Part shown: positions 1-40,620 of the stretch, piece after piece
How positions within the stretch are numbered: position 1 is the stretch's first letter
How the letters are laid out: each line of letters begins with the position of its first letter
Origin: a virus
Strand: one strand, 5' to 3'
Length of the DNA: 40,620 bases
IMG/VR virus record: IMGVR_UViG_3300037150_000037
Span: 1-40,620 of that record
The notes under the pieces: model-generated
Database searches by the model: none
What the model saw: only the letters and a program-made list of their open reading frames with translations
What the model was told of the DNA's origin: nothing
Program-made: the position numbers and the translations under genes

Positions 1-597
1 AGCACCGTAGAAGGTTGCCGCTTCCGTCTGTCCCGGCGTGCCTTTACCCGGCACCTTGAAAGTGCCAAAAGTTTCGCCTGACAGATTCTCCATGACACCA
101 GCCCCGGCATTCGGAGTCAGGGCCGCGCTGTAGAAGAACCCTGTTTTATTTGTGCCAGAAAGTCCACGGAGCAAATGCAAATCCGTCTTTAGCTGGACGC
201 CACCCGTGAAACCTTCCCACTGATTGCCAAACTCCAACACACCAACCACGGGCGATATGTACGGCTGCAATGGCAGAGCCGTTGCCTTTGGCATATTGTA
301 AGCCAACGCCGCAAAGCCGCCCCACGAGTGACCGTTCTGCACGGCTCCGGCAATGGCGGTTACATTAGTAAGCTCACCAGCTTGGAAGGTGTTCCAGGCC
401 TGGCTGAGTGACTGATCTAGCGTTACGGTCTGCCCGAACGTAACGCTTGCCACGCACAGGCTGACGGCGATTGCGAGTCCAGCGGACAGCGCGCGCCGAC
501 GTTTGATGACAGTCGAACGGCACTCGCCGGTATACAGCCAAGCGAATGCGTTCAGTGGATGACAGATTGACCATGCGATGTTCTTGATGATTCTCAT
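1..597 (-). CDS. Secreted leader protein P1, cut by the window edge
   Basis: An open frame starts at 597 and runs off the left edge after 199 codons, so the C-terminus is missing. The first 57 residues are nearly identical to those of the gene at 40000-40617. They form a long basic N-terminal part (MRIIKNIAW...) followed by a hydrophobic stretch ending in VASVTFGQT, which reads as a Sec signal or signal anchor. After that the two proteins differ completely. The mature part has no motif I recognise; it is rich in G, T and A and looks like a beta-rich exported or outer-membrane protein. An AGGAG ribosome site lies upstream, and the start overlaps the stop of the preceding gene as ATGA. Function unknown. 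Confidence 0.7.
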   Translation of the reverse strand, partial: MRIIKNIAWSICHPLNAFAWLYTGECRSTVIKRRRALSAGLAIAVSLCVASVTFGQTVTLDQSLSQAWNTFQAGELTNVTAIAGAVQNGHSWGGFAALAYNMPKATALPLQPYISPVVGVLEFGNQWEGFTGGVQLKTDLHLLRGLSGTNKTGFFYSAALTPNAGAGVMENLSGETFGTFKVPGKGTPGQTEAATFYGA

Positions 598-600
598 TTT
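428..600 (-). repeat. Leader repeat, left copy (173 bp)
   Basis: This stretch matches 40448-40620 with three mismatches that I could count (near 442, 496 and 498). It encodes the shared N-terminal leader of the two secreted proteins at the window ends. The right copy stops exactly at the window edge. Confidence 0.9.
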
Positions 601-947
601 GCTCCTTTTGCTTTCGTTTTGGTGATCGGCAGCATGGCAAGCCTGCCAGCGCCGATGATTAGTTTCTGCGCGTGTTCACGGAATACGAATACCAAAAAAG
701 CCAATATCCAAAGCGAGGATTTTTGTACCTGTTGCCAAAAGACGTGCGTCTCGGCTGCCCGTTGGTTGCTCTCCACGACTCGCTGATTGATGTTGGTCGT
801 CGTCGCGTGCCAGTCGTTGGCCACAACCTGATAGGCTGCCAGTGAGTTGCTGGCCTGCCACAGCGCCCCGTTGATCCGCTGGTGAGTGTCCTCCGGGATG
901 TTGACGTTCACCGTGACGAGGCTGGCGAGTATGAGCGCACAAATCAT
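594..947 (-). CDS. Small membrane protein of the lysis cassette
   Basis: 117 residues. The first ten residues (MICALILASL) are hydrophobic and could be part of a signal or anchor. A long polar helical middle rich in Q, N and A follows, then a clear membrane segment near residues 79-93 (LWILAFLVFVF) and a basic tail (KTKAKGAK). It is joined by ATGA overlaps to both neighbours. A protein with two possible membrane parts and a helical linker in this place could belong to the holin or spanin functions, but no family was recognised. Role inferred from context only. Confidence 0.6.
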   Translation of the reverse strand: MICALILASLVTVNVNIPEDTHQRINGALWQASNSLAAYQVVANDWHATTTNINQRVVESNQRAAETHVFWQQVQKSSLWILAFLVFVFREHAQKLIIGAGRLAMLPITKTKAKGAK

Positions 948-1177
948 GGCTTTGGCTTGTGCTTCCTAACCGTTCTTTCGGCCAACTCAAATCCGCAAAT
1001 CACTGGTCCGGTCCACACCCAATAATGTCGGCCCTCATGGCAAATATGGCCCCAGTTCTTTTGGTTCGCATAGATTTCCAGAACCTCGACCGTGCCCACA
1101 TCAATAGCGTTTACCGCTCGGTAAAACAGCTCCGATGCTTGCGCGTCAGTATCGGCGGTTTCAAAGTGCATTTTCAT
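944..1177 (-). CDS. Hypothetical protein, 77 aa
   Basis: The start at 1177 (MKMHFETADT) is chosen because its ATG overlaps the TGA of the upstream lipoprotein gene; a longer in-frame start at 1243 would overlap that gene heavily. The protein is soluble-looking, with three histidines and a cysteine in the stretch GHICHEGRHYWVW and a basic C-terminus (RTVRKHKPKP). No family recognised. It lies in a run of short genes joined by ATGA overlaps, so its translation is probably coupled to its neighbours. Confidence 0.6.
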   Translation of the reverse strand: MKMHFETADTDAQASELFYRAVNAIDVGTVEVLEIYANQKNWGHICHEGRHYWVWTGPVICGFELAERTVRKHKPKP

Positions 1178-1428
1178 TTGCTCAAATCCACTGGCAACAT
1201 GAAGGTGTCGGCGACAGCCGATAGCGGCATATCCAAGACGCACAACGGGACGACAACCATCGCGTCGACGGGGTTCGCCTTGCAGACATCGTGAATCACG
1301 CCCGCGTCAAGCCGTACCCCACCGTATGCCACCCGATCGGCGTAGGGCACATCCACCCACCTCATGTGAGAGGTGAAGGTTCCGCACCCGGTCAGGCAAA
1401 GGAGCAGGAATGTCGGGGTGAGTTTCAT
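1174..1428 (-). CDS. YceK-like lipoprotein, candidate outer-membrane spanin
   Basis: 84 residues from the start at 1428 (MKLTPTFLLLCLTGC). The leader ends in a good lipobox (L-T-G-C), so it should be lipid-anchored after cleavage by signal peptidase II. The C-terminal stretch PLCVLDMPLSAVADTFMLP matches the pattern of the YceK/DUF1375 lipoprotein family as I know it. A short lipoprotein among holin-like genes is where many phages carry the outer-membrane spanin, so that role is inferred. The start overlaps the stop of the upstream 24-residue gene as ATGA. Confidence 0.7.
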   Translation of the reverse strand: MKLTPTFLLLCLTGCGTFTSHMRWVDVPYADRVAYGGVRLDAGVIHDVCKANPVDAMVVVPLCVLDMPLSAVADTFMLPVDLSK

Positions 1429-1499
1429 TTGGTGAACATCGGAGCAATCAGGCACGCGCTGACTACCAGCACGGCAATAAATATCAGGTCGGAAATCAT
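1425..1499 (-). CDS. 24-residue membrane peptide
   Basis: A very short open frame, MISDLIFIAVLVVSACLIAP followed by MFTK, is almost entirely one membrane helix. Both ends are ATGA overlaps, with the holin-like gene upstream and the lipoprotein gene downstream, and it fills the gap between them exactly. That double coupling is the main reason to believe it is translated. It could be a pinholin, an antiholin or a membrane helper in lysis; this is inference. Confidence 0.55.
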   Translation of the reverse strand: MISDLIFIAVLVVSACLIAPMFTK

Positions 1500-1738
1500 G
1501 ACTTGGTGACTGGCGGGGCCTGTGGAGGCGCGGGAGTCTGGTCTTTCGCGTCAGCAGCGCCGTGCCCCATAAGGATTGGCCCTGCCAGTGTCAATACCGC
1601 CCCAACCGTGATGCACCACGACGGCTCAATGACCGTGGCCGGTAGAGCCGCTTTCCATCCAAAGAGCAACGCCGCGCCGATTGCGGTCACGTACCCACCT
1701 ACGGTTGTTGGGCTGAGGTTCTTCGTGTCGAGTGTCAT
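1496..1738 (-). CDS. Holin-like protein with two membrane segments
   Basis: 80 residues. Two hydrophobic segments are visible, about residues 13-35 (VGGYVTAIGAALLFGW...) and 43-59 (ITVGAVLTLAGPILMG), followed by a proline-rich polar tail ending APPQAPPVTKS. Size, two membrane spans and the place in a cluster with a lipoprotein and coiled-coil membrane proteins fit a class II holin, which forms the membrane lesion that starts lysis. No specific holin family could be named, so the call rests on topology and context. Confidence 0.6.
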   Translation of the reverse strand: MTLDTKNLSPTTVGGYVTAIGAALLFGWKAALPATVIEPSWCITVGAVLTLAGPILMGHGAADAKDQTPAPPQAPPVTKS

Positions 1739-1754
1739 TCGCCTTTTCCCTTAG

Positions 1755-2009
1755 TTAGCACAACATCTGACAGCGGTTAAATCCGGCGTTCTGATTATCA
1801 ACTCCCCAAGTGATTTGAGGATACGTGTTCGGCATCGGCCAAAGCGGATTGACAGGTTGCGCCAACGGCAGGTTTAACGGTGCCTGATGCGTATGGAAGT
1901 GGCTGTGCAGTTCGATCTTCGGCGCGGCCTTCAGCGCCTCAATTTCCGCCTTCATTTCCTGAATCTGTGCTTTAAGTTCAGCAATTATGTCATTTCGTTT
2001 CCGTTCCAT
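1755..2009 (-). CDS. Coiled-coil protein with proline-rich tail
   Basis: 84 residues. Residues 1-30 are highly charged and helical (ELKAQIQEMKAEIEALKAAP), a likely coiled coil. The rest is histidine- and proline-rich with no membrane segment. A GGAG ribosome site lies eight bases before the ATG. It is the first gene after a good sigma70-type promoter at 2051-2079 and so leads the lysis cassette transcript. Function unknown; it may be a cytoplasmic oligomeric partner of the membrane proteins downstream. Confidence 0.65.
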   Translation of the reverse strand: MERKRNDIIAELKAQIQEMKAEIEALKAAPKIELHSHFHTHQAPLNLPLAQPVNPLWPMPNTYPQITWGVDNQNAGFNRCQMLC

Positions 2010-2050
2010 TTCCCATTCTCCTTCTGGTTACTACCGTGAAACCTGTACAT

Positions 2051-2079
2051 ATTCTACAGTATAGACGATTCGCTGTAAA
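2051..2079 (-). promoter_or_regulatory. Sigma70-type promoter for the lysis cassette
   Basis: Read on the minus strand, TTTACA (2074-2079) and TAGAAT (2051-2056) are separated by exactly 17 bases. Each box matches the bacterial consensus at five of six positions. It faces the gene starting at 2009. This is the best-looking promoter in the window. Confidence 0.7.
2055..2077. promoter_or_regulatory. Operator-like inverted repeat over the promoter
   Basis: TACAG and CTGTA form inverted half-sites separated by 13 bases, covering the spacer and touching both promoter boxes. A repressor bound here would block the lysis promoter. No matching regulator could be assigned. Confidence 0.4.
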
Positions 2080-2084
2080 TTAGA

Positions 2085-2393
2085 TTAAAGTTTCCGCATG
2101 AGTAAATCATCTTGTGGCAAAAGCGAGGTGGAGACTCGTCGTGTGGCAGCGACTTTGATCAAGTCTCCTCCTCGCGCCGCCAAAACGCTGCCGGACGAAT
2201 TGCTGACTTGGGAATTCCTGAATGGCCGGCTGGCTGAAGGCCCGGAACTCGTGAGGCGACGGGTTGAATGATCTCGACGACACAGCGGGCATTGTCCTGA
2301 AAGGAATTTATCATGCTTGGGCCAACGAAGAGCGGAGAACCGAATCGGCCAGTGCGTCTTCAGGAACCAGATAAATTGAGTAATCAAATCCAT
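2085..2393 (-). CDS. Doubtful ORF, 102 aa, with a CPLC motif
   Basis: This frame starts at 2393 (MDLITQFIWFL), just overlapping the stop of the 48-residue gene upstream, which would continue the chain of coupled genes. It carries one CPLC pair, but its second half is S- and R-rich and looks like the complement of another frame. It conflicts with the plus-strand frame at 2098-2271 and overlaps the lysis promoter region at its end. The 2010-2383 stretch otherwise holds only the promoter. Confidence 0.25.
   Translation of the reverse strand: MDLITQFIWFLKTHWPIRFSALRWPKHDKFLSGQCPLCRRDHSTRRLTSSGPSASRPFRNSQVSNSSGSVLAARGGDLIKVAATRRVSTSLLPQDDLLMRKL
2098..2271 (+). CDS. Possible small plus-strand gene
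   Basis: A 57-codon frame on the plus strand (MSKSSCGKSE... ending GPELVRRRVE) diverges from the lysis promoter. Its composition is protein-like (charged, with an amphipathic second half), but the ribosome site is weak and it overlaps the minus-strand frame 2085-2393. Only one of the two frames is likely to be used. If real, it is the only plus-strand gene of the window and could be a divergent regulator; no DNA-binding motif is evident. Confidence 0.3.
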   Translation: MSKSSCGKSEVETRRVAATLIKSPPRAAKTLPDELLTWEFLNGRLAEGPELVRRRVE

Positions 2394-2530
2394 TTGAGTC
2401 TCGCGCCATTCTCTTTGGCGATGGCCTTCATCACCCCACGAAGGAGTGAACGTGCCACCACGTAGCCATGACTTGCTCTGGCCACCCAGTACGGGCCCTC
2501 CATGCGTGCTGTCCATGTTTCAGGTTTCAT
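2384..2530 (-). CDS. Small basic protein, 48 aa
   Basis: The frame starts at 2530 (MKPETWTARMEGPYWV) with an ATGA overlap on the stop of the upstream XhlA-like gene. The product is basic and amphipathic, with helical stretches such as RSLLRGVMKAIAKENGARLK. No family recognised. The stop/start overlap and the good composition support a real gene. Confidence 0.55.
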   Translation of the reverse strand: MKPETWTARMEGPYWVARASHGYVVARSLLRGVMKAIAKENGARLKWI

Positions 2531-2781
2531 TTTACAATCTGAGGGACTCGACTTGCCAACCATTCCAGGAATACCAAAAAGAAAGCCGCCGCCAATGCGG
2601 TATAGATTATCAGAAAATGTTTGCTGCGACCCTTCTGCTTTTCTTCCAGGCGGTCCACCCGCACTTCAAACGAAGGCTTGCCGTTGCCCACAAAGAGCCG
2701 GTCGTGAATCTCTTTCACCGTCTCCTTGATTTCCTTGATCGTTTCAACCACTCCCTCGTTTATGGTTTCCTGTTCGCTCAT
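2527..2781 (-). CDS. XhlA/holin-like membrane protein
   Basis: 84 residues. An acidic amphipathic helix comes first (VVETIKEIKETVKEIHDRL), then LFVGNGKPSFEVRVDRLEE, then a single membrane segment at about residues 57-77 (LIIYTALAAAFFLVFLEWL) and a short tail. The order of coiled coil, then the GNGKPS...RVDRLE stretch, then a C-terminal membrane helix is that of XhlA-type phage haemolysin/holin helpers. It probably sits in the inner membrane and takes part in lysis. The family call is from pattern memory. Confidence 0.6.
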   Translation of the reverse strand: MSEQETINEGVVETIKEIKETVKEIHDRLFVGNGKPSFEVRVDRLEEKQKGRSKHFLIIYTALAAAFFLVFLEWLASRVPQIVK

Positions 2782-2801
2782 GTCCCGTTTAAGCCCCCTT
2801 C

Positions 2802-3020
2802 TTAAATAGTGTGCCGATACTTCTCGCGGGCGAGTGCGCGTTTGGTTTGAACAAGCTCCTTGTCACAATCGGATAGGGCGTCTGCGAGGTCTGACACTTC
2901 GCTATTCACGCACTTGAACTCATCCTTGAGTTGCCTTATGCGCTGATCGGCGGAACGATTGCCGACTTGGAAACCGTAAACCCAAATGAGGCCCGCGAGT
3001 ATGGCGACAAGGAATTTCAT
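2802..3020 (-). CDS. Rz-like inner-membrane spanin candidate
   Basis: 72 residues. One N-terminal membrane segment (KFLVAILAGLIWVYGFQVG) is followed by a long charged helix with heptad-like spacing (IRQLKDEFKCVNSEVSDLADAL...). One membrane anchor plus an outer coiled coil is the layout of Rz-type i-spanins, which link the inner membrane to an outer lipoprotein. The lipoprotein at 1174-1428 could be the partner. The start overlaps the upstream stop as ATGA. Confidence 0.55.
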   Translation of the reverse strand: MKFLVAILAGLIWVYGFQVGNRSADQRIRQLKDEFKCVNSEVSDLADALSDCDKELVQTKRALAREKYRHTI

Positions 3021-3157
3021 GCGGCCTTCTTTGCAGCCTCTAACCGTTTCACGGCCATCTCCAAACAGGCAATCGTCGTGTCACGATTCATCAGCTTGGC
3101 CCTGAGAAGCTTGATCTGGTCGGAAAGGGCGGCGCAGTTTGGGCAAGGGTCGCTCAT
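3017..3157 (-). CDS. Short coiled-coil protein with a CPNC pair
   Basis: 46 residues: MSDPCPNCAALSDQ and then a continuous charged helix ending RLEAAKKAA. The single CPNC pair could bind metal only as an oligomer. An AGAGGA ribosome site lies upstream; the start overlaps the TGA of the secreted protein gene and the stop overlaps the start of the spanin candidate, both as ATGA. No family recognised. Confidence 0.55.
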   Translation of the reverse strand: MSDPCPNCAALSDQIKLLRAKLMNRDTTIACLEMAVKRLEAAKKAA

Positions 3158-3474
3158 TGGAATCGTTCCTCTTTGACAAACCCCCTCGCGACGTTGGTGC
3201 CGAGCGTCAATATATTCGTGACCGATTGCCCGCTGTATATGGTTTGCGTTCCGCTACAGGGCCACCACGGGCCGTTTGGCGTCGAGGTGGAACACAGCCA
3301 GCAGAATTGCACCGTGCCCGTCCACGAGGCTGATACACCGAATAGACAGTTGCTTGGCGTGGGCATCATGGTGATGGTCTGCCCCATCGCGAAGTGACAA
3401 CAAAAAGCGGCCAGAATCAGGCCGCAGAGCGCGAACGTCAGGCATCCCCAGAAAGTTTTTGGCCAGTCCCTCAT
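3154..3474 (-). CDS. Small secreted cysteine-rich protein
   Basis: 106 residues from the start at 3474, chosen because it overlaps the stop of the glycoside hydrolase gene as ATGA. The N-terminal part (WGCLTFALCGLILAAFCCHF) is a hydrophobic leader followed by AMGQT, a likely signal peptidase I site. The mature part has a short beta-rich stretch with four cysteines (SNCLFGVS...CWLC...PCSG). No family recognised. It may be a secreted partner of the hydrolase upstream. Confidence 0.55.
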   Translation of the reverse strand: MRDWPKTFWGCLTFALCGLILAAFCCHFAMGQTITMMPTPSNCLFGVSASWTGTVQFCWLCSTSTPNGPWWPCSGTQTIYSGQSVTNILTLGTNVARGFVKEERFQ

Positions 3475-4421
3475 GGTGTCGTCAGAATGTTCACGAGGTT
3501 GATTGCGGTTTCGTTGAGGACGCCGTTGGTGATGCCGTAGCAGCCGGGGATGGTTGTGCCCGGCGGTGGCGCGTAAGGGCCAAGCATCCAACATTCCAGC
3601 GAGCTACCGGCCTTGCGCGCGGCGGCGGCGTGTTCGGCGGCAGTGAACGGCGACCACGGATAATACTCATCGCAGCCGAATTGCTTGCCGGGGAACAAAG
3701 CGGCCATCGCTGCGTACTTGTGCGCTACGCTGTAAGGAAATGTGACGCCATTGGTCGCGGCATCCACGAGGGGAGGACCAAACTCGTCGTCGTTGTCGTG
3801 ATAGGTAATCAGGTCGGCCATCGCCCACGTCCCGAGAGATTTCAGGAGCGCGTTGAGTTCGGGGTGGTAGCCGTCGAACTTGCCGATATTGAACTTCACA
3901 TTCGGATTGACCGACTTCGCGGCGTCGTAGATGCAAGTGACGAGCGCGTGATACTCGGTCATCAGTTGCAGCGGCGTGGCGTTGGTCAGGCCCGGCACAA
4001 TCGTCATCGGATTTCCCTGTGTGGCGCTTGGTTCATTCCAGCAACCAAGCCAAACAATTTTCGGCCAGCGATTCAGGACGGCGGTGACATACGCGGCCAT
4101 GTCGTTGTATCGATTCGGCCACTCGTTTGTCGTTTGCACCCACGAAGGCCACCACCAAATATCCAACATGACCTTTTGCCCCTGTGCGACCGCGTTGCTG
4201 ATAAGCGTGTCGTTGCAGGTAGGCACATTCGTGAAGTTGAAATAGCCGGGCGCGGGCATGATGTCGGCCATGCGTGCTTGGAACCGGATGGTGCCAGCGC
4301 CCAGTTGCTTCTGGATGGCCGTCTGCGATGGGCCTCCATTCATAAAGTCCGGCGATGTGCCGAGAATGTTCTGCGCGTGGCAGGCCGTGGCTAGAAACAG
4401 GATGGCGAGGAGGCGGGTCAT
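3471..4421 (-). CDS. Secreted clan GH-A glycoside hydrolase
   Basis: 316 residues. A signal peptide (RLLAILFLATACHAQ) is followed by a TIM-barrel-like domain filling the protein. The strand-4 acid/base motif WNEP gives Glu130, and a likely strand-7 nucleophile is Glu252 in GCDEYYPW; TYHDND near 207 fits the conserved histidine of the clan. The best guess is a retaining glycanase related to GH39 or GH5. It could break down host surface or matrix polysaccharide, or act as a cell-wall lysin, as no classic endolysin was found. The start overlaps the fibre gene stop by one base. Substrate unknown. Confidence 0.7.
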   Translation of the reverse strand: MTRLLAILFLATACHAQNILGTSPDFMNGGPSQTAIQKQLGAGTIRFQARMADIMPAPGYFNFTNVPTCNDTLISNAVAQGQKVMLDIWWWPSWVQTTNEWPNRYNDMAAYVTAVLNRWPKIVWLGCWNEPSATQGNPMTIVPGLTNATPLQLMTEYHALVTCIYDAAKSVNPNVKFNIGKFDGYHPELNALLKSLGTWAMADLITYHDNDDEFGPPLVDAATNGVTFPYSVAHKYAAMAALFPGKQFGCDEYYPWSPFTAAEHAAAARKAGSSLECWMLGPYAPPPGTTIPGCYGITNGVLNETAINLVNILTTP

Positions 4422-6757
4422 CAGTTCAATCCGGGAGCTTCCACTTGGATGGTGCCGTTGTCGTAGATGCTGTTGGTCGTGGTGCCGTAGCCGCGCAGGA
4501 AGTGGTTTGTGGCGACGTATGACATGAAGGCGTAGCTACCGTTGCTTCCAAACCCGACGCCATTGGGGAAGTTTGGCGGGATGATGTTGGTGGTAGGAGT
4601 CGTGTAGTCGGGAGTTCCGACTATATTTAACGGGGTGGGGTTGCTCCCGGAAATAAGTCCCGGTGAAGCGCCATAGACACCGGCGTTGTTTGTCCACCAT
4701 TGACCCGCCGGGCCGTTGGTCGTAAAGGCATAGGCACCATTGGTGGTCGAAGTTCCGCTAAACATAAAAGTCTGGTTGCTCACTCCTCCGAACTGAATGA
4801 TACGCTTGGTGGTTTTTTGCCAAGCGTTTACGACGCCCACCCCTACCGGGAAAGTGCCTCCTGATATAAATGTCGTGTTCCACGTTGCGCTTCCGAAACC
4901 ACTCGACACATAGCTAGCGGCAATGGTGATGGGTGTCGAAGCAATCGTGGCGGGCGTGGTTGGTGTGTTGCTCAGCGTAAGGTTTGTTCCCGCCGTCACG
5001 TTGCCCGCTGTGTCCCGAGAGTACGTTAGCACCCCATTATTCACAAAGGTTGTCGAGCCAACATTCTGGACGTTGCCAGTCGAGTTGATGTTGATGGTAA
5101 TATTCCCAAGGGTTGAATCCTTGATGGAGTAGTTTGCGCCAATAATATCGTTCTGGGCGGTACTCTGGACGTTACGGATGGTGAGATTGTAAGCCGGGGT
5201 GATGTACAGGCCGTAGTAAAGTGCCGTTGATGAAATTTGAATATTGGCGATGTCTAGATTGGAAACATTCCCTGCGTTCACGCCAATCGAAGCATTATAA
5301 ATGCTGTTCTGTCCCGCCGATGGGGCGGTCACTGTCAGCCCGTTAATTCTCATGCCTTTCCAAATAGTGTTAGGGATACACTTATAGGCACAGTCTTGAA
5401 CGTCGATTACAGCATTGTCATTCAAAACCCAGTCCCCGCTGTCAGACTGAATCCCGGTGGTGTCGTACATTTCTACGGCGCGGAAGCAGTTGGAGAATAC
5501 GTTGTGAGATACTTCCATTCTCAAACCCGACAAATCCGAGAACCCACCATCGGCGGCTTGATAGTTCCCCATGTCGTTGAACGTGGAGTAGGTCACAGAG
5601 AAATCGTAATTAAAGCAAGGCGCTTCCTCGACCAACCCCCAGTGAAACCCGCGCCAGTGGGTTCCCTTCATCACCCATTCGACATTAAGCCCCGTTATGG
5701 TAAAGAGCGCGGTATCATCCGCTGCGCTGCCGTTCGTGGCGATGGTCGGCCCGGTAAAGCTCATGTTCTCAATGTAGAAATTCGTGATGCCGGAGATGCC
5801 GAAGATGCCGGAAGCAGCGGCGTTATTCCTGTTGGTCACTCTCAACGTTTGCCCATTGCCAATCCAGCGCACGTTGTTCGGGGAGTAATTGAACCAAGTC
5901 AGATTGTTGGTGGGAGCCTTGAAGAACGCCGTCTTACCCGACCAGTACACAGTGGAATTGGTCATGGACAAGGAGAGCAGGTTGGTCAGCCCGACACTAT
6001 CATCAGTCGAGTTGTCGTTGGTGAGGTAGGCGTCAGCCCAGAAAATGCGATTCTCTTGGTTGGTCAGATAGCTCGCCGCTGGCACGCCGCCGAGACTGCC
6101 GGAATTGGTGGAATAGCTGCTGTTGGTGGCGAACGATGCGACGGAAGAACCGCCGATGCCCGTCAATCCGCTGCCGTTGCCCACGAAGTACCCGGCGGTG
6201 ATGGTACCGGATGAGTTGGTGGATCCAGCAAGCTGCCCAATTGTGGCCGCATCGCTGGCAACGGTTCCGTTGGCCACGTTATGAATCTGATTGGCCGACA
6301 AAGAAAGAGGGCTCGTTACCAGAACCGCCGTCGCGCCAGCAGGGGCAAGAATACTTCCAATGGTAGCATTCGTCGCAACAAGATTCATCGCCCCCACCGA
6401 AAAGGCGTTGAGTGTTCCGAGATTGGTAATCACTAATCCATTCCCATTTCCCGCTTGTGGGCCGGTGGACAAGATGGTTAACAGATTGGTGGCTCCGCCG
6501 CCGCTGCTGACGGTTATCGTAGCCCCGTTTGTAATCGGCTGGCCATTTACCGATGCGGTACCATTGAAAAGCTGATTCGTTGCTGCCAATGGCCCGACCT
6601 GCGCCCAGTTGGAAATCGTGTTGGCCGGGTTTGATGGGCTGCCAAGTGTAAGATTGGTGAGCACCGTCAGATTCCACACTACCGGGACATTGGTGCCTTG
6701 CGCCAAGGCCAATCCCGGCAGCCAGAGCACCATCAGCAGCGAAACCAGTTTAAGCAT
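4421..6757 (-). CDS. Secreted beta-helix fibre or depolymerase-like protein
   Basis: 778 residues from the start at 6757 (MLKLVSLLMVLWLPGLALAQ); the start overlaps the upstream stop by eight bases. A clear signal peptide is followed by a long T/N/G-rich region with repeats such as TNLTLGS and GNGSGLTG, a central right-handed beta-helix-like part (about 270-560, with asparagine-rich turns such as DDTALFTITGLN and SNCFRAVEMYDTTG) and a beta-rich C-terminus. Its position after the tail-tip genes fits a tail fibre or pectate-lyase-like depolymerase. A cleavable leader is unusual for a fibre, so it may be exported separately from the virion. Confidence 0.65.
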   Translation of the reverse strand: MLKLVSLLMVLWLPGLALAQGTNVPVVWNLTVLTNLTLGSPSNPANTISNWAQVGPLAATNQLFNGTASVNGQPITNGATITVSSGGGATNLLTILSTGPQAGNGNGLVITNLGTLNAFSVGAMNLVATNATIGSILAPAGATAVLVTSPLSLSANQIHNVANGTVASDAATIGQLAGSTNSSGTITAGYFVGNGSGLTGIGGSSVASFATNSSYSTNSGSLGGVPAASYLTNQENRIFWADAYLTNDNSTDDSVGLTNLLSLSMTNSTVYWSGKTAFFKAPTNNLTWFNYSPNNVRWIGNGQTLRVTNRNNAAASGIFGISGITNFYIENMSFTGPTIATNGSAADDTALFTITGLNVEWVMKGTHWRGFHWGLVEEAPCFNYDFSVTYSTFNDMGNYQAADGGFSDLSGLRMEVSHNVFSNCFRAVEMYDTTGIQSDSGDWVLNDNAVIDVQDCAYKCIPNTIWKGMRINGLTVTAPSAGQNSIYNASIGVNAGNVSNLDIANIQISSTALYYGLYITPAYNLTIRNVQSTAQNDIIGANYSIKDSTLGNITININSTGNVQNVGSTTFVNNGVLTYSRDTAGNVTAGTNLTLSNTPTTPATIASTPITIAASYVSSGFGSATWNTTFISGGTFPVGVGVVNAWQKTTKRIIQFGGVSNQTFMFSGTSTTNGAYAFTTNGPAGQWWTNNAGVYGASPGLISGSNPTPLNIVGTPDYTTPTTNIIPPNFPNGVGFGSNGSYAFMSYVATNHFLRGYGTTTNSIYDNGTIQVEAPGLN

Positions 6758-7466
6758 TTTTGACAATGAACCATCCAACCGTCGTGTTGGCCGGCATTGG
6801 GCCGCTGGCTGTGATTGTGAATTGCGTAGTACCACAAGTAGCTCCTATTCCTGTCGATTGAGGTGTACCCAACCAGAACGGATATACCAATCCCGTGCTG
6901 GCCATGCCGGTAATTCCCGTTACGGTTACGCTGGATTGCCCGGAATTGATTGTCGCTGTCCCGCTCACGATGGCCGGTGCTCCAGGCTCGGTACCCAAAG
7001 ACAATTCCTGTCGCAAGTCCACCAGCATGGGAATATCCGGCATTCGGAAGTCAGGGGTGCCACTGGCAAGCGCGAACTGTGCGACGTACACCTTTGGTGC
7101 TATTGCGCTGGTTGGCGTCACGATGAAGCTTAATCGTCCACTAGCTGGCGCGTACCATGGAAGGTCTGAAGCATCCAGCCCAGACCATGCGGCAACCGCC
7201 GTACTGGAAAACCCGTTTCGCCAATCAGGAATAGTGTAGAGCGCGAAGTTACCCGTACTGTACTGTGACAGGTCAACGCAGACACTAGCCGGGGCCGTGC
7301 CGTCTGAGTTGGGCAAAAAATCAGGGCTGGTTACCGCCTGAATCCGTAGGCTGTAGTAATCCTGTCGGGTCAACTGAAGATCGGAGACGACCCTTCCCCG
7401 TCCCCATGGCGAAAAGAAATATCCTTCACCGTAGAGCAGATAAAGTATTCGTGCTTTGCCAGCCAT
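6750..7466 (-). CDS. Predicted tail or baseplate protein
   Basis: 238 residues, beta-rich, without signal peptide. The N-terminus (MAGKARILYLLYGEGYFFSPWGRGR) is compact. The C-terminal part has an Ig-like repeat feel (GTATINSGQSSVTVTGITG). It lies between the fibre-like gene and another structural gene, which suggests a tail-tip component. No family recognised. Confidence 0.55.
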   Translation of the reverse strand: MAGKARILYLLYGEGYFFSPWGRGRVVSDLQLTRQDYYSLRIQAVTSPDFLPNSDGTAPASVCVDLSQYSTGNFALYTIPDWRNGFSSTAVAAWSGLDASDLPWYAPASGRLSFIVTPTSAIAPKVYVAQFALASGTPDFRMPDIPMLVDLRQELSLGTEPGAPAIVSGTATINSGQSSVTVTGITGMASTGLVYPFWLGTPQSTGIGATCGTTQFTITASGPMPANTTVGWFIVKNA

Positions 7467-7469
7467 AAA

Positions 7470-7835
7470 TCACGCTTGCAGAATGTAATATTCGGCGTTG
7501 ACTCCGGCGGTGTTGGCAATGCCATGGACTGCCGCGCCGTTCCATGCCGTCAACACCCATCCGTTGGGATTTATCAGTATTGGATAGTTAGAACCATCCG
7601 CCCCTAAAGTCATGTAGTTTGTGGGGTCGGTGTTGTGAATCAGGATGTACCCAATAGTACCGCCGCCCAGCGAGGCGATGGGGAAGGCGGTATCGCTCGT
7701 GCCGATCAGGACAATGCCGGAGGACACCAGATTACCGGCCATAGCGAACTGTGCTGATAACTGGCGCTGGACGCTGGCCAACCCCGCATTGGTGGTCGCT
7801 GATAGTAAAGTATTTAGAGAAATTGTGTTGGCCAT
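7470..7835 (-). CDS. Small virion protein, beta-rich
   Basis: 121 residues. The region GTIGYILIHNTDPTNYMTLG and the closing NAEYYILQA resemble small beta-sandwich structural proteins of phages, in which a spatially invariant signal value is presented; no exact family can be named. A copy of the 22-bp TCGT/ACGA motif lies eight bases before the ATG, and the motif runs straight into the GAGG ribosome site. The same arrangement is seen at the tail tube gene, so this product may also be made in large amount. Confidence 0.5.
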   Translation of the reverse strand: MANTISLNTLLSATTNAGLASVQRQLSAQFAMAGNLVSSGIVLIGTSDTAFPIASLGGGTIGYILIHNTDPTNYMTLGADGSNYPILINPNGWVLTAWNGAAVHGIANTAGVNAEYYILQA

Positions 7836-8249
7836 TTATACCTCGTTTGGGGTGATTGTTACGATTGGGGAATGGTCAGGACAGGTGGTGCAGCAATGCA
7901 CCGTATTGTCTTTGACTTGGCGGGTGATCGTACAGTGGCCATGCACCGAGCAGGCGTGCAGGCTCTCCATGTGTTCTCCGCTGCAAGTCGCGCAGCTAGC
8001 CGTCTCGCCGGTGAGCTTGCCGAGACTGCTACAAGGTGGACGGGGTTTGACTGGCTTGCTTTGTTCTGCGCTCGCTTTATCGCGATAAACTCTGGCAGTT
8101 TCTATGGTGACGCCGAACGGACACTCCAAGCATGGCGCGTTAAAGCTTTCTCGCGTTACTGTATCTTCCATGAGATTCGCGCAGTGGATACGCGAGGCGC
8201 AAACCCGCGAGGGTGATTCCGCCGTGCCGGTGAATGAGTTGTAGTTCAC
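7836..8249 (-). CDS. Cysteine-rich protein, probable metal binder
   Basis: 137 residues with many cysteines, several in pairs: APCLECPF near 39, CATCSGEH, CSVHGHC, and HCCTTCPDHSP near the end. Such pairs suggest one or more zinc or iron-sulphur sites. No signal peptide. The start at 8249 overlaps the upstream stop as ATGA. It sits among tail-tip genes; the role is unknown. The last codons (ITPNEV) are written in the 22-bp motif that precedes the next gene, so the motif is under both coding and regulatory constraint here. Confidence 0.6.
   Translation of the reverse strand: MNYNSFTGTAESPSRVCASRIHCANLMEDTVTRESFNAPCLECPFGVTIETARVYRDKASAEQSKPVKPRPPCSSLGKLTGETASCATCSGEHMESLHACSVHGHCTITRQVKDNTVHCCTTCPDHSPIVTITPNEV
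7843..7864 (-). promoter_or_regulatory. 22-bp late-gene motif, copy A
   Basis: On the minus strand TCGTAACAATC, then ACCCC, then AAACGA. The outer TCGT and ACGA form inverted arms 14 bases apart. It is followed at once by GAGG, the ribosome site of the gene at 7470-7835. It lies inside the last codons of the upstream gene. Three more copies occur at 12725, 16271 and 19550. Confidence 0.7.
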
Positions 8250-8791
8250 GAGAATGTCACCGATACTGCGGCGCTACCGCCGGTAAGATTTGGCATGATG
8301 TAAGAGCCAACCCATCGTCCCCCTACAAGGGTGATGGTTCCGTCTGGCACTTGCCATTCATAAGAAGTTCCATAGCTGCAAGACCTGTCCGTTTCACTGC
8401 CTCCCCATGTGGCACCCCCGGTGCTAAGTGCTGACCAGAAATGCCCATCTGATTTCCAATAAACCAGCCACAGTTCGTACCCCGCGATGGCTGTGAGAAA
8501 AATTACGCAACAGGCCGACTGAGAATAGTTGGCGTTAAAGGAGTAGGTTCCATTTGCGACTGAGCCGCCACCGGTTGCTCCGGTGACAATCGCAGATGCA
8601 GCCGATGGAAGGTTGCTGCAATTAGCAGGAGGGGGGGCGCAGCAGCAAGGGTCACCGCTGCCAGCCACAACCGGGCCATTACTTTTCACTCGCACCTTGC
8701 CGTCTGCGCTTCCGACTTGTCTGAGATCGCCAGCACCCAGCCAGACCATGTTTGGAATCCAAAGTCCTGACGGTGTACGAGTGAGCCGCAT
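8246..8791 (-). CDS. Predicted tail-tip protein with cysteine cluster
   Basis: 181 residues from the start at 8791 (MRLTRTPSGLWIPN), chosen because it overlaps the upstream TAA by one base. The N-terminal 50 residues look globular (MVWLGAGDLRQVGSADGKVRV). A linker with GDPCCCAPPPANC follows, then a beta-rich C-terminal domain with W- and G-rich strands. No family recognised. Position between tape measure and fibre genes suggests a minor tail protein. Confidence 0.5.
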   Translation of the reverse strand: MRLTRTPSGLWIPNMVWLGAGDLRQVGSADGKVRVKSNGPVVAGSGDPCCCAPPPANCSNLPSAASAIVTGATGGGSVANGTYSFNANYSQSACCVIFLTAIAGYELWLVYWKSDGHFWSALSTGGATWGGSETDRSCSYGTSYEWQVPDGTITLVGGRWVGSYIMPNLTGGSAAVSVTFS

Positions 8792-9240
8792 TAGCAATTC
8801 GTCTGCTGTTCTTTTTCTTGCACAAACCCAAGGCAAAGCATTTGTGTCACGCCTGAGAAGTCGTAGAACGCTGTGCCATAAGAACCACTGGGTGCGACGG
8901 TACAGGCGCAGACCAATATTCTAGCTGGACTAAAATAAGGGGCTTGCGATGAACCGAGTTGGTTGCCGAGCAGATCATCCACGGTGTATGTGAAACTGCA
9001 CATGGTAATGGAACTGCCGGCAGAGCCGCCGTCATTTGTGACTTTGACCGGAAATACAAATGTTTGTGCAGCACCGAATAAGGGCCTTCTTACTTCCAAA
9101 CTTGTCCCATTCGGCCCGCCGAGCTGGTTGATGCCCACGCCAAGATTGGGTGTGTTTTGCCTGCCCAGTTGCCGGGTGTACCTATAATACTGCTGCGGTA
9201 CACCTTCCGCGTCGGTTGGAATGCTTGGGGGGTCAATCAT
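8791..9240 (-). CDS. Hypothetical structural protein, 149 aa
   Basis: A beta-rich protein without a leader. The middle (TFVFPVKVTNDGGSAGSSIT) reads like an immunoglobulin or carbohydrate-binding fold, followed by CSFTYTVDDLLGNQL. It has six cysteines, including the C-terminal residue. Tail-tip position; no family recognised. The stop overlaps the next start by one base (TAATG). Confidence 0.5.
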   Translation of the reverse strand: MIDPPSIPTDAEGVPQQYYRYTRQLGRQNTPNLGVGINQLGGPNGTSLEVRRPLFGAAQTFVFPVKVTNDGGSAGSSITMCSFTYTVDDLLGNQLGSSQAPYFSPARILVCACTVAPSGSYGTAFYDFSGVTQMLCLGFVQEKEQQTNC

Positions 9241-9248
9241 GCCGCACC

Positions 9249-9938
9249 TCAGCTATACAAATCCGTGTCCCAATAATCCGCGCCGAGCCACTCTTCGGTA
9301 CGTTCCCAGTAGGCTGAATCCTTGCGGCCTCGATCTGTGACTTTCAGCCACATATAACCACCGGGACAACCGCCAAACGGTGTCACCGTGGAGAATGTCC
9401 CCAGATTGGCCCCTACCGTAAGCAGGATGTAGTAATTCGTTATCTGCCGGGCTATCGGAGCAGCCACCAGATAAGCCGTTTCTCCCGCAAGAATCTTGGT
9501 GGCAAAATCCTTCGCATGACTGGATAGACTGGCGAATAAGGGCGTCCCGGTGGCCCGCCATTGAGCAATCTGAATCTGATCGGTACTGTTCAACGGCGCC
9601 GCTCCTCCTGAACGGTATCGGGGATGGCTTTCGAGAGGCTTCTGGATTTGCTGCCAGTCAACCTCGATGATTGCCCCTCCAAAACGATTCTCGGTCAGGA
9701 TGGTCATTTCACCCGAGCCACCGTCTCCACGGGGTTCGATATAGGCGTCCATCACCGGGAATCCGTCCGTGTACACCGAGCCAATCAAAGGCAGTTTGGT
9801 TTTGAGTACCGTCAATAGCCCTTCGGCCACGTATTTGTACTGGGTAGAAAGCAGGGTGTTTCGGATATACCCGGTCTTTGGGCCTAGCGGTGCCGCGGTG
9901 CTGCTTGGGTCTAGTGTGCCTTTGCCGATGTAGCTCAT
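9249..9938 (-). CDS. Predicted minor tail protein after the tape measure
   Basis: 229 residues. The sequence is mixed alpha/beta with GPKTGYIRNTLLSTQYKY at the N-terminus and WERTEEWLGADYWDTDLYS at the C-terminus. No known motif. Directly after the tape measure gene in lambda-type order are the tail-tip proteins (M, L, K, I), so a tip role is inferred, although no sequence match to those proteins is evident. Confidence 0.55.
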   Translation of the reverse strand: MSYIGKGTLDPSSTAAPLGPKTGYIRNTLLSTQYKYVAEGLLTVLKTKLPLIGSVYTDGFPVMDAYIEPRGDGGSGEMTILTENRFGGAIIEVDWQQIQKPLESHPRYRSGGAAPLNSTDQIQIAQWRATGTPLFASLSSHAKDFATKILAGETAYLVAAPIARQITNYYILLTVGANLGTFSTVTPFGGCPGGYMWLKVTDRGRKDSAYWERTEEWLGADYWDTDLYS

Positions 9939-9939
9939 G

Positions 9940-11265
9940 TCAGGGACTCGATATTGGCGGGCGCTTTTGCCCTACGCCGGTTTGGGTTTGCTTCATCAGC
10001 ATGACCATTTGCGCCGTGTTATTGGCTATTGCCTGCTGATAATCGAACACGGCAACCATGCTTGATCGGCCACGGCCTTCTCCTACGGTTCCGCCGATGC
10101 GCTTGAGACTGTCGGACTGCTTTTCCAAACTATGGTCTAGGCGGTTTTCAGTACGGGAAGCGGATGTCTCTTCGTGTTCCGCAGGGCGTTCGGCGCGATC
10201 ACGATTTCTTTTCAGGCGCGCGCGTTCCTCTTCCTCAACCCTAACGGCATTGCGGGTAGCGTCATTTCGTTCCCGTGTTTCCTCTTCCGCCATTCGCAGG
10301 GTTTCCTGCCGTTGGGTTTTCCCTTTGCGCCGCTCTTCCTCTTCCACCTTGATCTGGTTTCTTGAAGCGGCATTTTGTGCCCGGGTATTTTCCTCGGCCA
10401 TCCGTAGAGTCGCGCCGTGTTCCAAGGGTGTGTTTTCCGCGTCTTCATCCGTAGTGGTGCGCTTGCCTTCTTTGCTGGTATCCGCCGGGATGTTTTGCGA
10501 TAGACTTACGAAATCCGGCGACGGGCCTCCACCAAGGAATGCCTGTAATTTTCCTAGGAAAATAAGAGAATTCTCGGCGCTGGTTTCCAAAGCCTTTAGC
10601 GGATTGCCGATTGTCTCAACCGATATTACTTTCAGGTGTAACTCAATGCTCTTGATTAGCTCATCGTACTTCTTTGCTTGCTGAAGATCGGCCTCGGAAA
10701 TTATCTCCGCTTTGTTGGCCCTTTCCTTGGCTTCCGCAAAGTCGTTTACGAGTGCCGTCAAATCCCGGAAGCCCTTACCGAGAATGGCGTTTTGCGCCTG
10801 CAAACTTTCGGCGGCAGTCCCGGCGGAATGGGCGGCCTCCGCGTAGGCCATCAGTTGCTGATCGGCTGGCAATTCCAGAAACGATTTTACGTCAATTCCA
10901 AGTCTCACGAATGCCGCTGACAGCACCATGTCTCCGTCAGCCGCTTTCTGGGCTGAGATCATCAGCTTCTCGGTATTCTTGGTCAGGGACTCAACCGAGA
11001 TTCCCAGCGGCTCGGTGGCGGCTTCCATGCGTTGAATGGCTGCCGTGCTGATTCCCGTGGCATCCGCCAGCTTGATCGTGGCGGTAGAGAATTCCATGGC
11101 TTGATGCGCCAACATCCCAATACCGGAAAGGCCACCTATCCCACCGAGCATTGGGACTATCGCGCCCATGGCAAAGGAAAGTTTCTCAACGGACATCAGG
11201 GCCGAACTGATTGCCGATGTGAACTCGCTCGAGTCGAGTGAAAGCCGGGCTTTAAGTTCCGCCAT
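9940..11265 (-). CDS. Tape measure protein
   Basis: 441 residues from the ATG at 11265 with GGAGG eight bases before it. The N-terminus (MAELKARLSLDSSEFTSAIS) is the usual opening of phage tape measure proteins. A hydrophobic, glycine-rich stretch follows at 33-53 (AMGAIVPMLGGIGGLSGIG), then long helices. A 36-residue unit starting LRMAEE is repeated in tandem at about 287-322 and 323-358. The gene start overlaps the end of the frameshifted GT chaperone, as in lambda. It sets tail length; 441 residues is short for this family and predicts a short siphovirus tail. Confidence 0.75.
   Translation of the reverse strand: MAELKARLSLDSSEFTSAISSALMSVEKLSFAMGAIVPMLGGIGGLSGIGMLAHQAMEFSTATIKLADATGISTAAIQRMEAATEPLGISVESLTKNTEKLMISAQKAADGDMVLSAAFVRLGIDVKSFLELPADQQLMAYAEAAHSAGTAAESLQAQNAILGKGFRDLTALVNDFAEAKERANKAEIISEADLQQAKKYDELIKSIELHLKVISVETIGNPLKALETSAENSLIFLGKLQAFLGGGPSPDFVSLSQNIPADTSKEGKRTTTDEDAENTPLEHGATLRMAEENTRAQNAASRNQIKVEEEERRKGKTQRQETLRMAEEETRERNDATRNAVRVEEEERARLKRNRDRAERPAEHEETSASRTENRLDHSLEKQSDSLKRIGGTVGEGRGRSSMVAVFDYQQAIANNTAQMVMLMKQTQTGVGQKRPPISSP
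10192..10407 (-). repeat. Tandem 36-residue repeat in the tape measure gene
   Basis: Two in-frame units each contain LRMAEE, then a TR..NAxxRN stretch, then VEEEER and a basic tail. The period is 108 bases. Tape measure proteins can change tail length by gaining or losing such units. Confidence 0.6.
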
Positions 11266-11922
11266 CAGCAAGCCCTCCGATTGTGTCCTGCAATTCCTCG
11301 ATCATGCTTTCGTCCGACTGCACCGTAGCGATTCCCTTTTCCAGCAAGGCCACATGTTGCAACTGTAACCCCTGCGACAATGGCAATCGCCAAAGACAGA
11401 AGTCCCGTCCCCAGCCAGTCAGGCCCGCAATGCTGCCGATGTACTGGGCCACGTACCCCGGCGTGATTAGTTTGGGCGTGGGGGTGCATCCGATTCCACC
11501 GTGTAATTATCCGCCTTTCGAGCGGCAGTGAGTATGTCTGAGATTCTCGGCTCGCAGTCCATGACTTCCTTTTGCGTGAACCTCTGGAGGAAGGCGTGCA
11601 GGTTCTGAAAGAACAAATCAGGTTCCCAACAGGCTTTGAGAACTTCTTTTTCATCTCCCGCGTGGATGTAAAGAAACATGCCGATGTAGTAGTAACCGCT
11701 GAGATTCAACCGGGATTTTTCGTTTGGAGTATTGGCCAGAAGTTTCGCCAGTTTCTCTTTCAAGACAACGCGCATCTGTTCAAGTTGTAATTGAGTACCG
11801 GCTGCGTAGGGCCGCAAGGTCAAATCCTTCACCGTAGAATCCGGGCGTATGAACTCCTTGTCTCCTCCCTCGGTGCTCACGGATTCAAGCTGTTGAATAA
11901 CAACCGCGTCAGTGTCTGCCAT
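11252..11922 (-). CDS. Tail assembly chaperone GT, made by -1 frameshift
   Basis: The frame of 11467-11922 can continue into the -1 frame after the slip at 11470-11476 and read on to the stop at 11252, giving about 223 residues. The added part begins LITPGYVAQYIG and holds LWRLPLSQGLQLQHVALLE, the kind of sequence seen in the T part of lambda-type G-T proteins. It overlaps the tape measure start by 14 bases, as is common. The fused form is known to bind tape measure protein and tail tube during tail assembly. Confidence 0.75.
11467..11922 (-). CDS. Tail assembly chaperone G
   Basis: 151 residues from the ATG at 11922 (MADTDAVVIQQLES), which has GAGGAGA seven bases upstream; a longer frame starting further up would run deep into the upstream gene. 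The protein is acidic and helical with FFQNLHAFLQRFTQKEV in the middle. It lies just before the tape measure gene and ends right after a slippery heptamer, the hallmark of lambda-type G proteins. It overlaps the upstream gene by 14 bases. It should act with the GT form as a chaperone in tail assembly. Confidence 0.75.
   Translation of the reverse strand: MADTDAVVIQQLESVSTEGGDKEFIRPDSTVKDLTLRPYAAGTQLQLEQMRVVLKEKLAKLLANTPNEKSRLNLSGYYYIGMFLYIHAGDEKEVLKACWEPDLFFQNLHAFLQRFTQKEVMDCEPRISDILTAARKADNYTVESDAPPRPN
11470..11476 (-). promoter_or_regulatory. Slippery heptamer CCCAAAC for -1 frameshifting
   Basis: In the G frame the reading is C CCA AAC followed directly by TAA. A slip back by one base re-pairs both tRNAs as CCC and AAA and opens a frame of 72 codons. 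The X-XXY-YYZ form, the place at the end of G and the T-like product all agree. Confidence 0.8.
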
Positions 11923-12355
11923 TGGAATCTCCTCGGTTTGGAATTGGTTTGATGAAAATCTTTCCGTCTCGGCGGGCCAGTAGATGCAGTGGCAAACCCT
12001 TCGTGGCATCCTTCAATCGTTCCCAGTTGTGCCACATGGTGAGAATCAGCGTCAGGACTTGCGGCATGTACTGATCTGGTATCGCTTGGGAGTTGGCCGC
12101 GCACCAGGCTTGCGGGTCGCTAAATGCCTTTTGAATCATCCCGGCAAGTTTCCCGGTCTGGAAAAAGAAGAAGCAGGTTTCGCCATTGCCGCCGGTCACC
12201 CTCATGGCGTGCAGGTTGCCGTCGCCCTGCAAAACGGGGAGCACTTCCTTGATCGAATAGAGTAGGGCCGCTTCCTTGGTGTTGCGGGTTTTTAGCGTGG
12301 TGAAATCCACACTACCGGCAATCTCAGCGGTTTGGGGAATCTGGTCGGCGTTCAT
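11909..12355 (-). CDS. Hypothetical tail-region protein, 148 aa
   Basis: A protein with MNADQIPQTAEIAGSVDFTTL at the start and a helical C-terminus (YMPQVLTLILTMWHNWERL). It lies between the tube candidate and the G chaperone. It might be an additional tail assembly factor; no family recognised. It overlaps the G gene start by 14 bases. Confidence 0.55.
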   Translation of the reverse strand: MNADQIPQTAEIAGSVDFTTLKTRNTKEAALLYSIKEVLPVLQGDGNLHAMRVTGGNGETCFFFFQTGKLAGMIQKAFSDPQAWCAANSQAIPDQYMPQVLTLILTMWHNWERLKDATKGLPLHLLARRDGKIFIKPIPNRGDSNGRH

Positions 12356-12359
12356 GTGC

Positions 12360-12716
12360 CTATGCTATTCCGCTGACACAAATAGCTTTGAACGTACCCT
12401 TGACGAAACTTTTATTCGTGTACCGTCTGCCGTAGGCGTAAACGTAAACACCCGCGCCAGAGAACGGCACATAAGTCGTAAGTGCAATCGTGCTGCCGAT
12501 GGCCGTCACGTCCGTCCCAAGGAACAAATAGCCGCCATTGATGTCCGCGCGATTGGAGTGATGGATGGCAAATCCTACAACATTATCCTGCTCATCAGCA
12601 GCCTCGGTGACTTGCCCGGGAATCTCTGCGTCAAGATTCTCCATGATGACCCCGACTACGCTACACACGCCAAAACTTAATCCTGCCGTGCCTTTTACTG
12701 TCGCTGGTGTTGCCAT
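12360..12716 (-). CDS. Major tail tube protein candidate
   Basis: 118 residues, beta-rich, with MATPATVKGTAGLSFGVCSV at the start and GSTIALTTYVPFSGAGVYVY later. It occupies the position of lambda V, after the terminator-like gene and before the chaperone genes. It is small for a tube protein, and the call is by position and composition. A copy of the 22-bp late motif with a built-in GAGG ribosome site sits nine bases before the ATG, which fits a gene needing high expression. Confidence 0.55.
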   Translation of the reverse strand: MATPATVKGTAGLSFGVCSVVGVIMENLDAEIPGQVTEAADEQDNVVGFAIHHSNRADINGGYLFLGTDVTAIGSTIALTTYVPFSGAGVYVYAYGRRYTNKSFVKGTFKAICVSGIA

Positions 12717-12724
12717 TATGTACC

Positions 12725-12746
12725 TCGTTTAGGTTGAATGTTACGA
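12725..12746 (-). promoter_or_regulatory. 22-bp late-gene motif, copy B
   Basis: On the minus strand TCGTAACATTC, AACCT, AAACGA, followed by GAGGTA and then the start of the tube candidate. Same arms and spacing as copies A, C and D. It lies in the short gap between two genes. Confidence 0.7.
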
Positions 12747-12748
12747 TA

Positions 12749-13228
12749 CTACGGGCCAGCCATGGGCATGGCCCAACAGGTGAATTTGAACTCCTGATCC
12801 CAAGACCTGTCATGCTCCGTTCTGGGCATGGGTTCATCCCTCACAACGCTGTTTGGGAATACGTATAGGGCTACAGGTATGGTTTGGGCCGCTGCCCAGG
12901 TATTGATCGCCCCGGGAATGTCGCTCCACATCAGGATAGACCGCAGGTTGGCCCATTGCGTGCGCTGCGTGGCCGCTACGGTGTCATCTGCCTGCGTGGA
13001 GAGTAGAACGCTCACGGCCAGCTTAAACACCCCGGTTTCAGGGTCGCACTCTTCCTGTTGCTCTGCCTTGACTACCGCAGACGGCGGCGTGCGCGCTGTG
13101 GTGCTATCCTGTAACTCCTGATAGAGGTTTACACCTAGCGTGATGCCGTGTAGCGCAGAATCGCCTATGAACGCGATTAGCGCCTGTTCAAAGGAGTCCT
13201 CTAAAGCCATGCTGGAATCAGTGGGCAT
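12749..13228 (-). CDS. Tail terminator-like protein
   Basis: 159 residues. The start at 13228 (MPTDSSMALED) is preferred because GTGGAG lies at good distance. The middle (ETGVFKLAVSVLLSTQADDT...) and the general size fit the lambda U / HK97 gp-type tail terminator, which caps the tube and joins it to the head. It sits in the U position of the lambda order. It overlaps the upstream gene by 11 bases. Confidence 0.55.
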   Translation of the reverse strand: MPTDSSMALEDSFEQALIAFIGDSALHGITLGVNLYQELQDSTTARTPPSAVVKAEQQEECDPETGVFKLAVSVLLSTQADDTVAATQRTQWANLRSILMWSDIPGAINTWAAAQTIPVALYVFPNSVVRDEPMPRTEHDRSWDQEFKFTCWAMPMAGP

Positions 13229-13928
13229 TATTGAACTCCACAGCGCGGGCGTCTAACTGATTTTTGACATAAGCCAGCATGTCCTCGCGCTCTTCGTCCA
13301 CGGCCTGTACCAGCCCGGACCCGCCAACCCGAAACAAAGCCTCTTCGCTTGATCGGCTCTTGGGGTTGACACTGCTGTTTGTTATCTCAGCGAATACGTT
13401 GTGGCCCGCTTTGGCTATTCGCACGCCGCCCTTCCCCGCCCTGTCGCGCGGCACATGGTAAAAGGCGTTCTGTACCACACTCTGAAGTCTTCTAATGGCC
13501 GGGATCCAACCAGCCAAAATGAAGCTCACGCTGGCCACGCGCTTGCGAACCATCTTGTATGCGCTGGCCTGTATCTCGACACTTCTGGGCATTCCGCCCT
13601 TGCCAACCTTGCGGAAAATCCTGGCAGCCATGATGTTGTACCCCAGTGATTTGGTGCTGACGATTCCCTGCTGGTGCGCCCGCTGTGATTTGCTGATCTT
13701 CCCGCGCTTGGTGAACGTAAGGGCATGACCTACAATCTGGCCCAGTTCGCTTTCAACTGCCGGGGCGTTGGCGTATCCCGTATGAGCTATTGCACGCCAG
13801 GCCACTTGATAAGCCGCACGATTACAGGCTTCTGCATTATCAATCTTGCGTTCAGCAGCATACTTTTCCAGTGCCGATGTGAAGTTCTGCCGGCTGGTTT
13901 CGTCCAGAACCATTCGAGCACCACTCAC
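13218..13928 (-). CDS. HK97 gp10-like tail completion protein
   Basis: 236 residues, basic and helical at the N-terminus (LDETSRQNFTSALEKYAAERK), with QRAHQQGIVSTKSLGYNIMA and a basic middle. Position between the connector and terminator matches lambda Z and HK97 gp10-type proteins. The start overlaps the upstream stop as ATGA; a second ATG five codons later is possible. The protein is somewhat longer than usual for gp10-like proteins. Call mostly from context. Confidence 0.5.
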   Translation of the reverse strand: MSGARMVLDETSRQNFTSALEKYAAERKIDNAEACNRAAYQVAWRAIAHTGYANAPAVESELGQIVGHALTFTKRGKISKSQRAHQQGIVSTKSLGYNIMAARIFRKVGKGGMPRSVEIQASAYKMVRKRVASVSFILAGWIPAIRRLQSVVQNAFYHVPRDRAGKGGVRIAKAGHNVFAEITNSSVNPKSRSSEEALFRVGGSGLVQAVDEEREDMLAYVKNQLDARAVEFNNAH

Positions 13929-14242
13929 TTGTTCACACCTTGGAGGTACAAAGTTGTAACTGGGTCTTCGTTGCTGCCCTTGGTGGTAACTACGCGCATG
14001 AGAGGGCCGCCCTGAATCGAAAGTGTTTGGCCGATGTTCACCGTTATCTCGGTGTTGAGCACTTCCAAACCTCCGTCAAAGTCCACCATGAACCCGCCAG
14101 AGGACAAGGGAAGCATGTCCTTGGTGTCTAGTTGGACTCCGTAAAACGTGATTGTATTGCCGGTGACTAGGAATGGCACGCCAAACGCCTCCCTTGCTTC
14201 TGTGAAGGCGTCCGCTATCTGCGTTCCCCAGTCTGCGCTCAT
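13925..14242 (-). CDS. Head-tail connector-like protein
   Basis: 105 residues from the ATG at 14242 (MSADWGTQIADAFTEAREAFG). The sequence IADAFTEAREAFGVPFLVTG followed by beta strands is in keeping with FII-type joining proteins, and the gene occupies the FII position. The ATG comes directly after the T-run of a strong terminator, with no ribosome site visible, so how it is translated is unclear. Confidence 0.6.
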   Translation of the reverse strand: MSADWGTQIADAFTEAREAFGVPFLVTGNTITFYGVQLDTKDMLPLSSGGFMVDFDGGLEVLNTEITVNIGQTLSIQGGPLMRVVTTKGSNEDPVTTLYLQGVNK

Positions 14243-14245
14243 AAG

Positions 14246-14280
14246 CAAAAAGGCCCGCCCGGTCTGGCCGAGCGGGCCTT
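14246..14280 (-). terminator. Intrinsic terminator between capsid and connector genes
   Basis: On the minus strand AAGGCCCGC pairs with GCGGGCCTT (nine bases), the inner bases can pair further, and TTTTTG follows. It would stop part of the transcripts coming from the capsid gene cluster before the connector and tail genes. Confidence 0.8.
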
Positions 14281-14300
14281 GTAAAATTACTTCCGTTTCG

Positions 14301-14615
14301 TCAGTTCGTGTTCCAAAGCCCGGTCTGAATAGCGATGTAATTCAGATTGGAAATTGTCACAGCCAGATTGGCCGTAGTGTTGGTGAGCACGGTTAAAGTC
14401 AATCGCTTCGTGGGTGTTGCGCCCCAGAATCCAATGCCGTCGGTGGAGTTCTGGCCGATCTGTATTCCTGCTCCAGTGATCTTGACCCACCCGCCACTTG
14501 GGGATGTAGGCCCGAACTGCGCATCCACCGGCTGAGAGTACCAGCGCAAACCCTCACTAACACAGAGCGCCAAACTCACTGCCGCAACCAATCCCCAAAA
14601 CGTGCTTTTCTTCAT
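14301..14615 (-). CDS. Small secreted protein after the capsid gene
   Basis: 104 residues. A Sec-type leader (KKSTFWGLVAAVSLALCVSEG) is followed by a short beta-rich part (GGWVKITGAGIQIGQN and LTLTVLTNTTANLAVTISNL). The second half resembles the T/N-rich style of the secreted protein at 19078-19539. A signal peptide on a gene in the capsid cluster is unusual. The start overlaps the upstream stop as ATGA, and the terminator follows its stop. Confidence 0.6.
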   Translation of the reverse strand: MKKSTFWGLVAAVSLALCVSEGLRWYSQPVDAQFGPTSPSGGWVKITGAGIQIGQNSTDGIGFWGATPTKRLTLTVLTNTTANLAVTISNLNYIAIQTGLWNTN

Positions 14616-14833
14616 TTCTTCACCTGCGCTGCCGTCTGCGGTTTGACTTCCCGATGTTTCGATACCAACTGCACCTCGACTCGTCCGAACCCGATCTCTA
14701 CCAGTCCAGGAACACCCATTTCCCTAATCTCCCTGAATCGGGCCTTGACCGCCGTGAGGTTCTCGCTACAGAGAATCACTTTCACGGCTCCCTTGGCGTC
14801 CTTGCCAAGCACTGCATGTGCCTTGATCGACAT
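14612..14833 (-). CDS. Hypothetical protein, 73 aa, next to the capsid gene
   Basis: A small basic protein with MSIKAHAVLGKDAKGAVKVI and RFREIREMGVPGLVEIGFG. It lies directly after the capsid gene, three bases from its stop, in the lambda FI region. It might be an accessory head protein. No family recognised. Confidence 0.55.
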   Translation of the reverse strand: MSIKAHAVLGKDAKGAVKVILCSENLTAVKARFREIREMGVPGLVEIGFGRVEVQLVSKHREVKPQTAAQVKK

Positions 14834-14836
14834 TGA

Positions 14837-15760
14837 CTACGGGCCCACCGGGTTGATACGAACCAGCTGATTGTAAGCCGGGCTGGCGCTCGCGGCAGCA
14901 TCCGTGATAGCCGCGACACCGTACAACGCTCCAAAACTCAAATACTGCAAGCCTGCGTTGCCGTCGTACCACATGCGCAACTGCATCGGAATGCCTGCCA
15001 CGGTGATGTTCTCGACTTCGCCGTACCAGTTCGTGGGGTCAGCCACTCGCCGAGCGGCGAATACCAAGGCCTGTTTGCCGGTGGCGATGGCCGTTACACC
15101 CGAATTGACCGTGGTGAGCCATGGGAACTCAACCAGATCGAAGCCCATGCCCTGACTTACCGTACCGTCCACGATTACCTTGGGCGTGCCATACGCATAA
15201 GCCGCCTTGAAGCTCGTGTCTTTGCGGAGTGCATTGAAGATGTCCGAGTTGCCAAGGAACATCTGGCCTTGCATCGGCACAAACGCCTTTCGGAGAATCG
15301 TGCTGACATCCGAGAGAGCGTCAGAATCAAAACTGGAGCTGACAATCGAATAGTTCTGCGGGAAACTGATCGTATTGACGTTGTTGGCACCGAGCAGTGC
15401 CTTGTAGAACCCGTATGCCGCCGAATTGGCGAGAGGCTCGTAAACCATCTTCTGTAGGTCAATGCTGGACTCGCTGACCTGCACATCGCTGAAGAAAACA
15501 ACCGAACCGCTGAAGTTGGTGAGGGTAACCGTCACGCTGGTCGTGGTGGTCGCTGCGGCCGCCGTGGAATAGCCAGCCGAAAGATCGGTTGCCGAATAGC
15601 TCTGGACAACGCGGGTGACCACTGCGGCACCGCGCTCGGAAATGTCGTTGGACAAATCCAAGGTGAACCGGGACAGGGCATCCAGTTGTGGGAGCAGCGT
15701 CTTGGCTGTCTCCTGCGCGATTGCGGTGAGGTTTACGCCATTGAGTAAATTGACTGCCAT
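14837..15760 (-). CDS. Major capsid protein, HK97-fold type
   Basis: 307 residues. The N-terminal helix (LTAIAQETAKTLLPQLDALS), the strand-rich middle (VTVTLTNFSGSVVFFSDVQV), FVPMQGQMFLGNSDIFNALR and the basic-aromatic C-terminal part (IPMQLRMWYDG) are the general pattern of HK97-fold coat proteins. It follows a scaffold-like gene and an S49 protease gene, as in lambda-type head clusters. It has no obvious cleaved delta domain of its own, which fits use of a separate scaffold. GGAG lies at good distance before the start. Confidence 0.8.
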   Translation of the reverse strand: MAVNLLNGVNLTAIAQETAKTLLPQLDALSRFTLDLSNDISERGAAVVTRVVQSYSATDLSAGYSTAAAATTTTSVTVTLTNFSGSVVFFSDVQVSESSIDLQKMVYEPLANSAAYGFYKALLGANNVNTISFPQNYSIVSSSFDSDALSDVSTILRKAFVPMQGQMFLGNSDIFNALRKDTSFKAAYAYGTPKVIVDGTVSQGMGFDLVEFPWLTTVNSGVTAIATGKQALVFAARRVADPTNWYGEVENITVAGIPMQLRMWYDGNAGLQYLSFGALYGVAAITDAAASASPAYNQLVRINPVGP

Positions 15761-15778
15761 AAATTCATTCTCCTGCTG

Positions 15779-16243
15779 TTACTGATCGAAACGTGAACGC
15801 TCGTTTTTGGCCACAAACAAATCCCGGTGCTTCATGTAGAACGCATCGGCCATCTTCTGGCCACTGGGTTTGACCGCCTGAAGCCGCTTGTACTCGATAC
15901 GAGCGGTTTCCGCCGTGAAGGAATCTGTGGCGATGCTGGCACCGGCCACTTGGGAGGGTTTCCCGCCCGCTTCCGCTACGATCTGCGCGGCCTTCTGCTC
16001 CGCCGTCTGCTTATCGCCTTCCAGCTTGGAAATCTTGTCGTTGGCAATTGTGAGGTTGCCGGTGAGGGTAACGACTTTACCGTCCGCCGTCGCCAGTTTG
16101 CCGGTGAGATCAGTAACGGACGTTTGCGCCGTCACCAGTTTCCCGTCGGCTTCCGTGCGCAGCTTGTTGGCTTCCGCCAGTTGCTGCGTCAGGGTTTCCA
16201 CCGATGCTTTGTACTCGTCGCGCTCTTGGGTAACAGTTTTCAT
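15779..16243 (-). CDS. Scaffold protein
   Basis: 154 residues. Residues 1-85 form an almost unbroken coiled coil (ERDEYKASVETLTQQLAEAN and further LTGKLATADGK units), then a linker AGGKPSQVAG and a basic helical C-terminus (YMKHRDLFVAKNERSRFDQ) that probably binds the coat protein. Size, coiled coil, and position between protease and capsid genes fit a head scaffold that the protease later removes. Motif copy D precedes the gene. Confidence 0.7.
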   Translation of the reverse strand: MKTVTQERDEYKASVETLTQQLAEANKLRTEADGKLVTAQTSVTDLTGKLATADGKVVTLTGNLTIANDKISKLEGDKQTAEQKAAQIVAEAGGKPSQVAGASIATDSFTAETARIEYKRLQAVKPSGQKMADAFYMKHRDLFVAKNERSRFDQ

Positions 16244-16270
16244 AAAATCGTGTCGGCTTGATTGCCCTTT

Positions 16271-16292
16271 TCGTTTGGGATGATTGTTACGA
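16271..16292 (-). promoter_or_regulatory. 22-bp late-gene motif, copy D
   Basis: On the minus strand TCGTAACAATC, ATCCC, AAACGA. Here the arms extend to TTTCGT and ACGAAA (six bases). It lies 28 bases before the scaffold start in the 113-base gap after the protease gene, so it is not tied to a ribosome site, unlike copies A to C. Confidence 0.7.
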
Positions 16293-16356
16293 AACGAAGG
16301 AAAGAATCCCCCAGAAACTCAATAGACAAATCCCCGAGCCGTTATCGCTAATTGAA

Positions 16357-17205
16357 TCAGCGTAGTAAATCCGGCGGGTCAAGCAGCAGACAATCCCTCA
16401 CCGCTGTCTCAAAATCGCTTACCTGATCGATCAGGCCGCATTCCAAAGCGTCACATGCCCGGAAGCTTTGACCGCGCATGGCGTCCATGGACACCTTTCG
16501 GCTTGCCAGAATGTGCGTAGTGAAGTCACTGAAAATGTCCTGTACCCTCTTTTGCAAATGCTCTTCCTGCTCCGCTGTTAGCGCAGTACCCGGTAGCCCC
16601 ATGCCCTTAAAAGTGCCTTCCTTGTTCTTGATTACCTTGACGGATACGCCTTCCTGCTCGTATGCCCGGGTTTCGTCAGCCCATGGGATGTAAACGCCGA
16701 TGCTGCCAACTTCGCTTCCCCGACTCGCATAGATCGCCCGCGCGCCCGCCGCCAGCCAGTAAGCCCCTGAATCCATCTGGCCATCGGTGAACGCCAGCAC
16801 CGGCTTTGTTTCATTGGCCTCCCGAATCTTGTCTCCCAACTCAGGCACGCCGCGCACCGAGCCGCCCGGGCTGTCGATGTCCAGAAGTATGCAACTCACG
16901 TTATCATCGGCCATGGCGGCATCGATGTCGGCGCTAATCTGCTCTACGCCCACCATGCCGCTACTGCGCTCAATACCAGATACCCCCTTGCCGATAATCC
17001 CGTGAATCGGCACGATTGCACAAAGGTTCCCCGTGTCGCCCGTAAGCTGGAATTGGTCTTTGGCAGTTGCCTCGACTTCGTATTCATCTGATACCCGCGC
17101 ACCAGCCAGCTTGGCCTGCACCACCATCCTGATTTTGGCGTGGGCCGATTCGGTGATTACCCATGGCTCATTGAGGACGGCTTGGAGTACGTGCAAAAGT
17201 TTCAT
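16357..17205 (-). CDS. Prohead protease, S49/SppA family
   Basis: 282 residues from the ATG at 17205, which overlaps the portal stop as ATGA. The S49 fold is clear: ILLDIDSPGGSV near 106-117, the nucleophile Ser146 in DGQMDSGAYWLAAGA, GSIGVYIPWAD near 168-177, and the likely base Lys200 in EGTFKGMG. The family includes lambda C, which matures the head by cutting scaffold and portal. Position between portal and scaffold agrees. Confidence 0.85.
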   Translation of the reverse strand: MKLLHVLQAVLNEPWVITESAHAKIRMVVQAKLAGARVSDEYEVEATAKDQFQLTGDTGNLCAIVPIHGIIGKGVSGIERSSGMVGVEQISADIDAAMADDNVSCILLDIDSPGGSVRGVPELGDKIREANETKPVLAFTDGQMDSGAYWLAAGARAIYASRGSEVGSIGVYIPWADETRAYEQEGVSVKVIKNKEGTFKGMGLPGTALTAEQEEHLQKRVQDIFSDFTTHILASRKVSMDAMRGQSFRACDALECGLIDQVSDFETAVRDCLLLDPPDLLR

Positions 17206-18806
17206 GGCGTGTTTCCGTTTCCGTTGTTTTTCTTGACGCGATTCTTGCCGGGTTCTGGTGCACCGTTTTCCTTTGGCTCTGGCAATGGCTCGGTGGACGT
17301 TTGACGATTTATATCGCGCTTCTGAAGCAGGTGCATTGCGTCCGTCTCGGTGAGCCACGGGTATTTCTTGGACAACTCAGTGGCCTGATCGCACCGCTTG
17401 ATGGTGGCTTGCAGAATATCATTCTGCAAATCGTCGTAGTCGTTTCCGTCTTGGTCGGCATCCATCTGCGGAGAGCGGATTCCGGTCAGTATGTCCTCGC
17501 GGTTTTCCTTGTTGACCTTGGTGACATCCGCCGTGAGTAGCGCCGGGCCTTTCCATTCCTGGTGCCACCACTTGGCCGGCACCGGCCCGATTTCCCCGAG
17601 TCCGCCTTTGCTCTTTGGAGTCGCCGCGCAAGCAATCGCCCAGTTTCGAATTGGCCTGAGCATCTTGTCTTCTTCCAGCCTTTGTACTTCCTGAAATCGG
17701 TACTGGTTGCGAATCAGGGCCGCGCGAAGTGTTGCCCCGCCTTCCTTGAACAAGTTCCGCCAGTTGGCCGTAAGACCGACCGCCAATAGCGTGTCGCTTT
17801 CCAGTTCCTCGATAAACCGCACGACCTGATCGCTGGGCCGGTCGCTGCGATTTACATTTATCTTTTCCCCTATTTTTCCATGAAACATCTTGCCACTAAG
17901 AAGCACGTCCATGGAAACATTCGGGGAGGCATTGGTGCTGTTGTCATCCGGTGGGTTCTGCGCGTTGACCTGTTCATCCCATTCGTTCTGTGGCCACGCT
18001 CCACCTACCGTTTCCGTCCATCCCAATAATGCCGCGTCATGCTTGGCCTGCATCTTGAGGTATAGCTGCAAATCTTCCACGTCCCGCAAGTGATTCAGTA
18101 CCGGCGCAAACCAGGTCATACCCCGGTGGCCCGTAGACCTGTCAGGCTCGTACACATGAATAAAATCGTTGGCTAATACTTCCCGCACTTCGCCGTCGCT
18201 GGTTTCTCCGAACACCAGCCGGTATTTGTACGGCATCCCGAGCTTGTTCAGGAACACGCCGTCCACCAGATTGTCTTTGTCAGCCTGAGGGGGTTGTAGT
18301 CCCAAACCGTTTCCGATCTGGTGTCCCTCAATAAAGCAAATCTTGGGGAAATTGTTTTCCGTTTTGATCTTGCAGATGCCGTGATCGCCGTCACGAGGCA
18401 TGGCTGTCAGGCTCATCCGCTGGAAATCCACCAGGGAGAATCTGCCGGTAATATCGCAAATCTTTGACCATTGCGCGAACCAGTCATCAGCCTCTGTGTT
18501 CCAACCGGCATTATCCGAGAGCGATTTGCATCGTAGCCCGTAAGGGCCAAGGCTAAATAGCTGTAGGTCGCGCAGAATGCCCCGGGGGAAACCGTAGTTC
18601 TCAACGAGCCGCCGGGAGTGGGACATGCAGGCGATGCGTTCCCACGGGATGTTTGTCTTGTCGGCGTCACTGCTTCTAATCGGTTGCCATGAGCGATTGC
18701 GGGTGATGTTGACCGCCTCGTGCATGAATTGCCAAGCACGAGGGGTAAGGCGATTCCCTGTAGCCACTCGATACCGCAATTTGTCTATGATATTTGGTTT
18801 ACGCAT
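17202..18806 (-). CDS. Portal protein, lambda gpB family
   Basis: 534 residues. Typical stretches include SRRLVENYGFPRGILRDLQ near 64-82, GHRGMTWFAPVLNHLRDVED near 226-245, and LFKEGGATLRAALIRNQYRF further on, matching lambda-type portals. Twelve copies form the ring at the head vertex through which DNA passes. The C-terminal 30 residues are polar and low-complexity (EPLPEPKENGAPEPGKN), possibly removed by the protease. Next to the W-like and protease genes, as in lambda. Confidence 0.85.
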   Translation of the reverse strand: MRKPNIIDKLRYRVATGNRLTPRAWQFMHEAVNITRNRSWQPIRSSDADKTNIPWERIACMSHSRRLVENYGFPRGILRDLQLFSLGPYGLRCKSLSDNAGWNTEADDWFAQWSKICDITGRFSLVDFQRMSLTAMPRDGDHGICKIKTENNFPKICFIEGHQIGNGLGLQPPQADKDNLVDGVFLNKLGMPYKYRLVFGETSDGEVREVLANDFIHVYEPDRSTGHRGMTWFAPVLNHLRDVEDLQLYLKMQAKHDAALLGWTETVGGAWPQNEWDEQVNAQNPPDDNSTNASPNVSMDVLLSGKMFHGKIGEKINVNRSDRPSDQVVRFIEELESDTLLAVGLTANWRNLFKEGGATLRAALIRNQYRFQEVQRLEEDKMLRPIRNWAIACAATPKSKGGLGEIGPVPAKWWHQEWKGPALLTADVTKVNKENREDILTGIRSPQMDADQDGNDYDDLQNDILQATIKRCDQATELSKKYPWLTETDAMHLLQKRDINRQTSTEPLPEPKENGAPEPGKNRVKKNNGNGNTP

Positions 18807-18809
18807 TTG

Positions 18810-19076
18810 TTAGTGCGGCTGGTAAGAGCTAAAATTGGCGTACGTGCTATCCCGGGCTTTGCCCCAGACCTTGGGATTCAGGATTGTCAGATACCGAAAG
18901 CACTTGCTGATCTCGGCCTGGATCTGCTCCGGGGTAAGGCTGATTCGGGTGAAACTTTTGCCGCCTGTTGACAGAGCCACGTACTGTTTACCCAACGACA
19001 ACGCCACTTCCATGGCCTTATAATTGTCCAGTAGTTGCTTCCACTCCTGCTCTGTGCGGCCCTCGACAAACTTCAT
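18810..19076 (-). CDS. gpW-like head-tail joining protein
   Basis: 88 residues. The pattern LLDNYKAMEVALSLGKQYVA, a short beta hairpin (LSTGGKSFTRISLT), and then EQIQAEISKCFRYL is helix-hairpin-helix like lambda gpW, which closes the portal before tail attachment. It sits just upstream of the portal gene, the W position. The similarity is structural rather than a clear sequence match. Confidence 0.6.
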   Translation of the reverse strand: MKFVEGRTEQEWKQLLDNYKAMEVALSLGKQYVALSTGGKSFTRISLTPEQIQAEISKCFRYLTILNPKVWGKARDSTYANFSSYQPH

Positions 19077-19077
19077 G

Positions 19078-19539
19078 CTACAAACCCGGTTTGGTGTTGC
19101 CGATTAACGTAGGGAAATTGGTCAGGTTGGCCGTGCCATTGGTAATCGTGTTGCTGATAATCACCAGCAGGGTATCCGCCGCGTTTGCGGTGAAGTTCGA
19201 CGTGCAATACACTGCCAAAGTTCCGGCGTTTACAATCGACATGCTACCTATGGCGTTGGTATAGAGCCCGCTGCCGTCGTCCTGGGAATAGATTTTTGCC
19301 ACGGTATTGCTGCTGTTGGGCGCGTTGTTGGACACGATCAGAACAAACTGAACCTGGCTGCAATCCCGCATGGGAAGCGTGATGGTAAGGACATTGGTGC
19401 TGTTCCAGTTATTTGAGGCGTTGAGCGTGCTGCCGCTGAATAACCGCACGGGGCTGGCCTTTGAAACCAGTGCCGGCAGGGTGATTAGGCCGAAGGGCAG
19501 GACTACCAAAACCAGCAATCTAACGAGCAATTTCTTCAT
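19078..19539 (-). CDS. Small secreted protein with late-gene motif
   Basis: 153 residues from the ATG at 19539, eight bases after GAGG. The leader KKLLVRLLVLVVLPFGLITL is a clear signal peptide or anchor; the mature part is rich in N, T and S with a beta pattern (TNVLTITLPMRDCSQVQFVL) and two cysteines. No family recognised. It sits between the glycosyltransferase block and the head genes and is preceded by motif copy C, so it may be strongly expressed late. Confidence 0.6.
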   Translation of the reverse strand: MKKLLVRLLVLVVLPFGLITLPALVSKASPVRLFSGSTLNASNNWNSTNVLTITLPMRDCSQVQFVLIVSNNAPNSSNTVAKIYSQDDGSGLYTNAIGSMSIVNAGTLAVYCTSNFTANAADTLLVIISNTITNGTANLTNFPTLIGNTKPGL

Positions 19540-19549
19540 AAAATGTTCC

Positions 19550-19571
19550 TCGTTTGAGGACATTGTTACGA
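19550..19571 (-). promoter_or_regulatory. 22-bp late-gene motif, copy C
   Basis: On the minus strand TCGTAACAATG, TCCTC, AAACGA, followed by GGAACATTTT and the ATG at 19539. Same arms and spacing as the other three copies. It lies in the gap after the gene at 19584. Confidence 0.7.
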
Positions 19572-19583
19572 AAAAATTGGGGG

Positions 19584-19793
19584 TTAGATGGTGCCGGCCA
19601 GATTGTTCGCCCTACGCAGTGACGGCTGATCTGGTGGACTTAACTCATCCAAATCCTTGATGAAATCCTTCACAATATCAGCCTGCAATTTGAGCATTTG
19701 CTCCGATAATGTGGCTGGCGGGTGCTCGTCTGGTAGTGTACACATGACGGCCAATGTCTTGCGCCATTTTAGCTTTATCTCTTCCAGTCTCAT
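19584..19793 (-). CDS. Hypothetical protein, 69 aa
   Basis: A small helical, charged protein (MRLEEIKLKWRKTLAVMCTL ... IVKDFIKDLDELSPPDQPSL). Its start overlaps the stop of the glycosyltransferase gene as ATGA. No family recognised and no leader. The coupling suggests a partner of the glycosyltransferase or simply a tightly packed transcript. Confidence 0.5.
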   Translation of the reverse strand: MRLEEIKLKWRKTLAVMCTLPDEHPPATLSEQMLKLQADIVKDFIKDLDELSPPDQPSLRRANNLAGTI

Positions 19794-20659
19794 TTTTCCA
19801 ACAAGCTCCTTGGGTTTTTAGTGAACGATTCAAGTCCCCAGTGACACACTTTGGCCATCATGTCCCCATAAATCTTGAATCCCAAATCCCGGCAAAGGTT
19901 ACTGAAGGCGTAGTCTTCCCCGAAATGCTGGCTCTTGTCCCTGGCGAATCCGGGCTGAAAGAAACTGTGCATGTAGGGTTGCAGGTGTTCCGGTACGCCG
20001 TCGCCACAAGTCCATTTCAGGTCAGGCCGTTTCTGGATGATGCGTTCAAACACTTCGCGCTTGATTAGCATTCCACCGGCGGGCAATCTATCTGCCAAAG
20101 CAATTCCGTCCTCTTCTTTCGCCCCCTCAGATAGGACACCTGAACACACCAGCCCCACTTCTTCCCATACCACATCTTTGGGCTTTACCTTATGATCCCA
20201 AATATCCTGTCCAACATTGTCATACTCCGCCCAGTCCCTTTGTTTTTTGGCGTAGCACATCCCTAACACCGGCTTGTCCATGGCCAGCATCCTGAGAATG
20301 TCGTCATTGTACCACCAGTGATCAGAGTCCAGAAACATCAGGTGCGTGCAGTTCCCCGATAGGAAATCCGCCGCCATGATGTTCCGGGCCAAGGCCGCGT
20401 CGCTGTTTCCCTTCTGGACGCTCCACTTGTGGGGCAGTCCCATTTTGTGCAGTAGCTGGATTGTCTGGACGATTGCCAGCGTGAAATCCGGCGGGGTCAT
20501 GCCGTAGATGATGCTGCCCATGAATAGCCGCACGTCGCGCTTTAGGCCCGCGATGTCCAGTTCAAACTTATCGCCGGGCAGTACGGTGTAGTATTTATGG
20601 GCCTTGACCTCGGGCATCTGCGGGAATTTGGTTGCATCGCCCCAGTTTAATTCTGGCAT
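19790..20659 (-). CDS. GT-A fold glycosyltransferase
   Basis: 289 residues. The stretch SDAALARNIMAADFLSG, then THLMFLDSDHWWYNDDILRM, holds a DSD metal/nucleotide-sugar site typical of GT-A enzymes, and LPAGGMLIKREVFERI fits the acceptor side. GEDYAFSNLCRDLGFKIYGD near the C-terminus is also usual for this group. It would transfer a sugar from an activated nucleotide donor. Donor and acceptor are unknown; virion proteins, the cell surface or DNA are possible targets. It belongs to the sugar block at 19.8-23.1 kb. Confidence 0.75.
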   Translation of the reverse strand: MPELNWGDATKFPQMPEVKAHKYYTVLPGDKFELDIAGLKRDVRLFMGSIIYGMTPPDFTLAIVQTIQLLHKMGLPHKWSVQKGNSDAALARNIMAADFLSGNCTHLMFLDSDHWWYNDDILRMLAMDKPVLGMCYAKKQRDWAEYDNVGQDIWDHKVKPKDVVWEEVGLVCSGVLSEGAKEEDGIALADRLPAGGMLIKREVFERIIQKRPDLKWTCGDGVPEHLQPYMHSFFQPGFARDKSQHFGEDYAFSNLCRDLGFKIYGDMMAKVCHWGLESFTKNPRSLLEK

Positions 20660-20967
20660 AATTCCTCCGCTGGATAATACTGCAATTCCTCGTTATCGGA
20701 TATCATTAGGAATCCGACTCTATAGCTAAACCCGATTGGTTTTTTCATGCAATTAGAGTTGATTCTAACCCATTCAGAACCGTTAAATGTAACCCTGTTT
20801 CCAACTACCTGAGGTTCCACAAATCCCCAAGACCATCCGACGCGGTAAACACAGCACTGCACAACCTGATATTCTTTCGCATCAAAAGACTTGAATACGA
20901 ATTTAATATCCGTGTCCCATTTTCCCCAGAAAATATGCCCCCTAATTTTGCTCCAGAGCGATTTCAT
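20647..20967 (-). CDS. Hypothetical protein, 106 aa
   Basis: The start at 20967 (MKSLWSKIRGHIFWGKWDTD) overlaps the stop of the double glycosyltransferase as TAATG. The protein is beta-rich and aromatic (YRVGWSWGFVEPQVVGNRV). No family recognised. It lies between two sugar genes and may work with them. It overlaps the next gene by 13 bases. Confidence 0.55.
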   Translation of the reverse strand: MKSLWSKIRGHIFWGKWDTDIKFVFKSFDAKEYQVVQCCVYRVGWSWGFVEPQVVGNRVTFNGSEWVRINSNCMKKPIGFSYRVGFLMISDNEELQYYPAEELCQN

Positions 20968-22370
20968 TACCAACCTCCCGCAATCGCCTTGTTCCGCTGT
21001 TCTCCGTTCGGGTACTTGTCATCGAACTCCCGGGGATGGTCAACGTGCAACGGTGTACGCATTCTATCCAGCACTTGCCGCTTGGGAATTCCACTGGCCA
21101 CCAACCTCGAAACAAGGTCGTTGTCCTCGTGACCCCAGCCAAACATTTGCTCGTTGTATCCCCTGACCGCCGCAAAGTCACGCAGCCTGATCGTGATGTG
21201 CCCCTCCGGGCCGTAGCCGTTCGCCGCTTGAAACATCCTGGCTTTGCTGATCTTCTGCGCAAACGGCATGGCCAGATTTTCCACCGCCTTGTTTTCTTCC
21301 GGGGTTCCCCATGGCACTTGTGCGCCGTGTACTACAAAACAGAATTCATTCTCCAAATCATCCAAATCCTTTAGCAGATAATCCGGTGGCAGTATGTCGT
21401 CCACATCCACGAAACTTACCACCTCGGTCTTGGCTGCGCGCGCGCCTACATTCAATCCCCATGCGCGGCTGAATACGCCGTCATATTTCGTGTTGATGAT
21501 GTTCGCCCCAACCCACATCAGAACGCCCGGGCCTTGATGCACGATAATCAAATCACTCACACCCTTGACCAGTGCGAAGTGTTCCATGAAAAGTTTCAAC
21601 CGCTCGTGATTCGGTTCAAACTTCCGCTGGCGATAGGTCATCACCACCGTGCATTCCGGTTGTTCGTATTTATTGCCGGCTTGCCTGAATTTGTGGACGT
21701 GGTTAATAACCGCTTTCCTGCCTTCCAAGAATTCACCGGATTTGCACTGAGCCGCGAACCGTGAATCTGACCGTACCCGGTGCTCGGTGAACGGCTGGTC
21801 GCAATAAACGAATCGCCAATCCCGGCCATCGTAGGCCGATATACGAGCGAACAAATCCCAGTCCTCAAAGCTCCAGCAGTCTTCCCAATATCCTCCCACT
21901 GATTCCCATGCCTCTTTGCGGATAATAGAGGCGTGGAATATCTGATTGTCCCGGTCGAAGTCGCCGGGTTTGATGTTGTGGTTTTTGCAGGGTATCGGGT
22001 AGCTGGTTTCTCCGAAGCCAATCATGTCACCGTAAACCACCGCCACGTTTGGCTGATTCAAGAACGCCAACGTATTAAGCGAGAACGGTAACAGGTGATC
22101 GTCAGCATCTAGCACCAGAAAATAGGGTGTATCACAAGCCTTCACGCCCAGATTTCGGGCAACGGGAGGCAGGCAGTTGACTGGCGCGCGGATGTACTTG
22201 GCTTCGTACTTTGCCGCACGCAGTTTGATTAGGTTCTCCTGCTCCCCATTGTCCACAAGCACGATGGGGTATTGGCCTTTGACGCTCTCCATCGCCTCTA
22301 GAACCCATTCCGACTCTTTGTTTGTCGCTGTGGCGTGGCAGAGGATGATGATGGTAAGATCGGTGTTCAT
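20967..22370 (-). CDS. Double-domain GT2 glycosyltransferase
   Basis: 467 residues from the ATG at 22370 with GGAGG six bases before. Two GT-A domains are fused. The first (about 1-235) has LTIIILCHATATN, VARNLGVKACDTPYFLVLDA and DADDHLLPFS; the second (about 245-467) has CTVVMTYRQRKFEPN, AWGLNVGARAAKTEVVSF and DVDDILPPDYL. Both carry DxDD sites and an ED motif in the C-terminal half (FEDWDLFARI; GHEDNDLVSRL). Such enzymes can add two sugars in turn, as in chain-building synthases. Target unknown. Confidence 0.8.
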   Translation of the reverse strand: MNTDLTIIILCHATATNKESEWVLEAMESVKGQYPIVLVDNGEQENLIKLRAAKYEAKYIRAPVNCLPPVARNLGVKACDTPYFLVLDADDHLLPFSLNTLAFLNQPNVAVVYGDMIGFGETSYPIPCKNHNIKPGDFDRDNQIFHASIIRKEAWESVGGYWEDCWSFEDWDLFARISAYDGRDWRFVYCDQPFTEHRVRSDSRFAAQCKSGEFLEGRKAVINHVHKFRQAGNKYEQPECTVVMTYRQRKFEPNHERLKLFMEHFALVKGVSDLIIVHQGPGVLMWVGANIINTKYDGVFSRAWGLNVGARAAKTEVVSFVDVDDILPPDYLLKDLDDLENEFCFVVHGAQVPWGTPEENKAVENLAMPFAQKISKARMFQAANGYGPEGHITIRLRDFAAVRGYNEQMFGWGHEDNDLVSRLVASGIPKRQVLDRMRTPLHVDHPREFDDKYPNGEQRNKAIAGGW

Positions 22371-22522
22371 TTGTACCTCCGAAAAAAGAACTTCACCGCC
22401 GCCACAAAACGACAGCACCAACACTGAGGGCGAATATCCGCCATCGTCATTTTTAGCTCCTCCACATCTCGATCAAACTCCGACTTGTCCAGCGTCACTT
22501 TTATTTGTATTGAATCGGGCAT
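22367..22522 (-). CDS. Small protein coupled to the GT2 gene, 51 aa
   Basis: The frame starts at 22522 (MPDSIQIKVTLDKSEFDRDV), with AAGGAGA at good distance, and ends with an ATGA overlap on the glycosyltransferase start. It is acidic and helical in the first half and has a basic, cysteine-bearing second half (QCWCCRFVAAVKFFFRRYK). The last part could be a membrane-touching helix. No family recognised. Confidence 0.6.
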   Translation of the reverse strand: MPDSIQIKVTLDKSEFDRDVEELKMTMADIRPQCWCCRFVAAVKFFFRRYK

Positions 22523-22532
22523 TGGAATCTCC

Positions 22533-23108
22533 TTAGTTAAAATCTATCTGCCGCCAGTGTTTTGGCAATTTGCAGTGCGGTACGCCGTCCTTTGTCCACC
22601 TGTCCTCTCGTGGTGCAATCACCGGCCCACCGTGAGGACTCAGCCAGGCTCCCCACCATGAAAAGCTGCTATTGGCGATGATGTGGCCGTGACACGAGGC
22701 CATTATATTCAGGTCTGCCACTTCGTCTTGGTACTCAGAGAATTTTATATCGGGGTGCGTTACGAAATAGGTTCTGGCCCATTCCTTGTCATCCGAGAAC
22801 ACGAGGAAACGCGCATCCGGGAAATGCTCCATGGCCCGCCAGTAGTAATTCGTTGCACACAGGTTGGTATGCCATCCGCCCTTGGCCGGGTCAAGGTAAT
22901 CCCCACGGCGCACGTGAATTGCCACGTATGGCACCGAGCCGATGTTCTGGCCGTAGAGTTGTCGAATCTGCGGCGCAATGGTGCTGAAGAGCGCCTCATC
23001 CTGAAAGAACCATTCGCCGGTATGACTGGTATCCGTAGCTGATAACAGGGCTGCCATCTGGAACATGCGATTGCCTAGACGGCCAAAGATTTTGTCGGGG
23101 TGAATCAT
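22533..23108 (-). CDS. GT11-like alpha-1,2-fucosyltransferase, short form
   Basis: 191 residues from the ATG at 23108, which overlaps the HNH stop as ATGA. Family motifs are present: GRLGNRMFQMAA near 9-20, HVRRGDY at 65-71, and ANSSFSWWGAWL further on. These are the donor-binding motifs of GT11 enzymes, which use GDP-fucose. The known members are usually near 280-300 residues; here the part between the first motif and HVRRGDY is much shortened, so activity is uncertain though the frame is open. Confidence 0.75.
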   Translation of the reverse strand: MIHPDKIFGRLGNRMFQMAALLSATDTSHTGEWFFQDEALFSTIAPQIRQLYGQNIGSVPYVAIHVRRGDYLDPAKGGWHTNLCATNYYWRAMEHFPDARFLVFSDDKEWARTYFVTHPDIKFSEYQDEVADLNIMASCHGHIIANSSFSWWGAWLSPHGGPVIAPREDRWTKDGVPHCKLPKHWRQIDFN

Positions 23109-23506
23109 TCCTCCCTCCTTTCGCACCATGCGTCAAACTCCTTAGAGTAACTCTGTACATCCCAATTGGAATGTTCATTCCAATGTTTTACCTTCCGTGC
23201 CCACCCCATCAATCGGCATGTGTAAAAAAAGTCTTCGTTTCTTTCTTTGGCGGCAGCCTTTGCGGAAATCCTCCGTTCGTTGTCTTCTAAATCGTGGCAT
23301 GATACGCACAGAATTTTTACGTCTTCTGGTTGCTCCCTTCCTAGGCGTACATACGTTTTATGGTGAAGATGTAGCATCATCCTGTCAAATCCACACCTCT
23401 CGCATCTATGGCCCCTTGTGGAAAATATAGAAGCCTTGAATTTCTTCCATGCAGCACTTTTTAAGTACGCAGAGTAAGAGGGGGGCTGGCTTTCCCGTTC
23501 ATTCAT
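23105..23506 (-). CDS. HNH endonuclease
   Basis: 133 residues. The HNH core is clear: CERCG near 36-40, LHLHHKTYVRLG near 45-56, then CVSCHDLEDNE. Two CxxC pairs bind structural zinc and the LHHK histidine is catalytic. Phages often carry an HNH gene next to terminase, where it assists DNA packaging, or as a free-standing homing endonuclease. Here it opens the inserted sugar block after the large terminase gene, overlapping it by eight bases, so either role is possible. Confidence 0.8.
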   Translation of the reverse strand: MNERESQPPSYSAYLKSAAWKKFKASIFSTRGHRCERCGFDRMMLHLHHKTYVRLGREQPEDVKILCVSCHDLEDNERRISAKAAAKERNEDFFYTCRLMGWARKVKHWNEHSNWDVQSYSKEFDAWCERREE

Positions 23507-25400
23507 AAGCCCGCCTTTGATTGCTGTACCCTTCCGCCATTAGATTCAATGGAGCGGAAGTTGGTTTTAGAGTCGGTTCACTGCTCCCTACCAGCCCCAA
23601 ACAGATTGCCGCAACCAGCGATTCTTTCGAGGTATCCCTAAAATGGTCATCCCGTGCAACCTGTTTGAAAATTATCCGCCCCGGTTTTTTGGGGTCGGGC
23701 ATCGGCTTTACCGCCGCCAGTTGCCTGAAATAATCCTCCTGCGTGTCCATCGGAAATTCGTAGAGCGGGCCCTTGCCTGTCATAAAATATTCCAGCATCT
23801 CGTTTATCCCTGACACGCTGAATAGCACGAGCGGCACCGTCACTCTGCCTGAATTCTGTTTACCGATGTACGGGTCGCTTCTGCTCATTGTCCACAACCG
23901 CCGAATCTTGGTTGTCTGCCCCGGCTTATTCGGGTCGGGGAATTCATGGCTGAAATATTCCTGTTCAACGCCTTTCATGGCTTTCCAGCCGTACCGCAGA
24001 CAAGCCTGCCTGACTTCTGCCGGCAAGTATCCCTCATCCACGCCTACGTCCCCATCCTTGATCTTCAATTCCTGTTGTATCTCACGGATGTCCTCGAATG
24101 TAAAAACCTTGCCATACCCAACGAGTCTTGAAATACCCCCGAGTCCCCATGCGCGGATGTCAAAGTACTTCACTTCCTGTTGTACGTCCACCATGAGCAG
24201 CTTGCGTTTCTCGTGCTTCCAAGATTCCGAAGCAACAAACTTGTTATCGACCATGCTACCGGCCAGCCAGACGTTCCTGCGGGCTTCTGGACACAGATAC
24301 CCGGTGCCGTTACTGCGTTCGATCAAGGCCGCGTAGTCAGCTTGCTCCACTCGTTCCTCCCACGGTTCGGCCAGTGTCTCGGTGACAAATACTTTCAGGG
24401 GTTCAATGTTGCCCAGTTTCTTCTGTGCGTTGGCCCGCTTCCATTCAGCAACCAGATCGGCCCAATGAATCCACGGAGGCAATAGCGCGTTCCAATGGTA
24501 GCTGACTACGCCTTGCGTCGGCGCGAGGTTGGTTTGCGTCCAGTGGCCTTTTTCGAGGATAGCGCGACGTACGTTCGGTACATCTGAATGTCTATGGCCG
24601 CACGACTGACAGATGACCGCAACAGCTTCAACTCCTTCAGAAAGTCCCTCCAGTCCAGCCTTACCGTTACCGTCATTTCGTTGCTCGCCATACTTCACCG
24701 CCTTCCAGTTTAGCAGCATTTCCTTACCGCATCCCATGCAGGGGAACGCCCACTCAAAACATGTCCCTTGCTTGTAAAATACGTCAAGCTCGTCATTTAC
24801 TTTCCCGGCGCTGGTGAAGACGAATGTCTTTGGCTCTTCGTAACTCCTTTGCCTTTTCTCGACCATCTGTAGCAGGCCGGGCCGGTAATTCCTGGCCTCA
24901 TCGCAGTAAACTTCCTCGTATGGGTTCTGCTGTAGCACCACGTCGCCCTTTGCCCCAGCCACGTCCAGCGTGCAAAGTTTCGTCCTGATCTTCCAATTGG
25001 TCTTGTCCAGCCGGTTGTCCAGTAGCAGCCCTTCAAGGTCTGGACACCTATCCAGCGTCGGCTGTATCCGCTCCTGGCTGGCGTCCTTGGCCAAATCGTC
25101 ATCAGCCGTGAGCCACAGCTTCGGGCCGGGCCGATTGGCAATGCTCCATGCCAGCCTCATGAGCATTCCAGCCGTCTTGCTGCCCTGACTCGGCCCCACG
25201 ATGACCAGCATTCGAGTCGTGGGGCTTGCTGAAGCGTCCAGAATGTCTTTCCACCACGGACTACGGATGATTTGCCATTTCTCCCCGCTACGGCGCGTTC
25301 TGTCCATGCCGTACCTGTTATCGGCAATGGCCCAGATTGGCCGCGCGTCCCTCGCCTTCCACCCGGCACGGGCCGATTCAAGGTGTTCGGTGAGAATCAC
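23499..25400 (-). CDS. Terminase large subunit, lambda gpA family
   Basis: 633 residues. The ATPase has a deviant Walker A (VGPSQGSKT, 68-76) and a Walker B/acid pair VYCDEA near 165-169. Two cysteine pairs (CMGC near 221-224, CQSCGH near 264-267) form the zinc-ribbon-like insert of gpA proteins. The C-terminal nuclease part includes GVDEGYLPAEV and LSHEF-type stretches and ends in a basic tail. It cuts and pumps DNA into the prohead. It overlaps the small subunit gene by one codon. The gpA family implies cutting at cos-like or headful sites. Confidence 0.85.
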   Translation of the reverse strand: MILTEHLESARAGWKARDARPIWAIADNRYGMDRTRRSGEKWQIIRSPWWKDILDASASPTTRMLVIVGPSQGSKTAGMLMRLAWSIANRPGPKLWLTADDDLAKDASQERIQPTLDRCPDLEGLLLDNRLDKTNWKIRTKLCTLDVAGAKGDVVLQQNPYEEVYCDEARNYRPGLLQMVEKRQRSYEEPKTFVFTSAGKVNDELDVFYKQGTCFEWAFPCMGCGKEMLLNWKAVKYGEQRNDGNGKAGLEGLSEGVEAVAVICQSCGHRHSDVPNVRRAILEKGHWTQTNLAPTQGVVSYHWNALLPPWIHWADLVAEWKRANAQKKLGNIEPLKVFVTETLAEPWEERVEQADYAALIERSNGTGYLCPEARRNVWLAGSMVDNKFVASESWKHEKRKLLMVDVQQEVKYFDIRAWGLGGISRLVGYGKVFTFEDIREIQQELKIKDGDVGVDEGYLPAEVRQACLRYGWKAMKGVEQEYFSHEFPDPNKPGQTTKIRRLWTMSRSDPYIGKQNSGRVTVPLVLFSVSGINEMLEYFMTGKGPLYEFPMDTQEDYFRQLAAVKPMPDPKKPGRIIFKQVARDDHFRDTSKESLVAAICLGLVGSSEPTLKPTSAPLNLMAEGYSNQRRAYE

Positions 25401-25819
25401 TGCTTCAGCCTCTTCACAATCGCATCCGTTTCTTTCTCAATCGCCGCCTTCAAACCCGTCACCTCTGGGAATTGGCTGGCAATCTTCGCCCCGAGTCCGT
25501 GTAACGTTCTGCTCTCGATTGCACGAATTTCTAAGAGGCTGGCTGCGCATTTAGATTTGTCGTGCAGCAAATCTGCATCCCGGTCAATCTGCTGCTTGAT
25601 CTTTTTGCAGTCCAGCTTCCATTTTTCAACCTGCCAGTATGCCTTGCTGGTCTTGTTCTTTTCGTCTCTGTGACCAAGCTGGCCCGCACGCCATGTGTTC
25701 ACTTCCGCCAGATCAAATCCACCACCCTTTTTCTCCGGGCATCCCTCTTTCAGCCATTCGTAAACGGTCTTGCGGCTGACATCGTACTTGCGGGCAAGTT
25801 GAGTGGCGGTAATTGTCAT
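25397..25819 (-). CDS. Terminase small subunit, Nu1-like
   Basis: 140 residues from the ATG at 25819. The N-terminal winged helix is clear: ATQLARKYDVSRKTVYEWLK then GGGFDLAEVNTW, like lambda Nu1. The rest is a long helix that would bind the large subunit. A GTG five codons upstream is another possible start, with AGG nearby. It would recognise the packaging site. It overlaps the large subunit start. Confidence 0.7.
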   Translation of the reverse strand: MTITATQLARKYDVSRKTVYEWLKEGCPEKKGGGFDLAEVNTWRAGQLGHRDEKNKTSKAYWQVEKWKLDCKKIKQQIDRDADLLHDKSKCAASLLEIRAIESRTLHGLGAKIASQFPEVTGLKAAIEKETDAIVKRLKQ

Positions 25820-25834
25820 GGCGTTACGTGTCAC

Positions 25835-26044
25835 CTACTTAATTATCAACCATTTATAGAAATAAAGCGAAATCGCGAAACTCGGGCCGTGGAGGGTATC
25901 GAATAAAGATAACCTACCCAGGCGTGGTGCGTGCTCATTACTGCTCTTCCTTCTCATCACATTCAGGCTGATCGCTACCACTAGAATCATGGCCGCAATA
26001 AGTATGTTTTTATCTGTCTCTGTCAGTTTCACCTCTTCGCCCAC
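25835..26044 (-). CDS. Small membrane protein, 69 aa
   Basis: The start appears to be GTG at 26044, inside the end of the upstream gene. One membrane helix lies at about residues 14-29 (ILIAAMILVVAISLNVM), with a second hydrophobic patch near the end (FAISLYFYKWLII). No family recognised. It separates the HTH gene from the terminase genes. Confidence 0.45.
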   Translation of the reverse strand: MGEEVKLTETDKNILIAAMILVVAISLNVMRRKSSNEHAPRLGRLSLFDTLHGPSFAISLYFYKWLIIK

Positions 26045-26574
26045 CTCTTCTTGGCTGCTTCACTATACGCCGAACGCGACTGTTTACTGCCTCTTCCGTG
26101 CCCTTCAATTCCTAATAGATTTTCCCATACAGTTTTCTGCCTGCTGAATTCAGCGCCACTAATGCCTAATCGTTTGGCGATCTTGGCAATGGTCATTGGG
26201 CGGATTGATTGCAATTCAGAAGCGAATCCCAATGCCCAGGCTCTGACTGGATTGGATTTGGTGTGCAACAGGAACTCCACAAACCTGCCCAAAACAGCGG
26301 CTTGTAATGTACGGCTTTCCTTCTCTACGGCTGCATGATGCCATTTTGCGATTACCTCAGCGGCTTGTGGACTGATTCCACCACAGGCAATGCAGAGTTG
26401 TTGGATTTCATCAGTTGGTCCGTCAAGGAAATCGGCCATGTCGGTTGGGGGGGCTACAAAGTGTTCTTCAAACGATAGTACGTCACTGCCATTGAACTGT
26501 TCGCCGTCATCTGGGTTCACCGGCTCAGATAGAGCGACTGGCGCTGAATCATGCCACTTTAGGCGTGGGGCCAT
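26029..26574 (-). CDS. HTH protein upstream of terminase
   Basis: 181 residues. The acidic N-terminal third is followed by a helical core and a helix-turn-helix-like stretch (TIAKIAKRLGISGAEFSRQ) near 127-146, then a basic tail (RGSKQSRSAYSEAAKKRWAK). It could be an additional DNA-recognition factor for packaging or a late-gene regulator; the position just before terminase allows either. No specific family recognised. Confidence 0.6.
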   Translation of the reverse strand: MAPRLKWHDSAPVALSEPVNPDDGEQFNGSDVLSFEEHFVAPPTDMADFLDGPTDEIQQLCIACGGISPQAAEVIAKWHHAAVEKESRTLQAAVLGRFVEFLLHTKSNPVRAWALGFASELQSIRPMTIAKIAKRLGISGAEFSRQKTVWENLLGIEGHGRGSKQSRSAYSEAAKKRWAKR

Positions 26575-26585
26575 GAGTTATTTAT

Positions 26586-26759
26586 TTAACATAGCTTGCC
26601 TTCATTCGCAAGTCTTTTTCGGTATTGCTCAGGGCTTAGTAGCTGTTGCTCAAATGAATTCTTGAGCGTCCATGTCCTTGGCCCAAGCCGGTATTTCCTC
26701 AGTGTCGCCAAGTCTTTGCGCTCCTTCTTTTGGGCTGGTGATCGAGTAATGAAGGCCAT
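26586..26759 (-). CDS. Small basic protein, 57 aa
   Basis: The frame starts at 26759 (MAFITRSPAQKKERKDLATL) seven bases after GAGGAA. The product is very basic and rich in R, K and Q, ending RKRLANEGKLC. It may bind nucleic acid. No family recognised. Confidence 0.55.
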   Translation of the reverse strand: MAFITRSPAQKKERKDLATLRKYRLGPRTWTLKNSFEQQLLSPEQYRKRLANEGKLC

Positions 26760-26760
26760 G

Positions 26761-26847
26761 TTATTTCCTCGCCATGCGGTAGGCCACGATGAGGGGCAGC
26801 GTTAGACATAGGGCTATCCAGAGGAATTGGGCGTCGAGTGCGTTCAT
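26761..26847 (-). CDS. 28-residue membrane peptide
   Basis: MNALDAQFLWIALCLTLPLI and then VAYRMARK forms a single membrane helix with a basic end. The ribosome site is weak. Longer in-frame versions reach back across the 18-bp repeat at 26919, but the upstream part looks like non-coding sequence. It ends one base before the next gene start region. Confidence 0.4.
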   Translation of the reverse strand: MNALDAQFLWIALCLTLPLIVAYRMARK

Positions 26848-26918
26848 GCTTTCACCCAACGCCGGGATTGTGGATGTCAACGATTCGCCCGAAAAGTCGG
26901 AGTCGTCTAAGTATTTTC

Positions 26919-26936
26919 GGTAGTGGGCTACTTTGA
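26919..26936 (+). repeat. 18-bp boundary repeat, R1
   Basis: GGTAGTGGGCTACTTTGA on the plus strand. It lies 12 bases after the stop of the zinc-ribbon gene at 26949 and closes the cassette opened by the copy at 27720. The match extends inward to the end of the duplicated zinc-ribbon gene. Confidence 0.9.
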
Positions 26937-26948
26937 TTATGCACTTTA

Positions 26949-27092
26949 TTAACCCTTCTGTTCGGCAGGTTTCTTGCGTGGACGACCGCCCAGCTTCCCG
27001 TTGGCTCGACTGGCCGCTGACTTTGCTTTGGACTTTATCGAGCCGATCAACGCGCCAACATTCAGCCTGTGATTGCAATGCGGGCATTTCAT
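26949..27092 (-). CDS. Zinc-ribbon/AT-hook-like small protein, copy 1
   Basis: 47 residues: MKCPHCNHRLNVGALIGSIK, a basic helical middle, and GKLGGRPRKKPAEQKG. The CPHC pair suggests a half zinc ribbon and GGRPRKK is an AT-hook-like DNA-binding core. Its start overlaps the stop of the 22-codon gene upstream as ATGA. A second copy with the same plan lies at 27791-27934. It may bind DNA at or near the repeats, but this is inference. Confidence 0.6.
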   Translation of the reverse strand: MKCPHCNHRLNVGALIGSIKSKAKSAASRANGKLGGRPRKKPAEQKG

Positions 27093-27157
27093 CGGCTGTT
27101 GCCCTCGACCAGACAGGCAACAACCCGCGAACGGTCAGTGTTAGAGAGGCGGTTCAT
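27089..27157 (-). CDS. 22-residue fragment like an IS1-type transposase N-terminus, copy 1
   Basis: MNRLSNTDRSRVVACLVEG and then NSR stop. From memory this matches the opening of IS1-like DDE transposases of environmental bacteria (MN.L....R..VV..LVEGNS followed by an HTH), cut off just after VEGNS. The stop overlaps the next gene start as ATGA. It could be a remnant or a leader peptide that couples translation of the zinc-ribbon gene. Confidence 0.5.
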   Translation of the reverse strand: MNRLSNTDRSRVVACLVEGNSR

Positions 27158-27305
27158 AATGCCTTATAGTTTGCCAAATTATCGGACAACAAGGGATAAT
27201 GCAGAAATACCACGTCGTCATTCTCGCTCGATGCATCCTATTGCGCTTCCAATACAAACCTACCCAGCAATCCTGCGGAACGAAGGCGATTCGTATGTGA
27301 GTCAT
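27141..27305 (-). CDS. Conserved small phage protein, 54 aa
   Basis: MTHIRIAFVPQDCWVGLYWK, then a basic part, then WYFCIIPCCPIIW. The pattern of FxPQD.W.G.YWKR followed by a hydrophobic CIVPCFPI-type end is one I know from many phage accessory regions; function unknown. GAGGGAG lies before the ATG. The start overlaps the upstream stop as ATGA, and the 3' end overlaps the 22-codon gene by 17 bases. Confidence 0.6.
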   Translation of the reverse strand: MTHIRIAFVPQDCWVGLYWKRNRMHRARMTTWYFCIIPCCPIIWQTIRHYEPPL

Positions 27306-27469
27306 GTCTCCCTCGCATATTGTCTCGAATCCCATTCACTTGGCGGTCGTGGTTCATTGACGTGTAGTAAACAACCGTTACGCACCCACTTCTTTTTTAA
27401 CCTCGACCACCCACAAAGACACCGTGAAAGTTTAACATTACCTCTTCGAGTGGAATTATATCTCTTCAT
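27302..27469 (-). CDS. Small basic cysteine-containing protein, 55 aa
   Basis: MKRYNSTRRGNVKLSRCLCG and then a basic stretch, ending SEWDSRQYARET. AAAGGTGG lies before the ATG and the stop overlaps the next start as ATGA. CLCGW and one more cysteine could hold a metal. No family recognised. Confidence 0.5.
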   Translation of the reverse strand: MKRYNSTRRGNVKLSRCLCGWSRLKKKWVRNGCLLHVNEPRPPSEWDSRQYARET

Positions 27470-27486
27470 TGCCACCTTTCGTTGGA

Positions 27487-27666
27487 CTAATCGAACTCGT
27501 ACTTTGCGCGCAAGTCCTTTGCTTGGTATTCAAGGCGTTTCAGGGTCACTTTCTCCGCTTCTGTCAGTTCTACCCCAAGTTGACCGAGTTTGTCGTAGTA
27601 GCGGTCTATCGCACGGAAGATGCGACCGTACTCCCTTCGCTGACCTTTGCTTGGTTTCGTTTTCAT
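27487..27666 (-). CDS. Small helical protein, 59 aa
   Basis: MKTKPSKGQRREYGRIFRAI followed by a charged helix (LGQLGVELTEAEKVTLKRLE) and AKYEFD. It is the first clear gene inside the cassette opened by the repeat at 27720. An even shorter frame (MKKILAYPNCLVIVKV) lies between the repeat and this gene. No family recognised. Confidence 0.5.
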   Translation of the reverse strand: MKTKPSKGQRREYGRIFRAIDRYYDKLGQLGVELTEAEKVTLKRLEYQAKDLRAKYEFD

Positions 27667-27719
27667 ACCTTCACTATAACCAAACAGTTAGGATATGCAA
27701 GAATTTTCTTCATTTATTT

Positions 27720-27737
27720 TCAAAGTAGCCCACTACC
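27720..27737 (-). repeat. 18-bp boundary repeat, L1
   Basis: The same 18 bases read on the minus strand, so this copy and R1 at 26919 face each other as terminal inverted repeats of an 819-bp cassette. Its outer edge is only 23 bases from the outer edge of R2. Confidence 0.9.
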
Positions 27738-27760
27738 CGCCTGCCGTCATGTGGCGCATC

Positions 27761-27778
27761 GGTAGTGGGCTACTTTGA
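27761..27778 (+). repeat. 18-bp boundary repeat, R2
   Basis: Plus-strand copy, 12 bases after the stop of the zinc-ribbon gene at 27791. The 31 bases following it match those at R1. It closes the cassette opened at 29550. Confidence 0.9.
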
Positions 27779-27790
27779 TTATGCACTTTA

Positions 27791-27934
27791 TTAACCCTTC
27801 TGTTCGGCAGGCTTTTTGCGCGGCCTGCCACCGAGTTTTCCATTTTCGCGGCTTGCGGCTGATTTCGCGGGAGATTTTAGCGAACCCAGCAATGCACCGA
27901 CATTCAGCTTTCCGTGGCAGTGCGGACATCTCAT
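27791..27934 (-). CDS. Zinc-ribbon/AT-hook-like small protein, copy 2
   Basis: 47 residues: MRCPHCHGKLNVGALLGSLK, then a basic middle and GKLGGRPRKKPAEQKG. The two copies differ at many bases but keep the protein plan and the same last eight codons, which suggests selection on the protein. The start overlaps the stop of the preceding 22-codon gene as ATGA. Function inferred as DNA or RNA binding. Confidence 0.6.
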   Translation of the reverse strand: MRCPHCHGKLNVGALLGSLKSPAKSAASRENGKLGGRPRKKPAEQKG

Positions 27935-27999
27935 CGGCTGTTGCCCTCGACCAGACAGGCGACAACCCGCGAGCGGTCAGCGTTGGAGAGGCGGTTCAA
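27931..27999 (-). CDS. 22-residue IS1-transposase-like fragment, copy 2
   Basis: NRLSNADRSRVVACLVEG and NSR stop, starting from TTG at 27999. GGGAGG lies eight bases before the TTG, which supports real translation. Nearly the same DNA as copy 1. The stop overlaps the zinc-ribbon start. Confidence 0.5.
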   Translation of the reverse strand: MNRLSNADRSRVVACLVEGNSR

Positions 28000-28002
28000 G
28001 AG

Positions 28003-28317
28003 TCAAGCCTCCCATTTGCCGATTGTTCTCAGGAAGGCTTCGGCGCGTTGAGCGGCGGTGGCTTTGATGATTTTTGACAAGTCGCCTGAATGTTCCATCC
28101 GTCCTCCACAAATTTCTTGGAGTCGGTACAAGTAAGGCAGCGCCGGTAAAATCTTCTCCGCCTCATGCATCGCGTTAAGGTCGCAAGGTGGATTAGGCAG
28201 GTCACACACAGGCCGCTTGTGTCCTTGCGGGTCAAGCCAGCCAAAGTTTACGCCTTCCGAGATATACTTCCAGCCGGTATTTTCAAGAATCGCAATTCTC
28301 ATCGCTTCAGATGTCAT
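28003..28317 (-). CDS. Phage accessory protein, ABA-sandwich-like
   Basis: 104 residues. It starts MTSEAMRIAILENTGWKYIS and contains NAMHEAEKILPALPYLYRLQ and ATAAQRAEAFLRTIGKW. The pattern of an N-terminal AIxExxGW stretch, a PxxDLNAMHEAE middle and an AxxRAEAFLRTxG end is common in phage proteins of unknown role. The opening resembles that of the gene at 36182-36577 (EAQRIAIAEARGWKW), so the two may be distant paralogues. Confidence 0.6.
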   Translation of the reverse strand: MTSEAMRIAILENTGWKYISEGVNFGWLDPQGHKRPVCDLPNPPCDLNAMHEAEKILPALPYLYRLQEICGGRMEHSGDLSKIIKATAAQRAEAFLRTIGKWEA

Positions 28318-28322
28318 AAATA

Positions 28323-28562
28323 TTAATCCCTTCCTCTTGGGCCTACCGGGTAGGACGTATCGCCAATTTGTATATGCCTAGATTTTTCCTGTGCCTCTAC
28401 ATGGATTTCCTTGTGAATGATCTGGCAATACTCCTGCCATTCCGTCTCGGTCATATCGCAATAACCATTCGATAAAATGCTGGCGGACTGTGCGCCGTTT
28501 GGCATAATGGCATGGACTACCGTGCGCCCGGTGGATAGCTTTACTGGTTTGTGCAAGTCCAC
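28323..28562 (-). CDS. Hypothetical protein, 79 aa
   Basis: MDLHKPVKLSTGRTVVHAIM, then a helical part (MTETEWQEYCQIIHKEIHVE). No family recognised. The start overlaps the upstream stop by one base. Confidence 0.5.
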   Translation of the reverse strand: MDLHKPVKLSTGRTVVHAIMPNGAQSASILSNGYCDMTETEWQEYCQIIHKEIHVEAQEKSRHIQIGDTSYPVGPRGRD

Positions 28563-28861
28563 TATGACACGCTTTTTTCTACGGACTTAGAGCAATCCGT
28601 GTTGTGGAATACCGCAGAACACTTAACAATAAATCTGGCCTGCTTAATCGTGAGAGTCTTACCTCGACCAAGGAACAGACTCCGCGTAATCTCCTCGTTG
28701 ACATCCCGCATTGTGTACTTTTCTTTCCGTGGCAGAAACAAGTCCTGCTTCACAACATCGGAATAAACCCGAATGGCTTGCATTACCTCACACTCCCACA
28801 CGCTAGCCCGATCAAAATGACGGTCCAGCTTTGAAGTCCACGTTCTTTCTGGAACGTACAT
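28562..28861 (-). CDS. Hypothetical protein, 99 aa
   Basis: The start at 28861 (MYVPERTWTSKLDRHFDRAS) follows GGAG. The protein is basic and mixed alpha/beta, with MRDVNEEITRSLFLGRGKTL and a cysteine pair near the end. No family recognised; it lies in the middle of the second cassette. Confidence 0.5.
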   Translation of the reverse strand: MYVPERTWTSKLDRHFDRASVWECEVMQAIRVYSDVVKQDLFLPRKEKYTMRDVNEEITRSLFLGRGKTLTIKQARFIVKCSAVFHNTDCSKSVEKSVS

Positions 28862-28866
28862 GATTT

Positions 28867-29079
28867 TTATTCTCCTACAGTTGCTACGAGCCACCCGGCC
28901 CGGAGTTTGGCGTTTAGTTTTCTGCGGTTGTAGTCGGCATGAGCTTCAAACTCATGCGGCTCTGTCTGGGTGTTCACACATCCCCAGACAATGCGATAAG
29001 GCATATATTGTTTCAGCCTGACAAGCTCTTGCTCTTGTGCGGCGGAGAATATACTGGCTTGGACTTCGTTCTCTTTCAT
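28867..29079 (-). CDS. Hypothetical protein, 70 aa
   Basis: MKENEVQASIFSAAQEQELV then RLKQYMPYRIVWGCVNTQTE and a basic end. AGGAG lies before the start, inside the end of the upstream gene. No family recognised. Confidence 0.5.
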   Translation of the reverse strand: MKENEVQASIFSAAQEQELVRLKQYMPYRIVWGCVNTQTEPHEFEAHADYNRRKLNAKLRAGWLVATVGE

Positions 29080-29083
29080 GCCT

Positions 29084-29242
29084 TCACTCCTGAGCGATCT
29101 CCTTCAATCGCTCGTCCAGGCCCACATTGAACTTGCCCTCTGTCGTGACAAAGACTGGAGCGTTAATCTTGAATTCTCCAATCTTGCCCTCGACCAGACA
29201 GGCAACAACCCGCGAGCGGTCAGCATTGGAAAGGCGATTCAT
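29084..29242 (-). CDS. 52-residue protein with the shared MNRLSN N-terminus
   Basis: The first 19 residues (MNRLSNADRSRVVACLVEG) are the same as those of the two 22-residue copies, but the frame then continues KIGEFKINAPVFVTTEGKFN to DERLKEIAQE. So one HTH-like N-terminus is joined to a different body. It follows directly after the TAA of the upstream gene. Function unknown. Confidence 0.6.
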   Translation of the reverse strand: MNRLSNADRSRVVACLVEGKIGEFKINAPVFVTTEGKFNVGLDERLKEIAQE

Positions 29243-29425
29243 TTAGTCAACGGCCTCAACGGTGGCCTGCTTCTCGCCAGCTGTGTCAGCAGCCAGGAGA
29301 GCTTCAGCCTTGGTATCAAATGTGTCGGCATCCGTCGAATCATCACGGCTCACCTGATGGCTGCGTTCGCCGGTGAAAGAGAGCCAAAATTCATAGGCAT
29401 CCTTGACTGCGTAGCGTGTTGTCAT
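29243..29425 (-). CDS. Hypothetical protein, 60 aa, first gene of cassette 2
   Basis: The start at 29425 (MTTRYAVKDAYEFWLSFTGE) is preferred because AAAGGAGA lies at ideal distance; an ATG 12 codons upstream has none. The product is acidic and rich in A and T in the second half. It is the first gene after the promoter/operator at 29473-29519. No family recognised. Confidence 0.55.
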   Translation of the reverse strand: MTTRYAVKDAYEFWLSFTGERSHQVSRDDSTDADTFDTKAEALLAADTAGEKQATVEAVD

Positions 29426-29472
29426 TGCCGTTATCTCCTTTGGTTGTTCGTTCAACTTCATGGTCAGAATAT

Positions 29473-29488
29473 AACCCAACGGTGGGTT
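29473..29488. promoter_or_regulatory. Palindromic operator-like site
   Basis: AACCCA and TGGGTT are perfect inverted arms separated by four bases. The site lies just downstream of the candidate -10 box, where a bound repressor would block the start of transcription. Confidence 0.45.
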
Positions 29489-29490
29489 AA

Positions 29491-29519
29491 TGTACAGATA
29501 AATCGTAAACTATTTTCAA
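29491..29519 (-). promoter_or_regulatory. Candidate promoter of cassette 2
   Basis: TTGAAA (29514-29519) and TGTACA (29491-29496) with a 17-base spacer, on the minus strand. The -10 box is weak. It faces the gene starting at 29425 and lies inside the repeat at 29550. Confidence 0.4.
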
Positions 29520-29549
29520 GGCAAAACATTGGGGTTTTAGCATGAAAGT

Positions 29550-29567
29550 TCAAAGTAGCCCACTACC
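29550..29567 (-). repeat. 18-bp boundary repeat, L2
   Basis: Minus-strand copy, 10 bases after the stop of the Dcm-type gene. With R2 at 27761 it bounds an 1807-bp cassette as inverted ends. Confidence 0.9.
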
Positions 29568-29577
29568 GGTGCCAGCT

Positions 29578-30387
29578 TTACGGGATCAGGGTTTCCCATG
29601 CGAGAGCAGCCACCGCAGGAACCTGTCCGTTGCCAATGGCTTTCCAGCCCGGCTGTACCCAGGAGGCCAATTCATCAGTGCTTCCGCAAAACTCGGCAGC
29701 GGGTAGCGTTTGCCATTGCGTCGGATAAGTTCCGTTGTTACTTGAATTTGATGACCTACCCGACTGCTTGATTCGACTGTCATCCTGCAAAAATCCTCGT
29801 CTATCCGTTGCGGCGTGGGCCAGAATGAAGATTCGTTTTCGGTGGTGCAACAGGCTGTGCTGACAGCTGCAAAACACTCCCCATCTCGCATCCATCCCCA
29901 ATGCGGCAATGTCAGCAAGGACTCGGTTGAGTCCTCGAATAGTAAGCATTGGGGAGTTTTCAATGAATGCGTAACGGGGTCGTACTTCGCCAATGACACG
30001 CCGCATATCTGCCCAAAGGCCGCTTCTTTCACCTTCCAATCCTGCGCCTTTCCCGGCTGCGCTAATGTCCTGACAGGGGAACCCTCCGCACACAACGTCA
30101 ACGAGGCCGCGCCATGGCTTGCCGTCAAACTCTTTGACATCCGCAAATATGGGAAACCACGGAAGTATACCGTCTTGTTGCCTTGCGTGTAGGACTTGCT
30201 GGCAATAGGGTTCGATTTCAACGGCGCAGACGGGTTGGTGTCCAAGCAGGAGGTCGCCAAGTATCCCGCCGCCAGCGCCTGCAAATAGGTGGAGAGTTCG
30301 TAGCTTGTGCAATTTACTGGTTCTCCCATCGGTTGCGCTTTCGGCAATTCTCGTTGTGCCATAGCGGTTGAAGATTCGAGAGCGCAT
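29578..30387 (-). CDS. DNA cytosine-5 methyltransferase
   Basis: 269 residues. The C5-methyltransferase motifs are in order: LFAGAGGG (34-41, AdoMet site), GGFPCQDIS with catalytic Cys105, ENS at 143-145 (usually ENV), HHRKRIF near 181-187, and IGNGQVPAVAA near the C-terminus (motif X). The target recognition part is short. It would methylate cytosine in phage DNA, probably against host restriction. The start at 30387 has only a weak ribosome site. A second long frame overlaps it (29586-30437). Confidence 0.8.
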   Translation of the reverse strand: MRSRIFNRYGTTRIAESATDGRTSKLHKLRTLHLFAGAGGGILGDLLLGHQPVCAVEIEPYCQQVLHARQQDGILPWFPIFADVKEFDGKPWRGLVDVVCGGFPCQDISAAGKGAGLEGERSGLWADMRRVIGEVRPRYAFIENSPMLTIRGLNRVLADIAALGMDARWGVFCSCQHSLLHHRKRIFILAHAATDRRGFLQDDSRIKQSGRSSNSSNNGTYPTQWQTLPAAEFCGSTDELASWVQPGWKAIGNGQVPAVAALAWETLIP

Positions 30388-30437
30388 TGATTTCTTTGAT
30401 CGTCGCCGCTTGCGGGAACTCTGTGTTTGCAGTTCAT
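29586..30437 (-). other. Long ORF overlapping the Dcm gene in another frame
   Basis: A 283-codon frame on the same strand starts at 30437 after AGGAG. Parts such as SLAKYDPVTHSLKTPQCLLF, LPHWGWMRDGECF, WPTPQ and ATDRFLRWLLSHGKP resemble a protein pattern that is common in phage databases. However, the last of these is simply the +1 reading of the conserved Dcm motif X, so the family could be a shadow of Dcm rather than a real product. Left undecided. Confidence 0.3.
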
Positions 30438-30481
30438 CGGTCTAGAAACTCCTGGATGTCTTTTGGATGGGTCGTCGGGTT

Positions 30482-30652
30482 TCACTTTACTTGCCTCCAT
30501 ATCATCGCTGCTACGTTGGATTCTAACATTTCTTTCGTGTGATTCCAAAACTCCGCATAGCCTTTGTCGAGCAAAAGCTGCTGGATGAACCGCTCTAGGC
30601 GATTGCCGCTCTGATTCGCCCGCGAGCCGCTACTGGTAGTTTCGGATAACAA
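30482..30652 (-). pseudogene. Fragment of a restriction-type nuclease gene
   Basis: A 56-codon frame starting from TTG at 30652, overlapping the end of the Dam-type gene: LSETTSSGSRANQSGNRLER then FIQQLLLDKGYAEFWNHTKE. The pattern (R)ANQSGN.LE.F....L...GY is the opening of PD-(D/E)XK restriction-like nucleases that often accompany Dam-type enzymes. The catalytic part is missing; the frame then runs into unrelated sequence. It looks like the remains of a restriction partner. Confidence 0.5.
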
Positions 30653-31481
30653 GCTCGTTCTCTTTGCCGCGCTGGTGAGCCTTGCAGGATACGGAACGGG
30701 ACGCTTCCACCTGCTCGATGTGGTAGCGTGAGTACAGCGACCGAATCAATGGCGTGTCCGAGTTGGACAGCATGAAGTAGGCTTTTGCTTCGTCAATTTC
30801 CTTGCAGAATTTGGCAAGGGCGCGGTGCTCTGGTTCCGCAAACCCGCTGCTGTCGTACTGGGCATAGACCTTGTGGTATGGCGGGTCAAGGTAGTAGAAG
30901 TCCTCGCGCACTACCGGGATCTGCCAGAATGGATGCTGAATGATGGTAACGCCCTGCAAGATTTTGGAATCGTTGCGGAGTGCGCCGTCGTCAAACAAAG
31001 ACGGGTCTTTGTAATCGCCAATGGGAACATTGAACTGCCCTGCCTTGTTGACGCGATACAGCCCATTGAAGCAGGTTTTGTTCAGGTAGATAAGCAGCGC
31101 GGCAATCTTGGTTGTGTCGTCCTCGTGTCCAAGACGTTCGCGGGCGCGGAGATAGTATTCCTTGCCGTGGTTTTTCTCATGGAGTTTGAGATTTAGAATC
31201 AGGCGATCAAGGTCGTCGCGGACGGCCAAGTAAGTCAAAATCAGGTGGAAGTTGATGTCCGAGAGATACGCTTTGCTCGGTTGGACACCAAAGAATAACG
31301 CCCCGCCACCAACAAATGGCTCGCGGTAAGTCCCGTAGGCTTCTGGCAACCGCTCGATCAACAACGGCAGAATCGACCGCTTGCCGCCCACCCACTTTAG
31401 GAACGGCTTCGCGCCGATGCTTTGGACTTCGGGCTTGTTCTGGTTAGGGTAACTTTGTATATAAGTCCCTTGGTTTTTCAT
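30630..31481 (-). CDS. DNA adenine N6-methyltransferase, Dam/D12 class
   Basis: 283 residues from the ATG at 31481; a coupled ATG at 31547 would add 22 residues. Motifs: PFLKWVGGKRSILP near 26-39 (AdoMet side), EPFVGGGALFF near 54-64, and the catalytic DPPY at 199-202 in FYYLDPPYHKVY. Length is normal for the D12 class. It methylates adenine, usually in GATC; the true target cannot be read from the sequence. It overlaps the start of the nuclease fragment downstream, a usual arrangement for restriction-modification pairs. Confidence 0.85.
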   Translation of the reverse strand: MKNQGTYIQSYPNQNKPEVQSIGAKPFLKWVGGKRSILPLLIERLPEAYGTYREPFVGGGALFFGVQPSKAYLSDINFHLILTYLAVRDDLDRLILNLKLHEKNHGKEYYLRARERLGHEDDTTKIAALLIYLNKTCFNGLYRVNKAGQFNVPIGDYKDPSLFDDGALRNDSKILQGVTIIQHPFWQIPVVREDFYYLDPPYHKVYAQYDSSGFAEPEHRALAKFCKEIDEAKAYFMLSNSDTPLIRSLYSRYHIEQVEASRSVSCKAHQRGKENELVIRNYQ

Positions 31482-31543
31482 TTCTTGACAGGTTTCTCGG
31501 TTCGTAGTTTGCCGCCGTAAAATCCTTCCATGAGATTCGCTTG

Positions 31544-31954
31544 TCATACGCGCCGACTACGAACCGCGCCTTCCTTCCTCGGTACGACGCAGAACGGACA
31601 CTTGAGCCGACAACCCCTTTGTGTAAAGCCAATCGACTGCCTCCAGCCATCGTAAATCGAATAGTCTTGCGTGTTCGTATTGATCCCGTAAGCCTCAAGA
31701 TTAGATGCAACATCAACGCCAGTACCACCAATGATCGCCGTTGGAAACTCGTGGAGAAGTTGTTCAATGGCTGGCTTTGATTTCTCGAATATCGCGGAGC
31801 CGTAAACAACGTCTGGGGAATCCCACAGCTCCCGGCGCGGGCTACCTGTCCAGCGGAATCTAACCTCATCACCCCGGGCGCGATGGTGCTGAGCCACACG
31901 CATTAGCGCGATGTTCGGGATTTTGCCGTCAAGTTGAAACAAGAGCGTTTTCAT
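31544..31954 (-). pseudogene. Truncated radical SAM protein
   Basis: 136 residues. The N-terminal part looks like a cobalamin-binding-like domain (LFQLDGKIPNIALMRVAQHH, IIGGTGVDVASNLE), followed by FTQRGCRLKCPFCVVPRKEG, which holds the CxxxCxxC cluster site (Cys115, 119, 122). The frame stops 14 residues later, whereas family members go on for about 200 more to complete the barrel. So the catalytic barrel is missing. The start codon directly follows the 18-bp repeat L3, without a ribosome site. Confidence 0.7.
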
Positions 31955-31972
31955 TCAAAGTAGCCCACTACC
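31955..31972 (-). repeat. 18-bp boundary repeat, L3
   Basis: Minus-strand copy. It encodes the last five residues and the stop of the upstream gene (GSGLL stop), and the next gene's ATG follows at once. The first 24 bases on the gene side are shared with L4 at 35517 (repeat plus ATGAAA). Confidence 0.9.
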
Positions 31973-32272
31973 CATAATCGTGTCGGCCACAGACCCCCGT
32001 AAGCGTTTTTCTAGTTCTCGCCAGTGTGGAACTTCACTGTTGAGTTGCTGTCGGATGTGGTCCAGCGCGACATTGAGTTGCGTTTCGTAGGACTGACGAC
32101 ACGCCGGATTCGCCTCAATCAGCCGGTCACACTGTTTTTTGACACGTTGCCAATCGAAACACAATTCCCAACACGATTTGAGTTCTTCGTCATACGTCCA
32201 AAAATCCAGAAACTCGCCCCATTGGAGCATGAGTTTGAACAGATTGCCGGGCGTTGCGTCTCTCCGTCGCAT
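31955..32272 (-). CDS. Hypothetical protein whose end lies in the repeat, 105 aa
   Basis: A helical protein (MRRRDATPGNLFKLMLQWGE; LIEANPACRQSYETQLNVAL) with a tryptophan- and cysteine-rich middle. Its last codons are formed by the 18-bp repeat, so its C-terminus was probably changed when the repeat arrived. No family recognised. The start overlaps the upstream stop by one base. Confidence 0.5.
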   Translation of the reverse strand: MRRRDATPGNLFKLMLQWGEFLDFWTYDEELKSCWELCFDWQRVKKQCDRLIEANPACRQSYETQLNVALDHIRQQLNSEVPHWRELEKRLRGSVADTIMGSGLL

Positions 32273-32820
32273 TATGCCTCCACCGTTTTCTTCTCGGATG
32301 CTGGAAATATCTCTTGCAGTTCCTCGCGTGAGAACTTTCGGAGTTTGACCGGCTTGCCTTCAGGGTAATCTTTCTTGTAGCTCGCCATCCTGACGCATTC
32401 GGTTTCAATGCGGGTTACCCACCATTGCCTGTCGTCGATCACCACTCCGAATCCGACCGCCAGCTTTTCACGCTGCCGCTTCATACTGTTTCCGTGAATG
32501 TACCCCTCTCCACTTCCGTATCGGGGGCCGCTCACGCCGTTGGCTCGAAACGGCTTGAATCCTAAGTGTTTCTCCCACGCCTCCTGAACCGCGACATTGC
32601 CGACGACTACAGCCATCGTGTAAACCCAGTTCGGTTCACTGCCGTTCCAGTAAGCGGCGCGGAAGCGATTCCAGATCACATCAAAGTCGCTGGCCGCCAG
32701 GTCAAGCCCGCTGCCGATCACCAGACACAACGCTGAGCGCATGGAGTGGTTAATTCTACCCCACGAGTCTCTCATTCCGTTTTCCCACACAGCCGTTAGC
32801 AGTTTTAGTCCTGTTGTCAT
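32272..32820 (-). CDS. Hypothetical protein, 182 aa
   Basis: A mixed protein with SMRSALCLVIGSGLDLAASD, AVQEAWEKHLGFKPFRANGV and HGNSMKRQREKLAVGFGVVI. The stretch with G-rich turns around 88-110 could be a binding loop. No family recognised. The ATG overlaps the TGA of the remnant upstream (ATGA). Confidence 0.55.
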   Translation of the reverse strand: MTTGLKLLTAVWENGMRDSWGRINHSMRSALCLVIGSGLDLAASDFDVIWNRFRAAYWNGSEPNWVYTMAVVVGNVAVQEAWEKHLGFKPFRANGVSGPRYGSGEGYIHGNSMKRQREKLAVGFGVVIDDRQWWVTRIETECVRMASYKKDYPEGKPVKLRKFSREELQEIFPASEKKTVEA

Positions 32821-32870
32821 TCCTTCAACACTCCATTCTTGTTTGCGAGTTGACCGAGGTGTTTGATTCG
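32817..32870 (-). pseudogene. C-terminal remnant of a gene cut by the repeat
   Basis: In one frame the bases between the repeat R3 and the gene at 32820 read RIKHLGQLANKNGVLKE and stop, with an ATGA overlap on the next start. The frame begins exactly at the outer edge of the 18-bp repeat. This looks like the tail of a gene whose body was replaced on the other side of the repeat. Confidence 0.45.
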
Positions 32871-32888
32871 GGTAGTGGGCTACTTTGG
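32871..32888 (+). repeat. 18-bp boundary repeat, R3
   Basis: Plus-strand copy with one change at the last base (GG at the end of the inner side instead of GA). It follows the RusA-like gene and faces L4 at 35517, bounding a 2664-bp cassette that holds the replication genes. Confidence 0.85.
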
Positions 32889-32892
32889 TTTT

Positions 32893-33249
32893 TCATTTGA
32901 GGGCCAGCACCTCCTGCGCGATCTGAATCTCTACACCGTATTCCTTCACTTTGCCTTTGCGTTGAGCGTAGGCCCATGTAACGCGCTTGTCGCGGTCGTC
33001 AATTCCCAACTGTTTGGCTACCTCATCTCTTACGGCCTTGAATGACCTTTGCAGGTTGTCGCCGTCAAGCTCTCTAGGAGCTATGCGGGTGAGGGTTGCT
33101 TGCAAGTCCCATAGTGGAGAAAAGGCGTTTCTAAAGGGCCATGCCCACGCTACAGCCGCGCGCTGGTTCTTGACCCGCTTGGCCTTGACTGCCCAGTGTT
33201 CTTTCTTGTTGGCTTCGGAGTAGGTGCGTATGGGGATGGTGAATTTCAT
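32893..33249 (-). CDS. RusA-like Holliday junction resolvase
   Basis: 118 residues from the ATG at 33249, which overlaps the upstream stop as ATGA. The RusA-type pattern is present: RELDGDNLQRSFKAVRDEVA near 59-78 and GIDDRDKRVTWAYAQRKG near 82-99, with aspartates in both that would bind the metal. The family cuts four-way DNA junctions during phage recombination or before packaging. It lies after the replication initiator, a usual place. Confidence 0.7.
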   Translation of the reverse strand: MKFTIPIRTYSEANKKEHWAVKAKRVKNQRAAVAWAWPFRNAFSPLWDLQATLTRIAPRELDGDNLQRSFKAVRDEVAKQLGIDDRDKRVTWAYAQRKGKVKEYGVEIQIAQEVLALK

Positions 33250-33371
33250 GCGTTTGCCAATTCCAAAAATCCGCAGACGTTCGGATTGCGTAGTGATTTC
33301 ATAAACTGCTTCCAAAAAGGTGGACGTGGTAGCCGGTAAGCGAAGGCACTGGGGTTGGTTTTGGCTGCCAT
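33246..33371 (-). CDS. Small protein upstream of RusA, 41 aa
   Basis: MAAKTNPSAFAYRLPRPPFW and then KQFMKSLRNPNVCGFLELANA. AAGGA lies before the ATG and the stop overlaps the resolvase start as ATGA. It overlaps the zinc-finger gene at 33299-33643 by 73 bases, so one of the two may be wrong. No family recognised. Confidence 0.4.
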   Translation of the reverse strand: MAAKTNPSAFAYRLPRPPFWKQFMKSLRNPNVCGFLELANA

Positions 33372-33643
33372 GAGTTTGTCCTTGTCGTGACGATGCGTCG
33401 AAAGTGAATGTCTCCAAAGTCCACCTGGTAACACCTCTCACAAACATATTCACCGTGCACCATCCTCGTGGCTCGATTGTTGCAATCGCATTGGAAGAAA
33501 ATCAATCCTTCCGTCAGACACGCGCCTAACAAGGCTTTGATGTTGGTGCGCTTGACCCCTACGGCATCGCAGGCGTGTATCTTGGGCATACCGGCTTCAA
33601 ATAGTTCCGTGAATCGCTCTAGGGTTTCCATTGGAAATGTCAT
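33299..33643 (-). CDS. HTH/zinc-finger protein, 114 aa
   Basis: The start at 33643 (MTFPMETLERFTELFEAGMP) overlaps the upstream stop as ATGA. An HTH-like stretch (IHACDAVGVKRTNIKALLGA) is followed by a zinc-finger-like part with CDCNNRATR and CERCYQVDFGD. It probably binds DNA. It may regulate or aid replication; no specific family recognised. Confidence 0.55.
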   Translation of the reverse strand: MTFPMETLERFTELFEAGMPKIHACDAVGVKRTNIKALLGACLTEGLIFFQCDCNNRATRMVHGEYVCERCYQVDFGDIHFRRIVTTRTNSWQPKPTPVPSLTGYHVHLFGSSL

Positions 33644-33885
33644 GTTCTGGCCCCTGCTCCCTTGGGTTTGTGGGTGAGTTTCTCCGTCAACACTTTCACC
33701 ATCCAAATGAAGGCTGCGTATCGATCTTTGCCACTGATGACGGATTCTTTCAGGTCTGACTTGAATATCGGGCGCAAGAAATTGTCTTCCTGAAGACTCG
33801 GTAAAGCGCAGTCTTGGCAGAAAAACATATTGCAGTTGCGCGGGTTGACGTGGACGCCGGTACCATTACAATGCGGGCAATTCAT
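33640..33885 (-). CDS. Zinc-ribbon protein, 81 aa
   Basis: MNCPHCNGTGVHVNPRNCNM and FFCQDCALPSLQ give two cysteine pairs of a zinc ribbon. The rest is basic and helical. It is coupled by ATGA overlaps to the replication initiator upstream and the HTH/zinc-finger gene downstream. The role may be as a helper in replication; inferred from context. Confidence 0.6.
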   Translation of the reverse strand: MNCPHCNGTGVHVNPRNCNMFFCQDCALPSLQEDNFLRPIFKSDLKESVISGKDRYAAFIWMVKVLTEKLTHKPKGAGART

Positions 33886-34685
33886 TTAGATTTCTCCTGC
33901 TCTAGTCGGTGAAGATCAGCCGTGAGTTCATCGTACCTTTTGCACTTTGGGCTGCGTTCCTGCCGCAGGGTTTCGATAGTGTAAACTCCCACAATTCTGG
34001 CGCGATCTGATTTCACTGAGGCAATCTCGGCATCTATCTGCCAGCGTTCGCGGTGTGTGTTGCCGGGGAGGCACGAAGCCCCATTCGAACGAGGTTCGAA
34101 CAAGCCTTGCCAGCCATTCGAAATGCTGGTTCGAATCGCCTGAATTGCCCTGTCTTTTCCCCACGGTTTTATGATTCGAATTGCTTGCAACTTTGCTCGG
34201 TCTGTCATCGGCTTTTTCAGCTCAATTCTGTGCTGAAGAAACTCTTCGAAGGCAGTCTCAAAGTCCTTTTCCTTAAACCACTTCTCAGACTCAAGCTCAG
34301 AGGCAAAGGCAGATATACAGTCTTGCTCTATTTTTGCTTGTGTATTTGCTCCACCCTTACGGCCAGCCGCGGCTCTAATACTCCTGATCTCTGCCTCGCG
34401 TTTCATGCGCCGGTTAACGATTGTGACCGTTCCGTTGCGTTCGCTTATATCAGCCGCGCCAGAGGTGGATAGCTCGGAAAGTGCTAGGACGATTTCACCG
34501 ACAGAGCACCGACCGTCTAACGCAAGCTGCTCTCGCGTCCCGGTGAGTACGCCCTGTGAGTCGTCTTCGTGCATTGCACAAATGAAGTCTATCCAAATCC
34601 CTCTTGTAGCCGCTGAACATCTTCGAAGTTTTGGCTCTGTGCGCCAATCCTTCGTGTAAAATTTCATGTATGGTAGGCTGGGCAT
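33882..34685 (-). CDS. Phage replication initiator (replisome organizer type)
   Basis: 267 residues. The N-terminal part MPSLPYMKFYTKDWRTEPKL, then SAATRGIWIDFICAMHEDD and LSTSGAADISERNGTVTIVN, is the DUF1376/winged-helix pattern of phage replisome organizers. The C-terminal part has FLQHRIELKKPMTDRAKLQA and a lambda O-like plan. It should bind the origin and recruit the host helicase. The gene itself holds a cluster of TTCGAA sites (34084-34180), a likely origin, as lambda has inside O. Confidence 0.75.
   Translation of the reverse strand: MPSLPYMKFYTKDWRTEPKLRRCSAATRGIWIDFICAMHEDDSQGVLTGTREQLALDGRCSVGEIVLALSELSTSGAADISERNGTVTIVNRRMKREAEIRSIRAAAGRKGGANTQAKIEQDCISAFASELESEKWFKEKDFETAFEEFLQHRIELKKPMTDRAKLQAIRIIKPWGKDRAIQAIRTSISNGWQGLFEPRSNGASCLPGNTHRERWQIDAEIASVKSDRARIVGVYTIETLRQERSPKCKRYDELTADLHRLEQEKSK
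34084..34180. other. TTCGAA cluster, candidate replication origin
   Basis: Five TTCGAA palindromes start at 34084, 34095, 34117, 34130 and 34175, within 97 bases; two more lie at 34245 and 34622 in the same gene. By chance this six-base word would be expected about once in 4 kb. Starts 11, 22, 13 and 45 bases apart are near multiples of one helix turn. Placement inside the initiator gene matches the lambda origin. Confidence 0.6.
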
Positions 34686-34691
34686 TGCGAA

Positions 34692-34883
34692 TCAACGCGA
34701 GTTAAGAAGTGCCGCCGTGCGATCTTCGGATATTCGTCGCCGGTCGGGATTGTCCTTGTAATTAAAAAGCGGCCTGATTCTTTTTATGAGACGCATTTCC
34801 AGCATGAGCCACGGGACTTCATTCCAACCATGCAACCATGTTTTTTCACGAAGGCAATACGGCCTACTCAATTCAATGCCCAT
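34692..34883 (-). CDS. GIY-YIG-like endonuclease C-terminal fragment
   Basis: From the ATG at 34883: MGIELSRPYCLREKTWLHGW followed by WLMLEMRLIKRIRPLFN and a basic tail (KDNPDRRRISEDRTAALLNS). The LExxLIKxxxPxxN end is typical of GIY-YIG nucleases, but the GIY and YIG part is not seen. The frame is open further upstream to 35066, through a stretch with an inverted repeat, so the true start is unsure. It may be a remnant. Confidence 0.4.
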   Translation of the reverse strand: MGIELSRPYCLREKTWLHGWNEVPWLMLEMRLIKRIRPLFNYKDNPDRRRISEDRTAALLNSR

Positions 34884-34929
34884 GTTCCCCCACAACTTGA
34901 AAAGAGCCAACACAACAATCCCCGGCGGG

Positions 34930-35003
34930 TGTGATAGCAGTCTAGGTGAGAAGCCTCCGCGCAGGAAGTTGCTGTGTTGACTAAATGTTTCACTGCTATC
35001 ACA
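34930..35003. promoter_or_regulatory. 11-bp inverted repeat upstream of the initiator
   Basis: TGTGATAGCAG at 34930-34940 and CTGCTATCACA at 34993-35003 are perfect inverted copies 52 bases apart. They flank the region before the replication genes and could be paired operators for a regulator that loops DNA. Confidence 0.45.
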
Positions 35004-35038
35004 AAAACAATTTACCGCAAGCCGCATTTCATTGCAAG

Positions 35039-35125
35039 CACTATCTTTCTTCTTCTCTCTTTTCAATCCGCGCCATCGGCCCTCTCAACTCTTCACGCAG
35101 CGCCGCCTGATCGCCCCCCAGGGAG
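35039..35125 (-). repeat. 87-bp repeat, left copy
   Basis: Identical by eye to 35535-35621. On the minus strand it encodes the tail SLGGDQAALREELRGPMARI and EKREEER of two different proteins. Confidence 0.9.
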
Positions 35126-35247
35126 CCTACGCAGTCGGCCAACGTTTCACGATCAGCCCGGTTTTCGTCCAGTACCACGATAAATGCCGGTCGCCATTCG
35201 ATGCGAGGCACGAATCCGGGTAACAATCTATTTGGGTTTGTTATCAT
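35041..35247 (-). CDS. Chimeric protein with duplicated tail, 68 aa
   Basis: The start at 35247 (MITNPNRLLPGFVPRIEWRP) overlaps the stop of the truncated methyltransferase as ATGA. The first 40 residues are unknown; the last 27 are the same as those of the gene at 35537. It seems to have formed by joining a foreign head to a copied tail. Function unknown. Confidence 0.5.
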   Translation of the reverse strand: MITNPNRLLPGFVPRIEWRPAFIVVLDENRADRETLADCVGSLGGDQAALREELRGPMARIEKREEER

Positions 35248-35516
35248 GTTCGTGATACCGCGATTATGATCAGCGCCAGCGGATTGTTGCAAACAAACAA
35301 ACCGCAAGCAGGTATGCTCCGAAACAGCCACTCCGGGAATTTGTCATCACCAGCAATCCTCTCTTTTCGTTGGTGTGGAGTCCTCCGGTTTGACTGATAC
35401 TCCATCCCATACGGCGGGTCAGTCAGTAGCAAATCGCACTTGGGCAAGGTAGGCAGAATCTCGCGACAGTCGCCATGGTAAATCGTCGCGTAGTCGTCTT
35501 TGTAGTACGGTTTCAT
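35244..35516 (-). pseudogene. Truncated DNA methyltransferase
   Basis: 90 residues. MKPYYKDDYATIYHGDCREI and LLLTDPPYGMEY give the N-terminal part and the DPPY catalytic motif of a phage DNA methyltransferase; WLFRSIPACGLFVCNNP is where such proteins go on, but the AdoMet-binding DPFxGSG half is missing. So it is probably inactive. The start codon directly follows the 18-bp repeat L4 with no ribosome site, the same layout as the truncated radical SAM gene. Confidence 0.7.
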
Positions 35517-35534
35517 TCAAAGTAGCCCACTACC
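35517..35534 (-). repeat. 18-bp boundary repeat, L4
   Basis: Minus-strand copy. Its outer edge touches the 87-bp repeat at 35535, which begins exactly there. It opens the cassette closed by R3 at 32871. Confidence 0.9.
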
Positions 35535-35621
35535 CACTATCTTTCTTCTTCTCTCTTTTCAATCCGCGCCATCGGCCCTCTCAACTCTTCACGCAGCGCC
35601 GCCTGATCGCCCCCCAGGGAG
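35535..35621 (-). repeat. 87-bp repeat, right copy
   Basis: Second copy of the sequence at 35039-35125, 496 bases away, encoding the tail of the coiled-coil protein at 35537-35992. It starts at the outer end of L4. Confidence 0.9.
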
Positions 35622-35992
35622 TCACGTTCTTCCCGGTACTTAGCCGCCATTCTGCTATGGTCTTTGCAAATGTCTTGTAACTTCTTTTTCTCTCTATCCT
35701 TCTCCGCCAACTGCTCGGCGGCGGATTGGCAGAAGGTGAGGAGGGTTTCTAGCGGCACTTTATAAACAGTTACGACTTCCAGCAAACTTGGGCCGCTAAT
35801 AAACTGCTCCTTGAGTTGCGAAACCGCCTCCTTCAAACTCTCCGGCATCACCGTGGCAGGCTTGGCGTTTGCAATGAGTTGGGCAATCGTCTCTACGGTG
35901 AATGGCTCTTGTGTTTGTCGAAACAGATGATAAAGAGTGTTTGCAAGTTTTTTGTGCCGCTGCTCGACTGGGTTAACTGGCTGATTGGTCAT
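35537..35992 (-). CDS. Coiled-coil protein, 151 aa
   Basis: The start at 35992 (MTNQPVNPVEQRHKKLANTL) overlaps the upstream stop as ATGA. A helical N-terminal part (FTVETIAQLIANAKP) is followed by a long coiled coil (LAEKDREKKKLQDICKDHSR) and the charged tail LREELRGPMARIEKREEER. No family recognised. It appears to be the original owner of the 87-bp tail, because the tail continues its coiled coil. Confidence 0.6.
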   Translation of the reverse strand: MTNQPVNPVEQRHKKLANTLYHLFRQTQEPFTVETIAQLIANAKPATVMPESLKEAVSQLKEQFISGPSLLEVVTVYKVPLETLLTFCQSAAEQLAEKDREKKKLQDICKDHSRMAAKYREERDSLGGDQAALREELRGPMARIEKREEER

Positions 35993-36177
35993 TTTGGCTC
36001 CCTGCTTTTCAAGAGATTGTCTGCTGCTATGTCGAATGTATCCTCCGGCACCCAAAGCATGTGGCGTTCGTCCCACCAGCGCCACCCTTTTCTGCCCTTC
36101 CATCTCTTTGGTGTGTGCCACATATCATCAAACCAATCTTCCAAGAATTTAATTTTCTGTGAGTTGTTGCGCTTCAT
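35989..36177 (-). CDS. Tryptophan-rich small protein, 62 aa
   Basis: The start at 36177 (MKRNNSQKIKFLEDWFDDMW) follows AGGAG. A middle part KRWKGRKGWRWWDERHMLW is very rich in W and R; the end is helical. It could bind nucleic acid or a protein partner. No family recognised. Confidence 0.55.
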   Translation of the reverse strand: MKRNNSQKIKFLEDWFDDMWHTPKRWKGRKGWRWWDERHMLWVPEDTFDIAADNLLKSREPK

Positions 36178-36181
36178 CCCT

Positions 36182-36577
36182 TCATTCTCCTGTCTTTGTT
36201 TCGGGCTTGGCTGGTTCATTGACCCAGATATTCTTGATATGCAAAAATCCCTCTGCAAGTTGCTCGGTCTTGGCGCGAATGGCGGCCGACGCGCCGTTCT
36301 TTTCGAGCCACTCGTCCATCTCGCGCCATTCAGCATCCGTCAGCATTTGTAAGGCCTCTTGCATCTCCGTGCGGTTGTTGAGGTAGTCGGGAAGCTCTCC
36401 ATCAATGACCATGCTGGATATGTCGTTTGGACGGGAAGGCAACGCTTGGTATCGTTCGCTGCAATCACGACCCGGTTTATTGGACAACAAATACCTCTGG
36501 GGGCTTGTGTTCCATTCGTAGTACCATTTCCACCCACGCGCCTCGGCTATGGCAATCCTCTGGGCTTCTGGTTTCAT
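36182..36577 (-). CDS. Phage accessory protein, 131 aa
   Basis: The start at 36577 (MKPEAQRIAIAEARGWKWYY) follows GAGGAGA. The AIAEARGWKW opening and the long helical middle (LQMLTDAEWREMDEWLEKNG) resemble small phage proteins of unknown role, and the opening resembles the gene at 28003-28317. The tail is acidic and polar. Confidence 0.55.
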   Translation of the reverse strand: MKPEAQRIAIAEARGWKWYYEWNTSPQRYLLSNKPGRDCSERYQALPSRPNDISSMVIDGELPDYLNNRTEMQEALQMLTDAEWREMDEWLEKNGASAAIRAKTEQLAEGFLHIKNIWVNEPAKPETKTGE

Positions 36578-36795
36578 GCTTTCTCCTCGGCGTCGAGGGC
36601 GAGGCTGGGCATTTCCTCTGCCAAATAGTAGGTACAAAAGCCTGCGATGTTGAATTGCCTTCCCATTCCACAATGGCAGCATTGCTCCAGTGGACAAGGA
36701 TTCAGGTAAAAGGTCATGCCAAGCGACTTCCAATCGTGCCAGCCAATCCAGCACAGGAATCGTTTGGTTAGAGTGGGCTTACGTTTCAATGGCAT
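36574..36795 (-). CDS. Small cysteine-containing protein, 73 aa
   Basis: The start at 36795 (MPLKRKPTLTKRFLCWIGWH) has AAGGAG at ideal distance. CPLEQCCHCGMG gives a probable metal site. The stop overlaps the next start as ATGA. No family recognised, but similar short zinc proteins occur throughout this region. Confidence 0.55.
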   Translation of the reverse strand: MPLKRKPTLTKRFLCWIGWHDWKSLGMTFYLNPCPLEQCCHCGMGRQFNIAGFCTYYLAEEMPSLALDAEEKA

Positions 36796-37129
36796 TTGTT
36801 TCTCCTTGTGGTTGGCTCGGTGAGGGCTTGGCTGGGCGGCGAGACGCTCGTTGCAAGCGGTCAATCTCAGCGGCTATAAGAGCACCAGCGATAGTCAGTT
36901 CCTTGATGCGGCCCTTCGGGATAAAATCTTCTTCCCAAGGCCACATTCCATCCACCGGCGGAAATACGCTTGTTGAATAGCCGTCCCTCATTCTAATAAT
37001 GTTTTCACCAACGGCAAAACAAGCCGCTGCTTTGGCTAGTTCACCGTTCGTATGACCGTCATCGTGACTTGCTGGATATTTGCGTTGATGATGTTGACGC
37101 TCGGCTGCTATGAGTTCGATTCCTGTCAT
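36779..37129 (-). CDS. Conserved phage protein, 116 aa
   Basis: The pattern GIELIAAERQ..., HDDGHTNGELAKAAACFAVG, FIPKGRIKELTIAGALIAAE, IDRLQRA is one I know from many phage and prophage genomes as a protein of unknown function, usually near replication genes. The protein is helical. The start overlaps the stop of the 20-codon frame as ATGA. Confidence 0.7.
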   Translation of the reverse strand: MTGIELIAAERQHHQRKYPASHDDGHTNGELAKAAACFAVGENIIRMRDGYSTSVFPPVDGMWPWEEDFIPKGRIKELTIAGALIAAEIDRLQRASRRPAKPSPSQPQGETNAIET

Positions 37130-37188
37130 GTGGTGATGTCTTCCACGATCCCAATGTTGTGGATCGTCATGCGGATTGGTTTAATCAT
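37126..37188 (-). pseudogene. 20-residue remnant of an AAA/SMC-like ATPase N-terminus
   Basis: MIKPIRMTIHNIGIVEDITT and then stop. The pattern I..I.M...NIGI..D resembles the first strand pair of SbcC/RecF-type ATPases carried by phages, which normally goes on to a Walker A motif. The body is missing. Both ends are ATGA overlaps with neighbours, so the frame is still translated as a unit or serves as a coupling peptide. Confidence 0.4.
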
Positions 37189-37544
37189 AAAAGTTTCATC
37201 TTGGCTCGTTCGTCGTTTCTCAGAGCTTGAGCGTTTTCAAATTTTAGTTTCTCAATGTCCCATTTCAAAAGCACCGACGCAGCTTCCGCCGTCTGATCCA
37301 GAACATCAGAAGCCATCTGGGTAAATCGTTCGTCAGCCCTGGCGTTCCACTCGGCACCGGCGGCAGAGCCACCCTTGCGGATGTACTCTGACACCAGCAC
37401 CGAGAGAGACTTCTTGATTCGATCATCACGCAGGCCGACAATCTGCCTGGCCATGGCTACGGCTGACACCATGCCTTCCAGTTTCTTGATGCACTCGACG
37501 CACTCGCGTTCGGCTTGCATCATCCTGTCATTGTCGGCCAGCAT
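37185..37544 (-). CDS. Helical protein, 119 aa
   Basis: An almost fully helical protein (MMQAERECVECIKKLEGMVS; ADERFTQMASDVLDQTAEAA) with one CVEC pair. No family recognised. It is followed by the ATPase remnant and could have been its partner. Confidence 0.55.
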   Translation of the reverse strand: MLADNDRMMQAERECVECIKKLEGMVSAVAMARQIVGLRDDRIKKSLSVLVSEYIRKGGSAAGAEWNARADERFTQMASDVLDQTAEAASVLLKWDIEKLKFENAQALRNDERAKMKLL

Positions 37545-37547
37545 GAT

Positions 37548-37985
37548 TTAGAACTTCCCGTGTTTCCTGGCGTTGCCGGCTTCTTCGTCAGCCCCGGATT
37601 CTGCGGCTTCCTGTTCGCTGGCAGGAGCGGGTGTGCCAAAGGTCTTGCCACCGGGTTTCGGTGTGGCCTTTGAAGGCTTGATTCGGATAGCCGAAACGAT
37701 ATCATCAAACGATTGAACGTCCATGACGCCTATCGTGATCGATTTGCCAATCCACGCATCGGTGCTGCCGACGCCCAGTTGACGCTTCAACATTTCCCAG
37801 TTGGTCTTGTTGCAGACAAGCGCCTTGTCGCAATCCTTGAACCAGATCAAGGGCTTTTCAACGACTTCCTTTGTCTTGATGTCGGTGAACTTCTCCATCT
37901 CGACTTTTGCCACGACAACGATCACGTCGCCGGGGAAATCTTCTGCCTTCAAGAATCGACTTTGGAATACGCTATCTGTGTCCAT
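37548..37985 (-). CDS. Conserved phage protein, OB-like, 145 aa
   Basis: The start at 37985 (MDTDSVFQSRFLKAEDFPGD). The pattern FLKAEDFPGDVIVVVAKVEM, KALVCNKTNWEMLKRQLG, WIGKSITIGV is known from many phage genomes as an unknown-function protein near recombination genes. The core looks like a small beta barrel and the C-terminal 35 residues are acidic and low-complexity, as in single-strand DNA-binding proteins. A role in DNA binding is inferred. Confidence 0.65.
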   Translation of the reverse strand: MDTDSVFQSRFLKAEDFPGDVIVVVAKVEMEKFTDIKTKEVVEKPLIWFKDCDKALVCNKTNWEMLKRQLGVGSTDAWIGKSITIGVMDVQSFDDIVSAIRIKPSKATPKPGGKTFGTPAPASEQEAAESGADEEAGNARKHGKF

Positions 37986-38046
37986 TTGCAGTTGCCTTTC
38001 GTTACAGTTCATCCTGACCGTTTATGGCCGTCAGGTTCGCCAGAAA

Positions 38047-38394
38047 TTATCTGCGTTGCCTAGCCAGTTGTTGTAGTTTCGCTGCGTCGGTCGGTGAAAG
38101 TAAATTGATAAAATACGCTCGTGCAGTCTCGACTTCTTTGTGCGCCCAACAGTGATGAGGCTCGCAAAGTCTTGCCCCGTTTTCAACAACGTGGCGCAAC
38201 CGTGGGTTGGCGTTTTTCCCGAGTACATGATGGGTGTGTGCGACTTCGATTAAGCATTCCTGAACGCGGCAGCACGGTCCAAATTTTGTCTTAACATCGG
38301 CCCTCCACTTGGCATCCTTGGCCTCAACGCTGCCACGTCGAGCGGATCGTTTTGCCATGGGTTTTACTGAACGTTTGAGGGCGGTGCGCTTCAT
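38047..38394 (-). CDS. HNH-type nuclease-like protein
   Basis: 115 residues. After a basic N-terminus, CCRVQECLIEVAHTHHVLGK and NGARLCEPHHCWAHK give the HNH-like pattern of paired cysteines, a HH core near 55-56 and a C-terminal CxxHH. Similar proteins are known from phage recombination regions (NinG-like or free HNH). It probably nicks DNA. The start overlaps the upstream stop as ATGA. Confidence 0.65.
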   Translation of the reverse strand: MKRTALKRSVKPMAKRSARRGSVEAKDAKWRADVKTKFGPCCRVQECLIEVAHTHHVLGKNANPRLRHVVENGARLCEPHHCWAHKEVETARAYFINLLSPTDAAKLQQLARQRR

Positions 38395-38738
38395 TTGAAA
38401 ACACCCTCCTCAATATCTTTCTTGCTAATGTACTCGCCCTTTTCTTCTTCGGGGAAAAAGCAATCAACCTTCTTCCGTTGCGGCCCGTACTCAGCCTTGA
38501 AACACCAGCCAAAACCAGACACTTTTATGAACCCAATTTTAATCAACTCCTGCCACATGGCGTCGATCTGGATTTTCTTCACCTGACGAATACGGTAGAA
38601 CAATATATCACAGTCCTTACGCAGTCCCTCCTTGTAGAGCAACCCACCAGTCAGGGCAACATGGCAACCGAAACGCGGGCAAATGGCTTCTATTGCCACG
38701 CATAACGCGATTGCTTCTGGTTGCGTCCAGTTACTCAC
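38391..38738 (-). CDS. Nucleotidyltransferase-like protein
   Basis: 115 residues from GTG at 38738, which overlaps the zinc-ribbon stop as GTGA. The core CHVALTGGLLYKEGLRKDCD followed by ILFYRIRQ is like the GG...KDxDI site of small nucleotidyltransferases. The second half is charged and ends in acidic helices. Such proteins occur in many phages with unknown targets. The GG and two aspartate-type residues are visible, so activity is possible. Confidence 0.65.
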   Translation of the reverse strand: MSNWTQPEAIALCVAIEAICPRFGCHVALTGGLLYKEGLRKDCDILFYRIRQVKKIQIDAMWQELIKIGFIKVSGFGWCFKAEYGPQRKKVDCFFPEEEKGEYISKKDIEEGVFK

Positions 38739-38884
38739 TTCTGTTCCCTCCTTGGCTTATTCCAATAGGGGCTTTTACATTTCGGGCAAACCATGGGGCG
38801 AACATTTCGCTGCGTTGTCCACTTGTGCGAGCACCGTTGGCACGCACACTCAATCACCGTGATTTGCTTGGATTTCGTTGCCAT
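38735..38884 (-). CDS. Zinc-ribbon protein, 49 aa
   Basis: MATKSKQITVIECACQRCSH and CPKCKSPYWNKPRREQK give two cysteine pairs of a zinc ribbon. No ribosome site is seen before the ATG; the candidate promoter upstream would start the RNA at or next to the ATG. It is the first gene of the early cluster. Role probably in nucleic acid binding. Confidence 0.65.
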   Translation of the reverse strand: MATKSKQITVIECACQRCSHKWTTQRNVRPMVCPKCKSPYWNKPRREQK

Positions 38885-38891
38885 GCGACCG

Positions 38892-38919
38892 ACTATATAC
38901 CACCAGTGTATTACTACAA
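38892..38919 (-). promoter_or_regulatory. Candidate early promoter
   Basis: TTGTAG (38914-38919) and TATAGT (38892-38897) with a 16-base spacer, on the minus strand. The -10 box is good and the -35 box weak. It lies between the terminator at 38969 and the first early gene. Confidence 0.45.
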
Positions 38920-38968
38920 GATAAATCGAACTTTAATTACAGATTCCCCTCTACCCCAACAAAACACA

Positions 38969-38997
38969 AGGGCCGGTACTTGTGCGATACCGGCCCT
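38969..38997 (-). terminator. Intrinsic terminator after the phosphoesterase gene
   Basis: AGGGCCGGTA pairs with TACCGGCCCT (ten bases, loop of nine), followed by TGTGTTTTG on the minus strand. The T-run is broken but the stem is strong. It separates the phosphoesterase transcript from the early cluster. Confidence 0.7.
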
Positions 38998-39062
38998 CGA
39001 TGGCGGGAGACTGTCGCGCCGTGAGATTTGTTTGCGAGTCGGCGCGGGAGGGTGAAGTGGTT

Positions 39063-39932
39063 TCACGCTATTCCGCGTACTGCAACATAAGTCCGGTCAT
39101 CGCCGCCACTACAGTCTCGCGTGAGTTTCAATTCCAACTCGACGTGGCCCATGCTTCGTGGTGCGCCGCAGGTGTCGTGAATGTAGCTGACAGTGCCCGG
39201 TTCGTGCGTTCCAAGGTAGCCACCCGATCTCACGAGCCATCGTGGGCGAATGTTCATCACCAACGAGGCGCAACCGCTCAATTCCAGCAGCGGCTTTCCG
39301 GGTAGTATTCCCCGATTGTGAGAGTCGCCCATGATGTAAATGTCGGCGCTGGCATACTCTGCCATTTGCTCTACGGTGTTAAAGCTGCTGCCTGTAAGCC
39401 TGGCACAGCCTTTCCCGTGATGCGCGAAGATGTCCAGACTGAAGTTCCCCGTCGACTTGTTGCGTTGAAACGCCAGCCTCACGAATGTCTGGACGCCTAG
39501 ATATTTGCACCCCATCTCGCTACACAACCGTTGGTCTGAATTGGTGCCGTCCTGAAATTCCGCGTAGTGATTTCCGTTCATCAACCCGATCAGGTTCCCG
39601 CGCATGAAGCTGATTTCTTCGGAGAACTTCTTCACCATCAGTGCCCGGCCGTCTTGAATGTTGGATCGCGTAGAGTCGTGAATCTTGCGATCTCCCATGA
39701 TCACGCGTTCGCTGGTGCTGAATCCGTCCAGATAATCGCCTACGCCAAGAAAGTAGCAGCGGCAAGTCTTCAGCTTCTCCTTCCAGCAGGCCACGGAATT
39801 GTCCCAGACGCGACGGTTGAACGAAGGTGAGTCATAGTGAACATCACCGAACGGGAACAACCATAAGACCTCTCCCGCATCGACCTTGGGGATTCTCACA
39901 GAGTGGATGGTGAAGAGGCCAGAGGTTTTCAT
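39063..39932 (-). CDS. Calcineurin-like metallophosphoesterase
   Basis: 289 residues. The five blocks of the family are in order: FGDVHYD near 28-34, GVGDYLDG near 63-70, MNGNHY near 118-123, AHHGKG, and MGDSHNRG. These hold the two metal ions. Phage members may act on nucleotides, nucleic acids or small phosphates; the substrate cannot be told. A good AAAGG site lies before the start. The terminator follows. Confidence 0.8.
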   Translation of the reverse strand: MKTSGLFTIHSVRIPKVDAGEVLWLFPFGDVHYDSPSFNRRVWDNSVACWKEKLKTCRCYFLGVGDYLDGFSTSERVIMGDRKIHDSTRSNIQDGRALMVKKFSEEISFMRGNLIGLMNGNHYAEFQDGTNSDQRLCSEMGCKYLGVQTFVRLAFQRNKSTGNFSLDIFAHHGKGCARLTGSSFNTVEQMAEYASADIYIMGDSHNRGILPGKPLLELSGCASLVMNIRPRWLVRSGGYLGTHEPGTVSYIHDTCGAPRSMGHVELELKLTRDCSGGDDRTYVAVRGIA

Positions 39933-39941
39933 AATGCCTTT

Positions 39942-39989
39942 CTATCCCCGCCATAGCCAACCCAGAAGACTTTCATCGTCCTCGTCCAT
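39942..39989 (-). CDS. Possible 15-residue peptide
   Basis: MDEDDESLLGWLWRG lies in the short gap between the leader protein and the phosphoesterase. It has no good ribosome site, and its existence is doubtful; it is listed because tiny coupled frames are common here. Confidence 0.2.
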   Translation of the reverse strand: MDEDDESLLGWLWRG

Positions 39990-39999
39990 GATGGCACGC

Positions 40000-40617
40000 T
40001 CAGAACGTGACGTATCCGCCCGCCTGAATTCCGGTATCGCTCTGGTCGAATCTTCCCTTGAACGCCTTGGTGGTTCCGACTACCACGTTGACAAATACGC
40101 CATGGTGCGCGGCTGGTGATACAGTGCCAACAACGGGCTTCACCGCCGATGGCGTGGTACGCTTGAACGTGTTGAACCCGACGCCGATCTCGTCTTGCGA
40201 CCCTGCTGATTCCAACACGCTTGAGTGAACGAACATCACCGTTTCAACAATGGCTTTGTACGACACCTTGAATAGTGGATACGCCTCGCTGATGCTGGCA
40301 TCGAACTTGGTGGGATACTTGAGCGTGCTGGCCGCGCCCGACTCAACAACCACGTTCGTCAGGATACCTTCCACCGTTGGATTGCTGGTAACGATGGTGC
40401 CGATGATGTTCTCGATGGCAACTGCCGATTGAGTATTGGTGGCGCTCGTCTGCCCGAACGTGACGCTTGCCACGCACAGGCTGACGGCGATTGCGAGTCC
40501 AGCGGCCCGCGCGCGCCGACGTTTGATGACAGTCGAACGGCACTCGCCGGTATACAGCCAAGCGAATGCGTTCAGTGGATGACAGATTGACCATGCGATG
40601 TTCTTGATGATTCTCAT
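40000..40617 (-). CDS. Secreted leader protein P2
   Basis: 205 residues. The first 57 match P1 at the left end: a basic start and a hydrophobic part ending VASVTFGQT, then a different mature part (NTQSAVAIENIIGTIVTSNP and later GVGFNTFKRTTPSA) ending QAGGYVTF. The mature part looks beta-rich with a final aromatic residue, as in outer-membrane barrels, but this is weak. The ATG is three bases from the window edge, so its upstream signals cannot be seen. No family recognised. Confidence 0.7.
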   Translation of the reverse strand: MRIIKNIAWSICHPLNAFAWLYTGECRSTVIKRRRARAAGLAIAVSLCVASVTFGQTSATNTQSAVAIENIIGTIVTSNPTVEGILTNVVVESGAASTLKYPTKFDASISEAYPLFKVSYKAIVETVMFVHSSVLESAGSQDEIGVGFNTFKRTTPSAVKPVVGTVSPAAHHGVFVNVVVGTTKAFKGRFDQSDTGIQAGGYVTF

Positions 40618-40620
40618 TTT
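40448..40620 (-). repeat. Leader repeat, right copy (173 bp)
   Basis: Matches 428-600 with three mismatches, with no difference over the last 102 bases. The match runs up to the last base of the window, so its true length is unknown. Confidence 0.9.

Follow-up and report, generated by a model that had tools for sequence, protein, structure and literature searches.

Four copies of a directional 22-bp element stand before genes of the structural region in an uncultured phage genome, and related phages carry variants of their own at the heads of orthologous genes. Judging from sequence and placement, the element probably acts in transcription, marking late transcription starts. We lean towards reading it as a compact, directional and phage-specific late promoter, which consists of two boxes and at which transcription would start right at the 3′ end of the second box or a few bases beyond it. 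To our knowledge, late-gene control is essentially unstudied in Verrucomicrobia phages. Throughout, the window denotes the whole stretch of DNA analysed, the 40,620-bp IMG/VR record IMGVR_UViG_3300037150_000037.

Four copies before structural genes

The genes of the window lie mostly on the minus strand, in the order small terminase, large terminase, glycosyltransferase-like genes, portal, S49 protease, scaffold-like gene, major capsid, tail genes and fibre; the largest open reading frames (ORFs) read as terminase, portal and tail-fibre proteins. Verrucomicrobia phage P8625 is the sole phage record matched by the window capsid protein (34% identity), and because of this match the host is probably a verrucomicrobial bacterium. 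The proteins scanned included no recognisable integrase or repressor and so give no sign of a lysogenic state. Nor was any of them recognisable as a phage sigma factor, a single-subunit RNA polymerase or a known activator.

The motif TCGTAACAWTNNNCYNAAACGA occurs in the window in four exact copies, all on the minus strand and precisely where a previous sequence-only reading had located them (7843, 12725, 16271 and 19550). Copy 1 (TCGTAACAATGTCCTCAAACGA, 19550–19571) lies 10 nt upstream of the ATG of a secreted-protein gene (19078–19541, upper end approximate), which was defined from the ORF list and the leader sequence. The longest ORF at this site begins within the motif, with an ATG ending at 19563; the likely start of the gene is the downstream ATG with GAGG in front, from which the protein begins MKKLLVRLLVLVVLPFGLI. 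This gene heads a minus-strand run that comprises a small gene before the portal (18810–19076; 39.5% identity to its ortholog in the relative G001, described below), the portal gene (17202–18806; PF05136, 8.9e-35) and the gene of the S49 head maturation protease (16357–17358; PF01343, 5.5e-25; phrog_53). Copy 2 (TCGTAACAATCATCCCAAACGA, 16271–16292) lies 27 nt upstream of the ATG of a gene for a scaffold-like coiled-coil protein (15779–16243, minus strand), which is placed between protease and capsid, weakly matches G001 8353–8820 and has no family match in PHROG; the major capsid gene (phrog_267, 1.2e-15) occupies 14837–15760 on the same strand. Copy 3 (TCGTAACATTCAACCTAAACGA, 12725–12746) lies 8 nt upstream of the ATG of the tail-tube candidate (12360–12716, minus strand), which is 48% identical to G001 12503–12841, has no Pfam or PHROG match and gave an unusable structure model (pLDDT 36). 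Copy 4 (TCGTAACAATCACCCCAAACGA, 7843–7864) lies 7 nt upstream of the ATG of an ORF for a small virion-region protein (7470–7835, minus strand), which resembles G001 18270–18680 by eye and has no family match in Pfam or PHROG. Among the gene identities proposed by the sequence-only reading, capsid, portal and S49 protease are thus supported, whereas the tail tube is assigned by position only. The same reading had put one site inside coding sequence: the 7843 copy does fall within an ORF, at the 3′ end of 7836–8249, where it encodes ...VTITPNEV-stop in that frame, but this putative ORF is unconfirmed as a gene.

As a repeated element of the window, the motif is real. Sixteen of its 22 columns are invariant (TCGTAACA, T at 10, C at 14 and AAACGA), where at least 11 had been claimed. 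With up to three mismatches allowed, the window still holds only these four matches, against a mean of 0.13 in dinucleotide shuffles, none of which (0/100) contained four. A de novo test for gapped 8+6 motifs returned a four-copy motif in 0 of 40 dinucleotide shuffles and one three-copy motif in 3 of 40. In a position-weight scan of the window, the four sites scored 32–36 bits and the next best 13 bits, so there is no fifth copy. The copies at 7843, 12725 and 19550 run into GAGG, as had been noticed earlier. The 16271 copy runs into AAAAGGG close behind the motif and, with its ATG 27 nt off, is the exception to a well-placed ribosome site.

Variants in related phages

The exact 22-mer was found in 103 IMG/VR stretches, one copy each, and in no other contig more than once; these single matches are at about chance level for a collection whose size we estimated. 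Among the genome contigs scanned for the motif there was only a distant alphaproteobacterial match.

The best relative, G001 (IMGVR_UViG_3300009285_003650, 40,821 bp, loci L110 and L231–L234; coordinates given on the reverse complement of the record), is collinear with the window over the virion block, with 54% identity for the capsid, 48% for the portal, 50% for the protease, 47% for the large terminase and 48% for the tube candidate. It is without the window motif and has its own element, GTTGACATTCNNGNNNTAWAYGAC, at exactly three places, 5695, 8325 and 12450, which are the heads of the pre-portal gene (the 18810–19076 ortholog), the scaffold gene and the tube candidate and thus the counterparts of window sites 19550, 16271 and 12725. 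The first of these stands directly before the pre-portal ortholog, that is, before the gene that in the window follows the secreted-protein gene. The three sites score 35–37 bits and the next best 12.6, and an IMG/VR scan with the G001 pattern returned six stretches, only G001 itself holding more than one copy (three). At G001 gene 18270, no counterpart of window copy 7843 was seen.

Two further relatives, L181 (also L111; IMGVR_UViG_3300042691_007767) and L108 (IMGVR_UViG_3300032116_010859), have large terminases 46% identical to that of the window. The L181 element, GTTGACACC-N6-C-N5-GAA, occurs at 3628 (pre-portal), 5830 (scaffold), 9799 (the gene before the tube candidate) and 10250 (tube candidate), with scores of 29–31 bits and 15.3 for the next site; in an IMG/VR scan with this pattern, three copies were found only in its own contig. 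Two of its copies form perfect palindromes around the first box (GGTGTCAAGTTGACACC and GTGTCAACCGTTGACAC). In L108, GTTGACACC is found at 4350 (pre-portal) and 6610 (scaffold); a further copy at 4225 has no gene start behind it. In both phages the scaffold gene is nested in frame inside the protease ORF, and the element lies just upstream of the internal ATG. Phage lambda has a comparable arrangement, in which Nu3 is nested within C.

Conservation of position was assessed in the 65-nt windows upstream of the pre-portal, scaffold and tube genes, by counting the invariant columns of their best common 24-mer. The three orthologous upstream windows agree in 17 of 24 columns in the window, 17 of 24 in G001 and 14–15 of 24 in L181, and among about 1,430–1,460 random triples per genome none reached the observed agreement (null maximum 12–13). 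Taken by itself, the pair in L108 is weak, since 33 of 2,930 random pairs did as well. P8625 gave 12 columns (1 of 1,458 random triples), which derive from its own repeat GTATCC...GGATAC. The best near-match ahead of a capsid gene, in L169, is an isolated one that overlaps with the end of the preceding gene, and we took it as chance.

Judged by these comparisons, the element is kept by position in a small clade of phages. The sequence-only reading had suggested looking for the motif at the same genes in related phages, and what is found in three relatives, at orthologous heads, is each phage's own variant; these positions support its view of a regulatory-type element of late structural genes. 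We infer the homology of the elements of different phages from position and partial similarity, because the exact boxes differ between phages and the spacing of the boxes by 2 nt.

Element anatomy and the promoter reading

The whole element spans about 22–23 bp and consists of two boxes, which are CGTAACAWT (cGTAACAwT) and AAACGA in the window, and GTTGACAYY and a WWNYGA-like sequence (ending YGA or similar) in the relatives, with 2 nt more between them. All 13 sites of the window, G001, L181 and L108 are oriented with the gene, and the end of the second box precedes the ATG by 0, 0, 1, 1, 1, 2, 4, 7, 8, 10, 12, 24 and 27 nt, the distance never being negative. In the case of G001 8325, another ATG in the same frame falls inside the box, 6 nt before the one to which the distance was taken. 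Shine–Dalgarno-like bases occur only where there is room for them (GAGG in the window, GAAGGA in L181 and AAAGGA in G001). This variable distance of 0–27 nt fits a 5′ end that is fixed by the motif and followed by a leader of any length, not a ribosome signal of fixed spacing. Because the element ends before the start codon and never past it, a 5′ end at the element's 3′ edge fits best.

The TCGT/ACGA arms, by which the sequence-only reading had described the motif, did not hold up as the essential feature, since they are found only in the window and are absent from the relatives, which keep the two boxes. In comparison with shuffles, leader folding showed no excess stability at three of the four window sites (z about 0), and Rfam gave no match. 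As the arms are not conserved, both a dyad operator and an RNA hairpin fail as readings.

We compared the element with established promoter classes. A sigma70 promoter has TTGACA-like and TATAAT-like hexamers 16–18 bp apart and a start about 7 bp after the second. A scan of positions 7000–20000 found nine such promoter-like sites against 7.6 in shuffles; only the 12725 copy is overlapped by one, whose second hexamer lies across the ATG, and the elements of G001, L181 and L108 have no second hexamer 17 bp after TTGACA. Because the region 7–12 bp before the presumed start is variable, and with the scan near shuffle level, we rejected a sigma70 promoter, in agreement with the sequence-only reading. 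A sigma54 promoter, with GG and GC dinucleotides (−24/−12) 10 bp apart, was likewise rejected, as the 13 aligned sites share no invariant GG/GC pair. The geometry of a T7-type promoter, whose start lies in the 3′ part of an element of about 23 bp, does fit; no such polymerase was recognised among the ORFs scanned.

More distant relatives point to promoters at some of these gene heads. P8625, at gp08 (before the portal) and gp15, and other distant relatives have TTGACA about 34–43 nt upstream of the ATG at some of the same positions, and for this reason a promoter would seem to be the usual occupant. The promoter-like sites of P8625 (gp08, gp15 and gp22) share with the element some gene heads (pre-portal and the gene before the tube candidate), the TTGACA and a start codon close behind. 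They differ in reading TTGACA-17-TATTGG/TATCTG, with the GTATCC...GGATAC repeat over the second box, whereas no second hexamer stands at this spacing in the window or its close relatives. The word 'promoter' is absent from the P8625 genome paper. A wider class, built on TTGACA 17–25 nt before ATGs in distant relatives, was dropped because 9 of 13 instances are stop codons of the upstream gene.

If the element is a late promoter, the resulting mRNAs would be leaderless or have a very short leader with the Shine–Dalgarno sequence near the 5′ end, and the scaffold–capsid group, the pre-portal group, the tail-tube candidate and one distal gene would each have late transcripts of their own. A start fixed at the 3′ edge would explain why the ATG follows at 0–27 nt, why all sites point with their gene and why the element stands in front of an internal, nested gene, as well as the TTGACA about 34–43 nt before the ATG at some of the same positions in P8625 and distant relatives. 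The nested scaffold genes of L181 and L108 lend support, since an internal gene needs a separate start. The reader would probably be either the RNA polymerase of the host, redirected by a phage factor, or an alternative sigma factor of the host, with the boxes diverging between phages along with it. A small HTH-like protein encoded at 26029–26574, directly upstream of the small terminase gene (terS) and with a weak syntenic counterpart in G001, is a candidate reader only; its structure model is poor (pLDDT 51).

A promoter of this kind would give capsid and tail genes predicted start points tied to a defined sequence, and would open a route to the phage factor that reads it. It would also imply that, within a phage family, promoters can change in type and sequence and yet stay in place. 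The element itself may serve as a sequence handle for locating late operons in uncultured phages. More tentatively, and with some doubt, it could represent a new promoter class, namely a 22–23 bp two-box late promoter without −10/−35 hexamers, read through a phage-encoded specificity factor, from which phages of Verrucomicrobia-type hosts would make capsid and tail mRNAs with no leader or almost none.

The sequence-only reading had raised both a new promoter type and an action on RNA, and either may hold. On long late mRNA, the element might be recognised by an endonuclease or RNA-binding protein that makes or protects a 5′ end, or that controls whether the next gene is translated. At most sites the motif directly adjoins the ribosome site or the start codon, a processing site would equally yield leaders of 0–27 nt, and start-associated repeats with a proposed role in translation exist in cluster K mycobacteriophages (PMC3203893). 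We nevertheless regard an RNA-level element as rather unlikely, given the lack of a conserved RNA fold at three of four window sites and of an Rfam match, the variation in ATG distance, and the TTGACA promoter-like sites at some of the same positions in distant relatives.

Alternatively, a phage repressor or other DNA-binding protein could sit on the motif and block or gate passing transcription, as at the stoperators of phage L5. Short, fixed repeats that all face the same way at gene heads would suit an operator, and the two L181 palindromes are what a dimer site would show; but neither the other sites nor the window keep the palindrome, the element is confined to the heads of late structural genes, and no recognisable repressor or integrase is among the proteins scanned, all of which makes an operator improbable.

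Late activators are common in phages, and the sequence-only reading had also suggested that the motif may bind one. For an activator of the Mu C or P2 Ogr type serving a sigma70 promoter whose start lies downstream, TATAAA (7843) and CATAAT (12725) do occur 16–18 nt after GTAACA, but the other two window sites have no such −10. In the relatives the element often ends 0–2 nt before the ATG, and the window copies run into the Shine–Dalgarno sequence. Starts would therefore fall inside genes, behind a well-placed Shine–Dalgarno sequence and ATG, cutting off the start codon or ribosome site, and we consider this highly unlikely. Chance repetition, or coincidence with a 16S rRNA-like string (TCGTAACAA, which we take to occur also in 16S rRNA), has next to no probability: only a nine-base resemblance in three copies speaks for it, the string is missing from the relatives' boxes, and the shuffle tests and orthologous positions contradict it.

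Comparison with known systems

In a limited literature search, we found no description of the element. According to their citation in PMC3203893, the L5 stoperators are 13-bp asymmetric repeats at many gene junctions that are bound by the lysogeny repressor. The window element has only four copies, confined to the late region, and no repressor or integrase was recognised alongside it in the protein scan. The start-associated sequences (SAS) of cluster K mycobacteriophages are 13-bp GGGATAGGAGCCC-like repeats that include the Shine–Dalgarno sequence AGGAG, lie 3–7 bp before start codons in the non-structural half of the genome and are of unproven function (PMC3203893). Like the SAS, our element is a short, asymmetric, phage-group-specific repeat, almost all in one orientation and a few bases before start codons. 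It is not a member of that class, as its sequence differs, the Shine–Dalgarno sequence lies outside the motif and the ATG distance is 0–27 nt; moreover, it has two boxes, lies upstream of the ribosome site and is found at structural genes only. The extended SAS (ESAS) of phage Adephagia, also of unproven function, are 46–47 bp long and contain sigma-A-like −35/−10 hexamers 17–18 bp apart and an inverted repeat (PMC11373665). They resemble the element as repeats at gene heads for which a promoter content has been proposed, whereas the element has neither the hexamer pair nor the inverted repeat nor the length.

Late promoters are read by phage factors in other phages, such as gp55 of T4 and the RNA polymerase of T7, whose promoters are about 23 bp long and place the start close to their 3′ end. 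The element is unrelated to these in sequence, and none of the proteins scanned was recognisable as a T7-like polymerase or a gp55-like factor. It shares with the late promoters of both phages the character of a short phage-specific DNA sequence repeated before late genes, and with those of T7 also a similar length and, for the start point proposed here, a similar geometry.

The 17-bp repeated sequence of the early region

The early region of the window contains seven exact copies of a 17-bp sequence, GGTAGTGGGCTACTTTG, in both orientations: three on the plus strand (26919, 27761, and 32871) and four on the minus strand (27721, 29551, 31956, and 35518). An ATG lies 1–7 nt downstream of the minus-strand copies, and two of these ATGs belong to seemingly truncated genes, one methyltransferase-like (35244–35516) and the other radical-SAM-like (31544–31954). 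Inverted pairs of copies flank groups of genes. The sequence was not found in the approximately 310 other loci searched. It may represent an operator, an early promoter, or the end of a mobile cassette. Copies also adjoin two longer early-region repeats, a perfect one of 87 nt (35039–35125 and 35535–35621) and one of 240 nt with 82% identity (26917–27156 and 27759–27998), both signs of recent rearrangement.

A candidate regulator is encoded on the minus strand directly upstream of the small terminase gene (26029–26574). This HTH-like gene had no matches among phage records, and its counterpart in the best relative, G001 (IMGVR_UViG_3300009285_003650; L231, 58–594, minus strand), shows weak likeness.

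Promoter-like sequences in distant relatives

In the distantly related phages L112–L228, TTGACA is strongly enriched 30–44 nt upstream of start codons (31 occurrences after thinning versus 3.6 expected), which suggests that short-leader or leaderless sigma70-type promoters are a common style in these phages. Eight of the 31 hexamers provide the stop codon of the upstream ORF. The Verrucomicrobia phage P8625 (L109), another distant relative, contains promoter-like TTGACA-17-TATTGG/TATCTG sites with start codons 36 nt downstream (5412–5448, 10736–10772, and 15558–15594; also near 9634 and 17541). Their second box is overlain by a repeat, GTATCC...GGATAC, which is likely an operator on late promoters that are possibly leaderless.

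Record ends and scaffold gene arrangement

A 173-nt direct repeat (98% identical) has one copy near one end of the record (428–600) and the second at the other (40448–40620). Either the genome is circularly permuted, or the assembly overlaps itself and carries 427 additional bases.

The scaffold genes are separate in the window and G001, whereas in two other relatives the protease ORF contains the scaffold coding region in the same reading frame: IMGVR_UViG_3300042691_007767 (L181, 5215–6327, internal start at 5857) and IMGVR_UViG_3300032116_010859 (L108, 6109–7086, internal start at 6634). Lambda C/Nu3 has a similar nested arrangement.
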